From Puccinia triticina (Eukaryota; Basidiomycota; Pucciniomycetes; Pucciniales; Pucciniaceae): a stretch of DNA of 64,000 bases. The translations under genes and the position numbers were made by a program. Numbering within the stretch: position 1 is the first letter of the stretch; each line of letters begins with the position of its first letter. Where the stretch lies: contig NC_070562.1 in the NCBI RefSeq assembly GCF_026914185.1, positions 4,650,001 to 4,714,000 of the forward strand. The letters are read 5' to 3'. The notes beneath the pieces were generated by a model. The model had not been told where the DNA came from and searched no databases. It saw nothing but the letters and a program-made list of their open reading frames with translations. Positions 1-64,000 of the stretch are shown one piece after another.

Positions 1-361
1 TTTTTTTTTTTTTTTTTTGGAAAGTAGATTTCAACACTTCTGCAAGTTTTGAGAGACAATAATTCATGCCTCCCCATTTCTCCTCACCCCTCCCCCTCCC
101 TGCCTGACTTATCAGACTATTTTTTCTCAGGAATAATTCATATGAGTTTGTAAAAATGACCTATTTGATCTGGCAACAAAATGAAGCTTTTACTATGGTC
201 AAAAACTAAGACAGGGGAAAATCAAGAGGAAGAGGGATGATATAAGGGTTATGATGTTGCAAGAAGGAAAAAAATTAAAGAGAAATTTCAAAAAGAAAAA
301 AAAATGATCAATATAATTTGATCAATATATGCCATATTGATCAATATATGCCTTCCCAAAT
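1..361. other. AT-rich stretch without a gene
   Basis: The window opens with a run of T. At about 303-355 an 18-20 bp unit (gatcaatatatgcc) occurs in tandem. No reading frame of interest is seen. The break against the copia pol at 362 is where that element loses the rest of its reverse transcriptase. Confidence 0.6.
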
Positions 362-3300
362 TCATCCATGTTTGTAGTGTTGGCGCAGACCGTAGATGGC
401 TTTCTTTAGGTCGAGTACTGAATTAGGCGGGCAGTCATAGCCCTGCGGTGGGAGGAGGGTTACTGTCTCTTCAAGCGGGCACGTCAAGAAGGCACTTCGG
501 ACGTCTAATTGGTGTATAAGCATGCCGTTGTTTGCGGCAAAAGAGATTAGGAGCCTCAGGGATGCTGCTTTTCCGGTTGGGGCGTAAATGACGTTGAAGT
601 TTCTGCCGTGAATTTGGCGAAAGCCCTGCGCGCAGATCCGGGCTTTAATTTCAATTACCTCATTGCTAGGCCCTAGCTTGCGCCGATAAGCCCATGTCGA
701 CGGGAGTAGTTCATCCTTGTCGCTTCTTTGCCTAACCGTCCAGACTTGATGGTGGAGCATGTTTGCTATTTCCTTTAGCTTGGCTTGAATCCAGTGTTGA
801 CGATCCTTGCCGCTCATCGCTTGTCAATGTGTTTTCGGATCAATTTCGATCTCGACCAGGAAGGCTTGTCAAGATCTCTTCCCAGTAACGATATTGGCTG
901 CGTCAATGGCGCTTGAGATTTCCTTTGCTGGCGGGGCGGTTGTCCACGCATATTGGCTACCTGCCGAGGCAGGGGACTGCTTGTTATGAGTGTCAGCAGA
1001 GTTGGCAGGGATTGGCGACTGGCTTGCACGCAATTGCCGAACAATGTCCCCAAGGTCTCGTTCGTCCTCGTCTAGTCCGCGCTGAGCCTCCTCCAGTTCT
1101 TGTACCGTTTCCTCCTCGCTGTACGGCATGGGTTCTTCTTGCTTGAACATTGGCAGCTTGTTGGGGCCAAATGGAGTGAAGCTTTTGTTGAGTGGTGGAC
1201 AGTCGGGAAAGGTCGTCTCGTCGAAGTGCAGATGTTTCACCGTAACGATGGCTCTATCCTCCATACGGTATACCTTGTAAGATGAATAATCATTGTCGTA
1301 TCCTAATAGAATACCTTCCCAAGATATTGAGGCGAATTTCGACTCTCTCTTTTGCTTCGGCTTAACTATCCACACGCGGCAGCCAAAAGGCCGGAAGAAG
1401 TGGACGTTTGGCTTCATTTTGAACATCAGTTCGAGAGGCATTACCCTTCCTTTCGAGAGGGTGGGCAAGCAGTTGGTTGTCGCGGTGGCTGTCTGAACAG
1501 CTTCAGCCCACCATTCCGGGGCCATATTGGCCTGCATCATGAGGCATTGCGTCATGTCTATAATGGTTCGATTCGCTCTCTCGGCCATCCCGTTGTTCTG
1601 CGGGGTGTATGCCGGCGCCACGTTGTGCTGGATGCCTTCGGCCGTGAGATAATCTCCAAGTGAACCATTGACGAACTCCCCACCTCCGTCGGATATCAAT
1701 TTCTTCATTTCGTAACCGGTCTGCTTCTCGAAGAACACACGAAAATTGCGGATCGCCTGGGCCGCCATGCTTTTTTCCTTTAGGATGGAGGTGTGGATGA
1801 ATCCGGTATGCTGGTCCACTAGCGTGAGAAAGTACCTCGCTCCTCCATTGGTTGGAGGCGAGATAGGGCCAACTAGATCGGCGTGAATTACACTCAACGG
1901 GTCCTCTGCCGTCTTGAAGTGTCCGCTGCAAGCTAGCCATGTTAGTTTCCCTTGCATGCAGGCAGTGCATGCGTGGGTTTTCGTCAGATCTAGGGGCTCG
2001 GAGACGACCTTCTGAATCCTGCCGGAGCTTGCATGGCCTAAGCGATTGTGCCAACGCTGGAAGTCGGATAGCTGAGGCGAAACCGTGGTGTTTAGGCTGA
2101 CCGCCGAATTCGGGGGAAAGGAAACTCCAACTATCTCAAGCAAATCATTCCCAATGGCGACTTTGAAGGGACGTTCGTTGTCGATTTGTACCTCGAATGA
2201 GCCATTTCTCTCGCGAACAACTGCTTTATTGTCTAGCATTTTCATCATCGAAACAAGGTTGCGGGACAACTTTGGCACGAATAGGGCATCGCGCAAGGTT
2301 AGTACCTGACCGGAGGGCAGGAGGAGATGGGCTGTCCCTCGAGCTACGGCGACTAGGTCGGATTTGCCGCTGCCAGTCACGATGCTAATGTTGACTGGAG
2401 CTGTGTCGACGAAGTAGGCCAGGTCGTTGATCATATGATTACTGGCGCCTGAGTCGAGGATGGTTGAGAGGGAGTTGGACGAAGTCGTCACGTTATAGGT
2501 GAAGGAAGGGCAAGCAATGGTGTGGTGCACCTCCTCCTCCTTGCCTTCATCAACAGCGGCGTGATGAGCGCTCCGTTGACGCTTTTGGGGTCGTTCACGC
2601 TCCTGTAGAGGCTTGTCGGGCGGGCGAGTGGTTGGATGAATCGTCCAGCACGTGTCCTCTGTGTGCGTGGTTGCTTGAGGATTGTGCTTACCACCGCTGC
2701 ACCGTATGACCGATGGGCCTGGCTTCTTGTGTCTGTGGCTGGGGACGGTAGCAAGGGCGGATGTTGATTGTTTGGGATCCTCAACGAATTTTTGTTTGGT
2801 CAATGTTTTGTGTTGTCCAATGTCTTGCAACTTGGCGATGATCTCTTTTGGCTTTGCTAACGCTTTGAGGTCGGCAAATAAAGCTTGCATAAGCATCGGA
2901 CGCCTCTTGGTGATTTTTCCGACTATTCCGCATCCTACCAGCACGTCCGGGACTTTCAGGCCCAGAGAGCTAAATTCAGCTAGACTCTCTTCCATTTCGG
3001 TAATGTACGTGTTCATATCTTTGTTGAATTGTATGTCGAGCCACTTGTTCCATACTTGGAACACGGATAATAACGAGTCGGATGCATAGATGCTTTTGAT
3101 GTCAGACCATATTTGAAATGGGTCCTGCTCGTTATCGTCGTTTATAACACTTGTGAAGATTGCATTCGACATCGCCTCACTTAGAATGCTGCAAGTACGA
3201 AGAGCGCCTTGCCGTTCCTTGTCACCTGGTTCCTTTGAGAGCGGCTCATCAAGATAGGTTTCTAGATGCCGCGGCCGCAAGTGCATTTTTATTTTTCTCT

Positions 3301-3430
3301 CCCAGAGAGGAAAATTGGAACCGTCGAACTTTGGAACGTTGACATGGTCTTTGTTGGGGCTGTATGCGTCGCTCTTGGTGGTTTGAGGAGTCTTTTCCGC
3401 ATTGGCTGATCCAGTTCTTGTATTGGCCAT
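362..3430 (-). pseudogene. Ty1/copia gag-pol, truncated and with two stops (element C0)
   Basis: A single reading frame starts at the ATG at 3430. It runs through Gag (UBN2-like, residues 30-215), a degenerate zinc knuckle (TEDTCW), aspartic protease (ILDSGAS, near 323), GAG-pre-integrase (WHNRLGH...CTAC) and integrase (HADLVGP near 515, SDGGGEF near 578, MAERANRT near 615) into the start of reverse transcriptase. In-frame TGA codons at 869-871 and 824-826 interrupt it just before RT; both would be arginine if CGA had mutated to TGA. RT ends after IYGLRQ at 362, so the catalytic YVDD-type motif, RNase H and 3' LTR are missing. Protein order (IN before RT) identifies copia. The element cannot move by itself. 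The family call is secure; the original 5' ATG is only the first good one. Confidence 0.9.
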
Positions 3431-4302
3431 ATCGTGCTGCTTTCAGTTGCTTGTCGTATGAGGTTGTGTGTCGAGCGTGTCGAGACTGTAAATCTGAAAG
3501 ATTTAGAGCAACTAAAATAGATTTCTTTGTCTTAATAACTCTTCTGTATATACACGTATTTTCTGGATAAGAAAAGTAAAGTTATTGAGAGAGGAAGTTT
3601 ACCTAAAAGCAGCACTAGGTTATGCTGGATTCTGGATAAAGCCTCCTGGTTGCTTGCGCTGATGCTTCGCTTGTGTGTGACGAGTTTAACGGGTCTGGAG
3701 CGATAGAATGCGCATCTGTCAGAGACATCTCCAGACTGGTTTTGCTGCACTTTTTCTGTTTCTTTTAACTCACCAATGCAGGGACTAGTTATATAAATAA
3801 CTTAGTCTTTTCCTGTCTGTACGGGTGGTCTTGGTCTGGGTCTGTAGCAAGAAGCATGATTGGCTTCGCTTTAGTTCTATTGCTTTCTTTGTTTGCTAGA
3901 TCTCCAGAATGGGATCTGCTCACCTTGGTCGGTGCTGGCCGTGATCCTGGCTAGGAGTGAGTTCTGCACCTTGTTCCGAATACGCTGCGCAAGGGTTCTG
4001 TTGAGTATAAAGTTGGTCAGCTTTGTCTGCATATCAACTTTATCTCTTCTCGGCTACGTACCCGGAGGCGTGTTCTATTTTACCTTTTTCCTCTGCGGTT
4101 GCCGTTGCGAGTGCCGTGTCTGCAAAGGACCGTGCGACTCGCGTCAGCTAAAGCTTTGGTTTAGGGTTTGGCTTGACTGCTAGAGGTGCTTACCTCTTTG
4201 CGCAGCTGGGTTGTGGTTTGGGTCTGTCCGCGCGAGCTCTCTGAAAGATTGCTGCGGGTGGTCTGGGTTCTGGTCTAACCGCGCTAACTTCCGCGGGGGT
4301 CG
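3431..4302. other. probable 5' leader and LTR of copia C0; no gene
   Basis: This stretch lies upstream of the C0 gag on the minus strand. A minus-strand TATA-like box (TTTATATAA, 3789-3797) would fit an LTR promoter reading toward gag. I could not fix TG...CA borders, a primer site or a target duplication, so the LTR limits are undefined. The last 100 bases adjoin the hAT remnant and may already belong to it. Confidence 0.35.
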
Positions 4303-5407
4303 TTGCTGGTCTGGGGCTATAATCTCACAGTTGATGCCCGAGAGGTCATTGACCGCATATTAAAGGAATATCAAGAACTAAATGCGGCTGGGGTATTTGA
4401 AGACGTTTTTTTCTTGCCGCGCGAGTGGAAGGAGATAGACAATCTCAACTGCGAGCTGGAGGTGACTCTGTCAATAGTCCTGCTGTTGGGAGCCAGCAAT
4501 TTACGCTTGGATCTCCTCATTTTACCCACAGGTGTTTGTCAAACTGACCTTGTACATGGAAGGAAATCAGCCCACCGGAGCTCAAGTGATTCCCAAATAC
4601 CTTGAGCTCAAAGAAATCTTGACCGAGAAGCTCAACAGTGCCCTCGAAACAGATTCATTGTACCCAATGTATCACGCGATTTTAAAACATGTTGACAAAT
4701 ATCTTATTGAGGCGATGCAATGCCACACTCTTATCCTTGCAACCATTTTGCATCCGTGCTACAGGATGCACTTATTTGAGCTTGCTTTTGGACCGGATAG
4801 CTCTGAAGTCGTCGAAGCCATGAATTTGTTGAATGAAGAATTCGGAAAAACAAAAGAAATGATTGAACTGAACCGCCCCGAGGCGGAGGTTGTGGCTGAA
4901 TCCAAGCCTGAGGTGATGGCCATTGATAAACCAACCCCTGCTCCGCCACAATCACTCAAGGCCCGTCTAGCCTCACGCATGACCAATCAAACACCCGAAG
5001 AGAACAAGATTGAAAGTTTCTTGAAGGCCCACTTGGCATTCAAGGATAGAGCAATGGACCGTCATCAAACCCCCTTAGAATGGTGGAAGGTACCGTCTTT
5101 TTGACCCTCATTTGAATTTATTCCTTTCGCTGAAACAGCCTTTTTCCTACAGTTCAATCAACAGGCCTATCCGACTTTGGCTGTCATGGCGCGAGCCTAC
5201 TTAGGATGTGTGGGTTCCTCATGTGCGGTTGAGAGACTTTTCTCCGCCGCTGCGGATGTCTGTAGCAGTAACCGTGGCCGCTTACTTCCTTCAACCATGT
5301 CCCACAGTGGAAGTAGCCTCATGTGGCTTCGGGAGGAAGTGCTGCTGACTGGTTCATTTGAAAAAGCGGGGAGTTTTTTAGCTGCAGTCCTACCTCGAAA
5401 AAAGTGA
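4303..5407 (+). pseudogene. hAT transposase, C-terminal half (hAT1)
   Basis: Three exons read through cleanly: about 4303-4461, 4532-5089 and 5153-5407, joined by introns of 70 nt (4462-4531) and 63 nt (5090-5152), both GT-AG and in phase. The first piece has the central transposase segment (REWKEIDNL), the second a KYLELKEIL...CHTLILATILHP segment typical of hAT, and the last the hAT dimerization domain (PLEWWK, FNQQAYPTLAVMARAYLG, SSCAVERLFS). The BED zinc finger and the first catalytic aspartates are absent, so the copy is 5'-truncated, perhaps by copia C0. The downstream terminus at 5525-5647 matches small elements in this window, suggesting this family mobilises or once mobilised them. 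Confidence 0.85.
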
Positions 5408-5524
5408 TATTATAGACTATAATACATATATTTACATGTCTGTTTTTTGTTACTAGTAACGGAAAAAAACCACAGTCCGTAGTAAAGTAACATAGTTGTT
5501 CCAATGTCAACTAGTAACGTAAAA

Positions 5525-5647
5525 AAATCTACTTCAAAATCTGTAATGTACCGTGCACGCGTTACGGATAACGGTACCGCTAACGGGCAAAAAAAGGTTA
5601 CACTACCGTTACGGTACCAATAACCGTACCGTACCTACACATCGTTG
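5525..5647 (+). repeat. right terminal region of hAT1, TAACG-rich
   Basis: About 120 bp downstream of the transposase stop are crowded with TAACG and GGTACC motifs and end in CGTACCTACACATCGTTG. Read backwards the end is CAACGATGTGTAGGTACGG, very close to the right end of the MITE at 27807-28217 (CAACGGTGGGTAGTTACGG), and both continue with a GGTTATTGGTA block. The left end of this hAT is not in the window, so its target duplication cannot be tested. Confidence 0.7.
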
Positions 5648-5648
5648 C

Positions 5649-6134
5649 CGCTGCTCTCATTGCTTGCGGGATTCTCTCCGCAAGGGGGAATTGGTTCTTC
5701 TTTACAATCATAACCTTGAGTCTCAGTGGGGAAAGCTGTTTTCTAACCAATGGAATGGCCCTTATCGCATTGTGTCACAATTTCCTGGTGAAAGTTACGA
5801 GTTGGAAGAGCTGGACGGGAGACTTTTGAAGTGGCGGGCGGCAGCGACGCATGTCAAGCGGTTTTATGCGCAGGGTTTTATGGATTTCAATCAGACTGTG
5901 GAATTGGATGACTCTGAGGATAAAGTTCAGGTTCCAGGGGACACCTTGTCTTCGGCGAGCTCAGATGGTGCGGCGTCTGGCAATGAAGATTCTGGCTTGG
6001 AAGCAGTGTTGGAGGGGGACGGTGCGGATCAGGCACCTCCGCCGTTGCAACGGAGTCGGCGTTTGCAGACCGCTGGGGACAGCGGTAAAAAGGCTGGGGC
6101 GGGGAAAGCCGTGGCAGGCAAAAGCCACAAGTGA
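5649..6134 (+). pseudogene. Ty3/gypsy integrase C-terminus (element G3)
   Basis: The frame reads LRKGELVLLYNHNLES, then QWGKLFSNQWNGPYRIVSQF and GESYELEELDG: the GPY/F module at the C-terminus of gypsy integrases. The same module occurs in G1 on the opposite strand (GKLFENKWNGPYQV...AYELEELDG), so the two are related. A low-complexity Ser/Gly/Ala tail follows to the stop at 6134. Everything upstream (gag, protease, RT, integrase core) is missing, replaced by the hAT1 end at 5647. No chromodomain is visible. Confidence 0.8.
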
Positions 6135-6711
6135 TTATTGGTGAGGGGGTGCGCTATCTGGTCTACAGCCAGGTTACATAGCCACCCCAGAATGATTGTT
6201 ATCCTATAGAGTTCGGTTTCAGTTTTGTTATACGTTTCACTGGCTTGTTGTCTATCTGTATTTCTAGGTGCGGGGTACGGGGATTTTGTGTGGAAAATCC
6301 TTCTGGGGTGGACCAGGTACCTTGCAGAATTTTCTCTTGTGGATTGCGGCTTCTCTGGTTTTTCTCTCGTGGAATGCGGCCTCTCTGGTTTTCTTTCTCA
6401 TGAATTGCGATTTCCTTTTGGATGATGTTACGGTAAAAAAGAAGGATAAAATGGAAAAAGGAAGTGCGGGGACTAAAGTGGTTCTCTTTCTGGGGCGGTC
6501 CAGGCACTTATAATTTTTTTTTTTTTTTTGGGATGGCGGACCTTTTTGCTCACTTTGCTTTGGATTCTCAGTTCTCTCTCTCTAGGTGAAAACTATCCGG
6601 GTGCGGAGCTCAGAATGTGCGTGTATTACAAGCATTGTTTCCGCAGAATAGGACTATATACAAGGAGGGGAGATGACAAAATGAGGAGAAGAGAAAGCAG
6701 GAAAAGGGAAG
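6135..6711. other. gene-free stretch between G3 integrase and the opposite-strand gene
   Basis: Three imperfect tandem copies of a unit of about 30 bp (core TTCTCTYGTGGAWTGCGGC) lie at roughly 6331-6420. A purine-rich stretch (ggtgaggggg) at 6141-6150 follows the integrase stop. No reading frame with recognisable content was found. Confidence 0.5.
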
Positions 6712-8109
6712 CTAGGGAAGTTTGGAATCAGAGGAGTGGCGAGTACGCTCCGTAGGGATACGCTCCACAGGGATAGTGGTGTTGTTCTCCGCGGCAGTAG
6801 GTTGTGTGGGGTGCGGCTTGTTGCGTAGCGCTTCCTCTAAGTTTTGTCGAGCTCAGAGAGTACTTTCGTTGGTGGGAATGATAACGGCTGGCTTGAGGCG
6901 TTTGACAAGTTGGTTGATGCCGACGAGGAAGGTTGTGTACCTACGGCGGCGTTGTGCGGGTGTTACCGCAGAGATGTGAAGCAAAGCGCGGTACATTTCG
7001 CGGAAGTAACCTACATATTCGAGTACGGCGGCGACGGGGAACACAGCTTCCTCCCAGAGGGGATTTTCAGGGAAGGTGTCGCGTAGGTTGCGGGAAATCT
7101 CCGCGATTTGACGATTTAGCAGCCCAGCTTTGGTGTCCTCAGCTGGCTCGGCAGGCGGCAGAAGATGGATAGGTACTGGCGAGGCTCGAGGGCGCGGAGT
7201 CGGAGAGTCAGGGGACGCGGCTCGGGCGGCAGCGGTTGGCGGGGCAAGGAGTCAGGGCGCTTTTGGAGTGGTATCAGCCAGCGGAGAGGTCGGATTCGTG
7301 GACTCCAACGTATGGATTGAGGAGGCCCAGGCAGCTCCGGCTTGCGGGATTTTGGTGTGCGGAACGGACTGGGGAGAACTGGGTGGTGAACCGGAAGGGG
7401 TATGGGACGGGTTGTTTGGTGCCATCTTGGAGTCCCTTGCTGGGGTGGCTGGAGCGGTTCAATGGTTAGCCGTGACACAACAAGTAGAAGCGGAGAGTTA
7501 CCTACCGGGAGCCTGGGGAAACGTGGGCTCTGGAGAAAGGATGATCGGTGTCAGGTCACGCGGACGAGCGGAAAATCGAGCTGCGAGGTCAAGAGTCTGC
7601 GAACCGGCGGGACATGGACGCTTTGGGGATCGATCCGAGGAATCCGCTGAGGGGTGTTTCAAACCAGTAGTGGGAGAAGGCCTGGCAGCCGACAATGGTC
7701 CAGCGGCAGAGGTTGATGCGGGTTCTTGAGGACGTTTGAGGCGCTTGTTGACTAGAGGATTGTTGACGCCGTGTTTACGGGCCCACGCCTGGGCTTGTTG
7801 GACGTAGTCCTTGGCGCTTGAGCAGTTGGCACAATTCGGCGGAGGCGTCATAAGGTCTTCACCGTGTGCAGAGGGCGACTTGGTGCGGGAACTGACTGAG
7901 ATAACAGACGGGGAATGTTCCGCGCGAGAGCTTCGCGATCCAGACAGCGGCAGACAGTTTTGTGATTCGTGGTGTCTGTGGGAGCTGTCGGATTTAGGTG
8001 TGAAGGCAGAGCAGCGGCGTTTTGAATCTCAACAGTTTTTACAAGTGCGACCAGCGCGGGAGTAGACGCAGGGGAGTCCAAGTTGAGTGCAGCAATTGCA
8101 AGCTACCAT
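6712..8109 (-). pseudogene. spliced opposite-strand accessory gene of G3, Cys-rich zinc-cluster protein
   Basis: The ATG is at 8107-8109. Exon 1 runs 8109-7506 (phase 1), an intron 7505-7440 (66 nt, GTAGGT...CCCCAG, branch-like GCTAACC) and exon 2 7439-6712 (TAG); total 444 codons. The frame is interrupted only by three TGA codons (8031-8029, one after TTPKAP, one after NESTL), each readable as CGA to TGA. The N-terminus is Cys-rich (CNCCTQLGLPC, TCKNC, then KRRC), like fungal zinc-cluster motifs; a Ser/Pro/Arg-rich middle has a second CANC; the C-terminus is helical (PVAAVLEYVGYFREMYRALL). It lies tail-to-tail with the G3 integrase. Function is unknown. The family link to G3 rests on position only. 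Confidence 0.6.
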
Positions 8110-8235
8110 ATTGAACTGTAGGTGATGTGTGGGAAAGGAGGAATGATGGGTATGGGATATGTGTTGAGTGTGGGAGCGGGTGAAGGTGTGGGAAGATCCT
8201 GGGGGCAGGACTCCAAAACTGGGGCGGATGTGGTG

Positions 8236-8244
8236 ATTTATATA
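8236..8244 (-). promoter_or_regulatory. TATA box of the G3 opposite-strand gene
   Basis: Minus-strand TATATAAAT lies 127 nt upstream of the ATG at 8109. The gypsy element G1 inserted about 40 bp further upstream (8283), separating this core promoter from whatever lay beyond, now at 26843 onward. Confidence 0.45.
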
Positions 8245-8282
8245 GGCAAGCGCGGTAGAATGTCCACGTGGGGATAGCGCGG

Positions 8283-9319
8283 TGTGGAACTTCTACGCTA
8301 GGCGTGATCTGAGCTTGGAAGGGAAATGTAGGAGTCACGGATAATGACAGACTACACAGGTGCTTGAAGGGCTGCCTTCCTTGAATAAGCTTCTGGGAGA
8401 ATGTGAACTAAGAATTTATAGTGTGGCGCAATCTTTAGAACTATTCTTAATTCTATTGGACTCTGAACCCTAATTACCTGTGTTCAGTGCGCAAGAGATG
8501 AGGAATGTTATATGTAAGGGATGTAATGAGGAATTTTATATGTAAGTGATGTAAAGAGGATTGTTATATGTAAGGGATGAAGAGGAGGAATGTTATATGT
8601 AGGTGATGTAAAGAGTAATGTTATATGTCAGTGATGTAAAGAAGATTGTTATATGTAAGTGTTGTAAAGAGAATTGTTATATGTATGAAATTTATCTATG
8701 TCAAGGGGGCAAGTTATATATTTCAATTAATATTTCAAAATATTATAATTCAACTATTTATATCAAGTGATGAGTGCTAGTAATCTACAATATTACTATC
8801 AAGTGCAAACATGAGGGAAAAAGAAAACAGGAAGGGGCAGAAGAGACCTCCTTTTATAGTAAATAAACTTGTCTGAGACTAGAAATATGTAGCTGAAAGA
8901 TTCTTCTACTATGTGATGTGTACAGCTGTGTGAAATACAAAAGGGCTTGGTATTTTACTATCTAAGTGGGAATTTCTTTTCACAGAAGAGTGTATCAGAT
9001 GTGATTGTACTCTGAGAGTGGAAAATATTCTGAGATCTACTGTGTATCTACTGTATATCTACTCTTATATGGAAAATACATCTATGAGCTGTTTCTTAGA
9101 GGTGATTCTTGGATGCTACTATGAGATGTGTTACATGTCTGATACTTATTTCAAGAAATGTTACCAGTTTTCTGGGTGTACAAATAATTGTGAAAGACGT
9201 GTGAAATTTAATATGGAGGTTATTTGTACTGTATATGTTTTGTATGTAGTTTATACTGTACTTTAATATTAAAATCTACGTCTTTTGTATATTCTTGCTG
9301 GTTGATTGATCTCACCACA
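8283..9319 (-). repeat. G1 3' LTR
   Basis: This 1037-bp LTR differs from its partner by scattered substitutions and one 28-bp unit. It contains seven tandem copies of a 27-28 bp unit with core TTRTATGTAAG (about 8496-8692); the 5' LTR has eight (about 25990-26211). The length difference of the LTRs equals one unit, which points to slippage after insertion or during replication. Confidence 0.92.
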
Positions 9320-9328
9320 TCCTCCCCC
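9320..9328 (-). other. G1 polypurine tract
   Basis: On the minus strand GGGGGAGGA directly precedes the 3' LTR start TGTGG, the expected position of the plus-strand primer. Confidence 0.7.
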
Positions 9329-10190
9329 AACTTATTTGTCTGTCCTCAGACAATGGAAAGGAAAGAGAATATAAAAAATAAGGAAAAGGAAAAGAAGAAA
9401 GAAAAGGATTTTTAATTTGTGTAGTTGTTCTGGACCAACGGTGAAAATGGTTGAGGTATGCGTGATAAAGTTTTGTTTTATTTAACTTTTGCACAGCGCG
9501 GTTGCTTTTGTCAGGATTGGTGATAGAAGTGACATTTGACTTGATTTCAGATTTCGCATCTTTACTACTTAACCAATTTGTTTTGATTATTTTGATGAGT
9601 GACACTTGTGTGAACGTTGGTTGACCATGATTGATCACATTTTATATGGTTTTGATCACAGGTCGTCTGTAAGGTAAGCTTTTTGTTGATTGCATTCCAC
9701 AATATATTTGAGTTTGATCCAGTCAAGAGTTTCCCCGGATTTTGATTCAATCACATGTATTCTCTAGAGTACTTTTACAGTTCGTCTCCACACTGATCCA
9801 TTTGATTTTCTTCTTTAAACTAGGTCGACTCGTCAAGTTTTACGGAACGTATATCACGGAAACGGTTTGTTATTATTTCAGACCCTCAGCTCAGGTTTGA
9901 TATTTAAGTGAATTTTCTTGGTTTTCCAAAATTGAGACCTTGTTTCCTAGATTGATCCTGCGCTGACGCTAAATTTAACAGAGAAGGTCAAAATCAAAGA
10001 CGCTGATACTTGATCTCTAATCTATTTCATATTGCCAAGGTTGAAGTTTTTTTTTTTTTTTTTTTTATACCAATACATGTAGTGATCTCTAACGTTCCTT
10101 TACTGACTCAATTGATCCACTTTTCCTTTGTTGCAAGATATCACTTATCCGTCCGCTTATCCTGACCAATTGATCCCTGAATCCCGTCCA
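9329..10190. other. gene-free segment between G1 3' LTR and its opposite-strand gene
   Basis: AT-rich sequence with many TTGATC and GATCA words and a poly-T run near 10048-10066. No convincing coding frame. The right part probably holds upstream sequence of the gene at 10302. Confidence 0.5.
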
Positions 10191-10196
10191 TATAAA
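10191..10196 (+). promoter_or_regulatory. TATA box of the G1 opposite-strand gene
   Basis: TATAAA lies 106 nt upstream of the ATG at 10302 on the plus strand, opposite to the transcription direction of G1 itself. No other strong TATA lies near. Confidence 0.5.
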
Positions 10197-10301
10197 CCAG
10201 CCCTTTCTTGTCCTTCCAACCACCAAGAATCACACGGCACAAAGTCCTCAGAAAGGAAAAGACATCCACCCAAAATATCATCCAAACAAAAACATCACAC
10301 T

Positions 10302-10831
10302 ATGTCTTATGAAAACCCGATCATTGTGCCCAACAATTCCCCTCAAGCTCTTAGTCGTGCAGCCAATGATGTAGATATTGCTAGATTACTTGCTCCTAAC
10401 GGCTTTCCGATCATTGTTGGAGAATGTTACTCTCAAGCCGAACTCGACGTCATTACTGAAGTCGTCTTAGTCTTAATTCAAAAACACTGTCACAGGCACC
10501 TCCCGCGTTCCTATATCGAACAAGAGAATCATATCCAATTATATCGCGAGATTCGCGACAGCTTCACGATGGTGAGTTTTTATCCTTCTAAGAATCCCTT
10601 TGACTTATACTAACTACTTTTTTTACAGACCAATCTTCATAAACTTCTTGGAAGCTTTTTCGCAGCTTTCCATAGCCGCGCTTCGCTAGACGGCCAAGAC
10701 GCCAATCAAGACAGTAAGTTTTTCATTTTCTTTCTCCTCCGATTGTTTGTGATAGTATTTAAAATGTGATGCCGCGTATTTTCTAGCCATCATGGAACCG
10801 TCCAACTCTTCCAGCTCGTAGGCGCCACCGG
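10302..10831 (+). CDS. spliced opposite-strand accessory gene inside gypsy G1
   Basis: Three exons give an uninterrupted protein of about 129 residues: 10302-10571, 10629-10713 and 10797-10831. Intron 1 (57 nt) is GTGAGT...TACTAAC...TTTTTTACAG with a perfect branch site; intron 2 (83 nt) is GTAAGT...TTTTCTAG. Phases match at both joins, and the stop is TAG at 10829-10831. The protein starts MSYENPIIVPNNSPQ, has a helical middle (QAELDVITEVVLVLIQKH, then IQLYREIRDSFTM) and ends in a Ser run. No signal peptide, Cys cluster or known motif is seen. Its last exons overlap the integrase C-terminus of G1 on the other strand. While G1 pol is full of stops, this gene is intact. I do not recognise the family; one possibility is an antisense ORF like those reported in some plant gypsy elements. 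Confidence 0.6.
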
Positions 10832-11138
10832 GCATCTGTCGACGTACTTGGTAAGGCCCGTTCCATTTATTCTCAAATAACTTTCCGTATTGAGAGTCCA
10901 AACTTTTATTATAAACTAATACCAAATCTTTTTCTTTTAATGTTCCTCTAGAAACTTTTTTATTATTCCAATAGTCCACAGATTGCTGTCTAGTACTAAG
11001 AAGATGCGAATGAACTCGTTGTAATAGCTTATCCCGTCGTCGTAATTGAAGAACTCGGGCCTCCAGTAGCTCTTGAGTTGATTTAACAGACTCCCAACTG
11101 ATTCCTAAAAAAGTTTCAAATTCCAAGTCTAAAGGCAA
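10686..11138 (-). pseudogene. G1 integrase C-terminus
   Basis: The frame contains LPLDLEFETFLGISW, then the conserved LVLVYNKSLDSQYGKLFENK, WNGPYQV and AYELEELDG (GPY/F module). It is separated from the integrase core by stops near 11240. After the GPY/F module it keeps only a short Lys/Glu-rich tail, with no chromodomain. It overlaps exons 2 and 3 of the plus-strand gene. Confidence 0.8.
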
Positions 11139-11249
11139 TATAGCCTGTTGACCAAAAACAAGCTCAAAAGTTGAATAGCCTGTAGTTTGTTTTGTTGAGA
11201 TTCAATCCGCAAAAAGTACCAAAGGAAGAAATGTTTGTCATTTTTTGCC

Positions 11250-11642
11250 CTATGTACCACAAAGCTTAACCAATGTATCTTTTATCGCCTGATGACCACA
11301 TTCCACCATGCCATTTGCCTCCGGATAGTATGGTGTCGTGATTTTTACTTTAATATCTAAATTTTTTAATGAATCCTGGAATTGTGTACCAAATTCTGAT
11401 CCCCCATCCACTACAACTTTCTTGGGCGCCCCATACCAATACACCCAATTTTCTTGAAACCACGCAGCAATTTTTTTAGCTTGAATTTTTTCCATTCCTA
11501 CCGCTTCAATCCATCCAGACAAATCGTCACGCGCAATAACTAAGTACTTCCATCGTCCTGCTTTGATATGTACCGTGTCCAAACTAACTCTTCCGAAAAT
11601 AGTTGATTCTCCTGTGGCATTTTTATCCTCGACTGATGGCAA
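11250..11642 (-). pseudogene. G1 integrase catalytic core
   Basis: Core motifs are visible: VSLDTVHI (first Asp), VVVDGGSEFGTQF (second Asp) and NGMVECGHQAIKDTL (Glu). Upstream at 11643-12026 the zinc-binding domain can be glimpsed but is interrupted by stops, so integrase is not expressible as one piece. Confidence 0.8.
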
Positions 11643-12026
11643 TAATTTACTCCGTTTCTGACATGGTTCGCAAGATTGAACCCATTTTTTAACCGATTTT
11701 TTTAGATTTGGCCACCAGAAACGTAATTTGACTCAACGGTACGTTTCCTCAGTTCCTCAATGGCCCAAGCTTTCATGGAGCGCATGTAAAATTTTCTGTT
11801 GAACTTCTGGCGCTGAAACTACTACCTGTGCAAATGGTTGACTTTTCTTATGTAAAATTCCATTAGAAATAAAGAAAAAAAGAGATTTTCAAATAATATT
11901 TTTAAATTCCTCCATACTCGTGTCCGCCGGTCTATTCATCGTAGATAAGTAAATTTCCAATTTTTTCCAAAAGCCTTCCTGCAAAACCAACACGTCCTCC
12001 CCCAACTTAGCTGTTGTCCCCAACAG

Positions 12027-13947
12027 CTACACCGAAAACGCCTCCTTAGTTCCAAATCCGGGATGAGGATTCACCCATTCTTCATCTTCATCAAAGCAGG
12101 GCGCGTCTCTTTCGTCGGGATCAGGCGGTCGTCTAGAGAGGCCGTCCGGCATTGTAAACGTCTTGGCAGGTGTATGTATTAATTTAAAAGAAAACAACTG
12201 AATAAAAGCAATCCAGCGGTTCATCGGGGCGTTTGGTAAAGACGGGTTATTTATCATGCCAATGAGACATTTAGCGTCCACTTGTGGTTGAAAATATTGC
12301 CCCCATAGAACTACTTGTAATTTTTTAAGTATTTTAGATACACCACAAAGTTTGAGTTTGGATTGAGAATAAGCTGACTCCCGTTTTGAAAATACTTTAG
12401 ATTTGTATTGTACTGGTCAATCCAATCCTTCTTTATCCTCTTGAGTAAGTACTGAACCCGCCGCAATTACGCTAGAATCAACTGACAACTTAATTTTTCC
12501 CGCTTCTTCGCCATAATCTAATTTTTTAAGATTAATATCCGTCCCCACAATCTTTTTTAATGCTTTAAATGCTTCTTGACAGGCGGCTGTCCATTCCCAG
12601 CGCGCATCCTTCCAAGTAAGCCTTCGAAGAGGCGCGGCCAACGTTGAGAAATCTTTAATAAACATTCTAACATAAACACATACCCCCAAAAAACCTCTAA
12701 CTTCCGTTACGCTTTTTGGTATAGGCCAAGTTTCAATTTTGTTTAATTTTTTCTTTGAAATCCGTCGACCTTCTTTACACACAACGTGTCCAACAAGATC
12801 CAACGCCGGTACGCAACAGGCGAATTTTTTAGCAGAAGTTGTAAGACCCGCCTCCTCTATTCTGAACAAAATTCTTTCTAAAGTTACCACATATTCAAAT
12901 ATAAATTTTCTAATCTTTGGATTTTCTTTTAATGTCTCGCCACTGTAATCCGATTCTGGTCCCTTTATACCACCATCATCGATGAAAATAGTAATACCAA
13001 CGTGTTGTGGAATTTCCGGCTGCAGAATCCACATCATTTGCGCCTGGTACACGGCGACAGAGTTGGTGGCTCCCTGAGGTAATCTGGTAAGTTGAAACCG
13101 CCCTAGTGGCGTCTCAAATGTAGTTAATGGTCGAGATTCTGGCGCTAATTCCCTCTCATCACAATTCGAAGTTTGCCGTCTTGTTTTTTAACACAAAACA
13201 CCGGGCTAAAATAACTTGAAAAGGATTGTTTGTAAAGTCCAGTTTTCAAGCGCTCTTGTACTAATTCAATAAATGTTTCTTTGATAGGTCCAGGTATTGG
13301 AATTGGTTTAAGCTGCCACGGATCGTGTGGAATTACTGGAATTACGTAAGGCTTTTCATACGAGTGTTTTAGAATTCCACAATCCGCCTCGGTAAAAGCT
13401 AGCGCTCCTTGTCAAAGAATAATTAAATTACAAAATAGATTATATTCTTCCTCTGATAACCAACCCGAAGGACCAAAATTAATAAGCTTTAATCTTTCTT
13501 CTGTAATCTTTTCTGTAGGCTTAAAGGGAGGTGGATTGGGGGTTAAAGGGGTTTTATATGGATCACGAGATAAAGGCGGTCTGGAAAGTGGAGGGTTTAT
13601 TGATAAAGGCATTGGAGCATTAACAGGTTTAATCTTCTTTTCCACGGTTTTGTATTTGGCGGCGTTACAACTAATTGATTTCCCCGGAATCTCGTGTAGT
13701 TTTGCTGTTTGAAATTCCGGGCCTACTCTAAAAAATCCCGCGTTACAGTGTTTACTGGTAATGTAGTTTGAAATTTTTGATTCCGTGGCGTAAGTATTGG
13801 AACTAAGTATGTCCGGTCCTTCTGATCAATTATAGCTAAAGATTCTCCGCCCGTTTTGTTATACTTAATTGTAGCTCTGACTTCGACTAAGAATGGTTTG
13901 CCGAGTATAAATTGTAAAGCGCCTCGCGCCACCCAGAAATGAACAAC
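12027..13947 (-). pseudogene. G1 protease end, reverse transcriptase and RNase H, broken
   Basis: Reading minus-strand: a protease-to-RT linker (KPFLVEVRATIKY), a Pro-rich linker (13645-13412), RT palm with ITIFIDDGG at about 12985 (IDD instead of YVDD), the RT connection (TEVRGFLGVCVYVRMFIKDF), RNase H (KLSVDSSVIAAGSVLTQED) and its end (LSRRPPDP at 12150). Stops and frameshifts at 13723, near 13650, 13411-13053 and 12417 divide it. This pattern marks an old, inactive copy. Confidence 0.85.
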
Positions 13948-15465
13948 TCAAGTAAGTCTTCCTATAGTTACTTCAACTCCTTCGGCAATCCCGATGATTC
14001 CCGTATGATTTCCACCAATTCCTTTCAAGTTCATTGGTTTTTCCGTAACTACAAGACCTAATTCCTGCGCTAAGTTTTCCGGAATCAAATTAACCATAGA
14101 TCCCGTGCCTAACAAGGCTTCTTCCTCCCTATTATTTATATTAAGCCTAATATAACCAAGAGGGCACAAGTAATGAGTGGTAAATAGATCTGAAGAGTTT
14201 TCTATTTCCAATTCTGCATGATTAGCTGAGTTGGCCTCTTCATTTGGTACACGTTGATTAGATATTTTCTTTTTGAAGATATCTACAACTCCATTTGATA
14301 TAGCAAAGATTTCGCCATAGCTCAGTGTCATTCGACCTTCTGACAACATTATTTTGGCGGTTTCTTCTTCTATTCCCGGGAATTCCTTCGCCAAAGTACG
14401 TTCTAGGTGAGTTTTTCTGACTGGCTTTTCTTTTTCAACTTCCTCTTCATCTGATTCTTCAAATCTGACTTTAGTGGATACAGTTTTGAGTTTAGATGGT
14501 TCCTTAGTGATCTTTTGTGCTGTAGCTTTCTGGAGAAGATCATCGACATCTACATCCATCACCGCTTCCTTTCCACTTTTAACTCGCTTTCCGCTCCCCA
14601 AATTATCCGGCTCCTTTTCCGACCGTGTTCGTTTTCCGACGTCCACCTCGTAAGTCGCGCGTTCCTCCGGTTTGTATTCTTCAAGCTGTCCAAATGAAGA
14701 AGTCATAACATTTGCCGCTGATTCCTTATATCTATCAACAACTTCTTTAATAGGGCGACGAGTATTCCATGGGATCACCGTGTTGTTTGGTAAGAAATAA
14801 TCTCGTCCTTCTCTTTTAACTAAACCTTGCGCTTCATCAAACAAAAATTTACTACAGTTATTATTTCCATGGGTTTCTTGGAAACAATAAAAGCATTTGA
14901 AGTCTGGATTTTTGTACGGCGCTTTGACTGGAGTAGAATCTGTTGTCATATGGGGTTGAATCATTTTACCAGCCGTTAAAGAGGCTAACTGTTTGGTTAA
15001 ATCTTGTATTTGTTTTTCAAATTTTTCCACAACAGGCTTTTCCCGTTCTATGACCTGCTCAAGTTTATCCTTTGATTTTTCGACATTTGATGAAGAAGGT
15101 AAATTTTCTGATTCCTTGTGTCCGCTCCATAAATCTCGTCTTTCTAGGATAGATGCTGATTGAACCTCACGCTGAATGTATCGCAATAAGACGCTAGATT
15201 TTGGCAGAATATCGCCGCCATCCTTTGATATTTCCATCTGATCATCTCGAATTAATTCTTTAGTGACAGTTGAACCTAATTGTCGACTAAGCGCCCCCAA
15301 AAGCATCTCTTGAAATTCTTCCAGGCTAGCGTTGTACCCCATTCGAACCAGATAGTGCGTTATAGTTTCAAATTTTGTTTTAAAAATTTTAAATTCACTG
15401 AGTGTACTGATTCCGCCCTTCTTGATTGCGGCGTTGACCAAGTTTTTTAGATCTTTATTGGTGTA
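13948..15465 (-). pseudogene. G1 Gag C-terminal part and protease
   Basis: From 15465 the frame begins YTNKDLKNLVNAAIKK, which continues in frame from PLVK at 25091 once Helitron A is removed. It includes a C-x2-C-x4-H knuckle (CFYCFQETHGNNNC), acidic/basic linkers and the protease fold (ALLGTGSMVNLIPENLAQ). The catalytic motif should be LLDTGS; here Asp is Gly (GGC), so the protease is dead. A TGA at 13950-13948 ends the frame. The first ~40 codons of the open frame to the right of 15465 lie in Helitron sequence and are not Gag. Confidence 0.85.
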
Positions 15466-15862
15466 TCCAAGATTATTAAAGACACAGTTTTTCCACAAAA
15501 GAAAAAAAAAAAAGGTCATGGGTTCCCCCTTACAATTTGTCAAAATAAAAAAAACAAAATACAAGGGTTTCCCCTTACAACAAAACAACAAAACAAATTA
15601 CAAGGTCATTATAAATACAACATAAATAAAAAATTCAAATATGAAATGCCCCCAAACAACACCAAAGGTGTTGTGAACAGCAATGGGTGTTGCATCTGGG
15701 CCAACCTCCAGCCCGCGTCAAGAGCGCGGGTCAAAAAGGAAGGGCCTTGAGGGCCCCCATCCCGCGGCAAAGGCTGCAGAACCCGGGGGGCCCACTCTTT
15801 AGCCCCTCAAACTGTGCAAGTGCAACAGCGGAGGGGGTTGAGGACGAACCGCACGCTGGAAG

Positions 15863-16069
15863 TGTTGAGTCTGAGATCAGCGCACACAAGGTTGGGCGAG
15901 TGGAGATGAGTGTGGAAGGATGAGGAGAGGAGACCTTCCACGTGCGCTGTCTCAGGTATACTAACAACATGTGAAGTGGGTGTGAAATGTGAGAAATGTG
16001 AAATACATGTATGTAGACTAGCAGAGAGAAAGAAACTAAGATAGGAAACACCGGTTGACTAACTTAACA
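15863..16069 (-). repeat. C1 3' LTR
   Basis: 207 bp, preceded on the minus strand by the polypurine tract GCAAGGGGGGG (16070-16080). It carries ACTAG once more than the 5' LTR. Confidence 0.95.
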
Positions 16070-16299
16070 CCCCCCCTTGCTTCATACATGAAAAGAAAAG
16101 AAAGAACAGTGAAGAAGGAAGAAAGAAAAAAATATAATAAAAAAAGAGAAACAGAGAAAGGAATTCAAGGAGAGAAGGTGTGGGAGAGAGGGAGAAAACA
16201 AAATGAAGAGTGTAGGGTTAGAACAGATAAGTGAGAGGGAAGATGAGGGAGAGGAAGAGGGTAGAGAGGGAGGGAGAGAGGAATTGGGGATGTCCAGAG

Positions 16300-19200
16300 T
16301 CATTGAACAATGCCAAACAGAGCACGGTGTCTTTCCAGGGCGACGCGGGGTAGGGGTTTAGTGAGCATGTCTGCGAGCATGTTAGCCGTTGAGACGTGGA
16401 GAAGAGAGATTTGTCCCTCTTGAACACATTCCCGGATGAATTGGTATCTTGCGTCGATATGCTTGGTCCTGGAGTGATGCTCGGGATTCTTTGCGAGAGC
16501 CTCCGCGCCTTCATTGTCGACGTGGAGAGGAATGGCTGTGTCTGGACGAAGACGTAGTTCCGTGAGGAGATGACGGAGCCACAGGCCCTCCTTGCACGAG
16601 TCGGAGAGAGCCTTATACTCCGCCTTAGTGCTGGAAAGAGAGACAGTCGCCTGTTTGCGCGACTTCCATGAGATGGCGCCATCTCCGATCCTGTAGGTGT
16701 ATGCGGAAGTGGACCGACGGTCGTCGCGGTCTTCAGCCCAGTCGGAATCCAAGTAGCTGGAACATTCGAGCGCACCGCCCAGACGTAACTTGAGATCTTT
16801 GGTGGTGACGAGGTAGTTGAGGATGCGTTGGCCAGCTTGCCAGTGAGCTTCTGATGGGTCGCGTAAATGTTGAGATAAGAGGTTCACCGCAAAGGCGATG
16901 TCAGGGCGGGTGCATTGGGACACCCACAGTAGGGACCCGATTAGTTGAGGATAGGGGCTGGAAGAAACAGGATTGGTCTTATGCCGTTGACCAAGGTTTT
17001 TGAAGTTGGAATCAGTGGGTGTGGCAACTGGAACGTGATTGCCGCCAAGGAAACGGTCGCGTAACTCCGAGATATAATGTGCTTGATTGAGAAAGAGATG
17101 TTTATTGGAGATGTCCCTGGAGATCTTCAACGATAAGAAGTGACTGAGCTCTTCGTCAGCACCAACCTTGAAACGCTTGCCAACCTCCGAGATGATGGAG
17201 TCAACAAAAAGTGGCTCCCCAACAATTGCCAGGTCATCGACGTGTGTGGTGAGAGCGCCTACAAGGTTCCCTGCGTGCAGTTTGAAGTACAGAGTTGGAT
17301 CGTATTGTGAGTTGGTGAGCCCGAGGCCGATTAGTGCCTTGTGGAGCTCGATGTTCCACTGGCGTGGAGATTGTTTCAAGCCATACAGAGACCGGTTTAC
17401 CTCGCAGACCTAATCCGGGTGTCGGGGATCTTCAAATCCGGGCGGTTGTTCCATGAATAGGGGTTTGTCCAGGTGGCCATTCAGAAATGCTGTTTTGAAG
17501 TCAACTTGGCGACCTTTCCAGCCGCGGCTGGCGAGTAACGAGAAGATCAATCGGAGAGTTTTGAGCCGTAAGGTGGGAGAGAAGACCTCATCATAGTCGA
17601 GACCTTTGATTTGGGAATAGCCCATTGCCACAAGACGTGCTTTGAGTTTCTGGATTGTATTATCAGGGCGTCTCTTGATCTTGAATACCCATTTGGATTT
17701 GATGATGCGCCGTTTTTTGGGACGAGGGACCAGACGCCAGGTCTGCATTCCAATGAGCGATGCAAACTTGTCCTCCGCTGCTTTGAGCCAGCGGTGTTTG
17801 TTCGGAGATTTAATGAGCTGTTGCCAGGTTTTTGGGGTGTCAAGGTCCTCACCAGTGTCTGTCTTCTTGGACCACTGGCTGTAGCGGTCCGGCGCCCTGC
17901 GTTCGCGAGTTGGTCAGCGAGGGGGTGGATATTTGTGACTTGGCGAAGAAGGAGGAGGGATAGGAGGTGGGGAAGGGGAAGGTGATGCGGATCTGGGAAG
18001 GGGGGGAAGGGAAATGATTGATATTTCTGTTGATGGTGAGTCCCCGGCGGACAGGCTCGAGGGAGGATGTTGGGGAGAGAGTGGGGGGGAAGCTTTCGTT
18101 GGTTGCTTGACATGAGAGGTGATGGAGTCAACCGAAGCGGGAGGCTTTGAGCTAGACACCTCATCTGGTACGGGCCACAAGACCTCTACGGTTATGGGTT
18201 CGGGATGAGAGTTTAGTTTGGAGCCATATGGGAAAGTGGAGTCATGAAATATTACATCACGCGATTTGACTACCAACCGCCTCTCAAGGTCCCAGAGGCG
18301 GAAACCGTTACCGTTCGAAATGTACGACAAAAGAATGGAAGCCCGGCCTTTGTTGTTGAGCTTCTTCCGGTTTGCCTCTGGTACTTTGTACCATACCAGG
18401 CAGCCGAATGGATGTAGAGATTTGAGATCGACTTCTGGGGATTCCAGAATAGATGAGGGTGAGAGAAAGCCCCGCGGAGTGTTGCAGGGAAAAGAATTGT
18501 GTGGGTATAGAGCGTGCCGGAGGGCGTCAGCCCAGAAGGATTTGGGGAGTTTTGATTGAAGTAAAGACGATCTGACAAGGTTCCCTATCGTTCGGTTCGT
18601 TCTTTCAGCCACACCATTCAATTCGGGTGAGTGTGGTGGACCCGGGTCATGTTTGATGCCTGCGGAAGCTAAGTAGGATATGAACTCAGATGACATATAC
18701 TCTCCACCGTTGTCTGTCCGTAGAGCCATGATCTTGTGTTGACCCGATTTCTCAAATTGTGCGCGAAACAGTTTGAAGCATGCAAACGAATCGCTTTTTA
18801 ATTTCATGGGGAAAACAATGAGAAACTTGGAACAGTCGTCGATGAAGGTAATGAAATATTTGTATCCCTCCCTCGATACTACCTCATAGGACCCAACATC
18901 CGAATGAATGAGCTGACCAGGGGAGGAAGACTGATGAGCGGACCAAGATTTGAAGGCTTTTCGATGCATTTTTGACTGAACGCACACCGGACACTGTTGG
19001 ACTTCAATTTTGTTCATCACTGAGGGGACAATGTTGTGGCGTTTTAGCACAGATTTCAGCGGTTTCAGACCAAGGTGAGAGAATGGATAGTGATATCCAA
19101 GTAAGGAGTGGTCTATGGACCTGGGAGTTAGAGGAGAAGATGAATAGGAGCTCACAGGCTCGGCTGGCAAGTAGAAGAGATTTCCCCTTCTGTATCCCCG

Positions 19201-20565
19201 CCCGACGAGGGTTCCGCTGACCTGAGTACCGGCACTGTTGTAGAAATCGCACGAGGTTCAATTGAATACCACGGTGAGACCGCCATTGCATAGGCCAGCA
19301 ACCAAGAGTAGAGGTTTGTGGAGGGAGGGGACCACGAGGGTGTCTACAGACTGATCGCCGTCGATTGGGAGTTTGGAACGGCCTTTGTGTGTGGCCTCGA
19401 CATCGGAATCATCTGCTAGCCTGATGGGTGTTCGATCCGGTTTGAGGTTCGTGACCGTTGAGGCATCCGGAGTCATGGACATAGAGCAGCCTGAGTCTAT
19501 ATTTGCGTCTCCACTGGATGGAAGACCAAGCGAGGCGGAAAGTGAGACAACCGCGTTGTCTGCCTTAACAATCACTTCAGGGTTGGAGTAGTCAGACTCC
19601 TCCTTGGTGACATGGGCCTGAGGCGACTGTCCTAAAGTGGCAGCCGAGGTTCTTCCTGCCCTTGTTACCGGTTTGTTGGAGGACGAGTCCTTTTCTTGCT
19701 GGCTGGCCTCCCAGCGGGCTTTCTGAGCAGCTTTGTGATTGGCGATGAGCTTGCGGGTGTTGTTGCACAAGTTCAAGTCGTGGGAATCGCTGTTGCAAAG
19801 TGGGCAGCAACGGGTTTTCTTGGAGGGATCGTTACGAGAACCTTTAGAGCCGTTCGAAGGGAGGTTTGGCTTGGGAGGGTTAGTTTTTGTGGAAGAGACA
19901 GAGATGATATCTCCCTGCGATTCGCGACAAACTGCTTCGTTCTTTAGCGCGGAAACGATTGTTTTGGTCTTGACCCCCTCCTGATTCATCAGACCAGACA
20001 CGCAGTGGATCCACTCTGGGGGAATTGAACCAAGAAGGGCGGCGTTGTGAACATCGTCTGGCGTGAGTGGTTTTTCAGGAGTGATGAGGGTGTTCAATCG
20101 TTCGTATGACTTAGCCAAAGATTCGATGTGAGAGTTGATATCATCGCCCTCCATTCGAGCATTCAGCATCTTGCGGATCCAACAGACACGACCACCAGTT
20201 GAGGAGTCCTGGTGGGCTCGAGACAGATCATTCCAAATCCTCGCGGCGTCGTCTTCGTCAGCAAGATGACGGAGATTAGCTTCTTCGATGATCTGAACCA
20301 GGACGGCGCAAACCAGGTCGTTGTCCTCGCTCCATGTAGAGGCTTGTTGGTTGGTGGCCACCGCTGTGAGAACATGGTTTACCTTTGCTGACTTGAAAAC
20401 TTGGAGAACCACCTTCTTCCAGTTGAGGTAGTTCGAGTCGGCACCCGGTGCCTTGAGAATTGGAAGACGGGCTGTCGATATTTTTGAGTGAGTGGTCGAC
20501 ATTTTGGAGTTGAGGTCGACGTTGGTGTGAGTAGGCGGGTCTTCTTTTGTGTCGGATGACATCAC
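16300..20565 (-). pseudogene. C1 gag-pol polyprotein with three in-frame stops
   Basis: One frame runs from the ATG at 20565 to 16300. Gag (435 codons) ends with a knuckle CPLCNSDSHDLNLC and protease NIDSGCSMSM. Integrase (19170-17914) shows HLGL...CPVCVQSK, HSDVGSYE, RTDNGGEY and NGVAERTNRT. RT and RNase H (17748-16300) show KSKWVFKIKRRPD, VDDLAIVGEP, LDSDWAEDRDDRRSTSAY and HTKHIDARY-like motifs. Stops in frame: TGA 19258-19260, TGA 17914-17916, TAG 17410-17412; the last replaces a Trp present in the related copy C2 (HPDWVCEV). No frameshift is seen. With LTRs nearly identical, either the stops came fast after insertion or the copy was mobilised in trans. Confidence 0.93.
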
Positions 20566-20678
20566 AAGCAGAGAGAAGAAGACAGGTGATCCTTTTTGAG
20601 ATCCACGAAACGGTAGTACTCGCTATGCCGGTATTTAACGTGCTTGGCGATGCTGTTTGTAGCTGGAGGCTAGCTGGT

Positions 20679-20688
20679 GCTCATAACC
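20679..20688 (-). other. C1 primer-binding site, half-tRNA type
   Basis: Immediately next to the 5' LTR the plus strand reads GCTCATAACC, the anticodon loop of methionine tRNA (CTCATAA around anticodon CAT), so the minus strand is complementary to it. Copia elements are known to prime from a 5' half-fragment of initiator tRNA-Met. The match past 10 nt was not verified against a rust tRNA. Confidence 0.7.
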
Positions 20689-20890
20689 TGTTGAGTCTGA
20701 GATCAGCGCACACGAGGTTGGGCGAGTGGAGATGAGTGTGGAAGGATGAGGAGAGGAGACCTTCCACGTGCGCTGTCTCAGGTATACTAACAACATGTGA
20801 AATGGGTGTGAAATGTGAGAAATGTGAAATACATGTATGTAGCAGAGAGAAAGAAACTAAGATAGGAAACACCGGTTGACTAACTTAACA
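20689..20890 (-). repeat. C1 5' LTR
   Basis: 202 bp, TG...CA ends, flanked on the right by target copy GGAAG (20891-20895). Confidence 0.95.
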
Positions 20891-21170
20891 GGAAGTACAG
20901 CGGCAGAGGACGCCCTGGGGTATAGAATCACAACCCCCAGCTGTTTATATAGAACGACTGATCCACCCAGCCCTTGCCAGACTCCACCTTGGAAGCTGCA
21001 TGCAGCCTGGACAATGATACCGCCGCCGCCGCCACCGCCACACTGTTGCCTGAGTCTCATGCCTGATTGACCAATCACACGCGCCACGCTCCCCGTTGCC
21101 TAGACACTTGCAAGGCACAACCAACAAATCTGATCCCTGTGACATCTATACCCCGCAAGTGCCTTGATTG
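20891..21170 (+). other. Helitron A 5' module, continued after C1
   Basis: With 15780-15862 this forms a module (CCCCTCAAACTG...GCACAAGTGCAACAGCGG) also found at 55090-55190 in Helitron B and, more diverged, at 39590-39720 in Helitron C. After it come a TATA-like GTTTATATAG (about 20942) and a short GCC-triplet run (21021-21045). It could be a Helitron-borne promoter. No coding frame is evident. Confidence 0.5.
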
Positions 21171-21179
21171 GCCGTACCG

Positions 21180-21585
21180 GTCATTGAGAGTTGGCGAGTC
21201 CCCTTGATGACCGGTCTGATTGGTCATCAAGAGGATATGTGTGTCCCCTTGATGACCGGCAAAGACCAGTCATCAAGAGGAGATGTGAGTCCCCTCGATG
21301 ACCGGCAAATACCGGTCATCGACATCTCAATGACCGGTCTGTGCCGGTCATCGAGAGGTGGTGAGTCCTCTTGATGACCAGTCTGACCGGTCATTGAGAG
21401 GAGATGTGAGTCCCCTCAATGACCGGCAAATACTGGTCATTGACAGCTGTTAGTCACCACAATGACCAACACAAACCTGTCATTGAGAGCTGTGAGTCCT
21501 CTTGATGACTGGTCTGACCAGTCATTGAGAGGAGTTGTGAGTCCCCTCGATGACCGGCAAAGAATTGTCATTGAGAGTGCGAAAG
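21180..21585 (+). repeat. hairpin tandem array of Helitron A
   Basis: Imperfect tandem units contain inverted repeats such as GATGACCGG-CAAATA-CCGGTCATC separated by GAGTCCCCT spacers. Related units (GATGACYGG) make up the larger array of Helitron C at 40619-41700. Function unknown. Confidence 0.8.
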
Positions 21586-21802
21586 CGCGTCATCCACCTG
21601 CAAAGGCCTGCATCGACAGAAAGTGAAACCTGAAACTCAATCCCAATTCATCCGCCGTTTGCGCCGCTCAAACCCTTCAAAATCCTCCTCATCCTCGTCA
21701 AACACAAATTCAAATAGCAGGAATAACAAGAAGCCAGCACCCAATGCATCTAACTTTTATGGGTTGTCACTACCAGGCCAACCCAAGAATTCCCAGCTGA
21801 TA

Positions 21803-22294
21803 CTGTATGTACAATACCTCTCATTCTCGCCGCCCAAGTCGACAATTGAGCCCAAGAAGGAATCCTACAGGTACATCTGTGGAGAAAGCTTTGCTGGACA
21901 ATACATACCTTATATCAGTCCGTTTTTTCTGTTATTATCTCTCACTCACACAAGCTTTAATACTAACATATCTATGCTGATTATGGTCCCACCAACCAAC
22001 AGCTCAGTGCCAAACTGGATAGAATCCTGACACGCAACGGATGCGTTGACCCAATCAACCAATACCTGGTCTATTCAGAATTTCCCTTCAAAATCGGGCT
22101 CTTCAGCCCGGCCTCAAAAGCGGCCGATATACCGTTCAAATGTATGTCATCCCCACTCGTCCTCTTCTGCACTTCCTCTTTCTCTTGCCGTGTATCAGTG
22201 TGAATTCATAGAATATCTGTCTGAACATGTACAACATTTGGCTTGCGGATATGTATCTAGCATGTGGCCTAACCAATGACTCGCCGCCACCGCT
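21803..22294 (+). pseudogene. captured serine carboxypeptidase (S10) fragment
   Basis: The frame contains RYICGESFAGQYIPYIS, the catalytic-serine block of S10 carboxypeptidases (GESYAG in the family). After a GT-AG gap (about 21924-22002) it continues LSAKLDRILTRNGCVDPINQ and YLVYSEFPFKIGLFS, matching the region that in KEX1/CPY-type enzymes reads IGNGWIDP..QY. A further piece follows another intron-like gap (CEFIEYLSEHVQHLACG, 22199-22250). The N-terminal and the Asp/His catalytic parts are missing, and a solo LTR cuts it off at 22300. Intron-containing capture means copying from genomic DNA, as Helitrons do. Confidence 0.65.
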
Positions 22295-22299
22295 CCCGT

Positions 22300-23133
22300 T
22301 GTGAGCCTGTGTCTCTTGTGTGACAACAGGACACAAGGAAAATGGGGGGACTCTGGTTGGATTTCTTGGGATAAAGAAATACAAACAGAGAGAGAAGAAA
22401 GAAAGAGAAGATCAGGCCTAGACTTTAAGTCTTAATTAATTGATCTGGGCTATTCTCAACCTGGAAAAGTTGGATGCCAGCTGTGCAAGGCCAAGAAAGA
22501 GTGCAACAGCCTCCACTCACAACAAGGAAACGTTGGTGGGATTCAGAAGTAGGGTTACTACTCTGCTCTGGTTTTGTAGGTCTTAACCAGAGATAACCTT
22601 TTGATCTTTTAAGATTGAAAGAGTTGAAGAAAAGAAGAAACAGTCAAGAGCAACAGAGTTTCCCTCTGGATAAGCAAGGTTCAGTGAAAAGAGTCTACTT
22701 ACTGTCAATATCCTAGGCGCCTGTGACGGTAGGTATACTGGGAGCGTGGTAGTCTCTTTGGTGGTGATCCTGGGTTATCTGGGGTGTGGTTCTGGTGTGC
22801 TGAAGTCTGTGGATCCTCCAGCTGCATGGGGGATCCTGACTTCGAAAATTTTCAAAGTTGGATGACATAATCACACATGTACATGTGGTTGGGAGCGCTC
22901 AGGCACGATTACACGGCGCTGCTGCGCATGTGTGTCACAAACCACAAACTCTATGAAGGAGTAGAGATATTGTAAAGTGATCAGTGAACACTAGGGTCAA
23001 AATTGCATGAGAAATCAGAATCTGAAGTCAAAACAACCTTATGTCTTAAGGTTAAAAAGATATGAGCACATTTAGGTATAAAATGGAGATAAAAGGCAGT
23101 TTTAGGTCAACTGTGTTGACTCTAAGGCTGACA
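22300..23133 (-). repeat. solo LTR, family S, copy 1
   Basis: TGTGAGCCTG...CTAAGGCTGACA, flanked by exact 5-bp duplications CCCGT (22295-22299 and 23134-23138). The same LTR occurs on the plus strand at 32734-33635 and 42933-43904. No internal element region is attached. Confidence 0.92.
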
Positions 23134-23377
23134 CCCGTCGCTCCCAAACTGTACAGGGGGGACTTAATTCCACAGGGATTCCTTCCAGGAGCTTAGTGGA
23201 GCCGTTGAAGTCGTTCGCGGGCCAGACGCCTTGAAAGCCAAGCAGGCAACTGCGCAGTCAGAGAGCGCAACCTTGTCAAGTTGTTCAGTGAGTTGCACAT
23301 CCATTCCAATTGCAGCATTGTACGGTGCTTGCAAGATGACAAGCAACTTCTAATGTGGTCTCTCTCTCCTACACAGA

Positions 23378-24080
23378 TCTGTTTGAAAGTAACGCTTTTG
23401 CTGTTGTACAGAACAATCTCACCGGTAACATAGCGGCAAGTCCTCTTTGCTCCTGAGACCCAAATCTCTGTATATATGTATGCACTGACATTAATTACCT
23501 GCATACGTGCTACTCCTCAGAAAATCCGCAAGCGCTATGATGCTTGCCCTGATAAATCAAACACTCTTGAGTCCCTCATAGAGAATGAAGAGGCCGAAAA
23601 GAAGAAGCATCCCACCAAGGGTTTACTCTGGTTAACACAGTAAATTATATTTCCTTCATTTATATGTCCAACCCAAGAGCAAAAGTAACCAATATCAAGA
23701 ACTATGACAGCGGCTTGCACTTTAACTGCAAAGGTCTTCAATTAACTCAGAAAAACCCAGGTGAACAGTTGTTTTACATTCACAAAGGCTTATCATGGTA
23801 CTTTGAAAGATTCCCATTCACTTGTAGTAAAGCCAATATTTGGGGCAAATTTAACATTGATTACCAACACTTCAATACTCAAGAAACAGTTTGATCTGAC
23901 TCTAAAGATCACCATCCTAGCTTGCCATTAAAGTGTGCCCATATTGAGCAGATCTCTTTAAAAAATTGAGGGCCAAGGAGAAAGTTGATATTGAATTGGA
24001 AAAATGGCTCTCTGCCTTGGAAAAGATTGTTGTCAGAATCCAAAGGTTCTGCAAAAAATGAAACTATGACAAAGGTCTTT
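23378..24080 (+). pseudogene. captured glycolipid transfer protein (GLTP) gene fragment
   Basis: Exon pieces in order: DLFESNAFAVVQNNLTG (23379-23430), KIRKRYDACPDKSNTLESLI (23522-23582) through HPTKGLLWLT (to about 23638), then after a GTAAAT...GACAG intron GLHFNCKGLQLTQKNPGEQL (from 23712), and lastly KVDIELEKWLSALEKIVVRI (23972-24031). This follows GLTP family order: DLFDxxAFxxVxxDLxGN, KIRxRY, GLLWLxRGLxF, EEL, and the C-terminal W...L..I. GLTP proteins move glycosphingolipids between membranes in the cytosol. Frameshifts and stops (TGA after RFCKK) and lost residues show it is not functional. Confidence 0.7.
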
Positions 24081-25059
24081 GAAGACATCTCAACACCTGC
24101 AACCCAGCATTGTTTTCTCTTTAGAATATCTCACATAGAACTGTCCAATGTGAGAGGTGTCAGAAACTTTCTTTGTCTCACACTGTGTATAATTCTTCTG
24201 TTCATTCAGGAGCTGTAATTTATCTTTCTCACTTCTTCTAATGTGGTATGAAGGAGTGGCTTTTGCCATGTAAATTACATTGCTTTCAAATTTAATCTTT
24301 TATGTACTCTCCTAAGACTGTGCCTCATTGGTTTTGAGCTTCCCCATCCTAGAACTTGAGTATTGCATCCATTAGGCAGAAGACAAAAGCTCAGCAAGCG
24401 TGGATTTTGGACTGCCATCACCCACTCCATCATCTTTCATCAGGAAATGAGCATCTTCAGCTCGTACCATAATTGGACATTGGCATTTTTGGTCTGATCT
24501 GGGTAAAGCTTTGTGCTTGAGGCCATCCCATTCAATATCAGCTCCTGGTCCAAAACTGACAGCCTCCTCCTCCTAATGCTCCCTTCTCTTGCTTGGCCAC
24601 CACCCTGTGCCCTCTGCTCCAGATTACACAGAAGCAAAAGATAGGAAGTTGGATAATTGGCATTTGAAGTTTCCTTTGAGATTTTGATTCATGGAAACTT
24701 GCACAATTGTGAATTTCTGTTATTGTTGGATGAATTTGCAAGGTGTGATTTTTCAACTGTTGAAAGATTGAGGTGATTGGAATTGGTTGATGAGGATTAG
24801 AAACATGGTTGTAAACAATTATAATCATGTCTTTTGTGTGATTAATCCTGAATTTGCCTGCATATAGTACAAGTCCTTGGCTGATGAAGCTTTTCCTGGT
24901 GACTGTAGATATTTACCATTCAAATGGGTGGTGTGAGAAAATTCAACAGTGAGTGAACTATGAATTGATTGCTATTTCTGGCTGGTATATGAGGGATATG
25001 TAGAGCTATGTATGTTGGCAGGGGTATCAAACACAGAGGGTGAAAATCTGAACCTTGGA
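24081..25059 (+). other. Helitron A 3' part, no gene recognised
   Basis: AT-rich sequence without a credible frame or motif. It ends in the Helitron 3' hairpin and CTAG at 25060-25090. Confidence 0.5.
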
Positions 25060-25090
25060 TCTGCAGCAGCGAAGCCGCCCTGGCCTCTAG

Positions 25091-25576
25091 TTTAACTAAA
25101 GGTAGTGCTTTTCCAAATCGGTCGAGAAGCTCCTGCTTTAATCCTTCCCAGTCGCAGTTTATAAATCCCCTCATCTCTTCAATTTTGTCCTTCAATTCCT
25201 CTCCCCGCACGAAGAATACCACCTGTTTCGCCAAATCCCTCGTGCTAGCATCGTCCGTCCATCCTGCGTTTTCTAACCGCATGATAAATTTTTCGATTGT
25301 AATATTAGTCCCATCAAAATATATTTCTTTATCCATCGGTTTAATTTTAACAGCTTTTGCGCCCGTAGCCGGACCTTCATACTTTGGTAAAGAAACTTCT
25401 CTTTCTGCATTATGTACTGGAAGGCGAGAGCCACGCTGTCTAGATGAATCAGTCGACGGAGGTGCGCGTATTTCATCCAAAGGCGGTAATTCACTGTCTG
25501 GAGAAGCAGCGCTTTCTCTATATTGACCAGCATTTGCGTAAAGTTTAATTGGTGGTGGGAGATTTTGGTGAGCCAT
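25091..25576 (-). pseudogene. G1 Gag N-terminal part
   Basis: ATG at 25576 starts MAHQNLPPPIKLYANAGQ and runs 162 codons (KEIYFDGTNITIEKFIMRLE, WEGLKQELLDRFGKALPLVK) to the Helitron A junction. This segment has the retrotransposon Gag look (FDGTN...FxxRLE, WxxxKxELLxRFG). It continues at 15465. Confidence 0.85.
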
Positions 25577-25757
25577 GACTAATAGAGAATAATCTGAAAA
25601 CTTTTTAAAAGGAGTTTTTAATGTAAAGCGCGTGTAAGAAGGGAAATTTTATATGGAACCTTTGAAAATAAGATAAAAAAAAGTGCGTGAAGCTAGGTTT
25701 TAATTTTAAGGTTTAGTAGAATAGAGTTTTTAAGAATAAATTCTGGAGGAAGATTAG

Positions 25758-25775
25758 GCCACTGTTGGGACACCA
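25758..25775 (-). other. G1 primer-binding site
   Basis: The plus strand reads GCCACTGTTGGGACACCA two bases from the 5' LTR, i.e. a tRNA-like 3' end terminating in CCA to which the minus strand is complementary. The tRNA identity was not assigned. Confidence 0.6.
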
Positions 25776-25777
25776 CT

Positions 25778-26842
25778 TGTGGAACTTCTACGCTAGGCGT
25801 GATCTGATCTTGGAAGGGAAATGTAGGAGTCACGGATAATGACAGACTACACGGGTGCTTGAAGGGCTGCCTTCCTTGAATAAGCTTCTGGGAGAATGTA
25901 CACTAAGAATTTATAGTGTGGCGCAATCTTTAGAACTATTCTTAATTCTATCTGACTCTGAACCCTAATTACCTGTGTTCAGTGCGCAAGAGATGAGGAA
26001 TGTTATATGTAAGGGATGTAATGAGGAATTTTATATGTAATTGATGTAAAGAGGATTGTTATATGTAAGGGATGAAGAGGAGGAATGTTATATGTAGGTG
26101 ATGTAAAGAGTAATGTTATATGTAAGTGATATAAAGAGGATTGTTATATGTAAGTGTTGTAAAGAGAATTGTTATATGTAAGTGTTGTAAAGAGAATTGT
26201 TATATGTATGAAATTTATCTATGTCAAGGGGGCAAGTTATATATTTCAATTAATATTTCAAAATATTATAATTCAACTATTTATATCAAGTGATGAGTGC
26301 TAGTAATCTACAATATTACTATCAAGTGCAAACATGAGGGAAAAAGAAAACAGGAAGGGGCAGAAGAGACCTCCTTTTATAGTAAATAAACTTGTCTGAG
26401 ACTAGAAATATGTAGCTGAAAGATTCTTCTACTATGTGATGTGTACAGCTGTGTGAAATACAAAAGGGCTTGGTATTTTACTATCTAAGTGGGAATTTCT
26501 TTTCACAGAAGAGTGTATCAGATGTGATTGTACTCTGAGAGTGGAAAATATTCTGAGATCTACTGTGTATCTACTGTATATCTACTCTTATATGGAAAAT
26601 ACATCTATGAGCTGTTTCTTAGAGGTGATTCTTGGATGCTACTATGAGATGTGTTACATGTCTGATACTTATGTCAAGAAATGTTACCAGTTTTCTGGGT
26701 GTACAAATAATTGTGAAAGACGTGTGAAATTTAATATGGAGGGTATTTGTACTGTATATGTTTTGTATGTAGTTTATACTGTACTTTAATATTAAAATCT
26801 ACGTCTTTTGTATATTCTTGCTGGTTGATTGATCTCACCACA
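25778..26842 (-). repeat. G1 5' LTR
   Basis: 1065 bp, same termini as the 3' LTR, with one extra 28-bp tandem unit. Right flank begins GCGG, matching the four bases before 8283. Confidence 0.92.
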
Positions 26843-27799
26843 GCGGGTGGGAATGCACAAAGCCGCTCAGGCCAAGTGCATTCCGATGACATAAGCACTG
26901 AGGATGAGGTCAGGAAATCACGCTAAGAAAGCTTATGGAAAGTCACGCGCGGACTGGACAGCACGGATTGCAGATTGCGGATCGTGGATTGCGGATTTTG
27001 GATTTCGGATCGGGTATTTGGATCAAAGCGGAAAAGGCCGGGCTGGACTGCGGTGGGGCTACACACGTGGACTGGTAGCAGCGGCGCGTCAGCGGGTGAG
27101 CCACAACAGCCAAAGCGGCTGGAACCGGGGTGGAGGCGGTGGCGAGAGACCGACTGACGGGGGCTAGACAGAGGACGGTGGGATGTCAAGCGTCGGAGAG
27201 GAGCGGAGTCTGGGAAAGTGACAAGCGGTATAGCGGGCGGAGCTGGAGGACTAGTGCGGGAAAGTGTCAGACGTGCGGGATCGGGTGGGAACGGCAATGT
27301 GGGCGGAGAGAAAGAGGGGGGAAGGGGCTGGAGGATTTTCTCTTCTTTCCGCATGGAATTTATCCTATTATTCGGACGGAATTACTCATCATTTTACTTA
27401 CAACTACGGACGTACTAGAGTTATTAGGAGATTATCTGGGATCTTATCTTTACTTTGAGAGTTACTTGCGGATTTTGTGCTTACGAAATGCGGAGCTTTA
27501 TTCACTTGCAGATTATTACACTATAGATCAGGCTCAGTAGAGGAGCGCTGAAGGCTAGCGGAAAGTAGCAGTGCGGAGCCGAGTTACCTACAATCACACA
27601 GCCCGGACACTAATATTCTTGAAGGAGGCGGTCAGCGGACATTTCCACCAACTAACCAGCTTTCATTCTCACAACATCCTCTTCAACGATGAATGATTTC
27701 CCTACGGTTCTGAGTTAATATGGGAGCCGCTGTGGTATGCTTTATGGTATCCCATATGCCAAAATCAAAATTTTCTACTTTTCTTTCTCATTTCTATTA
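26843..27799. other. right flank of G1, continuing the G3 region; no gene
   Basis: The sequence that once adjoined 8282. It includes short GGATTGCGGATT-type repeats (26960-27010), a purine block (agaaagaggggggaagggg, near 27311) that could be an old polypurine tract, and a CTCACAACA end at 27667-27675 that might close an LTR. No coding frame is credible; the G3 LTR was not delimited. Confidence 0.4.
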
Positions 27800-27806
27800 G
27801 TTTTAC

Positions 27807-28217
27807 CAGCGGTGGGTAGTTACGATACGCTACAATAACCACCGTTATCTGCGTAGCGTAACGCTTGCCATTACTGCGCTTAGGCGTTAGCGCTACTAGT
27901 AACGACTAGTTGTAACCCCGGGCCCGTATTGTAACGGGCCTGATTTTTTTGGTGTGTTACTTGTGTTACTAGTAGCGTAACGTGTTAACCACTGGTTAAC
28001 GAGATAAAGAGGGGCAAATGGCCCCCTCTGGATCATATGCAGTCCAATATCTGCCCCTCCGTGCGGGCAGATATTGTAACGGATGTTAAATGCCATACAT
28101 CCTGGGTGTGCAATATTGTAACGCACTTCCGTTACGGTTAACGGTAACGGTAACGAGAGAAAAACCATTATGATATCGGTACGTTACCAATAACCGTACC
28201 GTAACTACCCACCGTTG
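27807..28217. mobile_element. hAT-related MITE 1, 7-bp target duplication
   Basis: Ends CAGCGGTGGGTAGTTACG and CGTAACTACCCACCGTTG are inverted repeats; flanks are GTTTTAC (27800-27806 and 28218-28224). The 411-bp interior is filled with TAACG/CGTTA pentamers and has no coding capacity. The right end matches the end of hAT1 at 5647. Confidence 0.92.
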
Positions 28218-28224
28218 GTTTTAC

Positions 28225-29167
28225 TCTTAATCTCCCTTTTCCTCTTATCAATCACTTAATATTCCTCAAGATTCAGTTTCTAGGGACAAATTCACCCCTA
28301 GTCTTGCCTTACAGAACACTCAGAAGTTACATACTCTTACACACTCACAATACCCCTTACAACCTCAAACAGTTACACAATCCACATTTACAACACTTAG
28401 TTACACACACGGTTACATACATAGCTACATACATATTTACACATAGCTGCATCATCACTTACATACATACAGTGTACACATGCAGGCACTCATGCAGGTG
28501 CTAGCTGCATGTGATAGCTGCATGCACTAAGCTGCATGCGCTAGTGGATCTTTGTTGCATAACAACAGCAGGTGACCTGGTTACAGCATGACTACACTAA
28601 CATACAGTCCTGACCAATCACACCTCCTGATTCAGCCTGCATGTCATAACCCATAATCACCTGTACAGTCCTGACCAATCACATTCACCCATTCAACACA
28701 TGTACTAGCCTAAAACCCTCATGTACCTAGCTAAAATCTCTCATGTGGAGCTCCTCTGGAGCTAAAATCCCTCACTGTTGTCTATAAAAAGAGGCTCTCC
28801 TCCCCTGTTGTAACTTTCCCCCAGCAGACTACTAGCAGACTACCTGCACTCAGTTTCCCCTATAACAAAGTACACAACTGCTCACTCCACAATATATCAG
28901 TCACCCAATATTTTGGTTTTACACATATTACAGAACACTTACACACGAAATAACAACTCTACACAACACTCACATTACATAACACAAACCTCTGAGGGGT
29001 CCTCTTTAACCAACTATCACCTGGTTGAAGTCCAGACTCCTCACTCATAACACAGTTTAGCAACTTCATTGCACCCACTTTATAACAACGGTTATCTTTT
29101 GATAACACTCCACTATCACTACATTAAACCTTCCAATCTGAGATTGGTGGGCTTGTTTTAGTGTCTA
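28225..29167 (+). repeat. LTR-like repeat with TATA box; low-complexity left part
   Basis: 28310-28470 is rich in TTACACAY/TACATACA words. A block near 28720-28860 (GAGCTAAAATCCCTCAC, then CTATAAAAAGAGG) matches the reverse complement of 44830-44960, so the two places hold copies of one repeat, probably an LTR promoter. A 60-bp-spaced duplication (CAGTCCTGACCAATCACA) lies at 28605 and 28667. Borders were not found. Confidence 0.5.
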
Positions 29168-31232
29168 GTGAACCAGGAAAGGCAGAGGTTTCCTCATACA
29201 TCCCTTTCTGCACTCAGCAAAAGGTTCTCAGGAACACTTTTGAGCTTTACACCGCCTCCTCTGGTTGTCAAACTTTCATGGCCGTCACATCTGCCGGAAA
29301 GTCCTCCTCCAAACAAGCAAGCACCTCCACCAACTCCAGACTCCCAACCTTCAATCCTTGAGCCTCCCCCTCTCAAAATTCCGCTCAAGTCTCAATTTGA
29401 TTGTTGCCTTGCAGCCTCTATTCATGCTCCTGCTCCTCCCCCACCGCTCTTCCCCTCTTCCCCTCATAACCATACTTCTTCTCCCCCACCCCCGTCTCAC
29501 TCTTGTCCGCTCTCTCCTCCCCCTGTCCCTATCCCTCCTTCCCCTCCCCCTGCTTCTCCTGTCCCTCTTCCCCCTTCCCCTCCCCCTTCTCCTGCCGAGC
29601 CGCCACTTCCGGAACCAGCGCCACCTCGTCCAAAATCTCCACCAGCTAGACGCTCCGGCTGTCAACGACGGGCTCCTGATCGCTATGGCTCGTGGTCCAA
29701 GTCAGTCTCTACAGTCAATGACGTGGACACCCCCAAGACCTGGAAGCAACTCCTTTGCTCGCCGCATAAGACCCGCTGGCTCAAGTCCGCGAACAAGGAG
29801 TACTTATCCCTTCTTGGCATGCAGACATGGAATCTTGTTCCTCGACCCCTCAAGCGCAAAATCATTAAGTCAAAATGGGTTTTCAAGATCAAGCGCCGGC
29901 CTGACAACACCATTCAAAAACTCAAAGCAAGACTCGTGGCCATGGGTTACACTCAAGTTCAAGGGGTTGACTACGAGGAGGTCTTTGCTCCCACTCTTTG
30001 GCTTGAAACTCTGCGACTAATCCTGAGTCTTTTGGCTATAAAGAAGTGGAAAGGTAGACAGGTAGATTTCAAGACCGCTTTTCTCAACGGCCGTCTTGAA
30101 GAACCCGTATATATGGAACAGCCTCCCGGATTTGTTGATCCTGCCCACCCAGACTGGGTATGTGAAGTTCATAGGTCAATCTACGGTCTCAAGCAATTGC
30201 CTTGTGAATGGGATCTTGAGCTGCATAACAGACTCCTCCAAGCGGGCCTCATGCAGTCAAAGTACAACCCAACTCTGTATTTCAAAATCAAAAATGGTAA
30301 TCTTGTTGGTGCAGTGACCGTCCACGTTGATGACCTAGCAATAGTGGGTGAACCATCTTTTGTTGACCTGCTAATCAACAACCTGGGTTCCCACTTCAAG
30401 ATTGGCGCCAACAAAGATCTTCATCATTTCCTGTCTATGAAAATAGACAGGGATTTGGATGGCAGGCTCCTCTATCTGTCTTAAGCTCACTACATTGCCA
30501 ACCTCCAACAATGTTCCCTTGCCGGTACCAGTGTATCTGTCAGCACTCCGACAGACTCCGCTTTCAAAAATCTCGTGCCACGGAAGCCGGGGGAGCCGAA
30601 ATCATCAGGTCCTTACCCGCAGCTCATTGGAGCTCTCCTCTGGGCATCCCAATGTACTTGCCCGGATATAGCGTTTGCGGTAAATTGTCTGTCAAAATTT
30701 CTCCGGGACTCTTCAGAAGCGCACTGGCAAGTGGCCCTGCGAGTTCTTAACTACCTCATCTCCACCCAACACCTCCGCTTACGTCTGGGTGGTGCCCTGA
30801 CCTGCGCTGGCTACTCTGACTCGGACTGGGCTGAGGACCGGCATGACCGGAGATCCACGTCCGCGTTGGAAGTCACGCAAACAGGCCACAGTTTCCCTCT
30901 CAAGCACTGAGGCGGAATACAAGGCACTCTCATATTCATGCAAAGAGGGGCTGTGGCTCAGGTACATCCTTACTGAGCTTAAACTCTGAACTAAGACGGC
31001 AATCCCCCTACACGTTGACAACGCTGGCGCTGAACCACTCGCGAAAAACCCTGAGCATCATGCACGCACAAAGCACATAGACGCGCGGTATCATTTCTCT
31101 TGGGAATGTGTCAAACAGAATAAAATCCTTGTTCTACACGTCTTGACTAAGGACATGCTTGCCAAAATTCTTACCAAACCGCTTGGCCATACTCTTTTGG
31201 TGAACCATTGTGCTTGCTTTGGGGTAGTCTAA
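29168..31232 (+). pseudogene. Ty1/copia RT-RNase H fragment (C2)
   Basis: It starts in a Pro/Ser-rich linker, then TWKQLLCSPHKTRWL (RT start), KSKWVFKIKRRPDNT, QVDFKTAFLNGRLEEPVYME, HPDWVCEVHRSIYGLKQ, VDDLAIVGEP and RNase H (YSDSDWAEDRHDRRSTSA). It is close kin of C1 and shows where C1 has stops. Defects: TAA at 30482-30484 where C1 has Gln, a deletion of about 30 nt after RSTSA with frameshift, and TGA after TELKL. Gag, protease and integrase are missing, so it is a 5'-truncated copy. Confidence 0.9.
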
Positions 31233-31337
31233 TTTTTTTTTTTTCATCTCTTGTTTTTTTTTCTTTCTTTTTTCTTTTCCCTTTATTTATTTTGTTTTAT
31301 TTCTTCCTTTCTTCTGTGATTTTTGAGCAAGGGGGGG

Positions 31338-31624
31338 TGTTGAGATTGTGTAGTGTTTTGTTTCTCTCCTCTTTTGTTTTCTGCTTCAAACCTGTTTTCT
31401 ACATATCACAGTTTGTGACATCTCATCTTTGTAGTCACCTGGAGAAGCAGACGTGGAAGGCTCTCTTTCCTCATCCTTCCACGACCATCATCATCCATTC
31501 TGCTGTTCCAGGTGAGTGTTCTCTTGTTTCCTCTTTGCTCTCTTTGTCTTTCTTCTCTGACGCAATGATATCCTTCCACAACCATCATCATCCATTCTGC
31601 TGTTCCAGGTTCATCACTGCAACA
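31338..31624 (+). repeat. 3' LTR of C2, end approximate
   Basis: Directly after the tract GCAAGGGGGGG comes TGTTGAGATTGTG, the same arrangement as in C1. It shares ACGTGGAAGG and CCTCATCCTTCCAC with the C1 LTR. A 40-bp segment (tccttccac...gttccaggt) is present twice (31473-31513 and 31569-31609). The end at GCAACA is a guess. Confidence 0.55.
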
Positions 31625-32728
31625 TTCCCTTCCAGTCGAAGGGGCTGTAGAGCCTCTTTGACTGGAAGGGATCCTCCTACAGCCTCTCTGACTGGAGTGA
31701 ATCCCTTCCGGTCAAAAGTGCTGTAAACCCTACCAACTGGAAGGAAGACCTTCCAGTAGAAAAGAATATAAATAGGGCCTCCATTTTTGTGAATGGTTTC
31801 CCCCATGCTCCCCCACCTAGGCACTTTAAAGCCACGGGGGAGTTTCAAAGGCAACGGGGGCTGAGGGTACTGGTTAGCGGGATTCGCGCCAGCCCTACTG
31901 AGTTGGCTAAAGCCATAAACTCATGGTTTTATGTTCAATAAACAGGGGAAACCCTTGAACCCAAAACCCATGAGTTACAGGTCTTATTAAACTTAGATTT
32001 GGCCATGTATTCCAGCTTCAGAGTAAATGTCACAGTACATGACCTGTACCAAGTACCTGAGACTGTTCAAATTAAATACAGTACAGTGGGTTATCCAAAG
32101 TTTTCACCTCCACAATTTTCAATGCAGAAGCTCAGGCCACAGACTCTAAGTCATGAGATTGGCTACAGGGTTGGAAAAGAAGTTCCCAAGAATGAATATG
32201 AAATAAAAAAAAGTAACAATAAAAAAATGAAAAATGTGAAAAATATTCAATTTCTTGCAAACTTCTCAGAATGCTCATTACTGTTGTTCCTTCTGAGCTT
32301 TCCACCTCCATGTGTGCATTGTTGATCTTAGAAATGGCTCCTTCAATCTGACTATGAACTCTATTGTATTATATATAAAAATAATCCATGTATTAAAGGT
32401 GTGGCAATGGAAACAAGGGTGCTACTACCAAAACCTTGACCTTGTCAAAGTCTGTGTTCCTGCTTCAGCGTGAGCACCTTTGGCCTGGTCAAGATGTGCA
32501 GCAGAAAAATCCCTCCCGCAGGGAGGGGACTTGTGACCAAACTTAACTTAAGTCCCAGACTCCTTTGTGGGCGTGCAGCATTTGGCTGGTTGCAAAGCAA
32601 CCCCAACCACAGGGAGGGACCTACATATTAAAACCCCTTTCTCATGGGAGCCAAATCCAGTGTTTGGCTGGAAGCGGCCTTGTTTGACTCACCACAGCTT
32701 CAATAATTTGTAGTTTCTTTCTAGGTTC
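31625..32728. other. no gene; palindromes near the left
   Basis: 31626-31669 is a strong inverted repeat (CCCTTCCAGTC...GACTGGAAGGG) and similar words recur to about 31765. A TATA-like AATATAAATAGG lies near 31768. The rest holds no credible frame. Confidence 0.45.
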
Positions 32729-32733
32729 TGGTA

Positions 32734-33635
32734 TGTCAGCCTTAGAGTCAGTGCAGCTGACCTCAAGTCTGCCTTTATCATTATTTCTACCTAAAATCTC
32801 TTATATCTTTTTACATTGAAGGTTTAGCCTTGTTTTTACTTCAGATTCTGTTTTCCCATGAAAATTCAACCCTAGTTTTCACTGACTACTTTTCAATAGC
32901 TCCACTCCTTCATAGTTTTCTGTGTTTCCCGGTGTGACATGGAATTCTGCTGCACAGTGAAACCCAGCTCCCCAACCACATGTACATAGGTGATTATGTC
33001 AGCCAACCTTGAAAGTTTTTCAAGTCAGGATCCCTCATGCAGCTGGAGGATACACAGACTTCAGACAACCAGAACCACACCCCCAGATAACCCAGGATCA
33101 CCAACAAAAGGCCACTATACTCTCAGTACACCTTCTGTCACAGGCACCAAGGATATTGACAGTTAGTAACCTTTTTCACTGACCCTTGAGTATCTTTTGA
33201 GGTACACCTCTCTGTCTCTTGACTGTTTTCTCCCCCTGTTTGCTTTTGATCCCTCTGATTGCATGTCCTTCTTTTTCTGTGGTTTTTGTAAGAAACAAAC
33301 CACATAGTTTTCACTTTAAAGAACCTTGATTATCACCTACATGGTCTAAAAAATTGTGGCTGATTAGACTTGTCTAATTCAGGTACCTTTTGTGTGAAGA
33401 GGCTGTTGCAATCTCTGGCACAGCTTGACAGCACTCCCTTAAGGAGTAGCATTGCTAGTGGATGTTAGTTCCCACCTTTAGGTCTACAGAAACTTGATTA
33501 TGATCTCTCAGATCTTCTTTCTCTCTCTCTCTCTCTTTCTCTCTTACTGTTTGTTATTTCTTTATCCCAAGAAATCCAAACAGTGACCACCCAATTTTTT
33601 GTGTCCTGCTGTCACTATAAAGACACAGGCTCACA
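32734..33635 (+). repeat. solo LTR, family S, copy 2
   Basis: TGTCAGCCTTAGAG...ACAGGCTCACA with exact flanks TGGTA (32729-32733 and 33636-33640). 902 bp, no reading frame. Confidence 0.92.
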
Positions 33636-33640
33636 TGGTA

Positions 33641-34274
33641 CATATCTGCATAAGCTTGATTTTTCTGTATTTTTTATTGCAAATTCTTGTCTGCATCTAT
33701 GGAAAGAGAATCATTGAAACTGAAGATTTTGGATTTGGATTTGGCTTGGGCATCATGTGACAAGGACCATGCACAGTCATACTACTAAAAAAGAAAAAAA
33801 TCTGATGAGTGGCATAGAAACCAGGAGGGAAAGAGTGGCCTCTAAATCACACAAGCTGTGTGTTTTAGTGCATAAGCCTCTCTGGTGAGACTGGGCTGCC
33901 GCCCAGACCTGCTCACCACATGGCACGAGTGGCTCAGTTAAGCTCAACTTGTGATTAAGCAGGAAATTTGGCTGGGATCTCTAAGCTTTGGTGGCAAAGG
34001 ATGTTTTCCCCTCATACCTCCAACACCACCACCCTAGTTCTCTCTCAATTCTCGTCAATTGATGCCCTGCATCTTCCCGTGATTTCCATCATCTACTCAG
34101 AATTGTGATAATCCATTTTCATCATACCTTTATTGTTTTTTCAAAACCTTTGATTTCTGGACTTTGGATTTTGAGCTTTAGTCAGAAATCGACAAAGCCG
34201 CGACCTTAAGGGCCCCATTAATAATGACAGTCGGGGCAAAAATGCAGGCTGAGGGAAAGGAGAAGGTGATTCGT
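33641..34274. other. 3' flank of the RED gene; no gene seen
   Basis: AT-rich sequence between the solo LTR and the RED stop codon. It presumably contains the RED 3' UTR and polyadenylation signals; no clear AATAAA was assigned. Confidence 0.4.
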
Positions 34275-36163
34275 TCATGATTTCGAAGTTGTTGCTGCAG
34301 GCGCACTCTTATTTTTTTTACGTTTGAGGTAGTTTTCCATTTCCAAGACGTCCCGATTGAGGCGGTCTTTATCCGACAAGACTTTGTCAACGCCGTCGGA
34401 CTTGTTCTTCTGCTTCTTTGCCTTCCGTTTCTCTTCTTTCTCCTGGAATGCGTCGGCGGCCAGGATGGATCGGATGTCGGCAGATCCGGAGAGGCCTTCC
34501 AGCTTGGTCGGGCGGGGCGGAGGAGCCTGGTCGGGCGGTGGAGCCTCTCCAGGCAAGCGATACCTCGCCTCCGGATCCTCCTCCGGGTCCTCGATCTCCA
34601 TCGTCTTCCGCCGAGCGTCATGTGCTCGGCAGACACTCTGCTCGATGGGTTTCGGTTTTACTGGATCATCCGGCTCAGATTCATCGTCGTCATCTTCGAA
34701 GTACGTCTTTCGCTTCTTCGGGCCCGATGAGTCCAAGCCAGCGTCCCGCGGCACATCGGCTTGCACCTTCCGGTCTCTATCCCGCTCATCGTCTGAGCTA
34801 TCATCGTCCAAACCTTTGTACTCTCCCGCGTCTCCGAAAATATCAAAATCTTCGTCTTCGATCGGCTCGTTCTTTTTATCAATTTCCTTGGGCTGAACAT
34901 TTGTGTCGGGTAAGGTGACGACGGGAGCTGTGTTGTTTGATGGTTCAACAGGTTTCTTTGCAGTTTGTGGTGACGAGTCCTCATGACCATCGATCGCAGG
35001 CGTTTCCGCTGCGGTAGATGTGTCCTTCGACCCACCTGTTGATTGGGATTTGTCGTTCAACGGGTGTGATACGAGTGATGGTGGCGTTGGCTCGACAGCT
35101 TGCTCTGCCTTGATCGCTTTCTTTTTCTTCTTCTCGGCTTTCCGTCGTTTGCGCTCCTTGCGTTCTTCATCCTGATTTTTGTCTTGGACGCTGGTGAAAC
35201 CTATCGGCTTGAACTTCCCAGCCGCTTTAAGCTTTTCGACGACGACCAAGTCGGCAGGGGTTCGGGCGGCTTTGAGTTGTTCTAAGAGTTCATCCCGGTG
35301 CTTCTTTTTGGCTGCTTTCGAGCTCGTGCTCGGCAGAGCAATCTCTTCAGATGGTGCTTTGTTGGCATTCTGCTGGTATGCGATTTCCAAGTCATCGTCG
35401 GTAACTTGACCGAGTTTGCCGCCCTCTGACAGCTCAGCCTTTCTTCTTTCCAATAGGGCGTGATCCAGGCCCTTGACGAGAATAGTGTGTCGTTCATCTC
35501 CTCCCTTGTGAAAAGAAAAGCTTTGATTGAGTATCAGATTAGATGGGAAACGCATGCTAACATGATCAGTGGTTCTTGCTTACGAGATACTTGGTCTGTT
35601 GCTCTAGTACATCTTTGTCCATTTGGCTTCCAGCCGCTGCCACCCGGGCTTGAAAGTTCTGCGATTTCAAGGATGTGGAGATTGTTGATGATTAACTCTC
35701 AGTTCTAGCATCGCAGAGTTGAGTGAATGATGGGTAGTAACCTCGAGTAAATGTTCAGCCTCAGCAAAGTCGCCATCCAGACCTTGACGCCGTTCGGATG
35801 CTCGATCTCGATATCCACCGTGTGACGAGCGATCTGAGCCTTTGACGGTGCCATCTGCAGGTTCCTTGGGTTTGGATTTCCGTGGCTTGAGGGAAGTGGA
35901 TGGTACTGGTTTGTAGGTCGATCCAGAGCTATGAGTTGTAGAGAGTAATGAATTGAAGATTAGCGGTGCTTTGATTGGTTTCCTGAAGTACAGCTGTACG
36001 CAAAGGAAGTCAAAGAGAGATAATCAACGGACGGTTGTGATGGATTTGTGGATCTGTTGGTGCTACCGCCGCCAAGGACCAGGCGGCCGTTGGGCCGTGA
36101 GTGCTGAGTTGATTGCGAAGGGTTTGTTGTGCTGAGAAGAGCCCGGAATGCGTCTTGGTCCAT
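34275..36163 (-). CDS. RED/IK-like spliceosomal protein, host gene
   Basis: Four exons: 36163-36033, 35928-35742, 35658-35584, 35504-34275 (stop TGA). All phases agree and give 540 residues, near the 557 of human RED (IK). Introns are 104, 83 and 79 nt. Key RED_N signatures cross the exon joins: GGYRDRASERRQG (exon 2), NFQARVAAAG...EQQTKYL (exon 3) and GGDERHTILVKGLDHALLER (exon 4), then acidic, Lys-rich and Asp/Glu blocks (NLS-like KKKKKAIK; FDIFGDAGEYKG) and a coiled Lys-rich C-terminus. RED works with SMU1 in the precatalytic spliceosome and in alternative splicing in the nucleus. No stop or frameshift is seen, unlike everything around it. The first donor (CC|GTCCGT) is weak; the exon 1 join is the least certain. 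Confidence 0.88.
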
Positions 36164-36500
36164 CCTGGACTGCCTGTTTTTCTGTCAAGAATGTTGTGCT
36201 GGATGGCTTGGGCAGTTGTTGGCGTCGGAAGTGTTGCTACGTTGGGTGTGCGCTTGACTTGGCGCTATGCCGCGGTCGTGCACCGGTCGGGCATCACCTG
36301 ATCTGTGCAATCAGGCGGCCCGACGTCATACAAGGGTCTAGCTCGACACTTCACCGGCTCAAACACCTCTTCATGAAATATCCAGTCCCCCAGCAAGATC
36401 CCCCATTTCTCTCCACTCAGATCACCACAGCAGCCAAGAACTCGCCTGCATCCCTCCAACTACCCAGCCACAAATATGTCTCCGCATCAACATTGACATG
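36164..36500. other. RED upstream region; possible start of a divergent gene
   Basis: Shared upstream space of RED. On the plus strand an ATG at 36374 opens MKYPVPQQDPPFLSTQITTA and stays open until the MITE at 36501. It could be the start of a divergently read gene cut by MITEs, but nothing recognisable follows on the far side. Confidence 0.25.
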
Positions 36501-36661
36501 TATGGTATTCAAAATTGCATAAGATTTTTTTACATAAAATCATAAACTGCAATTTTGGCTGGGAGATGTCACTTTAAGTTTTATGCACACTGACATCTCC
36601 CAGCCAAAATGGGCTTTATGGTTTTATGTAAACAGTGGCATATGCAATTTTGAATACCATA
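36501..36661. mobile_element. MITE with long TIRs, about 160 bp
   Basis: Ends TATGGTATTCAAAATTGCAT and its inverse, with a second inverted block inside (GGCTGGGAGATGTCA / TGACATCTCCCAGCC). It resembles the element at 48070-48266 (both carry GCATAAAATCATAA-type blocks). A TA target is possible; a longer duplication is not seen. Confidence 0.8.
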
Positions 36662-36685
36662 ATCCTACCATTTGTTTGCCCCACT

Positions 36686-37084
36686 CAACGGTGGGTAGTT
36701 ATTGCTACAGTAACGCGTAACGTAACGATAACGTAACATTTTTTGGCCGTTATTGTTATTGTTACCAGTAACGGCAGTGCAATATTAATATCACACCAAG
36801 AGTTTTTTTTTCGCGACAGCTGTTACTATATCTGAGCGTGTAGCAACAGATATCGGGCAAGATAACAAGCAATAAAAGGCCAAAATAGGGCCAATTTGGC
36901 CTTTTATTGCTCAATAATGTGTTACTTTACTGGTAACGGCCTCAAAAAAAGAGGCCCGTTACGTTACGCGTGATGCCGCTGTTTGCGCGTTACTGCTAAC
37001 AATAACGGCGCAGAAAGTAACGGCGGGTAGTTACTTTACAAAAATCCTGCAGATATTGTAAAGTAAAGTAACTACCCACTGTTG
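36686..37084. mobile_element. hAT-related MITE 2, 7-bp target duplication
   Basis: CAACGGTGGGTAGTTA...TAACTACCCACTGTTG, flanked by CCCCACT (36679-36685 and 37085-37091). 399 bp of TAACG-type pentamers. Confidence 0.92.
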
Positions 37085-37091
37085 CCCCACT

Positions 37092-37676
37092 CCAGCCATC
37101 ACTCGGAGCAGCCGTGTTGGAATTTTGTTAACTTCCTCTTACTTTCACCTCTAAAGCCAGTTTCATATCCTTCTCAAGCATTGTCAGTACAGATTTTATC
37201 ATACCATTTAGTCTTGAAACCATGAGTAGTAGATAACATTTTGTCATACATGTGTCAAGCATATACTTGAAACTTGTTCTGTGTTCATCTATTTTTATTT
37301 TTTCTTCCAACCACATGCTGGCCGCTTGTTATTAATCTTTTTAAAACCCAGCATACAACAAGCAATTAACTAATCATTGGTTCTCTCCTTCATTTTCTGC
37401 GCCACAATTGAACCGCATCCGATGAGAATTCCATCTCACTGCCCCTCTCCTTAGTCTTTTGAGACTCACTCTCATTTCTTGCTGCCCTTTCTGTCCATCA
37501 AGAGTCTAATTTTTAACACATGGCTGGGCTGGAAGGGCACAATTTCATCAGGCATCAACATATCAATGTAGAAGGTTTTTTAATAGGATTATATGTTGAT
37601 GATGATGATTGCCGGTAGGGTTGATAATTGGGCTGGGCCGGCCCATGAGCAACCTGCGCCAACAGCTCTGGGCTTG
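37092..37676. other. no gene seen
   Basis: AT-rich intergenic sequence. A GGGCCGGCCC palindrome near 37636-37645 recurs inverted near 38050. Confidence 0.4.
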
Positions 37677-37683
37677 GTTAAGG

Positions 37684-38012
37684 CAACAATGCATCTATTA
37701 CGCTAAATGTAATTAGCGCCGCTAAAACTAAATTGTAACACTTGTTGCTAATAATCTGGGGCTGTAATTTTTAGCGTAATACCAACCCGCTAAAAACCGC
37801 TAACGCTAAATTACAGCTAAATTACAGCTAATTAGCGGCTTGCTACGCTAAATTAGCTGTAATTCGTAGCGAAAATTGCACTTTTTTGCCCAATCTGAGT
37901 TAGCTGTAATTGTAATAGTCCGCCCGCTACAATTTAGTTTAGCGTAGCGGCGCTAAAAAACCGCTAAATTAGGGTATTACACGCTAACCGTAGCGTAATA
38001 GATGCATCGTTG
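37684..38012. mobile_element. hAT-related MITE 5, 7-bp target duplication
   Basis: CAACAATGCATCTATTACG...CGTAATAGATGCATCGTTG, flanked by GTTAAGG (37677-37683 and 38013-38019). 329 bp. The interior is built on GCTAAA/TTTAGC words rather than TAACG, so it is a separate subfamily with the same ends and duplication length. Confidence 0.92.
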
Positions 38013-38019
38013 GTTAAGG

Positions 38020-38512
38020 CACCTTTTTTTTTGTCTCCGATGCTCCAATGGGCCGGCCCCATGGGCACCTGAGGTTGAATAGTGGGTCTTGGGCAGCCCA
38101 TCACGGCCCAAAGTACACTTGCTGTATTGGCTCTTGAGTGGCATTGAGTGTGCCTGGCAACCTGGTCTCATCAAGTCAGCACAAATCTCCTCAACACTAG
38201 CCTTGAAAGGTAAATGGATCAAACTTGCTCTCTGGTATACCTCCGGCCAGGAAGATTACAGTAGGCTCCAATGGTTATCTTACCCATAAGCCTTCCCACC
38301 CCAGACAGATCTGAAAACTACTCACTTGTTTGGGATAAACTTTGGCTGCTGTTGTCTTCCTTTCCATTCTGATCATCTTCTCTACTTCCCATCCTCTTAT
38401 CTCTGCTGGCTTCTTCTTTAACCTAAAAAACAATAGCCGGACTCAGCAACTCAATCTGTTTTGCAATTGACTTGCCTGATTCACGCAATAATGCCCAAGA
38501 GAAGTGGATATC
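38020..38512. other. no gene seen
   Basis: Left flank of G2; mixed composition, no credible frame. Confidence 0.4.
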
Positions 38513-38517
38513 CAAGG

Positions 38518-39432
38518 TGTAAGCCTCGGTGATACCAAGAGAAGCTCTCTTCTAGCTACACAGGGTGATGATATATAATTTTAAGGGTTTTTTTAAGGAG
38601 TTGTTTTGTTTATTTATTTCAAAGAAATAAATATAAAGGAAAAAAAAGAGGGGCCCGACGTATCGGGGGTGGTTTGATCCCTCTGAGATAGGTGGCTGGG
38701 GCCTGATAACAGGTTTGGTTTTGTTCCCAGACTTACAGATAGAAGAAATGAGGCGATAAAGTGAAAGGTTATTACTTACTATTGGTAACCAATCACTTAT
38801 CGCGACGATCTTCGAGTATAAGGACGAGGACAAAGGCTTTTAGACGAAAGTTCTACTGAGAACTGTATTGATCGATTTCGGAGTCGAGTCGATAGAGTGG
38901 TCAGTGGATTGTTTGGTGTGTCTAAGCTGAAGAGAAAAAGAAGTGGGATAACTGACCTCTTTATATATCCTAATGGTATCCAAGTTTGATGGGGAAGTCT
39001 CTTCGAAGACTACGGACTGGGGCGGCAACTATCGCTCGATGATCATTCGTCTTGCAATGGGGCTGTCGATATCCGTCGGTTTATCTTTCCTCGTGTTCTA
39101 TTGGGGCGCTAGATTAACGGCGTCAATCAGTTTGATGTCGGATTGGGTCTTAGTTGTCAAGAAGATCTTATTGAGGATATATCTCCTATTCCCCAAAGTT
39201 ACCGGACATTGACACATGTCACGGGAGTATCTTTGACATGTATAACTTGCTCACCCGGGTGTACTTTATACTTCACCTGGAGTATATTACCAATATTATC
39301 TATTTTTAAAGATAACTATCAATATTAAATTATATGTACAATATATTTTTATGTATTTATTATATTTTTATATTATATGTGACAGATTACATAGACATCT
39401 GTCACACAAAAAATGTGAAATATTATTTATAA
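38518..39432 (-). repeat. G2 3' LTR, left part
   Basis: 915 bp up to the Helitron C insertion point after A 39432; the last 49 bp are at 45728-45776. Together 964 bp against 962 bp for the 5' LTR. Confidence 0.94.
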
Positions 39433-39433
39433 T

Positions 39434-40618
39434 CCAAGTTTCTTAAATCCACACAAATGTGGAAACCTAGATCTAAGTTTTGGCGTATTTTGGATTTAGA
39501 AATTACAAAACAGAAGAGTACACAATTTAGATAATACACACAGCTGTTGAAAATATCCCCAAAGACCCAAAGGCCCTATGGATGACCCTCCAGCTGTGCA
39601 AGAGCAACAAGCAAAAAAGGGCCGGTTGTGAAAGACTCTGTGAAAGAGCTGTCAAGGAGGGGCCTAATCAAGCAACTAGGGGGCTTCCAGGGAGGGGGCG
39701 GACGAAACCGGAACCCCTGAGGGACACTTCTGCTTGACATGGTTCCCTCCTTATATATGCTTGACATGGTATATATGCTTGACATGGACACTTCTGCTTG
39801 ACATGGTTCCCTCCTTATATACCCACTCAATCTTGCCACTGGGTACAATCCAGCCGCACTTCTTGCCATGGCTATGCCTTTGCCAGCTCAATTCAACAGT
39901 ACAGATAAAACCAGCCCTGCACCGTCTCCACCGCCTCGGAGTTGCCTTGTTGAACTTCACTTGCATCCCGGCGAGACAAAGAAGGCCCTGCCCAAGAGAA
40001 TCTTCTCACCCCCAAATCAAAATTTTCAATGTTGCCCAGGCCACACCTCTACACCGCGACACCGCTGCCACACGCCCCCGTTTCCACGTTAAATACACGC
40101 CTCATCGCTGCCGCCCCGCCGTCTCCCTCGCCAAGCTTCCACCCTTTCTGGCCAAACAGCGGTCAGGGATGTGACGATAAAGTGATGCTCAAAATGACCC
40201 CACACACCCACTATGCAACCAGGAGAATCAAACGATCCGGGAGCTTCTGGCGGAGGGAGTTCACCGTTTTTGCTGCAGCCAACAAAAAGTGACCCTTGCC
40301 AGTAGTGAGACTGAGGTCATTCACTGTCCGTATGAGTCCGGCCGTACGGCCAATTACTCGGGCACTTTTGTGACACATTCGCCGCACAATTTTGTTGACC
40401 TGCCAGACTTGTTAAAGGCTGCGAATAGCCAAAACAAATCCTGCCATTACTGTGACCCTGTCTAGCAGGGACCTGAGCACCCTTGTCTCTAGCTCTAAGC
40501 TTCATAACTGGACGGCCTCAGATGCCCCAACCCATCAAATCCATGACCAAAAGACAAAAAATAGTCGGCGCGGTCAAAACGGCGGCTGAACGTACCACTC
40601 ATTGAGATCCCCCCCCCC
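39434..40618 (+). other. Helitron C 5' part with one possible captured exon
   Basis: About 39590-39720 resembles the 5' module of Helitrons A and B. Short TTGACATGG repeats lie at 39733-39806 with TATATA words. A 62-codon open stretch at 40280-40465 (QQKVTLASSETEVIHCPYES ... CHYCDPV, stop TAG) looks protein-like but matches nothing I recognise. It overlaps the palindrome CCCTGTCTAGCAGGG, which also occurs in Helitron B near 55004. Confidence 0.35.
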
Positions 40619-41700
40619 CCGACACCCACTCCTTTCATTGACTCTCCTCTTGATGGCCAGATGTACTGGCCATCAAGGAGAGTATGTACTTCTTTTGCTG
40701 AACGCTCTGTTCCAGTCATTGAGGGGAGTACACTCCCCTCAATACCGGAACAATCCAGTTCTCAATGAACGCTCTGTTCCGGTCATCAAGAGGAGTACAC
40801 TCCTCTCAATGACCGGAACGATGCGGCCATTGAGGGGAGTACACTCCTCTCGATTACTGGAACAATCCAGTATTCGAGGGGAGTACACTCTTTTTGATGA
40901 CCGGAAAAATCCGGTTCTCAATGAACGCTCTGTTCCGGTCATGAAGGGGAGTACCCTCCTCTCGATGACCGGAACAATGCAGCCATCAAGGGGAGTACAC
41001 TCCTCTCGATGACTGGAACAATCCAGTCTTTGAGGGGAGTACACTCCTCTCGATGACTGGAACAATCCAGTCTTTGAGGGGAGTACACTCCTCTCGATGA
41101 CTGGAACAATCCAGTCTTTGAGGGGAGTACACTCCTCTCGATGACTGGAACAATCCAGTCTTTGAGGGGAGTACACTCCTCTCGATGACTGGAACAATCC
41201 AGTCTTCGAGGGGAGTACACTCCTCTCAATGACTGGAACAATCCAGTCTTCGAGGGGAGTACACTCCTCTCGATGACCGGAACAATGCGGCCATCAAGGT
41301 GAGTACACCTCGATGACTGGAACAATCCAGTTTTCAAGGGGAGTACACTCCTCTCGATGACTGGAACAATCCAGTCTTTGAGGGGAGTACACTCCTCTCG
41401 ATGACCGGAACAATCCAGTCTTCGAGGGGAGTACACTCCTCTCAATGACCGGAACAATGCGGCCATTGAGGTGAGTACACTCCTCTCAATGACCGGAACA
41501 ATCCAGTCTTTGAGGGGAGTGAACTCCTCTCAATGACCGGAACAATGCGGCCATCAAGGGGAGTACACTCCTCTCAATGACAGGAACAATCCACAGTCAT
41601 TGAGGGGAGGATGTACTTCTCTTGATGAAAGCTCTGTTCCGGTCATCAAGGGGAGCACACTCCCCTCAATAACCGGAACAGAGCGGCCATCAAGGGGAGT
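40619..41700 (+). repeat. 44-bp hairpin tandem array
   Basis: About 20 units; the regular ones (e.g. 41071, 41115) are 44 bp. Each contains two inverted repeats: CTGGA-ACAA-TCCAG and GAGGGGAGT-AC-ACTCCTCTC (one mismatch). Long open frames through it are by-products of a unit repeated in three frames. The relation to the Helitron A array suggests the array travels with the Helitron. Confidence 0.9.
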
Positions 41701-42927
41701 GCTTACTCCTCCTGATGACCAGAACAAACCAATGTACTCTTGATGACCGGTTTGCTCCGTTCATTGAGAGGAGTAAAAACTGCACCGATGTCCAAAACAA
41801 ATTGGCCATTGAGGTGAGTTTGTACTTCTCTCCATGTCCAGAAGAAACTAGCATGCTCCTCTCAATGCCCGCAACAGAGTGGCCATTTATAACGTGGTGA
41901 GTGGCTGTTACAACTTTCCAGCCAACACAAGAGCTGGTCCATCTTGATAGCAGGCTTGTTTTGGCCATCAAGAGGCAAGTACTGCTCCCCCTTGATGTGA
42001 TGTCTGTTCATTGGGGGAGTGGTTAGGTGTCAAGTGTGATTACTTGTAGTTGATGAAAGTCACTATGGTCATCAAGAAGCTGCATGGTGCAGTCAACATC
42101 AATTACTGTAGTTTTTGCATGCTGTGTGGACCTGCTGTTGTTATTTCCCCTGCAGGCTGTCATCCAAACTTCAAATGGTGCCCTGTTGCACAGGCCTGTT
42201 GCACAGGTACCCAAACTCTTTTCCTGCTTTAAGACCTAAACTCCATGGTACATGGTTATTGGCCCAAAGTCTTGAAGTGAGATCATGTGGTTGCAAGCAT
42301 GACTCTTGCAAACACATGATGATATTTTAAGTTCCTAAAAAGTAACGGTTTATCTATTTCCACTTATTGGATGTTTTTTGTGCTTGTTATAAATCTTTGG
42401 ACTCACGATTTTCTGTATGGTTCAGTTGTGCATGTGTGAGTTTGAAAATTTTCCAGATTTAACACAAAAAATAATGCTGCAAAATGTGTGCTGTGAACGT
42501 GGCAGCCAACAACCTACTTATTCACTTTATGACCTCAGCACCTGAAGCTCTGTCGCTGACCAAGCTAATTTAGCTGGGAAATTGTTGATTTTCCAAAAAC
42601 AACAGACAGCACTCCAGTACATACAAAAACCAGCAGCATTCATAATCACTAGATTTGAACTGTCCTAATAAAAAAAAGAGTGGGACATCTACACCAATGG
42701 CATTAGTGTGTCCTAAAGTAGCAAAATTCTGATCTGACTTTGTAGTGTAGCAAATTTCTGCTTGATCTGTGCTAGCACTACATGAACAGGCCACAAAATA
42801 ACAATAGCTCCCACTAAGCTGTGCTGTAGAGTTATTCAGTGGTTTTTCATCACTAAAGGTGCTTGAGGATACCACAAAGCAGCTTAGAATCTCTAACACT
42901 ACAGACTCACAGGTGGCTATGCTATCA
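41701..42927 (+). other. decayed array edge, then no gene seen
   Basis: Diverged units of the array fade out by about 42060. The rest holds no credible frame up to the solo LTR. Confidence 0.45.
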
Positions 42928-42932
42928 CTAAA

Positions 42933-43904
42933 TGTCAGCCTTAGAGTCATCACAGCTGACCTAAAAGCTGCCTGTTCTACCTTTGTTACATATAAATTAC
43001 TTTATATCTTTTTCATCTTAAGAGATATCCCTGTTTTGACTTCATATTCTGTTTCCTCATGCAATTTTAACTCTAGTTACAACTTACCAATTCATTGTAA
43101 CTATACTCCTTCCCTGAGTTACTGAGTTGTAGCGCCCTTGCGCAGTTGTGACGTGTCAGCGCTACTAGGCGCGCCAAACCACATGTACATATGTAAATTA
43201 CATAAGCAAACTGTGAAAATTTTCGTAGTCAGGATCCCCCTTGCCTGAGGCGGATCCACACTAGACTTCAGCACACCAGAACCACCACCCAGATAACTCC
43301 AGGATCACCACCAAAGAGCCTACTATACTCCCAGTATACCTACCGTCACAGGCGCCTAGGATATTGACAGTAAGTAACCTCTTTCACTGAACCTTGTTTA
43401 TCTCAGAGGTACAACTCTGTGTCTTGCTGGATCTGCCTTTTCTTCTTGCTTTGCTTCCTCCTTGATCACAGGGCTGTCCCTCCAAATCTATAGGCCTTTG
43501 CCTCCATCTTGATCACAGGGCTGTCCCTTCTTATCATCAGGCCTTTGCCTCAAAATCTAGGTTCAGGGCTGTCCCTCAGGTTTCCCATTAAGAACCTTGA
43601 CTGTCCAGAGAGAAGTCTAAAAAACTGTGGCTGGATTAAGACTTATCTAATCCAGATACCCTCCTGAGAGGAAGCTGTAGCGCTTCTTGCACAGATTAGC
43701 AGCACTCTTCTGAAGAGTAGCATTGCCAGTGGACGTGCATTCCCACTAGAATAACCTAGTACTTCTCTTCCTTCTTATCCTGCTTGGTTTCTCTCTCTCT
43801 TTCTCTTTTTTCTTTTATAGTTGTAATTTCTTTATCCCAAGAAATCCAACTATTGCCCCCCCATTTCTTGTGTCCTGCTGTCACTATAGAGACTCAGGCT
43901 CACA
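42933..43904 (+). repeat. solo LTR, family S, copy 3
   Basis: TGTCAGCCTTAGAG...CTCAGGCTCACA, flanks CTAAA exact (42928-42932 and 43905-43909). 972 bp. Confidence 0.92.
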
Positions 43905-43920
43905 CTAAATGCCCCTGTAG

Positions 43921-45468
43921 TCAACGATGGGAGGTTACGCTACCTGTAACGGTAGCGTAACGAAAACGTAACGGAATCCTTGCCGTTATTGTTACCATGA
44001 CGGCGGCAAAGCTTCTGTTGCATTTTCTTTAATTTTCTTCCCTCTCTTCCTAGCCTCGTTACGTTATCCCTCACAATTATAGGAGGATAACCTGCGCAAA
44101 AAAGGGGGGTTTTCCCCCTTTTATAGCATTTTTACCTCTGATAATGCGGTTAACGCGTTATCTCCGTTATTTTTTCGGGTATTGAGGGTGAAAACACCCT
44201 CTGTTACGTTACCCACCTGCCCAAGGAGCAATGTTGCCAGATAACAGTAACGCGTTATCTGGTAACGGTGTAGGACTCCAGGGATGGATGGGTAATCGAA
44301 GTTCCTTTGAGGGGGAAATAAATTGTATGATAGGTTGAAAGGCTATTAAAATCTACGGGTGGTTTGAAAGACCTGCCCCTCTAACAGTACTATGAAAATA
44401 ACCAAGAGTCTTGTAATCAATATTTAAGAAAATGTGGCAGATTCCAAGATAGCTCTTACTTTTATATAGTAATCTCTATCAGACCTAAATATCTAATTCA
44501 ATGTGTTTTTAGACCGGTTATAACTAAGGATAACGTGGTTTGTTATGGTGAAGTTCCTCTACTGTTGTTGATGTTATAATTTGTACTACTACTTCTACTA
44601 CTACTACTACTACTAATATGCTAATAAGGAGAATGGGTTGTTGGTTGGTTGGTTGGTTGTTGGTTGGTTGGTTGGTTGGTTGGTTGGTTGGTTGGTTGTT
44701 GATTGTTGGTTCTACTACTGCACTAACACTCTACTGACTGACTGACTCTACACTACTCAATACTACTACTGCCAAACTACTACTACTAAACTACTACTGT
44801 GACCAAACCTCTGTAGGCTGATGGTGAAAAGAGAAATTATGGGGGGGGAGAAGAGCTCCTTTTATATTGAAGAGTGAGGGATTTTAGCTCCAGGGGAATG
44901 TGTTTGAGGGAATTTAGCTGCAGGGGATCCCAGTTGCACAGCATATGTACACCTGTACTACACAGCCACCCAAACAATGAGGGAATTATGCTGCAGTGAC
45001 ACTATTCGTACACCTTATCTGCCTGCATATATTGCGCTGCCTGATGTCATGCGTTGCTATGTACCCAAGCCACCTTCCATATCCTTCAGAATATGTTGCT
45101 ATGTAACCAAGCCACCTTCCATGCACGCTGCACCCAACTAGAATACTCCTCCTTTCCACGATTTGGGAGTCAAAGCTTCTCTCTGGTCCTCCTTCCTTCC
45201 TCCTCCCTTGTCCTTGTATCCACGTCGTGTATTCTTCCGTCCAATCCGCCGCGGTGACCAAAGGGTGTATGTGTGTAAATGTTGTAACTGTTGTGTAAGA
45301 TTATCTCCTCCTCTTGTAATGGGTTCCACCTGTATGTAACTGTACTATCATAATACCTTTTCATATTTCCTTTTTGGCATTGCAACAGGCACAGCACACC
45401 ACAACGGTGGGAAGTTACGTTACAAAAATCCCTCTGGATATCGTAACGTATGTAACTTCCCATCATTG
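43921..45468. mobile_element. 1.5-kb element with CAAC...GTTG-type ends (MITE 4)
   Basis: Left end (T)CAACGATGGGAGGTTACG and right end GTAACTTCCCATCATTG are inverted repeats; CCTGTAG flanks both (43914-43920 and 45469-45475) if one extra T is counted in the element. The left 350 bp are TAACG-rich, the right end only 60 bp. Between lie unrelated sequence, microsatellites and an LTR-like block (44830-44960). It may be a composite of two insertions. Confidence 0.6.
44584..44704. repeat. CTA and GGTT microsatellites
   Basis: A (CTA)n tract at 44584-44616 and a (GGTT)n tract at 44637-44704. Confidence 0.9.
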
Positions 45469-45727
45469 CCTGTAGCATAGTGTGGTGTAGAGACCCAGTG
45501 GTGATACAATAAAAGATTCCAGATATTTGTGTGTTTGACTAGGAAATAAAATCCAGGTGTATTGTCTTTTTTATTGGATCAAGTACACCCATGTCAAGTT
45601 CTTTTGTATTGGCAAATCAATACAATACCAATAATTGGTCCAATATTTTGTTGTGTTGTGTCAGTTTTACAATTGAGTGTAGCAACTGATCCTAGGATTT
45701 GCAGCGGCGAAGCCGCCTTGGCCTCTA

Positions 45728-45776
45728 GTCATTTGTATAATTGTTACGCTGGCTTGCTCTGCGTAGCCGGCTGACA
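45728..45776 (-). repeat. G2 3' LTR, right part
   Basis: The 49 bp after Helitron C equal the end of the 5' LTR (CATTTGTATAATTG...GGCTGACA). On the minus strand the polypurine tract AAGGGGTAGGAAA (45777-45789) precedes it. Confidence 0.92.
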
Positions 45777-45811
45777 TTTCCTACCCCTTAAGATGAGACT
45801 ATAGAAAAAAA

Positions 45812-46174
45812 TCAGGGTTTAGATCTCTTTGAAATTCTATAATTACGCAGATGAATTGTTCCATCCGGAATATTATTTTCAGGTAACCATTTATCTTTAT
45901 CTGCTGAATTATTTTTGTATCTTACAAGGTACAGACGGACATCTTTACCATTAATACGTTCTTTCTTATCTTTTAGAATTTTCTGTACTTGTAATTTTGA
46001 ATTCTCAACTGGTTCCTCTACAGGAATATTAGGTTGAACATCTATAGATTCTCCAGGTCTTGATACCCATGGTTTAATTAAACTTACTGGAAAAACCGGG
46101 TGTTTTCTTGAGAGCTCTTCACTCAAAATTACTTCAACCGCATTCTTTCCATGAAGTTGCTTGACAACAAAAGG
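45812..46174 (-). pseudogene. G2 integrase tail with chromodomain
   Basis: After a TGA (46177-46175), where the GPY/F motif should read AFVGPF, the frame continues PFVVKQLHG, then VQKILKDKKERINGKDVRLY and KWLPENNI, a chromodomain of the chromovirus kind. Such domains steer integration to methylated-histone chromatin. The stop fits GGA to TGA. Confidence 0.8.
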
Positions 46175-48051
46175 TCAAACAAAAGCAGGCTTGAGTTTTT
46201 TATTACCTCCCAGATTATTGAAGTTTACTGTAGATAACATCACCTTATCCCCAATCTTGAATTCTGGCTCCTTATGACTCTTGTCCCACCTATTTTTGTT
46301 ATATTCTACAGCTTCTGTTACACAATTTCTTGCATGATCATGAGCCGCATCTAGCATCTTCTTAAAATCTGAAGAAGTTGGATGAATATATGGCAATTTG
46401 TCATTAACAGTATTTTTAGGTATTCTAGGTATCCATCCACGCTCTAAGACATAAGGAGCTTCTCTAGTTGTGGAGTGTTTACTACTGTTATAAGCAATTT
46501 CCAATGCAGGTAGAAGGTTAACCCAGTCATGTGTATAACCATCTTGGTTCTTAAATTCAAAGCCAAATGAACAGAACCTACGGAGCATATCCTCTAATGT
46601 CTGAATCATTCTCTCAGCTAATCCATCAGTCTGAGGGTGATAAGCTGTAGAAAAAGCAAGTTTTGTTCCTAACATATCATGTAAGTTGCGCCAAAATTCA
46701 GATGTAAATTTTGGATCTCTATCACTAATAATAATTCTAGGGATTCCTACATCAGACATTATTCTGTTCCAGAATAACATAGCAATTTCCATAGCTGTGT
46801 CATCCTTATGATTAGGTATAAAACGTGCTCTCTTAGAGAAACGGTCTACTATTACTAATGCAGAATTATATGAATAAGCTCCAGCAGGAGGTAGACCAGT
46901 CACAAAATCCATATTAATAATTTCCCATTGTGATTTAGGTTCAGCAATTTTCTGTAGAAGGCCAAATCTTTTTCCTGTCTGCTTATTAGCTTTTTGGCAG
47001 ATGTCACAAGATTTTATATAAGTTTGGGCTTCTTTCTTCCAATTGATCCACCAAGCTGTATTCCGAATCCTTTCTAGTGTTCTGTCTTCTGAAAAATGCC
47101 CAGAAGTTATACTATCATGACACTCTTTTAGTATATCAACTATTTGATTTTTGTCACAGAGTACTAGTACACTAGAGTGTTTATTTCTATAATACAGTAA
47201 TCCATCTAACAGAGTAAATTTTCCTAATTTATAATCTACCAGTAATTCAGATTGTAAACTAGAAATCAACTCAGGGGGGCAATTAACATTTTTTAAGATT
47301 TCTACCAGTGTTAACAGGTTAGAGTCCTGATCATAACTGTTACGGACCAAGTCATAAAAAGCCTCATCCAAATCACACACATGAATACCTAATATGGGAA
47401 AAATATCTTCATCATCAGGATCATACGCAGGATTATCCGGAGTATTTGGTAAAGCCCATCTACTTAATCCGTCAGCATTTTTATGTTTCTTACCTACCTT
47501 ATGAATTATAGTCATATGACCACGGTATTGCTGTATTGCAATTTGCCACCTCAACATATGACGATTAGGAGTTTTCATGTTCATTAGAGTCTTAACAGCC
47601 ATACAATCTGAGATTACTACAAAGTTAGAACCTTCAAGGTAGTAATGCAATTTTTCAAGAGCCCAAACTAGCGCTAAACATTCCATTTGACTAGCTCCAT
47701 ACCTCCTTTCAGAATCCTTAATTCGTCTAGATATGAAAAGGATAGGTTTCTCCACAACCTGATCATCTATAAGAAATTCTTGATGAAGAGCAGCTCCTAA
47801 CCCATCTAAGCAAGCATCAATATACAATATAAATGGCTGAGTATAATCAGGCTGAGCCAAGCTGGCGCACTAGTCAATAGTTTCTTCAACTGTTCATAAG
47901 CTTGCACTCTCTCATAAGTCATTTCAAATATTGTATCCTCATTACAAACTGCATATAAACATTTGGTAACATTAGAGAACTGTGGAACAAATTGTCTATA
48001 ATAACTACAGAATCCCAGAAAAGACATCATTTCTTTTTTATTACTTGGCAT
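46175..48051 (-). pseudogene. G2 RT end, RNase H and integrase
   Basis: RT thumb (KKEMMSFLGFCSYYRQFVPQ, from 48051), a frameshift near 47865, then RNase H ([39 protein letters not shown]), the integrase zinc finger (HDSITSGHF ... CDICQ) and core ([37 protein letters not shown]). All catalytic acids are present. Start of the long frame is at 47860. Confidence 0.9.
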
Positions 48052-48069
48052 GGGATTTAGTAATACTTA

Positions 48070-48266
48070 GGGTGTTCAAAGTTGACTTGCATAAAATCAT
48101 AACACCATAAAATCATAAAATTCTAAGCTGAAAAAAATATGTTGCACCCAAGCACTCAAATTAGAGCAACATTTCTAGAATGGTACATATGAAATCATCA
48201 CTTGAAAGTTTTATAATTTTATGATTTTATGCATTGAAAATTTTATGATTTCAACTTTGAACACCC
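48070..48266. mobile_element. 197-bp MITE in the G2 reverse transcriptase, TTA target
   Basis: Ends GGGTGTTCAAAGTT and its inverse, flanked by TTA on both sides (48067-48069 and 48267-48269). The 3-bp TTA/TAA target and GG start fit PIF/Harbinger. Internal ATAAAATCATAA blocks are inverted. Removing it still leaves one extra A (ACTAAAT for ACTAAT) that shifts the RT frame. Confidence 0.85.
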
Positions 48267-50199
48267 TTACTGCAGCCACTTTGTGTTGATCTACTGCCAA
48301 CATAAGACCAGACACTATACGTCCCAGGGCTTTGAGCTCTCCATATCCAAAGTTACATTTTTTGATGGACATCTTTAATCCTGCTTCAATGGATTTTTCT
48401 AAGATCATTCTTACCTTTTCTTTATGATCATCCCAGTCATCAGAGTAAATTATAATATCATCTATATATACCATCATCCATCCTTGTCTGATATATTGGC
48501 CAAATATAGAATCCATCATTCTTTGAAAGTGAGAGGGAGCATTCTTAATACCAAAGGGCATACGCAGATATTCAAATACTCCCAGATGGCAAATTATTCT
48601 GAGAAACTTACGACTTTCCTCTTCTATAGGTATTTGATGAAATCCTTTCAAAACATCCATTGCAGTAATGTATTTTGCTTTAGATAAGTTGTGCAAAGCA
48701 TGTTCAATTCTCGGTATAGGGTAATGATCTGCTTTAGTATAAGTATTCAAGGCCCTAAAATCACCTACCATCCTATATTTATCATTATGCCAAGCTATCA
48801 TAACAGGAGTAGTCATCTCTACTTGTTCATTATGACCAACTTTTCTGATAACTCTGAGATCTAGTAGTTCACTGATATGATTCTCAAGAGCTTCTCTGGA
48901 TTTAGGACTTGAAGGATAAGCTGCCTTCCTCAACATAGGGGGATAAGGTGCTTGTACAGTTAATTCTATGCTCATGTCATGACCTTTGATATTTCCAATA
49001 GGTTCATCTGAAGTACAAAATGCTTGTTTATTATCAAAGCATATTTTCAAAATATCCATTTTCTGACTGTCACTAAGTTCATTATTAACAGCTGCTTGAT
49101 TTAAATAATCTGCTTTAAAACATAACATTTGTTTCTGTATTTCAGGATCTATCTTAGTAACTGGATCACTTATAATAGAATTAATATTACAAATTTGGAA
49201 CTTTCTATTCCAATCACCACCTATAGTATAATGCCTATCTTTACTTTGGAAAATATCAAATCCGTACATACAAAATGTATCATTTCCTAGAATAAGATAA
49301 TCGCATAAAGCATCCTGCAATACTACAAATTCAACAATAAGTCTCACTGATCCTTTAGTGTGAGGGAATATTAGAGGCATAGAAACTATTCCTATAGGAT
49401 GCATGTTTGAGTTACAACTGCTGAATTTGGCTTTTGGTACAGGCAATAAGTGTTCTCTCCATTCAGAATAACATTTATCTAAGAAGGATTGGCTAGTACA
49501 TGAACAGAAAGCTCCAATATCAAGCAAAGCTTTTACCTCAGCTCCAGCAAAAAGAACAGTGGTGTAGCTGGATTTACCTAAAGTATAATTTTTACCTTGC
49601 TCAGGTTTATTTGTCAAAATCTTGGCATCTGTAACATGTCCTATTCCCATACTAGGATGCCATTTCTGAGTAAGATGAGAATCTCCATGAATAGTATTGA
49701 TATGAAGTTCATTGCCTATATCAGCTTGAATTACAAGAGTTTTATAGTCTGGTTCTCCATCATTAATAACTAGATTTATTCCAGAGCTATCATCTGATTC
49801 TTCTGATTCTGAAACATTAATTTCAACTCCTTCTACATTCATGATCTTCTTACGGGGTTTGGGAAAATCAGGTCTTTTATGTCCCACCTCTCCACAATTG
49901 TAACATTCTGGCTGAGGTGGTGGTTTTCTAAACTGCTCTTTAGCGGGAGTAGCTTTATCTTCTCTAGGCACTTCTTGAGAAGAAATCATCTTCTCCCTTA
50001 GATTATATCTTGATTTCTTATTAAAACCCATATGTTCTACTACTTCTTCCAAAGTAGTAATGAATTCAGCCAGATCTACACATCTGTCTCCCAACCTGCA
50101 TCTCATAGGATGTTGTATGGTATATTTCAGTTGATTAAGCATCCTATCATTCCTTTCTTCTAATGTAGCAGAAGGATGTATAGCATCTATTCTTCTTTT
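48267..50199 (-). pseudogene. G2 Gag end, protease and reverse transcriptase
   Basis: Begins just after the in-frame TAA at 50202-50200. Zinc knuckle CYNCGEVGHKRPDF lacks its last Cys (Phe). Protease ALLDIGAFCSC keeps the Asp but has DIG for DTG. RT motifs: MVGDFRALNTYT, AMDVLKGFHQIPI, LRMPFGIKNAPSHFQ, and YIDDIIIYSDD near 48460. It is cut by the MITE at 48266. Confidence 0.9.
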
Positions 50200-51969
50200 T
50201 TAAATTAAGCACCATTCATGAGGAACATTATGTCCAGGGTCAAAGAAATCATTATCTAGAGCTAGTCTTACTCCATTCCTCCAATTTCTAGTGCCAAACC
50301 TGGCCTTGATCAATTCTTTCCAAGTTTCCCAAGTTTGATCTCCAACTTCTTCTTGTTTATTAACAAACCAGTCTAGAGCAACTCCTTCAAATAATCTGGG
50401 TAATCTCACTACTGCTATTTCATCATCTGCTCTATAAGATTTCAACATATGATCTATATATCTGATAAAATTGATATGATCATAGTCACCTTGACCTGTG
50501 AACTTAGGCCAATCTTTTATAGGAGGAAGTAATTTATTTATAGCAGCATTATCCATAGTTCTGAAACTATTGGCGTAACGTGGACCATTATTAGGTGGTG
50601 AACCATTATTACGCCCTGTAGGTATCTCTCCCTCAGTTTGATTTCCAGATTTATTATCTTGAGTTTTGTGGGGAGCAGAATCACGCATAAAAGGATTATT
50701 AAATTTATGAGTGTATTGTTCAGGTTTTGGAGTAAATACAGGTTCAGGTTTCTCTGCAAAAGCTTTTGCTGTATTTAATTTGAATTGTTTCAATTCAGTT
50801 TGGACTTGATCAACTTGTTTGTGCATGGCTTCAGCTAAATTCTCAACATTATTCATACGGGATCCTTGTTGTATCAAGAGATCTTTGATATCATCCAAAG
50901 TATCTGCATTTTTCTTTTGGTTTATGATAATATCTTGTTTCAATGAAGATATTACATAGTCAGAATGAGAAGATATCATTGATTCAATTTTACTCAACAA
51001 TTCATATGAAGAATCTTTTCCAATTTCCTTAATACTTAGTAATATTTTATTTACAATACTATCAGTATTAAGTGATATCTTTTTAAGATCTTCAGTTTCC
51101 TTGAGTAATCTCTTAAATATCTCCAAATGTTGGGGCTGGAATTCAATGGGCAAAGGTTTCTCAATACAATTTAATACTTCAGAAGAAGTATTATTAAATT
51201 CTTTTTTGAGATCAAATAAAAGAGAATCAAACTTATTTACAATTGTTTTTAAGTTAGATTCGCTATTAGCATCTAATGTGGAAAGATTCATATTAACTAC
51301 ATCTAATGAATCTAACAAGGTGGATACAATACTATTATCTAATTTATGTTCTTGTATAATCCTTTGGCTATCTTGAGCATATCCAATACCTTCTTCCACT
51401 TGTGAGGGTTCTTGAAGTTGATCGAGGTCGAGCTTCGACGCTTGCCAAATCGTTCTTCCTTGGGAGGAGCGGGGAAGAATTTCTTCTTCTTGGTCCATGG
51501 GTTCCACCCTTTGACGAAGGCTTTGATCTCGTCGTTTGGCATAATCTTCTGGAGAGCTTTTTGGCTCTCTTGCGCCTCGGTTAAAAGAGATCGGAGGTTC
51601 GGGGTCGCTCCGAGTAATTCCTCCTTGAGACATTTCTTCCAAATACCAATATGCTTTCTGACCAGGAGTACCACCTTCTCCTTCTCCGAGGGCAAGGATA
51701 TTTTGCGCGCGGCTGGGAGCGCCGGATTGCCGGTCGTGGTAGGGAGTGCTGGGGTAGCTGCCGAAGAGGTGGATGGAGGTATGTCCAGATCCATCGCCAA
51801 GTCCTTCAACGTATCCTTCTCCGGGATTGGAGCTGGTGCATCCTTTCGAGTCAGATGCTTGAATTTCATGTTCTTGATTCGCTCTTGGAGCTGTTCTTCC
51901 TCTTGGTCTTGTTGGATCTGGGAGGAGTCCTCTGAGCTTGGGTTTGTTTGATCTAGTCGGAACAGTCAT
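50200..51969 (-). pseudogene. G2 Gag
   Basis: 589 codons from ATG 51969. The N-terminal third is Pro/Arg-rich and basic, the middle is coiled-coil (SYELLSKIESMISS, NADTLDDIKDLLIQQ), and the C-terminus is the Gag capsid domain (WPKFTGQGDYDHINFIRYID, LFEGVALDWF, TWKELIKARFGTRNW). A TAA ends it; the same frame resumes into the zinc knuckle, so the stop is probably a mutation in a once continuous Gag-Pol. Confidence 0.85.
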
Positions 51970-51997
51970 ATTGTATTAGTAATAAGTTAGTAAATGA

Positions 51998-52430
51998 TTA
52001 ATACAAGATTTTAAACTGACTGATAATCGGATCAATGCTTTTTTCAATAGCGAGATCGGGACCAGGAGTGGCAGAGATATCGCCTACAGCAGTGCGGATA
52101 GATTCGCTGTCAGAAGCCACTAACAGAAAATAAGAAGTTAGATAGTTTCTCGATAGAATTAAACTTAAAAGAGCAATGCTTACTTCTTCTAAGGCGTCTC
52201 TGTTCGCGGTGATAAGTTCTATGTTTGCGAACTAACTCGTTGATAGCTAATCTAGCTTCGATGTCCTCCTGCTCGTGTATGTGAGCGTGATAAACAGCGA
52301 GTTGGATTTGTTCTTCTTTAGTAAGAGACTCCCTGGCGGTAGGAACGTAGTTGCGTTCAGCTTCTTCTTTTCGTAACCTGAGATATTGAAGATAATACGC
52401 AATCAGTTTGGTGTTTTCTTTTAGGTTCAC
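51998..52430 (-). CDS. short spliced ORF in the G2 leader
   Basis: Between 5' LTR and gag lies a frame of about 122 residues: exon 1 52430-52184, intron 52183-52120 (64 nt, GTAAGC...CTAAC...TTAG), exon 2 52119-51998 (TAA). The protein is helical and charged (RLRKEEAERNYV, IEARLAINELVRKHRTYHRE) with no known motif. Its stop is 28 nt before the gag ATG. The start is unsure, since an upstream exon may exist. It could be a translated leader ORF or a sign that G2 mRNA is spliced. Confidence 0.45.
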
Positions 52431-52607
52431 TAGAAGAAAGAGATATGAAAGAATAGTTCAATATTTTTGTATTTTTTTTTTATATTATTTGAATAGAACT
52501 TGAGAGATAGAAGATGAATCAGAATATTTTGTTGGTTTGGTATTTTTTATCAAACAAGAAGAATTGAATATTATAAGAACCAAGTACAATAATGATTACG
52601 AGGATTG

Positions 52608-52625
52608 TTCCCGGCCAGACCCCCA
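52608..52625 (-). other. G2 primer-binding site
   Basis: The plus strand TTCCCGGCCAGACCCCCA ends in CCA, two bases from the 5' LTR, the same spacing as in G1. The tRNA was not identified. Confidence 0.6.
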
Positions 52626-52627
52626 GT

Positions 52628-53589
52628 TGTCAGCCTCGGTGATGCCAAGAGAAGCTCTCTTCTAGCTACACAGGGTGATGATATATAATTTTAAGGGTTT
52701 TTTTAAGGAGTTGTTTTGTTTATTTATTTCAAAGAAATAAATATAAAGGAAAAAAAGAGGGGCCCGACGTATCGGGGGTGGTTTGATCCCTCTGAGATAG
52801 GTGGCTGGGGCCTGATAACAGGTTTGGTTTTGTTCCCAGACTTACAGATAGAAGAAATGAGGCGATAAAGTGAAAGGTTATTACTTACTATTGGTAACCA
52901 ATCACTTATCGCGACGATCTTCGAGTATAAGGACGAGGACAAAGGCTTTTAGACGAAAGTTCTACTGAGAACTGTATTGATCGATTTCGGAGTCGAGTCG
53001 ATAGAGTGGTCAGTGGATCGTTTGGTGTGTCTAAGCTGAAGAGAAAAAGAAGTGGGATAACTGACCTCTTTATATATCCTAAAGGTATCCAAGTTCGATG
53101 GGGAAGTCTCTTTGAAGACTACGGACTGGGGCGGCAACTATCGCTCGATGATCATTCGTCTTGCAATGGGGCTGTCGATATCCGTCGGTTTATCTTTCCT
53201 TGTGTTCTATTGGGGCGCTAGATTAACGGCGTCGATCAGTTTGATGTCGGATTGGGTCTTAGTTGTCAAGAAGATCTTATTGAGGATATATCTCCTATTC
53301 CCCAAAGTTACCGGACATTGACACATGTCATGGGAGTATCTTTGACATGTATAACTCGCTCACCCGGGTGTACTTTATACTTCACCTGGAGTATATTACC
53401 AATATTATCTATTTTTAAAGATAACTATCAATATTAAATTATATGTACAATATATTTTTATGTATTTATTATATTTTTATATTATATGTGACAGATTACA
53501 TAGACATCTGTCACACAAAAAATGTGAAATATTATTTATAATCATTTGTATAATTGTTACGCTGGCTTGCTCTGCGTAGCCGGCTGACA
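52628..53589 (-). repeat. G2 5' LTR
   Basis: 962 bp, TGTCAGCCTCGG...GCCGGCTGACA. It keeps the uninterrupted target sequence of Helitron C near 53542. Confidence 0.95.
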
Positions 53590-53711
53590 CAAGGTGTTGC
53601 AAATCTTTCAAGGCCTTTGAATTGTCCTCTTTGGCTGGAAGAAGGACCTCAGGGAAGAAGGACCTCAGGTAAAGATTGGTCATCACACTGATCTACCAAC
53701 CTACTATCTGG

Positions 53712-54100
53712 CAACAAAGGGTAGTTACGCTACGCGTAACGCGTAGATAATGGTAACGTAACGAAAATTTTGTCGTTATCTACGCGTTACGCGTAACGGC
53801 AGTGCAATTACGTGATCTCAACACGTTGAGCCGGTTCTTTTTATGCTTGTTGCGTTATCCGGGCGCGCGGAGCCCTTGAGAACAGGCAAAAAATGAGGCT
53901 AAAAAGCCTTAAATGGTCTGTTATTGCGTTATCCCCCGGATAACGCGATAGCAGGCCTCAAAAATGAGGCCTGTTATGTTACGCGCGGGGCCTGAAATGA
54001 CCCCATTACTAGTAAAGTAACGGGGGGGCCCGGATAACGGGGGTAGTTACGTTACCAAAATTGCGCGGATAACGCAACGTAACGTAACTACCCTTTGTTG
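53712..54100. mobile_element. hAT-related MITE 3, 7-bp target duplication
   Basis: CAACAAAGGGTAGTTACG...CGTAACTACCCTTTGTTG, flanks TATCTGG (53705-53711 and 54101-54107). 389 bp of TAACG words. Confidence 0.93.
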
Positions 54101-54779
54101 TATCTGGGCTTGAATTGTATGCAACAGTAAGGCTGTGACCCGGGGTTTGGGTTGGGGCATGAGGCTCAGCCCAAACCCTGAACCCCGCTATTCCGACCCG
54201 AACCCCGATGCCCCAAGGCATAGCAGCGGCAACCAGGGCTGGCAACGCGCCCCACTACGTGGCATACCTACTAGTTCAGCAAACCTCAGTCCTCCCTCAG
54301 TATGAAGCGCAAGGGCCCTACTCTCTCACCCCCTTCCAATCCAGCCTCAAAAGCTTCCAAGTCAACATCTTCCCAGCTTCCTGGCCGACACAAAGTTATT
54401 GAAATCAACAACCAAGAAGAAGAGTATGTTGATGTCAGTGATAGTGAATCTGTTCAAGTTACTACCACTACTCAGGTGTTGAAGAGAAGCTGGGTCTGGA
54501 ACCACTTCATCAAATCAAGTGGAGCAGGAAATGAGGTCATCTGTCAGGTTGAGCAGAAAAACGGAAAAATCTGCGGGGTGAAGTTGAAGAGAGATAAGAG
54601 TCGAAGTACAAAAAACCTCCACGGACACCTTTTGACAATCCACCATCTAGCAGATCCGAATATTCTCAAGAAGACCAAGAAGTCTAGCCATATGGATATT
54701 GGAAGTTGGGCCAAGAAAGGTGAATGCAAGCCAAAGGTACATTGTTTTAACTTTCTGATTCTTATCATCTATCCAAGTT

Positions 54780-55915
54780 TATTAAAGCCTCTGAATCACA
54801 AAACAAAACTTCAAGGTTTTCCCCTACAAATCTCCAAAAATCACAAAAAAAAATGCAGGGTTTCCCCTCTACAACTTCCAGCAAAAGACATGAAGGGTTT
54901 TCCCTCTACAAATGCCAACATCAACAAAAAAACACAATTTTACAACAACCTGCAACCAGCCACCTAACATCAGCAAGCTGATGCACCGTGGCCCACCATC
55001 CATCCCTGTCTAGCAGGGTTAAAAAACGGTGAGAGGATGACCCCCAGCGCGCCGCATTTAAGGCATTATGCAAAGGGGGGCCAACGATTTTAACCCCTCA
55101 AACTGCACAAGTGCAACAGCGGAGGGGGTGAGGACGAACCGCACACTGGAAGTACAGTGGCAGAGGACGCCTGGGGGATTATCCGAACACAAGAGCACCC
55201 CCCCCTTTTATACACAATCAACCAGCAGTGCCAAGCTCGCCTCAAGCCTTCCCCTTGGATCCCCCCGCATGTATCCTTGACAACAAAGCCTCCGCCACGC
55301 CGCCGCTGTCCATATTTTTTGACCCGCAAGGCATTAGCTACATCTCAGATCTTCTGGCCATCCTGGTCAACGCATCTGATGTGCGCTACTGGAAGCTGAA
55401 ATCAACCATAGAATTTGACCTGTCAGGGGCATCGTGGCGCCACCGCCATGTTCCTTTGACACCACCGCCACTCCCGCCCTCACCAAGCCATCTCCTTCCA
55501 ACAACAAGCCAACTGAAAAACAACGGTCGGTTTCGGACGGAAACGACGCAACCAGACCCCTTTGCCGCTCCGTTCTCCACCCCACCACGTCGAGGCGGGA
55601 TCTTCTTTTCTCCTCCAAGGAGCTTGGACACGCTTACCGCCAAGAGAACCCAATCCGAAGACCTGACTCGCACCATTCATTGTGTTCGACCAGGTTCGAC
55701 CGAAGGATGAGACTGAGACCATGCTGAGCGCTCACAGCCACCTTTGCTTCTCGTCCGCCTTCTTGCGGGTGGTCAACCCCAGAGATATGTGTCTTGATCT
55801 CGAGTCAGTGTCTCCTTGCTTCTTGTTTCACACGTCTCTATTTTCCATCCGGCGTCATACTAGCTGACCTTGAGCGCGTTCGCCCAGCTCGGCCGGATCT
55901 GCTATTTCCAAGGCC
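54780..55915 (+). other. Helitron B 5' region, no clear gene
   Basis: CCCCTACAA/TTCCC-type repeats (54815-54915), palindrome CCCTGTCTAGCAGGG (about 55004), then the module shared with Helitrons A and C (55090-55190). 55300-55800 is GC-rich and open in several frames with Pro/Ser-rich translations; it may be the 5' part of the gene whose LRR follows, but I cannot support it. Confidence 0.4.
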
Positions 55916-55920
55916 TGTAG

Positions 55921-56229
55921 AATCTCAGTCTCCGCTCAAACCAGCTCACCGAACTGGCGTCCAAGATTGGCAATCTGCGGAGCTTGAGGGTCCTCAAGCT
56001 GGCGTACAACCGGCTCGAGTTCCTGCCCGCCTCGATCCTCCAACTCGTCAATTGCAAGCTGTTCCTGAACGGAAATCCCTGGCTCAAGCCCCCCTCTCGT
56101 CGCCACCTCTTTTGTCCCGAACATGATGATGATGGCGGACGACCGCCTGTTCCGACTTTCCCCAAAAAACGCCAAGCGGCGGTGATGGTGCGTGAGCCGG
56201 ATTCTGTCCATTGTAATACAAATATTTAA
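55921..56229 (+). pseudogene. captured leucine-rich-repeat gene fragment
   Basis: The frame reads NLSLRSNQLTELASKIGNLR, SLRVLKLAYNRLEFLPASIL and QLVNCKLFLNGNPW: two to three LRRs of the L..L.L..N.L..LP type ending in the NPW of an LRR cap, then a basic tail. An acceptor-like CCTGTAG precedes it. The parent gene is not known. Confidence 0.6.
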
Positions 56230-56390
56230 CTTGATACTCACCTCCACCGTATTTTGTCGCCCAGGTCGGATTGTTCGCCAGTCGCCAAGGCCATCTCAAT
56301 GTCTTGCTAACTCGGAGGAGCAAAACTATGCGGACATACGTACGCTAATATGTCTCTTGAAAGGAAGATACATGCACTGTAGCCAACAGG

Positions 56391-57535
56391 TTGTTTTGGA
56401 TTCGATACCAATCACATAAGGCTGGCGAAACAGCCCTACCAGGAGGAAAGATGGAACCACAAGACTTGTCACTCGAAGATACCGCTCGCCGCGAAGCACA
56501 CGAAGAATGTGGGATCACCCTCAACCGGCATAAAGTCCGAAAATTGGCCACCTTATCGCCCTTTCCAACTCGCGTAAACCTCATTGTCACCCCCAACGTA
56601 TTTTTCATTGCCGATCAAACTTTAATGGTAAGAAACATCTCATCTTCACTTCTTACACTCCCGATCTCTAATCTTCACATAATCGTTAATCAATCTTTTC
56701 CCCCTCTCTCTCAGCCATTTCTGGAGTTTAGATAAAAGTAACAAAATACAAACGCATCCTCTCCCTTTTTTCCCTAAAAACCCCTACATTATTGCTTAGC
56801 CTCGACTCAATGCCGAGGAAGTGGATGTATTGTTCTCACACCCTTTGGAGGATTTCCTAACAGGTGATTACCACACAATCCCAAGGAACCATGTTTCTTT
56901 GCATACTTTTCCACTCTTCATCATTGATTACTGATTGGGGGTGGTCTCTGCTTTTCTTCAAGGTCCAATATCTCGTTCATTCAACACTGATTGATTTTCA
57001 ACCCACTTACCCTACCAATTGTTTGAGTTTCCCAGTAAACATTCCCCCATTGTTGGATTCACTGTGTCAGTACTCTAGAGAATCAATTTTGAAAACCTTC
57101 AAGACACTATTGAGGATGAATTTATATCAGAGACCATCCGGCCCTGTTTTCTAATCACGGCAAAAGCTGCATCATGGAAATTTGGATGACGAAAGATCTG
57201 AAAATGTGAAGGAGGTTTTGTTGCTAACAGAATGATACTTTTTTCACAGGGACGTTCTGATTGAAGTGGCAGTTCTAGGATACGGACGTGAGCCGGAATT
57301 TGAAAGGAAAGCAGCCGGTCAATTGTCTATGTCAGAAATCATCACGATCGCTCTGAGAGAAGCGCCCAAATTCCAATCAGATGAACAAGCTCACCACGTC
57401 GCTAAACACGATATCTTGGAAGACGGTCCAAGAAGCCCTTTGGCTCGACTCCGGTATGCTCTAAAGCTTTCGCCGAACGTCCTCATCTCTGAAACGTTTT
57501 CTTCCCTCCGAAAATTTGTAGGGGCAAAACTGTAG
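56391..57535 (+). pseudogene. captured Nudix hydrolase (coenzyme A diphosphatase-like)
   Basis: Exon a (to 56627): GETALPGGKMEPQDLSLEDT then ARREAHEECGI, the Nudix box with the CoA-type SH.GE..LPGGK lead, and VNLIVTPNVFFIADQ. Intron 56628-56799 (GTAAGA...CTTAG). Exon b 56800-56861: PRLNAEEVDVLFSHPLEDFL, as in Pcd1/NUDT7-like enzymes. After an intron-like gap, exon c 57250-57535: DVLIEVAVLGYGREPEFERK. These enzymes cleave CoA to phosphopantetheine and adenosine 3',5'-bisphosphate, often in peroxisomes. The N-terminus is missing and an internal exon may be too. Confidence 0.7.
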
Positions 57536-57729
57536 CTTTTGCTCCTACGGCTGTTGCCATTGAATTTGTTGGCTTGTACTTTTTTTCCTCAGAACTGATT
57601 TCCCCTAATGTCTACTGTTTATTCATCATGTTCCAAGTTATCAACCTTAATATTCGTTGTTTTGTCAGGCCAGTGAGCAGCATTTTAGAATAATGAATTC
57701 ACCATCTCAGACAGTCCACCAGAGGACAG

Positions 57730-58977
57730 ATGATTTTGTTGAGTCTTGATTTCAGACAGCAAGAACAATTCGCGCAGTCTCCCGTTGGATTTGGTTTTCA
57801 ATCTCCGCTACTGAGCGCCGTTGGCTCCCAGGCTGGCTCGGTGTACGAGTCCTATAATATCGACCATCTATCCGAGCTGACGGCCGCACTCCAGCAGCAA
57901 AGTTTCTGTCCTCCCATCTTCTCAGTTCAGGTTGATGCACCTGGCAATGAAGTATGAAGTTCCGGGCAAGATTTCTTCACTAATGATCCGACTTATTTCG
58001 ATCTCCACCAGCACCAGTCACAGATTTCTTCTGAGGCCATGAACTTACAGGGATCTTCCAACAATCTATACGACCCCATTAATGTCCCCTATCTCTTCAG
58101 CTCTCAACCTGAGCAGACTTTTCAATCCACATCAGCCATCACCCACTTCGGCTCTTTCAATAACCCAGATCCCAGTTTGGAGGATGATCAGTCTCCCTCC
58201 AACTCAACTGCACAAGCTCATGGGGATAACTTCAGCAAATCCCGCATGAGCTCCGTAGGGCCACCTACCTCGCTGGAATTCAATACCTACGACCTCATGT
58301 CCTCCTATAACCCCGCCGACTCGGTCCAGGATGAGACCTTTGCGCAAATCCAGCCGCAGGAGGGTGGTCGCCGCTCTTTCCAAGACAAGAATCACAAACA
58401 TCTATCTCTCCAATCACTCGAGGGCTCCCAGAACATTCAGGACACCTTCCGGAACAGCGGCGCTGGGACATACTCCGGCCCTTCGACGGCTGGATCCATG
58501 TGGACAACTGCTGGCGATGCAAGCACGCCCATGTTGACCGCCGACTACCAGCAATTATTACTTCGCCCCGCCCGCCAGGACGCTTGTCCCAGTCGACAAT
58601 AAGTTGCCGTCACCGCTGCCCAGCTTGCTCGAAACCTGTATCCGGAAGATGTGCATAACCAAGGATCTTGAGGGCAAAGAGGAGAGCCTGATTGGGGACA
58701 ACGACGGCCTCCAACACGCCCATTCTCCAGGCCGTCTTCGCCCACTCATGACTCCCACACCCCTCGCCATCAGGCTCCGGATCCGGCAGCGCTCCTGCCC
58801 GTCCAGCTCCAGAAGATCCTCGCAGACCCGGGCGCATACTCCTATCGCTGCGACTTGTGCATCTCCAGACTGGCCTTGAAGCCCGGCGCGCTTCCCCAGA
58901 CCCGGTCCCATCCAAGACACGCTTTCCAGTTCAGAGCCATCAACCAACACGCCGGCCTCGTGCCCCTCAATGAGTGA
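57730..58977 (+). pseudogene. captured Ser/Gln-rich zinc-finger protein gene fragment
   Basis: One frame from 57730 to 58977 is interrupted only by TGA 57955-57957, TAA 58600-58602 and TGA near 58657. It is rich in Ser, Gln, Asn and Pro (SYNIDHLSELTAALQQQSF, TFRNSGAGTYSGPSTAGS) and ends YRCDLCISRLALKPGALP, QTRSHPRHAF, a C2H2-like finger. Looks like a transcription factor activation region plus finger. The family is not assigned. Confidence 0.5.
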
Positions 58978-60500
58978 ATTGTCTTGAACCGTGCTGCTAC
59001 CCTTTTCCAGCCATCAAACCGCTTGCTTTATCTCCGCACCAGCCAATCTCAGCATGGTGATTACGGCGCCTTCGGCATTGCTCTCAATGCTCTCATGAGC
59101 GGAAGACCCGCAGATCGGGCCAATGCTTACTCAAAACCCTCACGACACTCGTGTGTCCAGAGCTTGCAATTGAAAGGCCGGGCCAATTGATCTGAGAGCA
59201 CTGTTTCTTCGCGCAAATGTTGTCCAATTTTAGAAGGTGGTGGCCGAGCCCCCTCTCCAGGTACGCATGCTCATCTTCATTAGGAAAAAACCCATCTTGA
59301 ACTGACATTGGATCAAATTGTCAGATGTATGTGTGCCAGAGAGGCCTTGCAACCAGATGCACTGGCAGGGGTCTCTCCGGCCCCGAAGCACGTGCTCCCA
59401 TCTTGAGCAGTCTACCACAAACGGTCGGTGCCGTTGGCTTGTTGCTTGGTGGGCTCGTATGCATTCTTGAACTATAGATGATCATAACTGGAAAATAATT
59501 ACAAATCTCAAACATTATCTTATGAATCTCAAACAGTATACACTTTTAACAACCAATTTTGAACAGCTAAACCCTTGATATCTTTCTAAACAAAATGTTG
59601 ATTGTTTCCTTTTAGGTATATACTTGTCCTGTGAATCTTTGATTGATTTTCTGTGATTTGTAGTGTTGATCAATTAGCCATTTGATCCATTTTTGATTTT
59701 TCCTCTTTTTGGATGTGACTTTTGATCATTTCAAATTACAAAAAATTCACTTTTTCCAGCCAAGTTTGGATATTTTTAGTCAATTTGCTCCCTGAATTTT
59801 TCTGTACTGCTTAACTCGTAAGCCAAACCAATGAATCATCATGAGCAGATTTGAACTCAACAAAGCCCCTCTCTGGAGTGGGCATGTGATCTTCCCAAGC
59901 AAGCCCATGACAGCCCTTGGCAGGAGGTAATCGTGCTCTACAACACAGGTCTGTTACATTTACCCATGACTTTAACATATCATAAAATAAAATAAAATAG
60001 TTAGCTAATGGTAGACTTGAGGGATAAAAGAACACCCTTGACAACAGCAGTTACAGGTTGGTTTCTTCAAATACAGCCTGAAACACATTGTAAGGTATTG
60101 TGAAGTACTGTAGAATTGATGATTTTTTTTATCTTATGACAGGAGAAGAAATGAATTATAAGTGATATGCTGCAGGATTAGAAGGAAAATGACTGCTACC
60201 ATGTATGAACAATGTTTTACACACCCAAACAGTCCAAAACTCTCAGTAATTCTTCAATTTTGCATATTATTTGAGCTGTTAAACTATTGGCAATGATGTT
60301 TTTTCACCAGAGAATGAAATTTAAGGGGCAGGCGGAGGGCTCATTGGGAAAATGACAGCCAACTGGATAATTTTTTGCATAAAAAAGCAAATGATATGGG
60401 GAATAAAAATTCATCAATTGTGCTGATTCAAGAGGTATTATTGATTTTCCAGTGGTTTTGCCAATTGGATACCGGTGCAGCAAGACAACCAGTTTTCTTG
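58978..60500 (+). other. Helitron B 3' region, no gene seen
   Basis: The first 200 bp may continue the captured gene; the rest is AT-rich and without a frame, ending in the 3' hairpin at 60505-60534. Confidence 0.45.
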
Positions 60501-62414
60501 AGCTCTGCAGCGGCGCAGCCGCCTTGGCCTCTAGTATTTATTGAGATCAGGGTGTTGAAAACTTGTTAAATCCCAAATCTTCAATCTAGGTGCAACTCAA
60601 CAGTGAATCCCTGAAGAATGCGGTCGTTTACTTTTTGGCTGAATGCGACCTTTTGTTTTTGCTAGTTGAACAAAAGTCCTTCCACAATCTGATCCGTCTC
60701 TTCAATGAGAGTGCAATGCCCCTAGTCAACAAGTTGAGCAGGACAGGAATTTCTACCCACCTTGCCCGTGTGCATCTACAATCTCAGGAAACAATCAAAG
60801 CAAGATATCTGAAGGAACAAGACACACTCTGTTTCACTCAGGATGCTTGGACTGCACCCAGCTGTACCGCCTTCATGGCAGTAACGGCTCATTTCATCAA
60901 CAAAAAATTCCAAGTGATGGACTTGACATTGGCAGTCCCGCATGTTCAAGGTACATACAATATTATTTAATTAAATTGGGATTTTTGAACTGATTTCTCT
61001 CAAATTCATCTCTCCAGGAAGTCATACTGGACAAATGTTTGCCAAACTCTTCTACGATGTTCTTGACACTTACGGCTGTGTTGGGAAATTGAACACTATC
61101 ACCGCCAACAATGCCACCACCAACAACAAAATGGCGCGTGATCTCGCTCTTCAAATCCCGGAGTTTAATACCTCAACAAATCTTCTTGGTTGCATCGCTC
61201 ATGTGATCAATCTTGCGGCCAAGGCTGGCATTTCTGCCCTTGGAAAAATGCATGAAGAAGAAGATTTGGATGGAAAGGAGCTATCCTCGGTCGATATGGG
61301 ATCATCTCACCCGCAGGATCCACCTAATCCCCAAATGGCAATCTCATTTGTTACTTCTGAACCGGATGGCGCCGATGTTGACGCGAATTCTATTCTCAAG
61401 CAAGTTCACGGCTTGTGCACCTATGTGCGGTTCTCTCCCCAAGGTCGCAAACGATTTCTAAAGGCGGTCAGCTTTGCGCAACCCGAAATTGAAGATAAGA
61501 GGTTCAGGAGTCTAAAAATTGATGTCTCAACTCGTTGGAACTCGACCTATGAAATTTTTCAGCAAGTGCTTCTTCTCCAAAAATCCTGTCGGCACTTTTG
61601 TGAAGACAGTTGAGAGGCTTCCAAATACAAGTTAACGGACATCGAGTGGGATCAAGTAAAAAATATTACAGAACTGCTTGAACCCCTAGCCGATGCGACC
61701 ACTATGCTCAGCGCTTCAAAATATCCAACGTTAAACTCTGCTCTTCCAGTCTACATAACACTTGTCAAACATCTTCATCTGGTTCAGAACGGTCCGTACG
61801 ATCAAGCTCAACTTGTTGTTCCAGCAAACAACATGATAGAGAAGATCGATCAGTATTTCAGCAGCGCTCTCAAAAAACCTGTTTATATCTGCGCGATGAT
61901 ATTGGACCCAAGATTTAAACTCGCGTTTTGGGACGTTCACGCTACCTTCATGATGGAGCACTATGATCTCTCAATCGATCAAATCCAAGCTACATTCCGC
62001 AAAACTGCAGTTGAATTCAAGAAGACCCTTCCGCCGCCAACTCCACCCGCTCCTCAACAAGCTGTGCCGGCTACTTCAACAACAAAGAAGAGCTTCTTTG
62101 GTACATCGCTATATGAAACCACTGCGTCAGTGGATGGAATTCAAGGAGAGATTTCTCGCTACTTAAAAGAGGATCCCGAACCCGAAGACATCAAGATACT
62201 CGACTATTGGGATTCACAACAAAAAAAATTCCCCAAGTTGGCTTTGATGGCACAACGCTTCCTTGCCATTCCAGCCACAAGTGCATCGTCTGAGCGTGTT
62301 TTTTCAAAGGGCCGGCGCATTGTCTCTTGGCAACAATCTGCCCTCGCACCAAGTAGTATTGAGCAGCTCCTGTGCCTCAAGGATTGGTATCAGGCTTATG
62401 ACGGGCCCTTTTAG

Positions 62415-62688
62415 CTATTTCTGTTCTTTTCTCAATCTTTCTCAATCACATCACCCGGAGTTACATTGTACATAGTCCTTGGTATCCATTGATGCTGATA
62501 CACAAATCCAAGCAGCTCAAGAAAACTCAAAAAACCCATCCAAATGCCATTTCTGCGTGCTCCCCCCCCCCCCCCCCCCCCCTCAAAAAACTGACCATGC
62601 CCCGGGGTTCAGGGCATTCCAGAATGCCGTCCCGCGCCCCGAACCCCGGGGTTCAATTCCCGGGGCATGGGTTCGGGTCACAGCCTTA
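62415..62688 (+). other. hAT2 3' subterminal region
   Basis: Contains a poly-C run (62562-62582) and the GC-rich subterminal words ccccgggg, gttcagggc and inverse copies leading to the right TIR. Confidence 0.6.
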
Positions 62689-62798
62689 TGCAACAGAAAG
62701 AGGCCAGAGCCAATATCCCAGGTCTGAGAATGAGAGCCCATGTTGGGCATGCACTTGATACAATACTTGCTCCAGAGATTGCTGGATACTTGTGTTGC

Positions 62799-64000
62799 TG
62801 TCAGCCTACGTGATGCCAAGGACAAACCCTTCTAGCTACACGTGGTGCAAGAATAAGATAAAAGAGTATAAAACTCTAAGACAAAAGTATAAGGGATAAT
62901 TCCAATGGATATATTGGTAATTATGGTGTAAAATATATGAAAAAATGGCGTAATTATATTAATAAAATTAATATAATTAAATAAAGAGGGGCCTGATAAA
63001 ACCAGGGGTGTTTAATCCCTCAAAAGCAAACACTGGGGCCTGTAAACAGGTGTGTTTTAAATCCCAGCAAGGAATGGCGAAGAATCTCAAGAGAAAGGGG
63101 TTTGAACTTACTAGTAAAAAGCCCTTAAAGTCTTGAGGTTCTTCTGGGTAGAAACTGGGCAGTTGAAAGCGCTTGAAGAGGTTGATTCTGAAGGCTTGGT
63201 GGACACTGGGCAGTTTCTGGCGACAAAATGAGGCTAAAAACAACTACTAAGGGACTTACCAGGCTAGAAACAGGCTATTGAGCACGTGTTGAAGGCGGGT
63301 AAATTCAAGTAGGTATGTAAAAGCGTGAGGAAAGGCCTTCTGGGGCGGCCAGAGGGCCCTTTAAATACCCGTGGCAGCTCTCTAGGGCGCCTGGGGGAGC
63401 TACAGGGCCACTGGCCAACTTGTGGGCGCTTTTTGGCCAGGCTGTTGACGCTACAAGGGCTAATTCTTCTTTGGGAAGATGTACTAGCCTATTTGGGGCG
63501 CCTTCAGGCGGATTTCCAGCCTGGCTGATGGCGCCATAGAAGCTAGTCTTCTTTTGGGAATATGTACTGGCCATTTGTGGGCGCCTACAGTTCAGGATTC
63601 CCTCATCCAGGCAGATGAGCTGTTACGTGTCTCATATTTATTCAAATGGGCCACAGTGCTTCTCAATTGGTCTGTACTGTGTATGCATTAGGTATTGAGC
63701 TGTTTTAATGCGTCAGGAGTATTCTGTTTGCATCTATGTGACATCATTACATATGTACAGCTTATGTAATGTGTGTAGTGTTTCACGTGGAGGGGCAGAA
63801 TTGATGTCATTACTTCCCTGGTGGGTGTGCTGTAATGTACAGGTAGCCCCTCTTAGGGTTTCATTCATTTTTAGGGCTCTGCGCCGTCTTTAGACGTAGC
63901 GCGCAGCCTGCGGGTTTAGAGTTAACTCAACCTGAGTTGGGCTATCTTCTAAACTAAACATAACACTTCAGTTCCGTGGTTATTGAAGTGTTATAAGCAT
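62799..64000 (-). repeat. LTR related to G2, right end not delimited
   Basis: Starts TGTCAGCCTACGTGATGCC, followed by TTCTAGCTACAC and AGAGGGGCC...GATCCCTC-like blocks that line up with the G2 LTR, though with many changes. Its end was not found and may lie beyond the window; orientation is assumed from the G2 match. Confidence 0.55.
63395..63600. repeat. imperfect ~100-bp tandem duplication
   Basis: Two copies of a segment with TTCTTYTTGGGAAKATGTACT and TTTGKGGCGCCT blocks about 90-100 bp apart, inside the LTR-like sequence. Confidence 0.55.

What the first reader, a model, noticed from the sequence alone, without database searches (positions are those of the whole stretch)
10302..10831. 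Intact, spliced opposite-strand gene inside a dead gypsy element
Between the integrase and the 3' LTR of G1, on the other strand, three exons with canonical splice sites (one with a perfect TACTAAC) and its own TATA box encode about 129 residues with no stop. The pol genes around it are full of stops. This fits an accessory gene under its own promoter, convergent with the retrotransposon, and I know no described function. It may regulate the element by antisense overlap (its last exons cover the integrase end) or help its host or the element in trans.
Basis: partly seen in the sequence, partly recalled or inferred. Interest (0 to 1): 0.85.

Follow-up and report, generated by a model that had tools for sequence, protein, structure and literature searches.

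The report
Spliced antisense gene in rust retrotransposons
Jumping genes in a wheat rust fungus carry, on the strand opposite their own enzymes, a small spliced gene kept by selection, which suggests that these elements use a helper protein of unknown function.

Summary
On the + strand, exons 10302-10571, 10629-10713 and 10787-10821 join into 129 codons plus stop, between integrase and 3' LTR (8283-9319) of a minus-strand gypsy element, almost certainly in Puccinia triticina. One inference fails: LTR divergence is 0.012, so a neutral frame stays stop-free with P=0.93; intactness of this copy says little.

The gene is real and wider than proposed. Of the 150 integrase relatives scored, 132 face a homologue within 6 kb and 12 another antisense ORF. 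Three divergent families share a helical block in register up to intron 1. Exon 1 dN/dS is 0.08-0.29 in family I and 0.12-0.27 in older family II pairs. One database protein equals the joined exons of a genomic copy; another matches a second copy from an internal GTG. A decayed relative lacks intron 1, like a processed copy.

Best reading: a protein-coding antisense accessory gene of the retrotransposon. The kind is known (maize Grande gene23, Botrytis brtn); this spliced rust form is a new variant.

The parts
10191..10196 (+). TATAAA, putative core promoter of the antisense gene, 111 nt before the ATG
   Evidence: a TATA-like word stands at -130..-50 in 20 of 25 homologues tested against 7.6% of background windows (word list chosen after looking; rows not independent; L015, L016, L019 left out)
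10302..10571 (+). exon 1, 90 codons, with the conserved helical-hairpin block (residues about 39-89)
10572..10628 (+). intron 1 (57 nt, GTGAGT..TTACAG, TACTAAC at 10608-10614); position shared by families I, II and III
10629..10713 (+). exon 2; its last 28 nt are antisense to the end of the integrase frame
10714..10786 (+). intron 2 (73 nt, GTAAGT..TTCTAG)
10787..10821 (+). exon 3 with the stop codon, wholly antisense to integrase codons
10686..11201 (-). integrase C-terminal frame of the host element (sense strand)
11250..11732 (-). integrase H2C2 and rve core frame
   Evidence: PF00665 E 2e-10, PF17921 E 7e-10
12027..13187 (-). RNase H and reverse transcriptase frames, broken by stops
13948..15597 (-). 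gag and protease frame
8283..9319 (-). 3' LTR of the element (TG..CA); a purine-rich tract on the minus strand adjoins it at 9320
25778..26842 (-). 5' LTR; 12 substitutions in 1037 aligned bases against the 3' LTR, K2P 0.0117; GCGG beside both outer ends

Best explanation
This is a protein-coding accessory gene of a Ty3/gypsy lineage. It is transcribed from its own promoter inside the element, head-on to gag-pol, spliced from three exons, and carried along at every transposition; its introns survive because the genomic RNA of the element is the other strand. Its product is a small protein with a two-helix hairpin (about 50 residues) and a family-specific tail encoded by exons 2 and 3. Most likely it works in trans for the element family, through protein-protein contact of the hairpin, as a regulator of element expression, packaging or nuclear steps, in the way proposed for Grande gene23 and known for retroviral antisense proteins. 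Shown: gene structure, position, homology across three families, purifying selection, and database proteins that match joined exons. Inferred: translation in vivo, promoter use, action in trans, regulatory role. My odds: real selected protein-coding gene of the element 0.9; acts on the element's own cycle rather than for the fungus 0.7; specifically regulates expression or nuclear steps 0.4.
For: Position: of the 150 integrase copies scored (872 candidates), 132 face a homologous exon 1 on the other strand within 6 kb, and 12 of the other 18 face the antisense ORF of a fourth family; 3 more have antisense pieces further off or exon 2 alone. Homology: hhalign family I vs II 51 columns, E 1.8e-5, score 33 against a maximum of 18.8 in 200 column shuffles; II vs III 38 columns, score 28 against 18.5; the blocks end one and four residues before the exon 1 border, in the same register on both sides. 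Selection: family I exon 1 dN/dS 0.08-0.29 over 11 pairs (integrase 0.066-0.074 in 4 pairs); family II 0.12-0.27 in the 13 pairs with dS of at least 0.39. Splicing: P0004 equals the joined exons of L018 letter for letter; P0006 equals the last 92 residues of joined L019 except M for the V encoded by GTG; no copy in the genome matches them without introns at high identity; L046 (C6:4409688), 43-47% identical and with a stop, runs through the intron 1 site without an intron and has no integrase beside it within the 1.4 kb read, as a processed copy of a spliced antisense RNA would. Eight annotated P. triticina proteins belong here (P0002, P0003, P0005, P0007-P0011). Fold: helical hairpin in two models.
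Against: No RNA reads could be seen; the contigs behind P0004 and P0006 were not seen, only their lengths. The window copy itself has no transcript evidence. Two of the annotated proteins are modelled otherwise than here (P0002 joins other sites, P0003 ends inside intron 2). L046 might be an intron loss rather than a processed copy. Family IV is not detectably homologous, and families I and III are linked only through II (direct comparison E 0.026; 1 of 200 shuffles as good). Of 28 family I pairs, 21 had saturated dS. No Pfam family reaches its curated cut-off in the ten proteins scanned; no PDB fold or sequence match. The protein evolves fast (family I 30-52% identical to the window copy). 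Models are only moderately confident (mean pLDDT 73.5 and 62.2).
Confidence: 0.72

Rival explanations
1. The antisense RNA is what matters: a transcript complementary to the integrase end limits the element by double-stranded RNA or transcription interference, and the reading frame is secondary.
For: The genes are convergent with integrase in all four families, so RNAs that run past their stops would pair; the review PMC7264820 (part 2) allows this role for such genes; exon 3 of family I is antisense to integrase codons.
Against: dN/dS of 0.08-0.29 in exon 1, which does not overlap integrase; frame and intron 1 kept while most family I pairs are saturated at synonymous sites; no coding overlap in 3 of 4 loci read in families II-IV.
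Confidence: 0.12
2. A host gene captured by the element, now working for the fungus.
For: Introns and a TATA-like box look gene-like; eight members are annotated as fungal genes; L046 lies away from integrase.
Against: Three searches of 5.8 billion proteins gave 11 proteins, eight named P. triticina and three unnamed, none from another named organism (word-based sensitivity, and the third scored only 7996 candidates); the loci sit opposite integrase; L046 has an in-frame stop; the near-identical pairs of families II and III show no clear constraint.
Confidence: 0.06
3. A chance open frame or annotation artefact.
For: The window copy alone is weak evidence (P of no stop 0.93); 129 codons is short.
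Against: Three families with shared intron position, dN/dS far below 1, and 104 of 124 family II rows without a stop.
Confidence: 0.03

Closest known systems
Antisense additional ORFs between pol and 3' LTR (aORF-3R): maize Grande gene23, RIRE2, Retand, PvRetro13
   Same: Place and orientation; carried by most copies of a lineage; Grande gene23 has its own promoter and a nuclear product (review PMC7264820, parts 1-2 of 3 read).
   Different: No Pfam domain here (Retand aORFs carry TRP28, PF04195); a shared intron position; fungal host. The word intron does not occur in the Retand paper (PMC11963269, word search).
Botrytis Boty brtn antisense gene
   Same: Antisense gene between pol and 3' LTR of a fungal gypsy element (named in PMC7264820 and PMC8365987; the original paper was not read).
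HTLV-1 HBZ and the HTLV-2/3/4 APH proteins
   Same: Spliced antisense gene at the 3' end of an LTR element, encoding a small regulator (PMC10186651, passages).
   Different: HBZ starts in the 3' LTR, here the TATA is about 870 nt inside the LTR edge; no bZIP match; function here untested.

Membership tests
Antisense additional ORF of LTR retrotransposons (aORF-3R) | lies between pol and 3' LTR, antisense to gag-pol | tested here: met
   LTR pair, integrase and gene mapped in the window; in other copies only the integrase side was mapped
Antisense additional ORF of LTR retrotransposons (aORF-3R) | present in most copies of the lineage | tested here: met
   144 of the 150 integrase copies scored face an antisense ORF within 6 kb
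Antisense additional ORF of LTR retrotransposons (aORF-3R) | transcribed from an own promoter | tested here: inconclusive
   TATA-like word in 20 of 25; no expression data seen
Retand-type antisense ORF | TRP28 domain (PF04195) | tested here: not met
   Pfam scan of ten members, none matches it
Boty brtn | sequence homology to brtn | not tested
   no brtn sequence at hand
HBZ-like bZIP antisense protein | bZIP domain | tested here: not met
   no Pfam bZIP match, even for the Arg-rich exon 2 of family III; motif pattern recalled from PROSITE absent in six proteins
HBZ-like bZIP antisense protein | transcription starts in the 3' LTR | tested here: inconclusive
   the TATA lies outside the LTR, about 870 nt from its inner edge; start sites were not measured
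HBZ-like bZIP antisense protein | represses 5' LTR transcription | not testable with these tools
   needs an experiment

The most novel reading that the evidence does not exclude
A whole lineage of rust gypsy elements relies on a fast-evolving, spliced antisense trans-acting regulator, a counterpart of retroviral HBZ/APH that arose independently, whose hairpin core is fixed and whose exon 2-3 tail is swapped between families to follow changing host silencing or sibling elements.
Probability: 0.3. Interest if true: 0.8.

Novelty: new variant of a known kind. Interest (0 to 1): 0.62.

Why it matters
Rust genomes are swollen by gypsy elements (PMC12210899, passages). If nearly all copies of one lineage carry a selected antisense protein gene, that protein is a candidate for what lets the lineage multiply or keeps it in check, and it is easily missed because it lies on the other strand and is spliced. 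The review of this gene class asks for exactly such spliced antisense transcripts to be looked for (PMC7264820). Well over a hundred copies in one genome make the question of protein versus RNA function open to statistics.

Tried and rejected
bZIP idea for the Arg-rich exon 2 of family III: rejected, no Pfam match at E up to 1 and no motif. Fold match in the PDB: best E 3.1, none usable; profile against PDB sequences: none. Signal peptide or membrane protein: not formally predicted; no strongly hydrophobic stretch. 'Intact gene in a dead element' as evidence of selection: rejected. My first reading that the high-copy elements lack the gene was wrong: most carry a diverged homologue, so the AS/no labels of the tree mean family I versus the rest, not presence versus absence. 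My note that the genome holds no intronless copy (entry) was also wrong: on checking, one row spans the intron 1 site, and I read it. Papers: 7 searches that ran listed no title or abstract start that reports such a gene in a rust; the library holds open-licence papers only.

Full report
The observation. The three exons, both GT-AG introns, the TACTAAC and the TATA box are all there. Joined, they read 129 codons and a stop at 10819-10821. The host element runs on the minus strand between LTRs 8283-9319 and 25778-26842, which start TG, end CA and have GCGG beside both outer ends. A second element with its own repeats at 15863-16069 and 20689-20890, read as copia from its frames, is nested inside. 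Pfam finds integrase, RNase H, reverse transcriptase and protease in the minus-strand frames, the last two below their curated cut-offs.

The organism. The genome of the window has 122.8 Mb in 18 contigs, and the eight named database relatives are all Puccinia triticina 1-1 BBBD Race 1, so the fungus is almost certainly the wheat leaf rust.

What the intact frame does not show. The LTRs differ at 12 of 1037 aligned sites (K2P 0.0117, 28 gap columns). Under neutral substitution since insertion, without indels, the antisense frame stays free of stops in 93% of 4000 simulations. The pol and gag frames hold 10 in-frame stops over about 1600 aligned codons. That is roughly twelve times what the LTR clock predicts (arithmetic), so the element was probably already dead when it inserted and moved in trans, or its LTRs were homogenised. 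Either way, 129 codons at the pol stop rate would stay open about 45% of the time.

What does show a gene. Exon 1 finds 16 rows in the genome, 13 without stops. Of the 14 loci fetched with flanks, 13 have integrase on the other strand, facing the gene, inside the fetched piece (in L022 the match is weak, E 2e-4). In the fourteenth, L016, exon 1 is parted by 7.3 kb from an integrase that still has exon 2 beside it. In all nine loci for which gene models were listed, the best-scoring model puts intron 1 in the same place with GT and AG (models were ranked by likeness to known members, which favours this). TTCTAG is the acceptor of intron 2 in five of the nine; in L013, L014 and L015 the top model ends in CGAG, and in L013 and L014 it has no convincing exon 3; nor has L022.

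Selection. Nei-Gojobori dN/dS of exon 1 is 0.08-0.29 in 11 pairs of family I (codons with stops dropped), with Fisher P from 5e-3 to 2e-14; integrase in the same loci gives 0.066-0.074 in the 4 pairs not saturated. In the wider set, 21 of 28 pairs were saturated and not used, and 4 with dS above 2 gave 0.15-0.36. Exon 2 is looser (0.21-0.43, three pairs). In family II, 13 pairs with dS of at least 0.39 give 0.12-0.27. The near-identical pairs have too few changes for more than a hint: two of family II give 0.44 and 1.2, three of family III have 0-1 synonymous and 3-4 other changes, which fits no constraint; but the three family IV pairs, also young, give 0.08-0.26, and L029/L039 of family III 0.26. 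Pairs are not independent.

The wider family. Integrase has at least 150 scored relatives, many with open frames above 1000 codons (872 candidates, only 150 scored). My first pass found no relative of the window gene in 18 of 20 such loci, and I took them to lack it. Sixteen of those 18 show an antisense frame of one of three other kinds in the same place; L040 and L042 do not. Family II (119 merged places) and family III (20) are homologous to family I by profile comparison, with ungapped blocks of 51 and 38 columns that end one and four residues before the exon 1 border, in the same register on both sides, and beat all of 200 shuffles; I-III directly is not significant. In the joint alignment the last 50 columns are without gaps, although cutting the rows at the border helps that. 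Intron 1 boundaries were found in 10 of 11 loci modelled (not in L038); the expected full three-exon model appeared in 6 of 11 (L023, L024, L026, L028, L029, L035), other junctions only in L025, L032 and L039 among the rows printed, and none in L034 (by eye L025 has the expected exon 3). Of 150 integrase copies, 132 face a member of families I-III and 12 more face family IV, an antisense ORF of 138 codons without detectable homology. Of the remaining six, three have antisense pieces further off or exon 2 only; three have none that I found. The other way round, 12 of 23 family I, 15 of 119 family II and 3 of 20 family III places have no facing integrase in that capped list; some do have one when read locally (L010, L019, L022).

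Expression. P0004 (148 aa, longest contig 972 nt, source labels lgn and ena) is letter for letter the joined product of L018. P0006 (92 aa, longest contig 1272 nt) is the end of the joined product of L019 and begins with M where the genome has GTG coding V, the mark of a bacterial-type ORF caller working on an uninterrupted frame. The genome holds their exons apart and no intronless copy of high identity. It does hold one distant one, L046 (C6:4409688): 43-47% identical, running without an intron through the exon 1-2 junction and to the exon 2-3 junction, with a stop inside and no integrase within the 1.4 kb read. That is what a processed copy of a spliced antisense RNA would leave, though loss of an intron is not excluded. 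The simplest account of all three is spliced RNA. I did not see the contigs, and the meaning of the source label lgn (Logan assemblies) is recalled. P0001 has the same exon joins but no identical locus in this genome. The annotated proteins P0007 and P0010 have the junctions I predict for family II; P0002 and P0003 are modelled otherwise.

The protein. No Pfam family reaches its curated cut-off; the weak matches (Serglycin, SepQ, MerR, CAF20) look like composition. The 90-residue model of exon 1 has a two-helix hairpin at 45-65 and 71-89 with block pLDDT of about 80 to 92. The model of P0007 (family II, 195 aa) puts a hairpin at the matching place, 73-94 and 98-118, followed by a long helix, at lower confidence. 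No PDB match. Tails differ: family III is Arg-rich, family II rich in Glu and Lys (sequence itself), so the constant part is the hairpin, which argues for a protein-contact role. This last step is inference.

Known kinds. [quoted passage not shown] Grande gene23 has an own promoter and a nuclear product, and Boty of Botrytis is a fungal case (PMC7264820, parts 1-2 of 3 read; PMC8365987, passages). In Retand they carry TRP28 (PMC11963269, passages). HTLV antisense genes are spliced and regulate the provirus (PMC10186651, passages). The present gene meets the definition of the class, fails TRP28 and bZIP, and differs by a shared intron and by being nearly universal in the part of its lineage that was scored. 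A 2025 survey of rust transposons does not use the word antisense in its main text (PMC12210899, word search).

Noticed in passing
window 6853-7251 (-), beside a + strand integrase end at 5547-6134: Another antisense ORF 3' of a different gypsy integrase in the same window, with 81 match rows in the genome, most without a stop; possibly a further antisense gene family. Co-location with integrase elsewhere was not checked.
   Followed up: partly
L046 583-828 (G000 C6:4409682-4409927): Decayed, distant relative of the antisense gene without intron 1, perhaps a processed copy.
   Followed up: partly
G000 C13:5464160-5474899: Four copies of the family II antisense exon 1 in a row at exact spacing of 3462 nt, all with one TAA: a tandem array, perhaps made after one copy broke.
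   Followed up: no
window 8283-26842: gag and pol carry about twelve times more stops than the LTR divergence predicts, so this copy may have moved with a dead pol.
   Followed up: partly
L029 and L025, exon 2 of the antisense gene: Arg-rich stretch RRQRNRASRRVRRERE (L029; one residue differs in L025) looks like a basic nucleic-acid-binding region although no bZIP match is found.
   Followed up: partly
window 8468-8693, inside the 3' LTR: Tandem repeats of about 28 nt in the LTR.
   Followed up: no
L010 6742-7537: The second-closest copy is an inverted duplication of the antisense gene.
   Followed up: no
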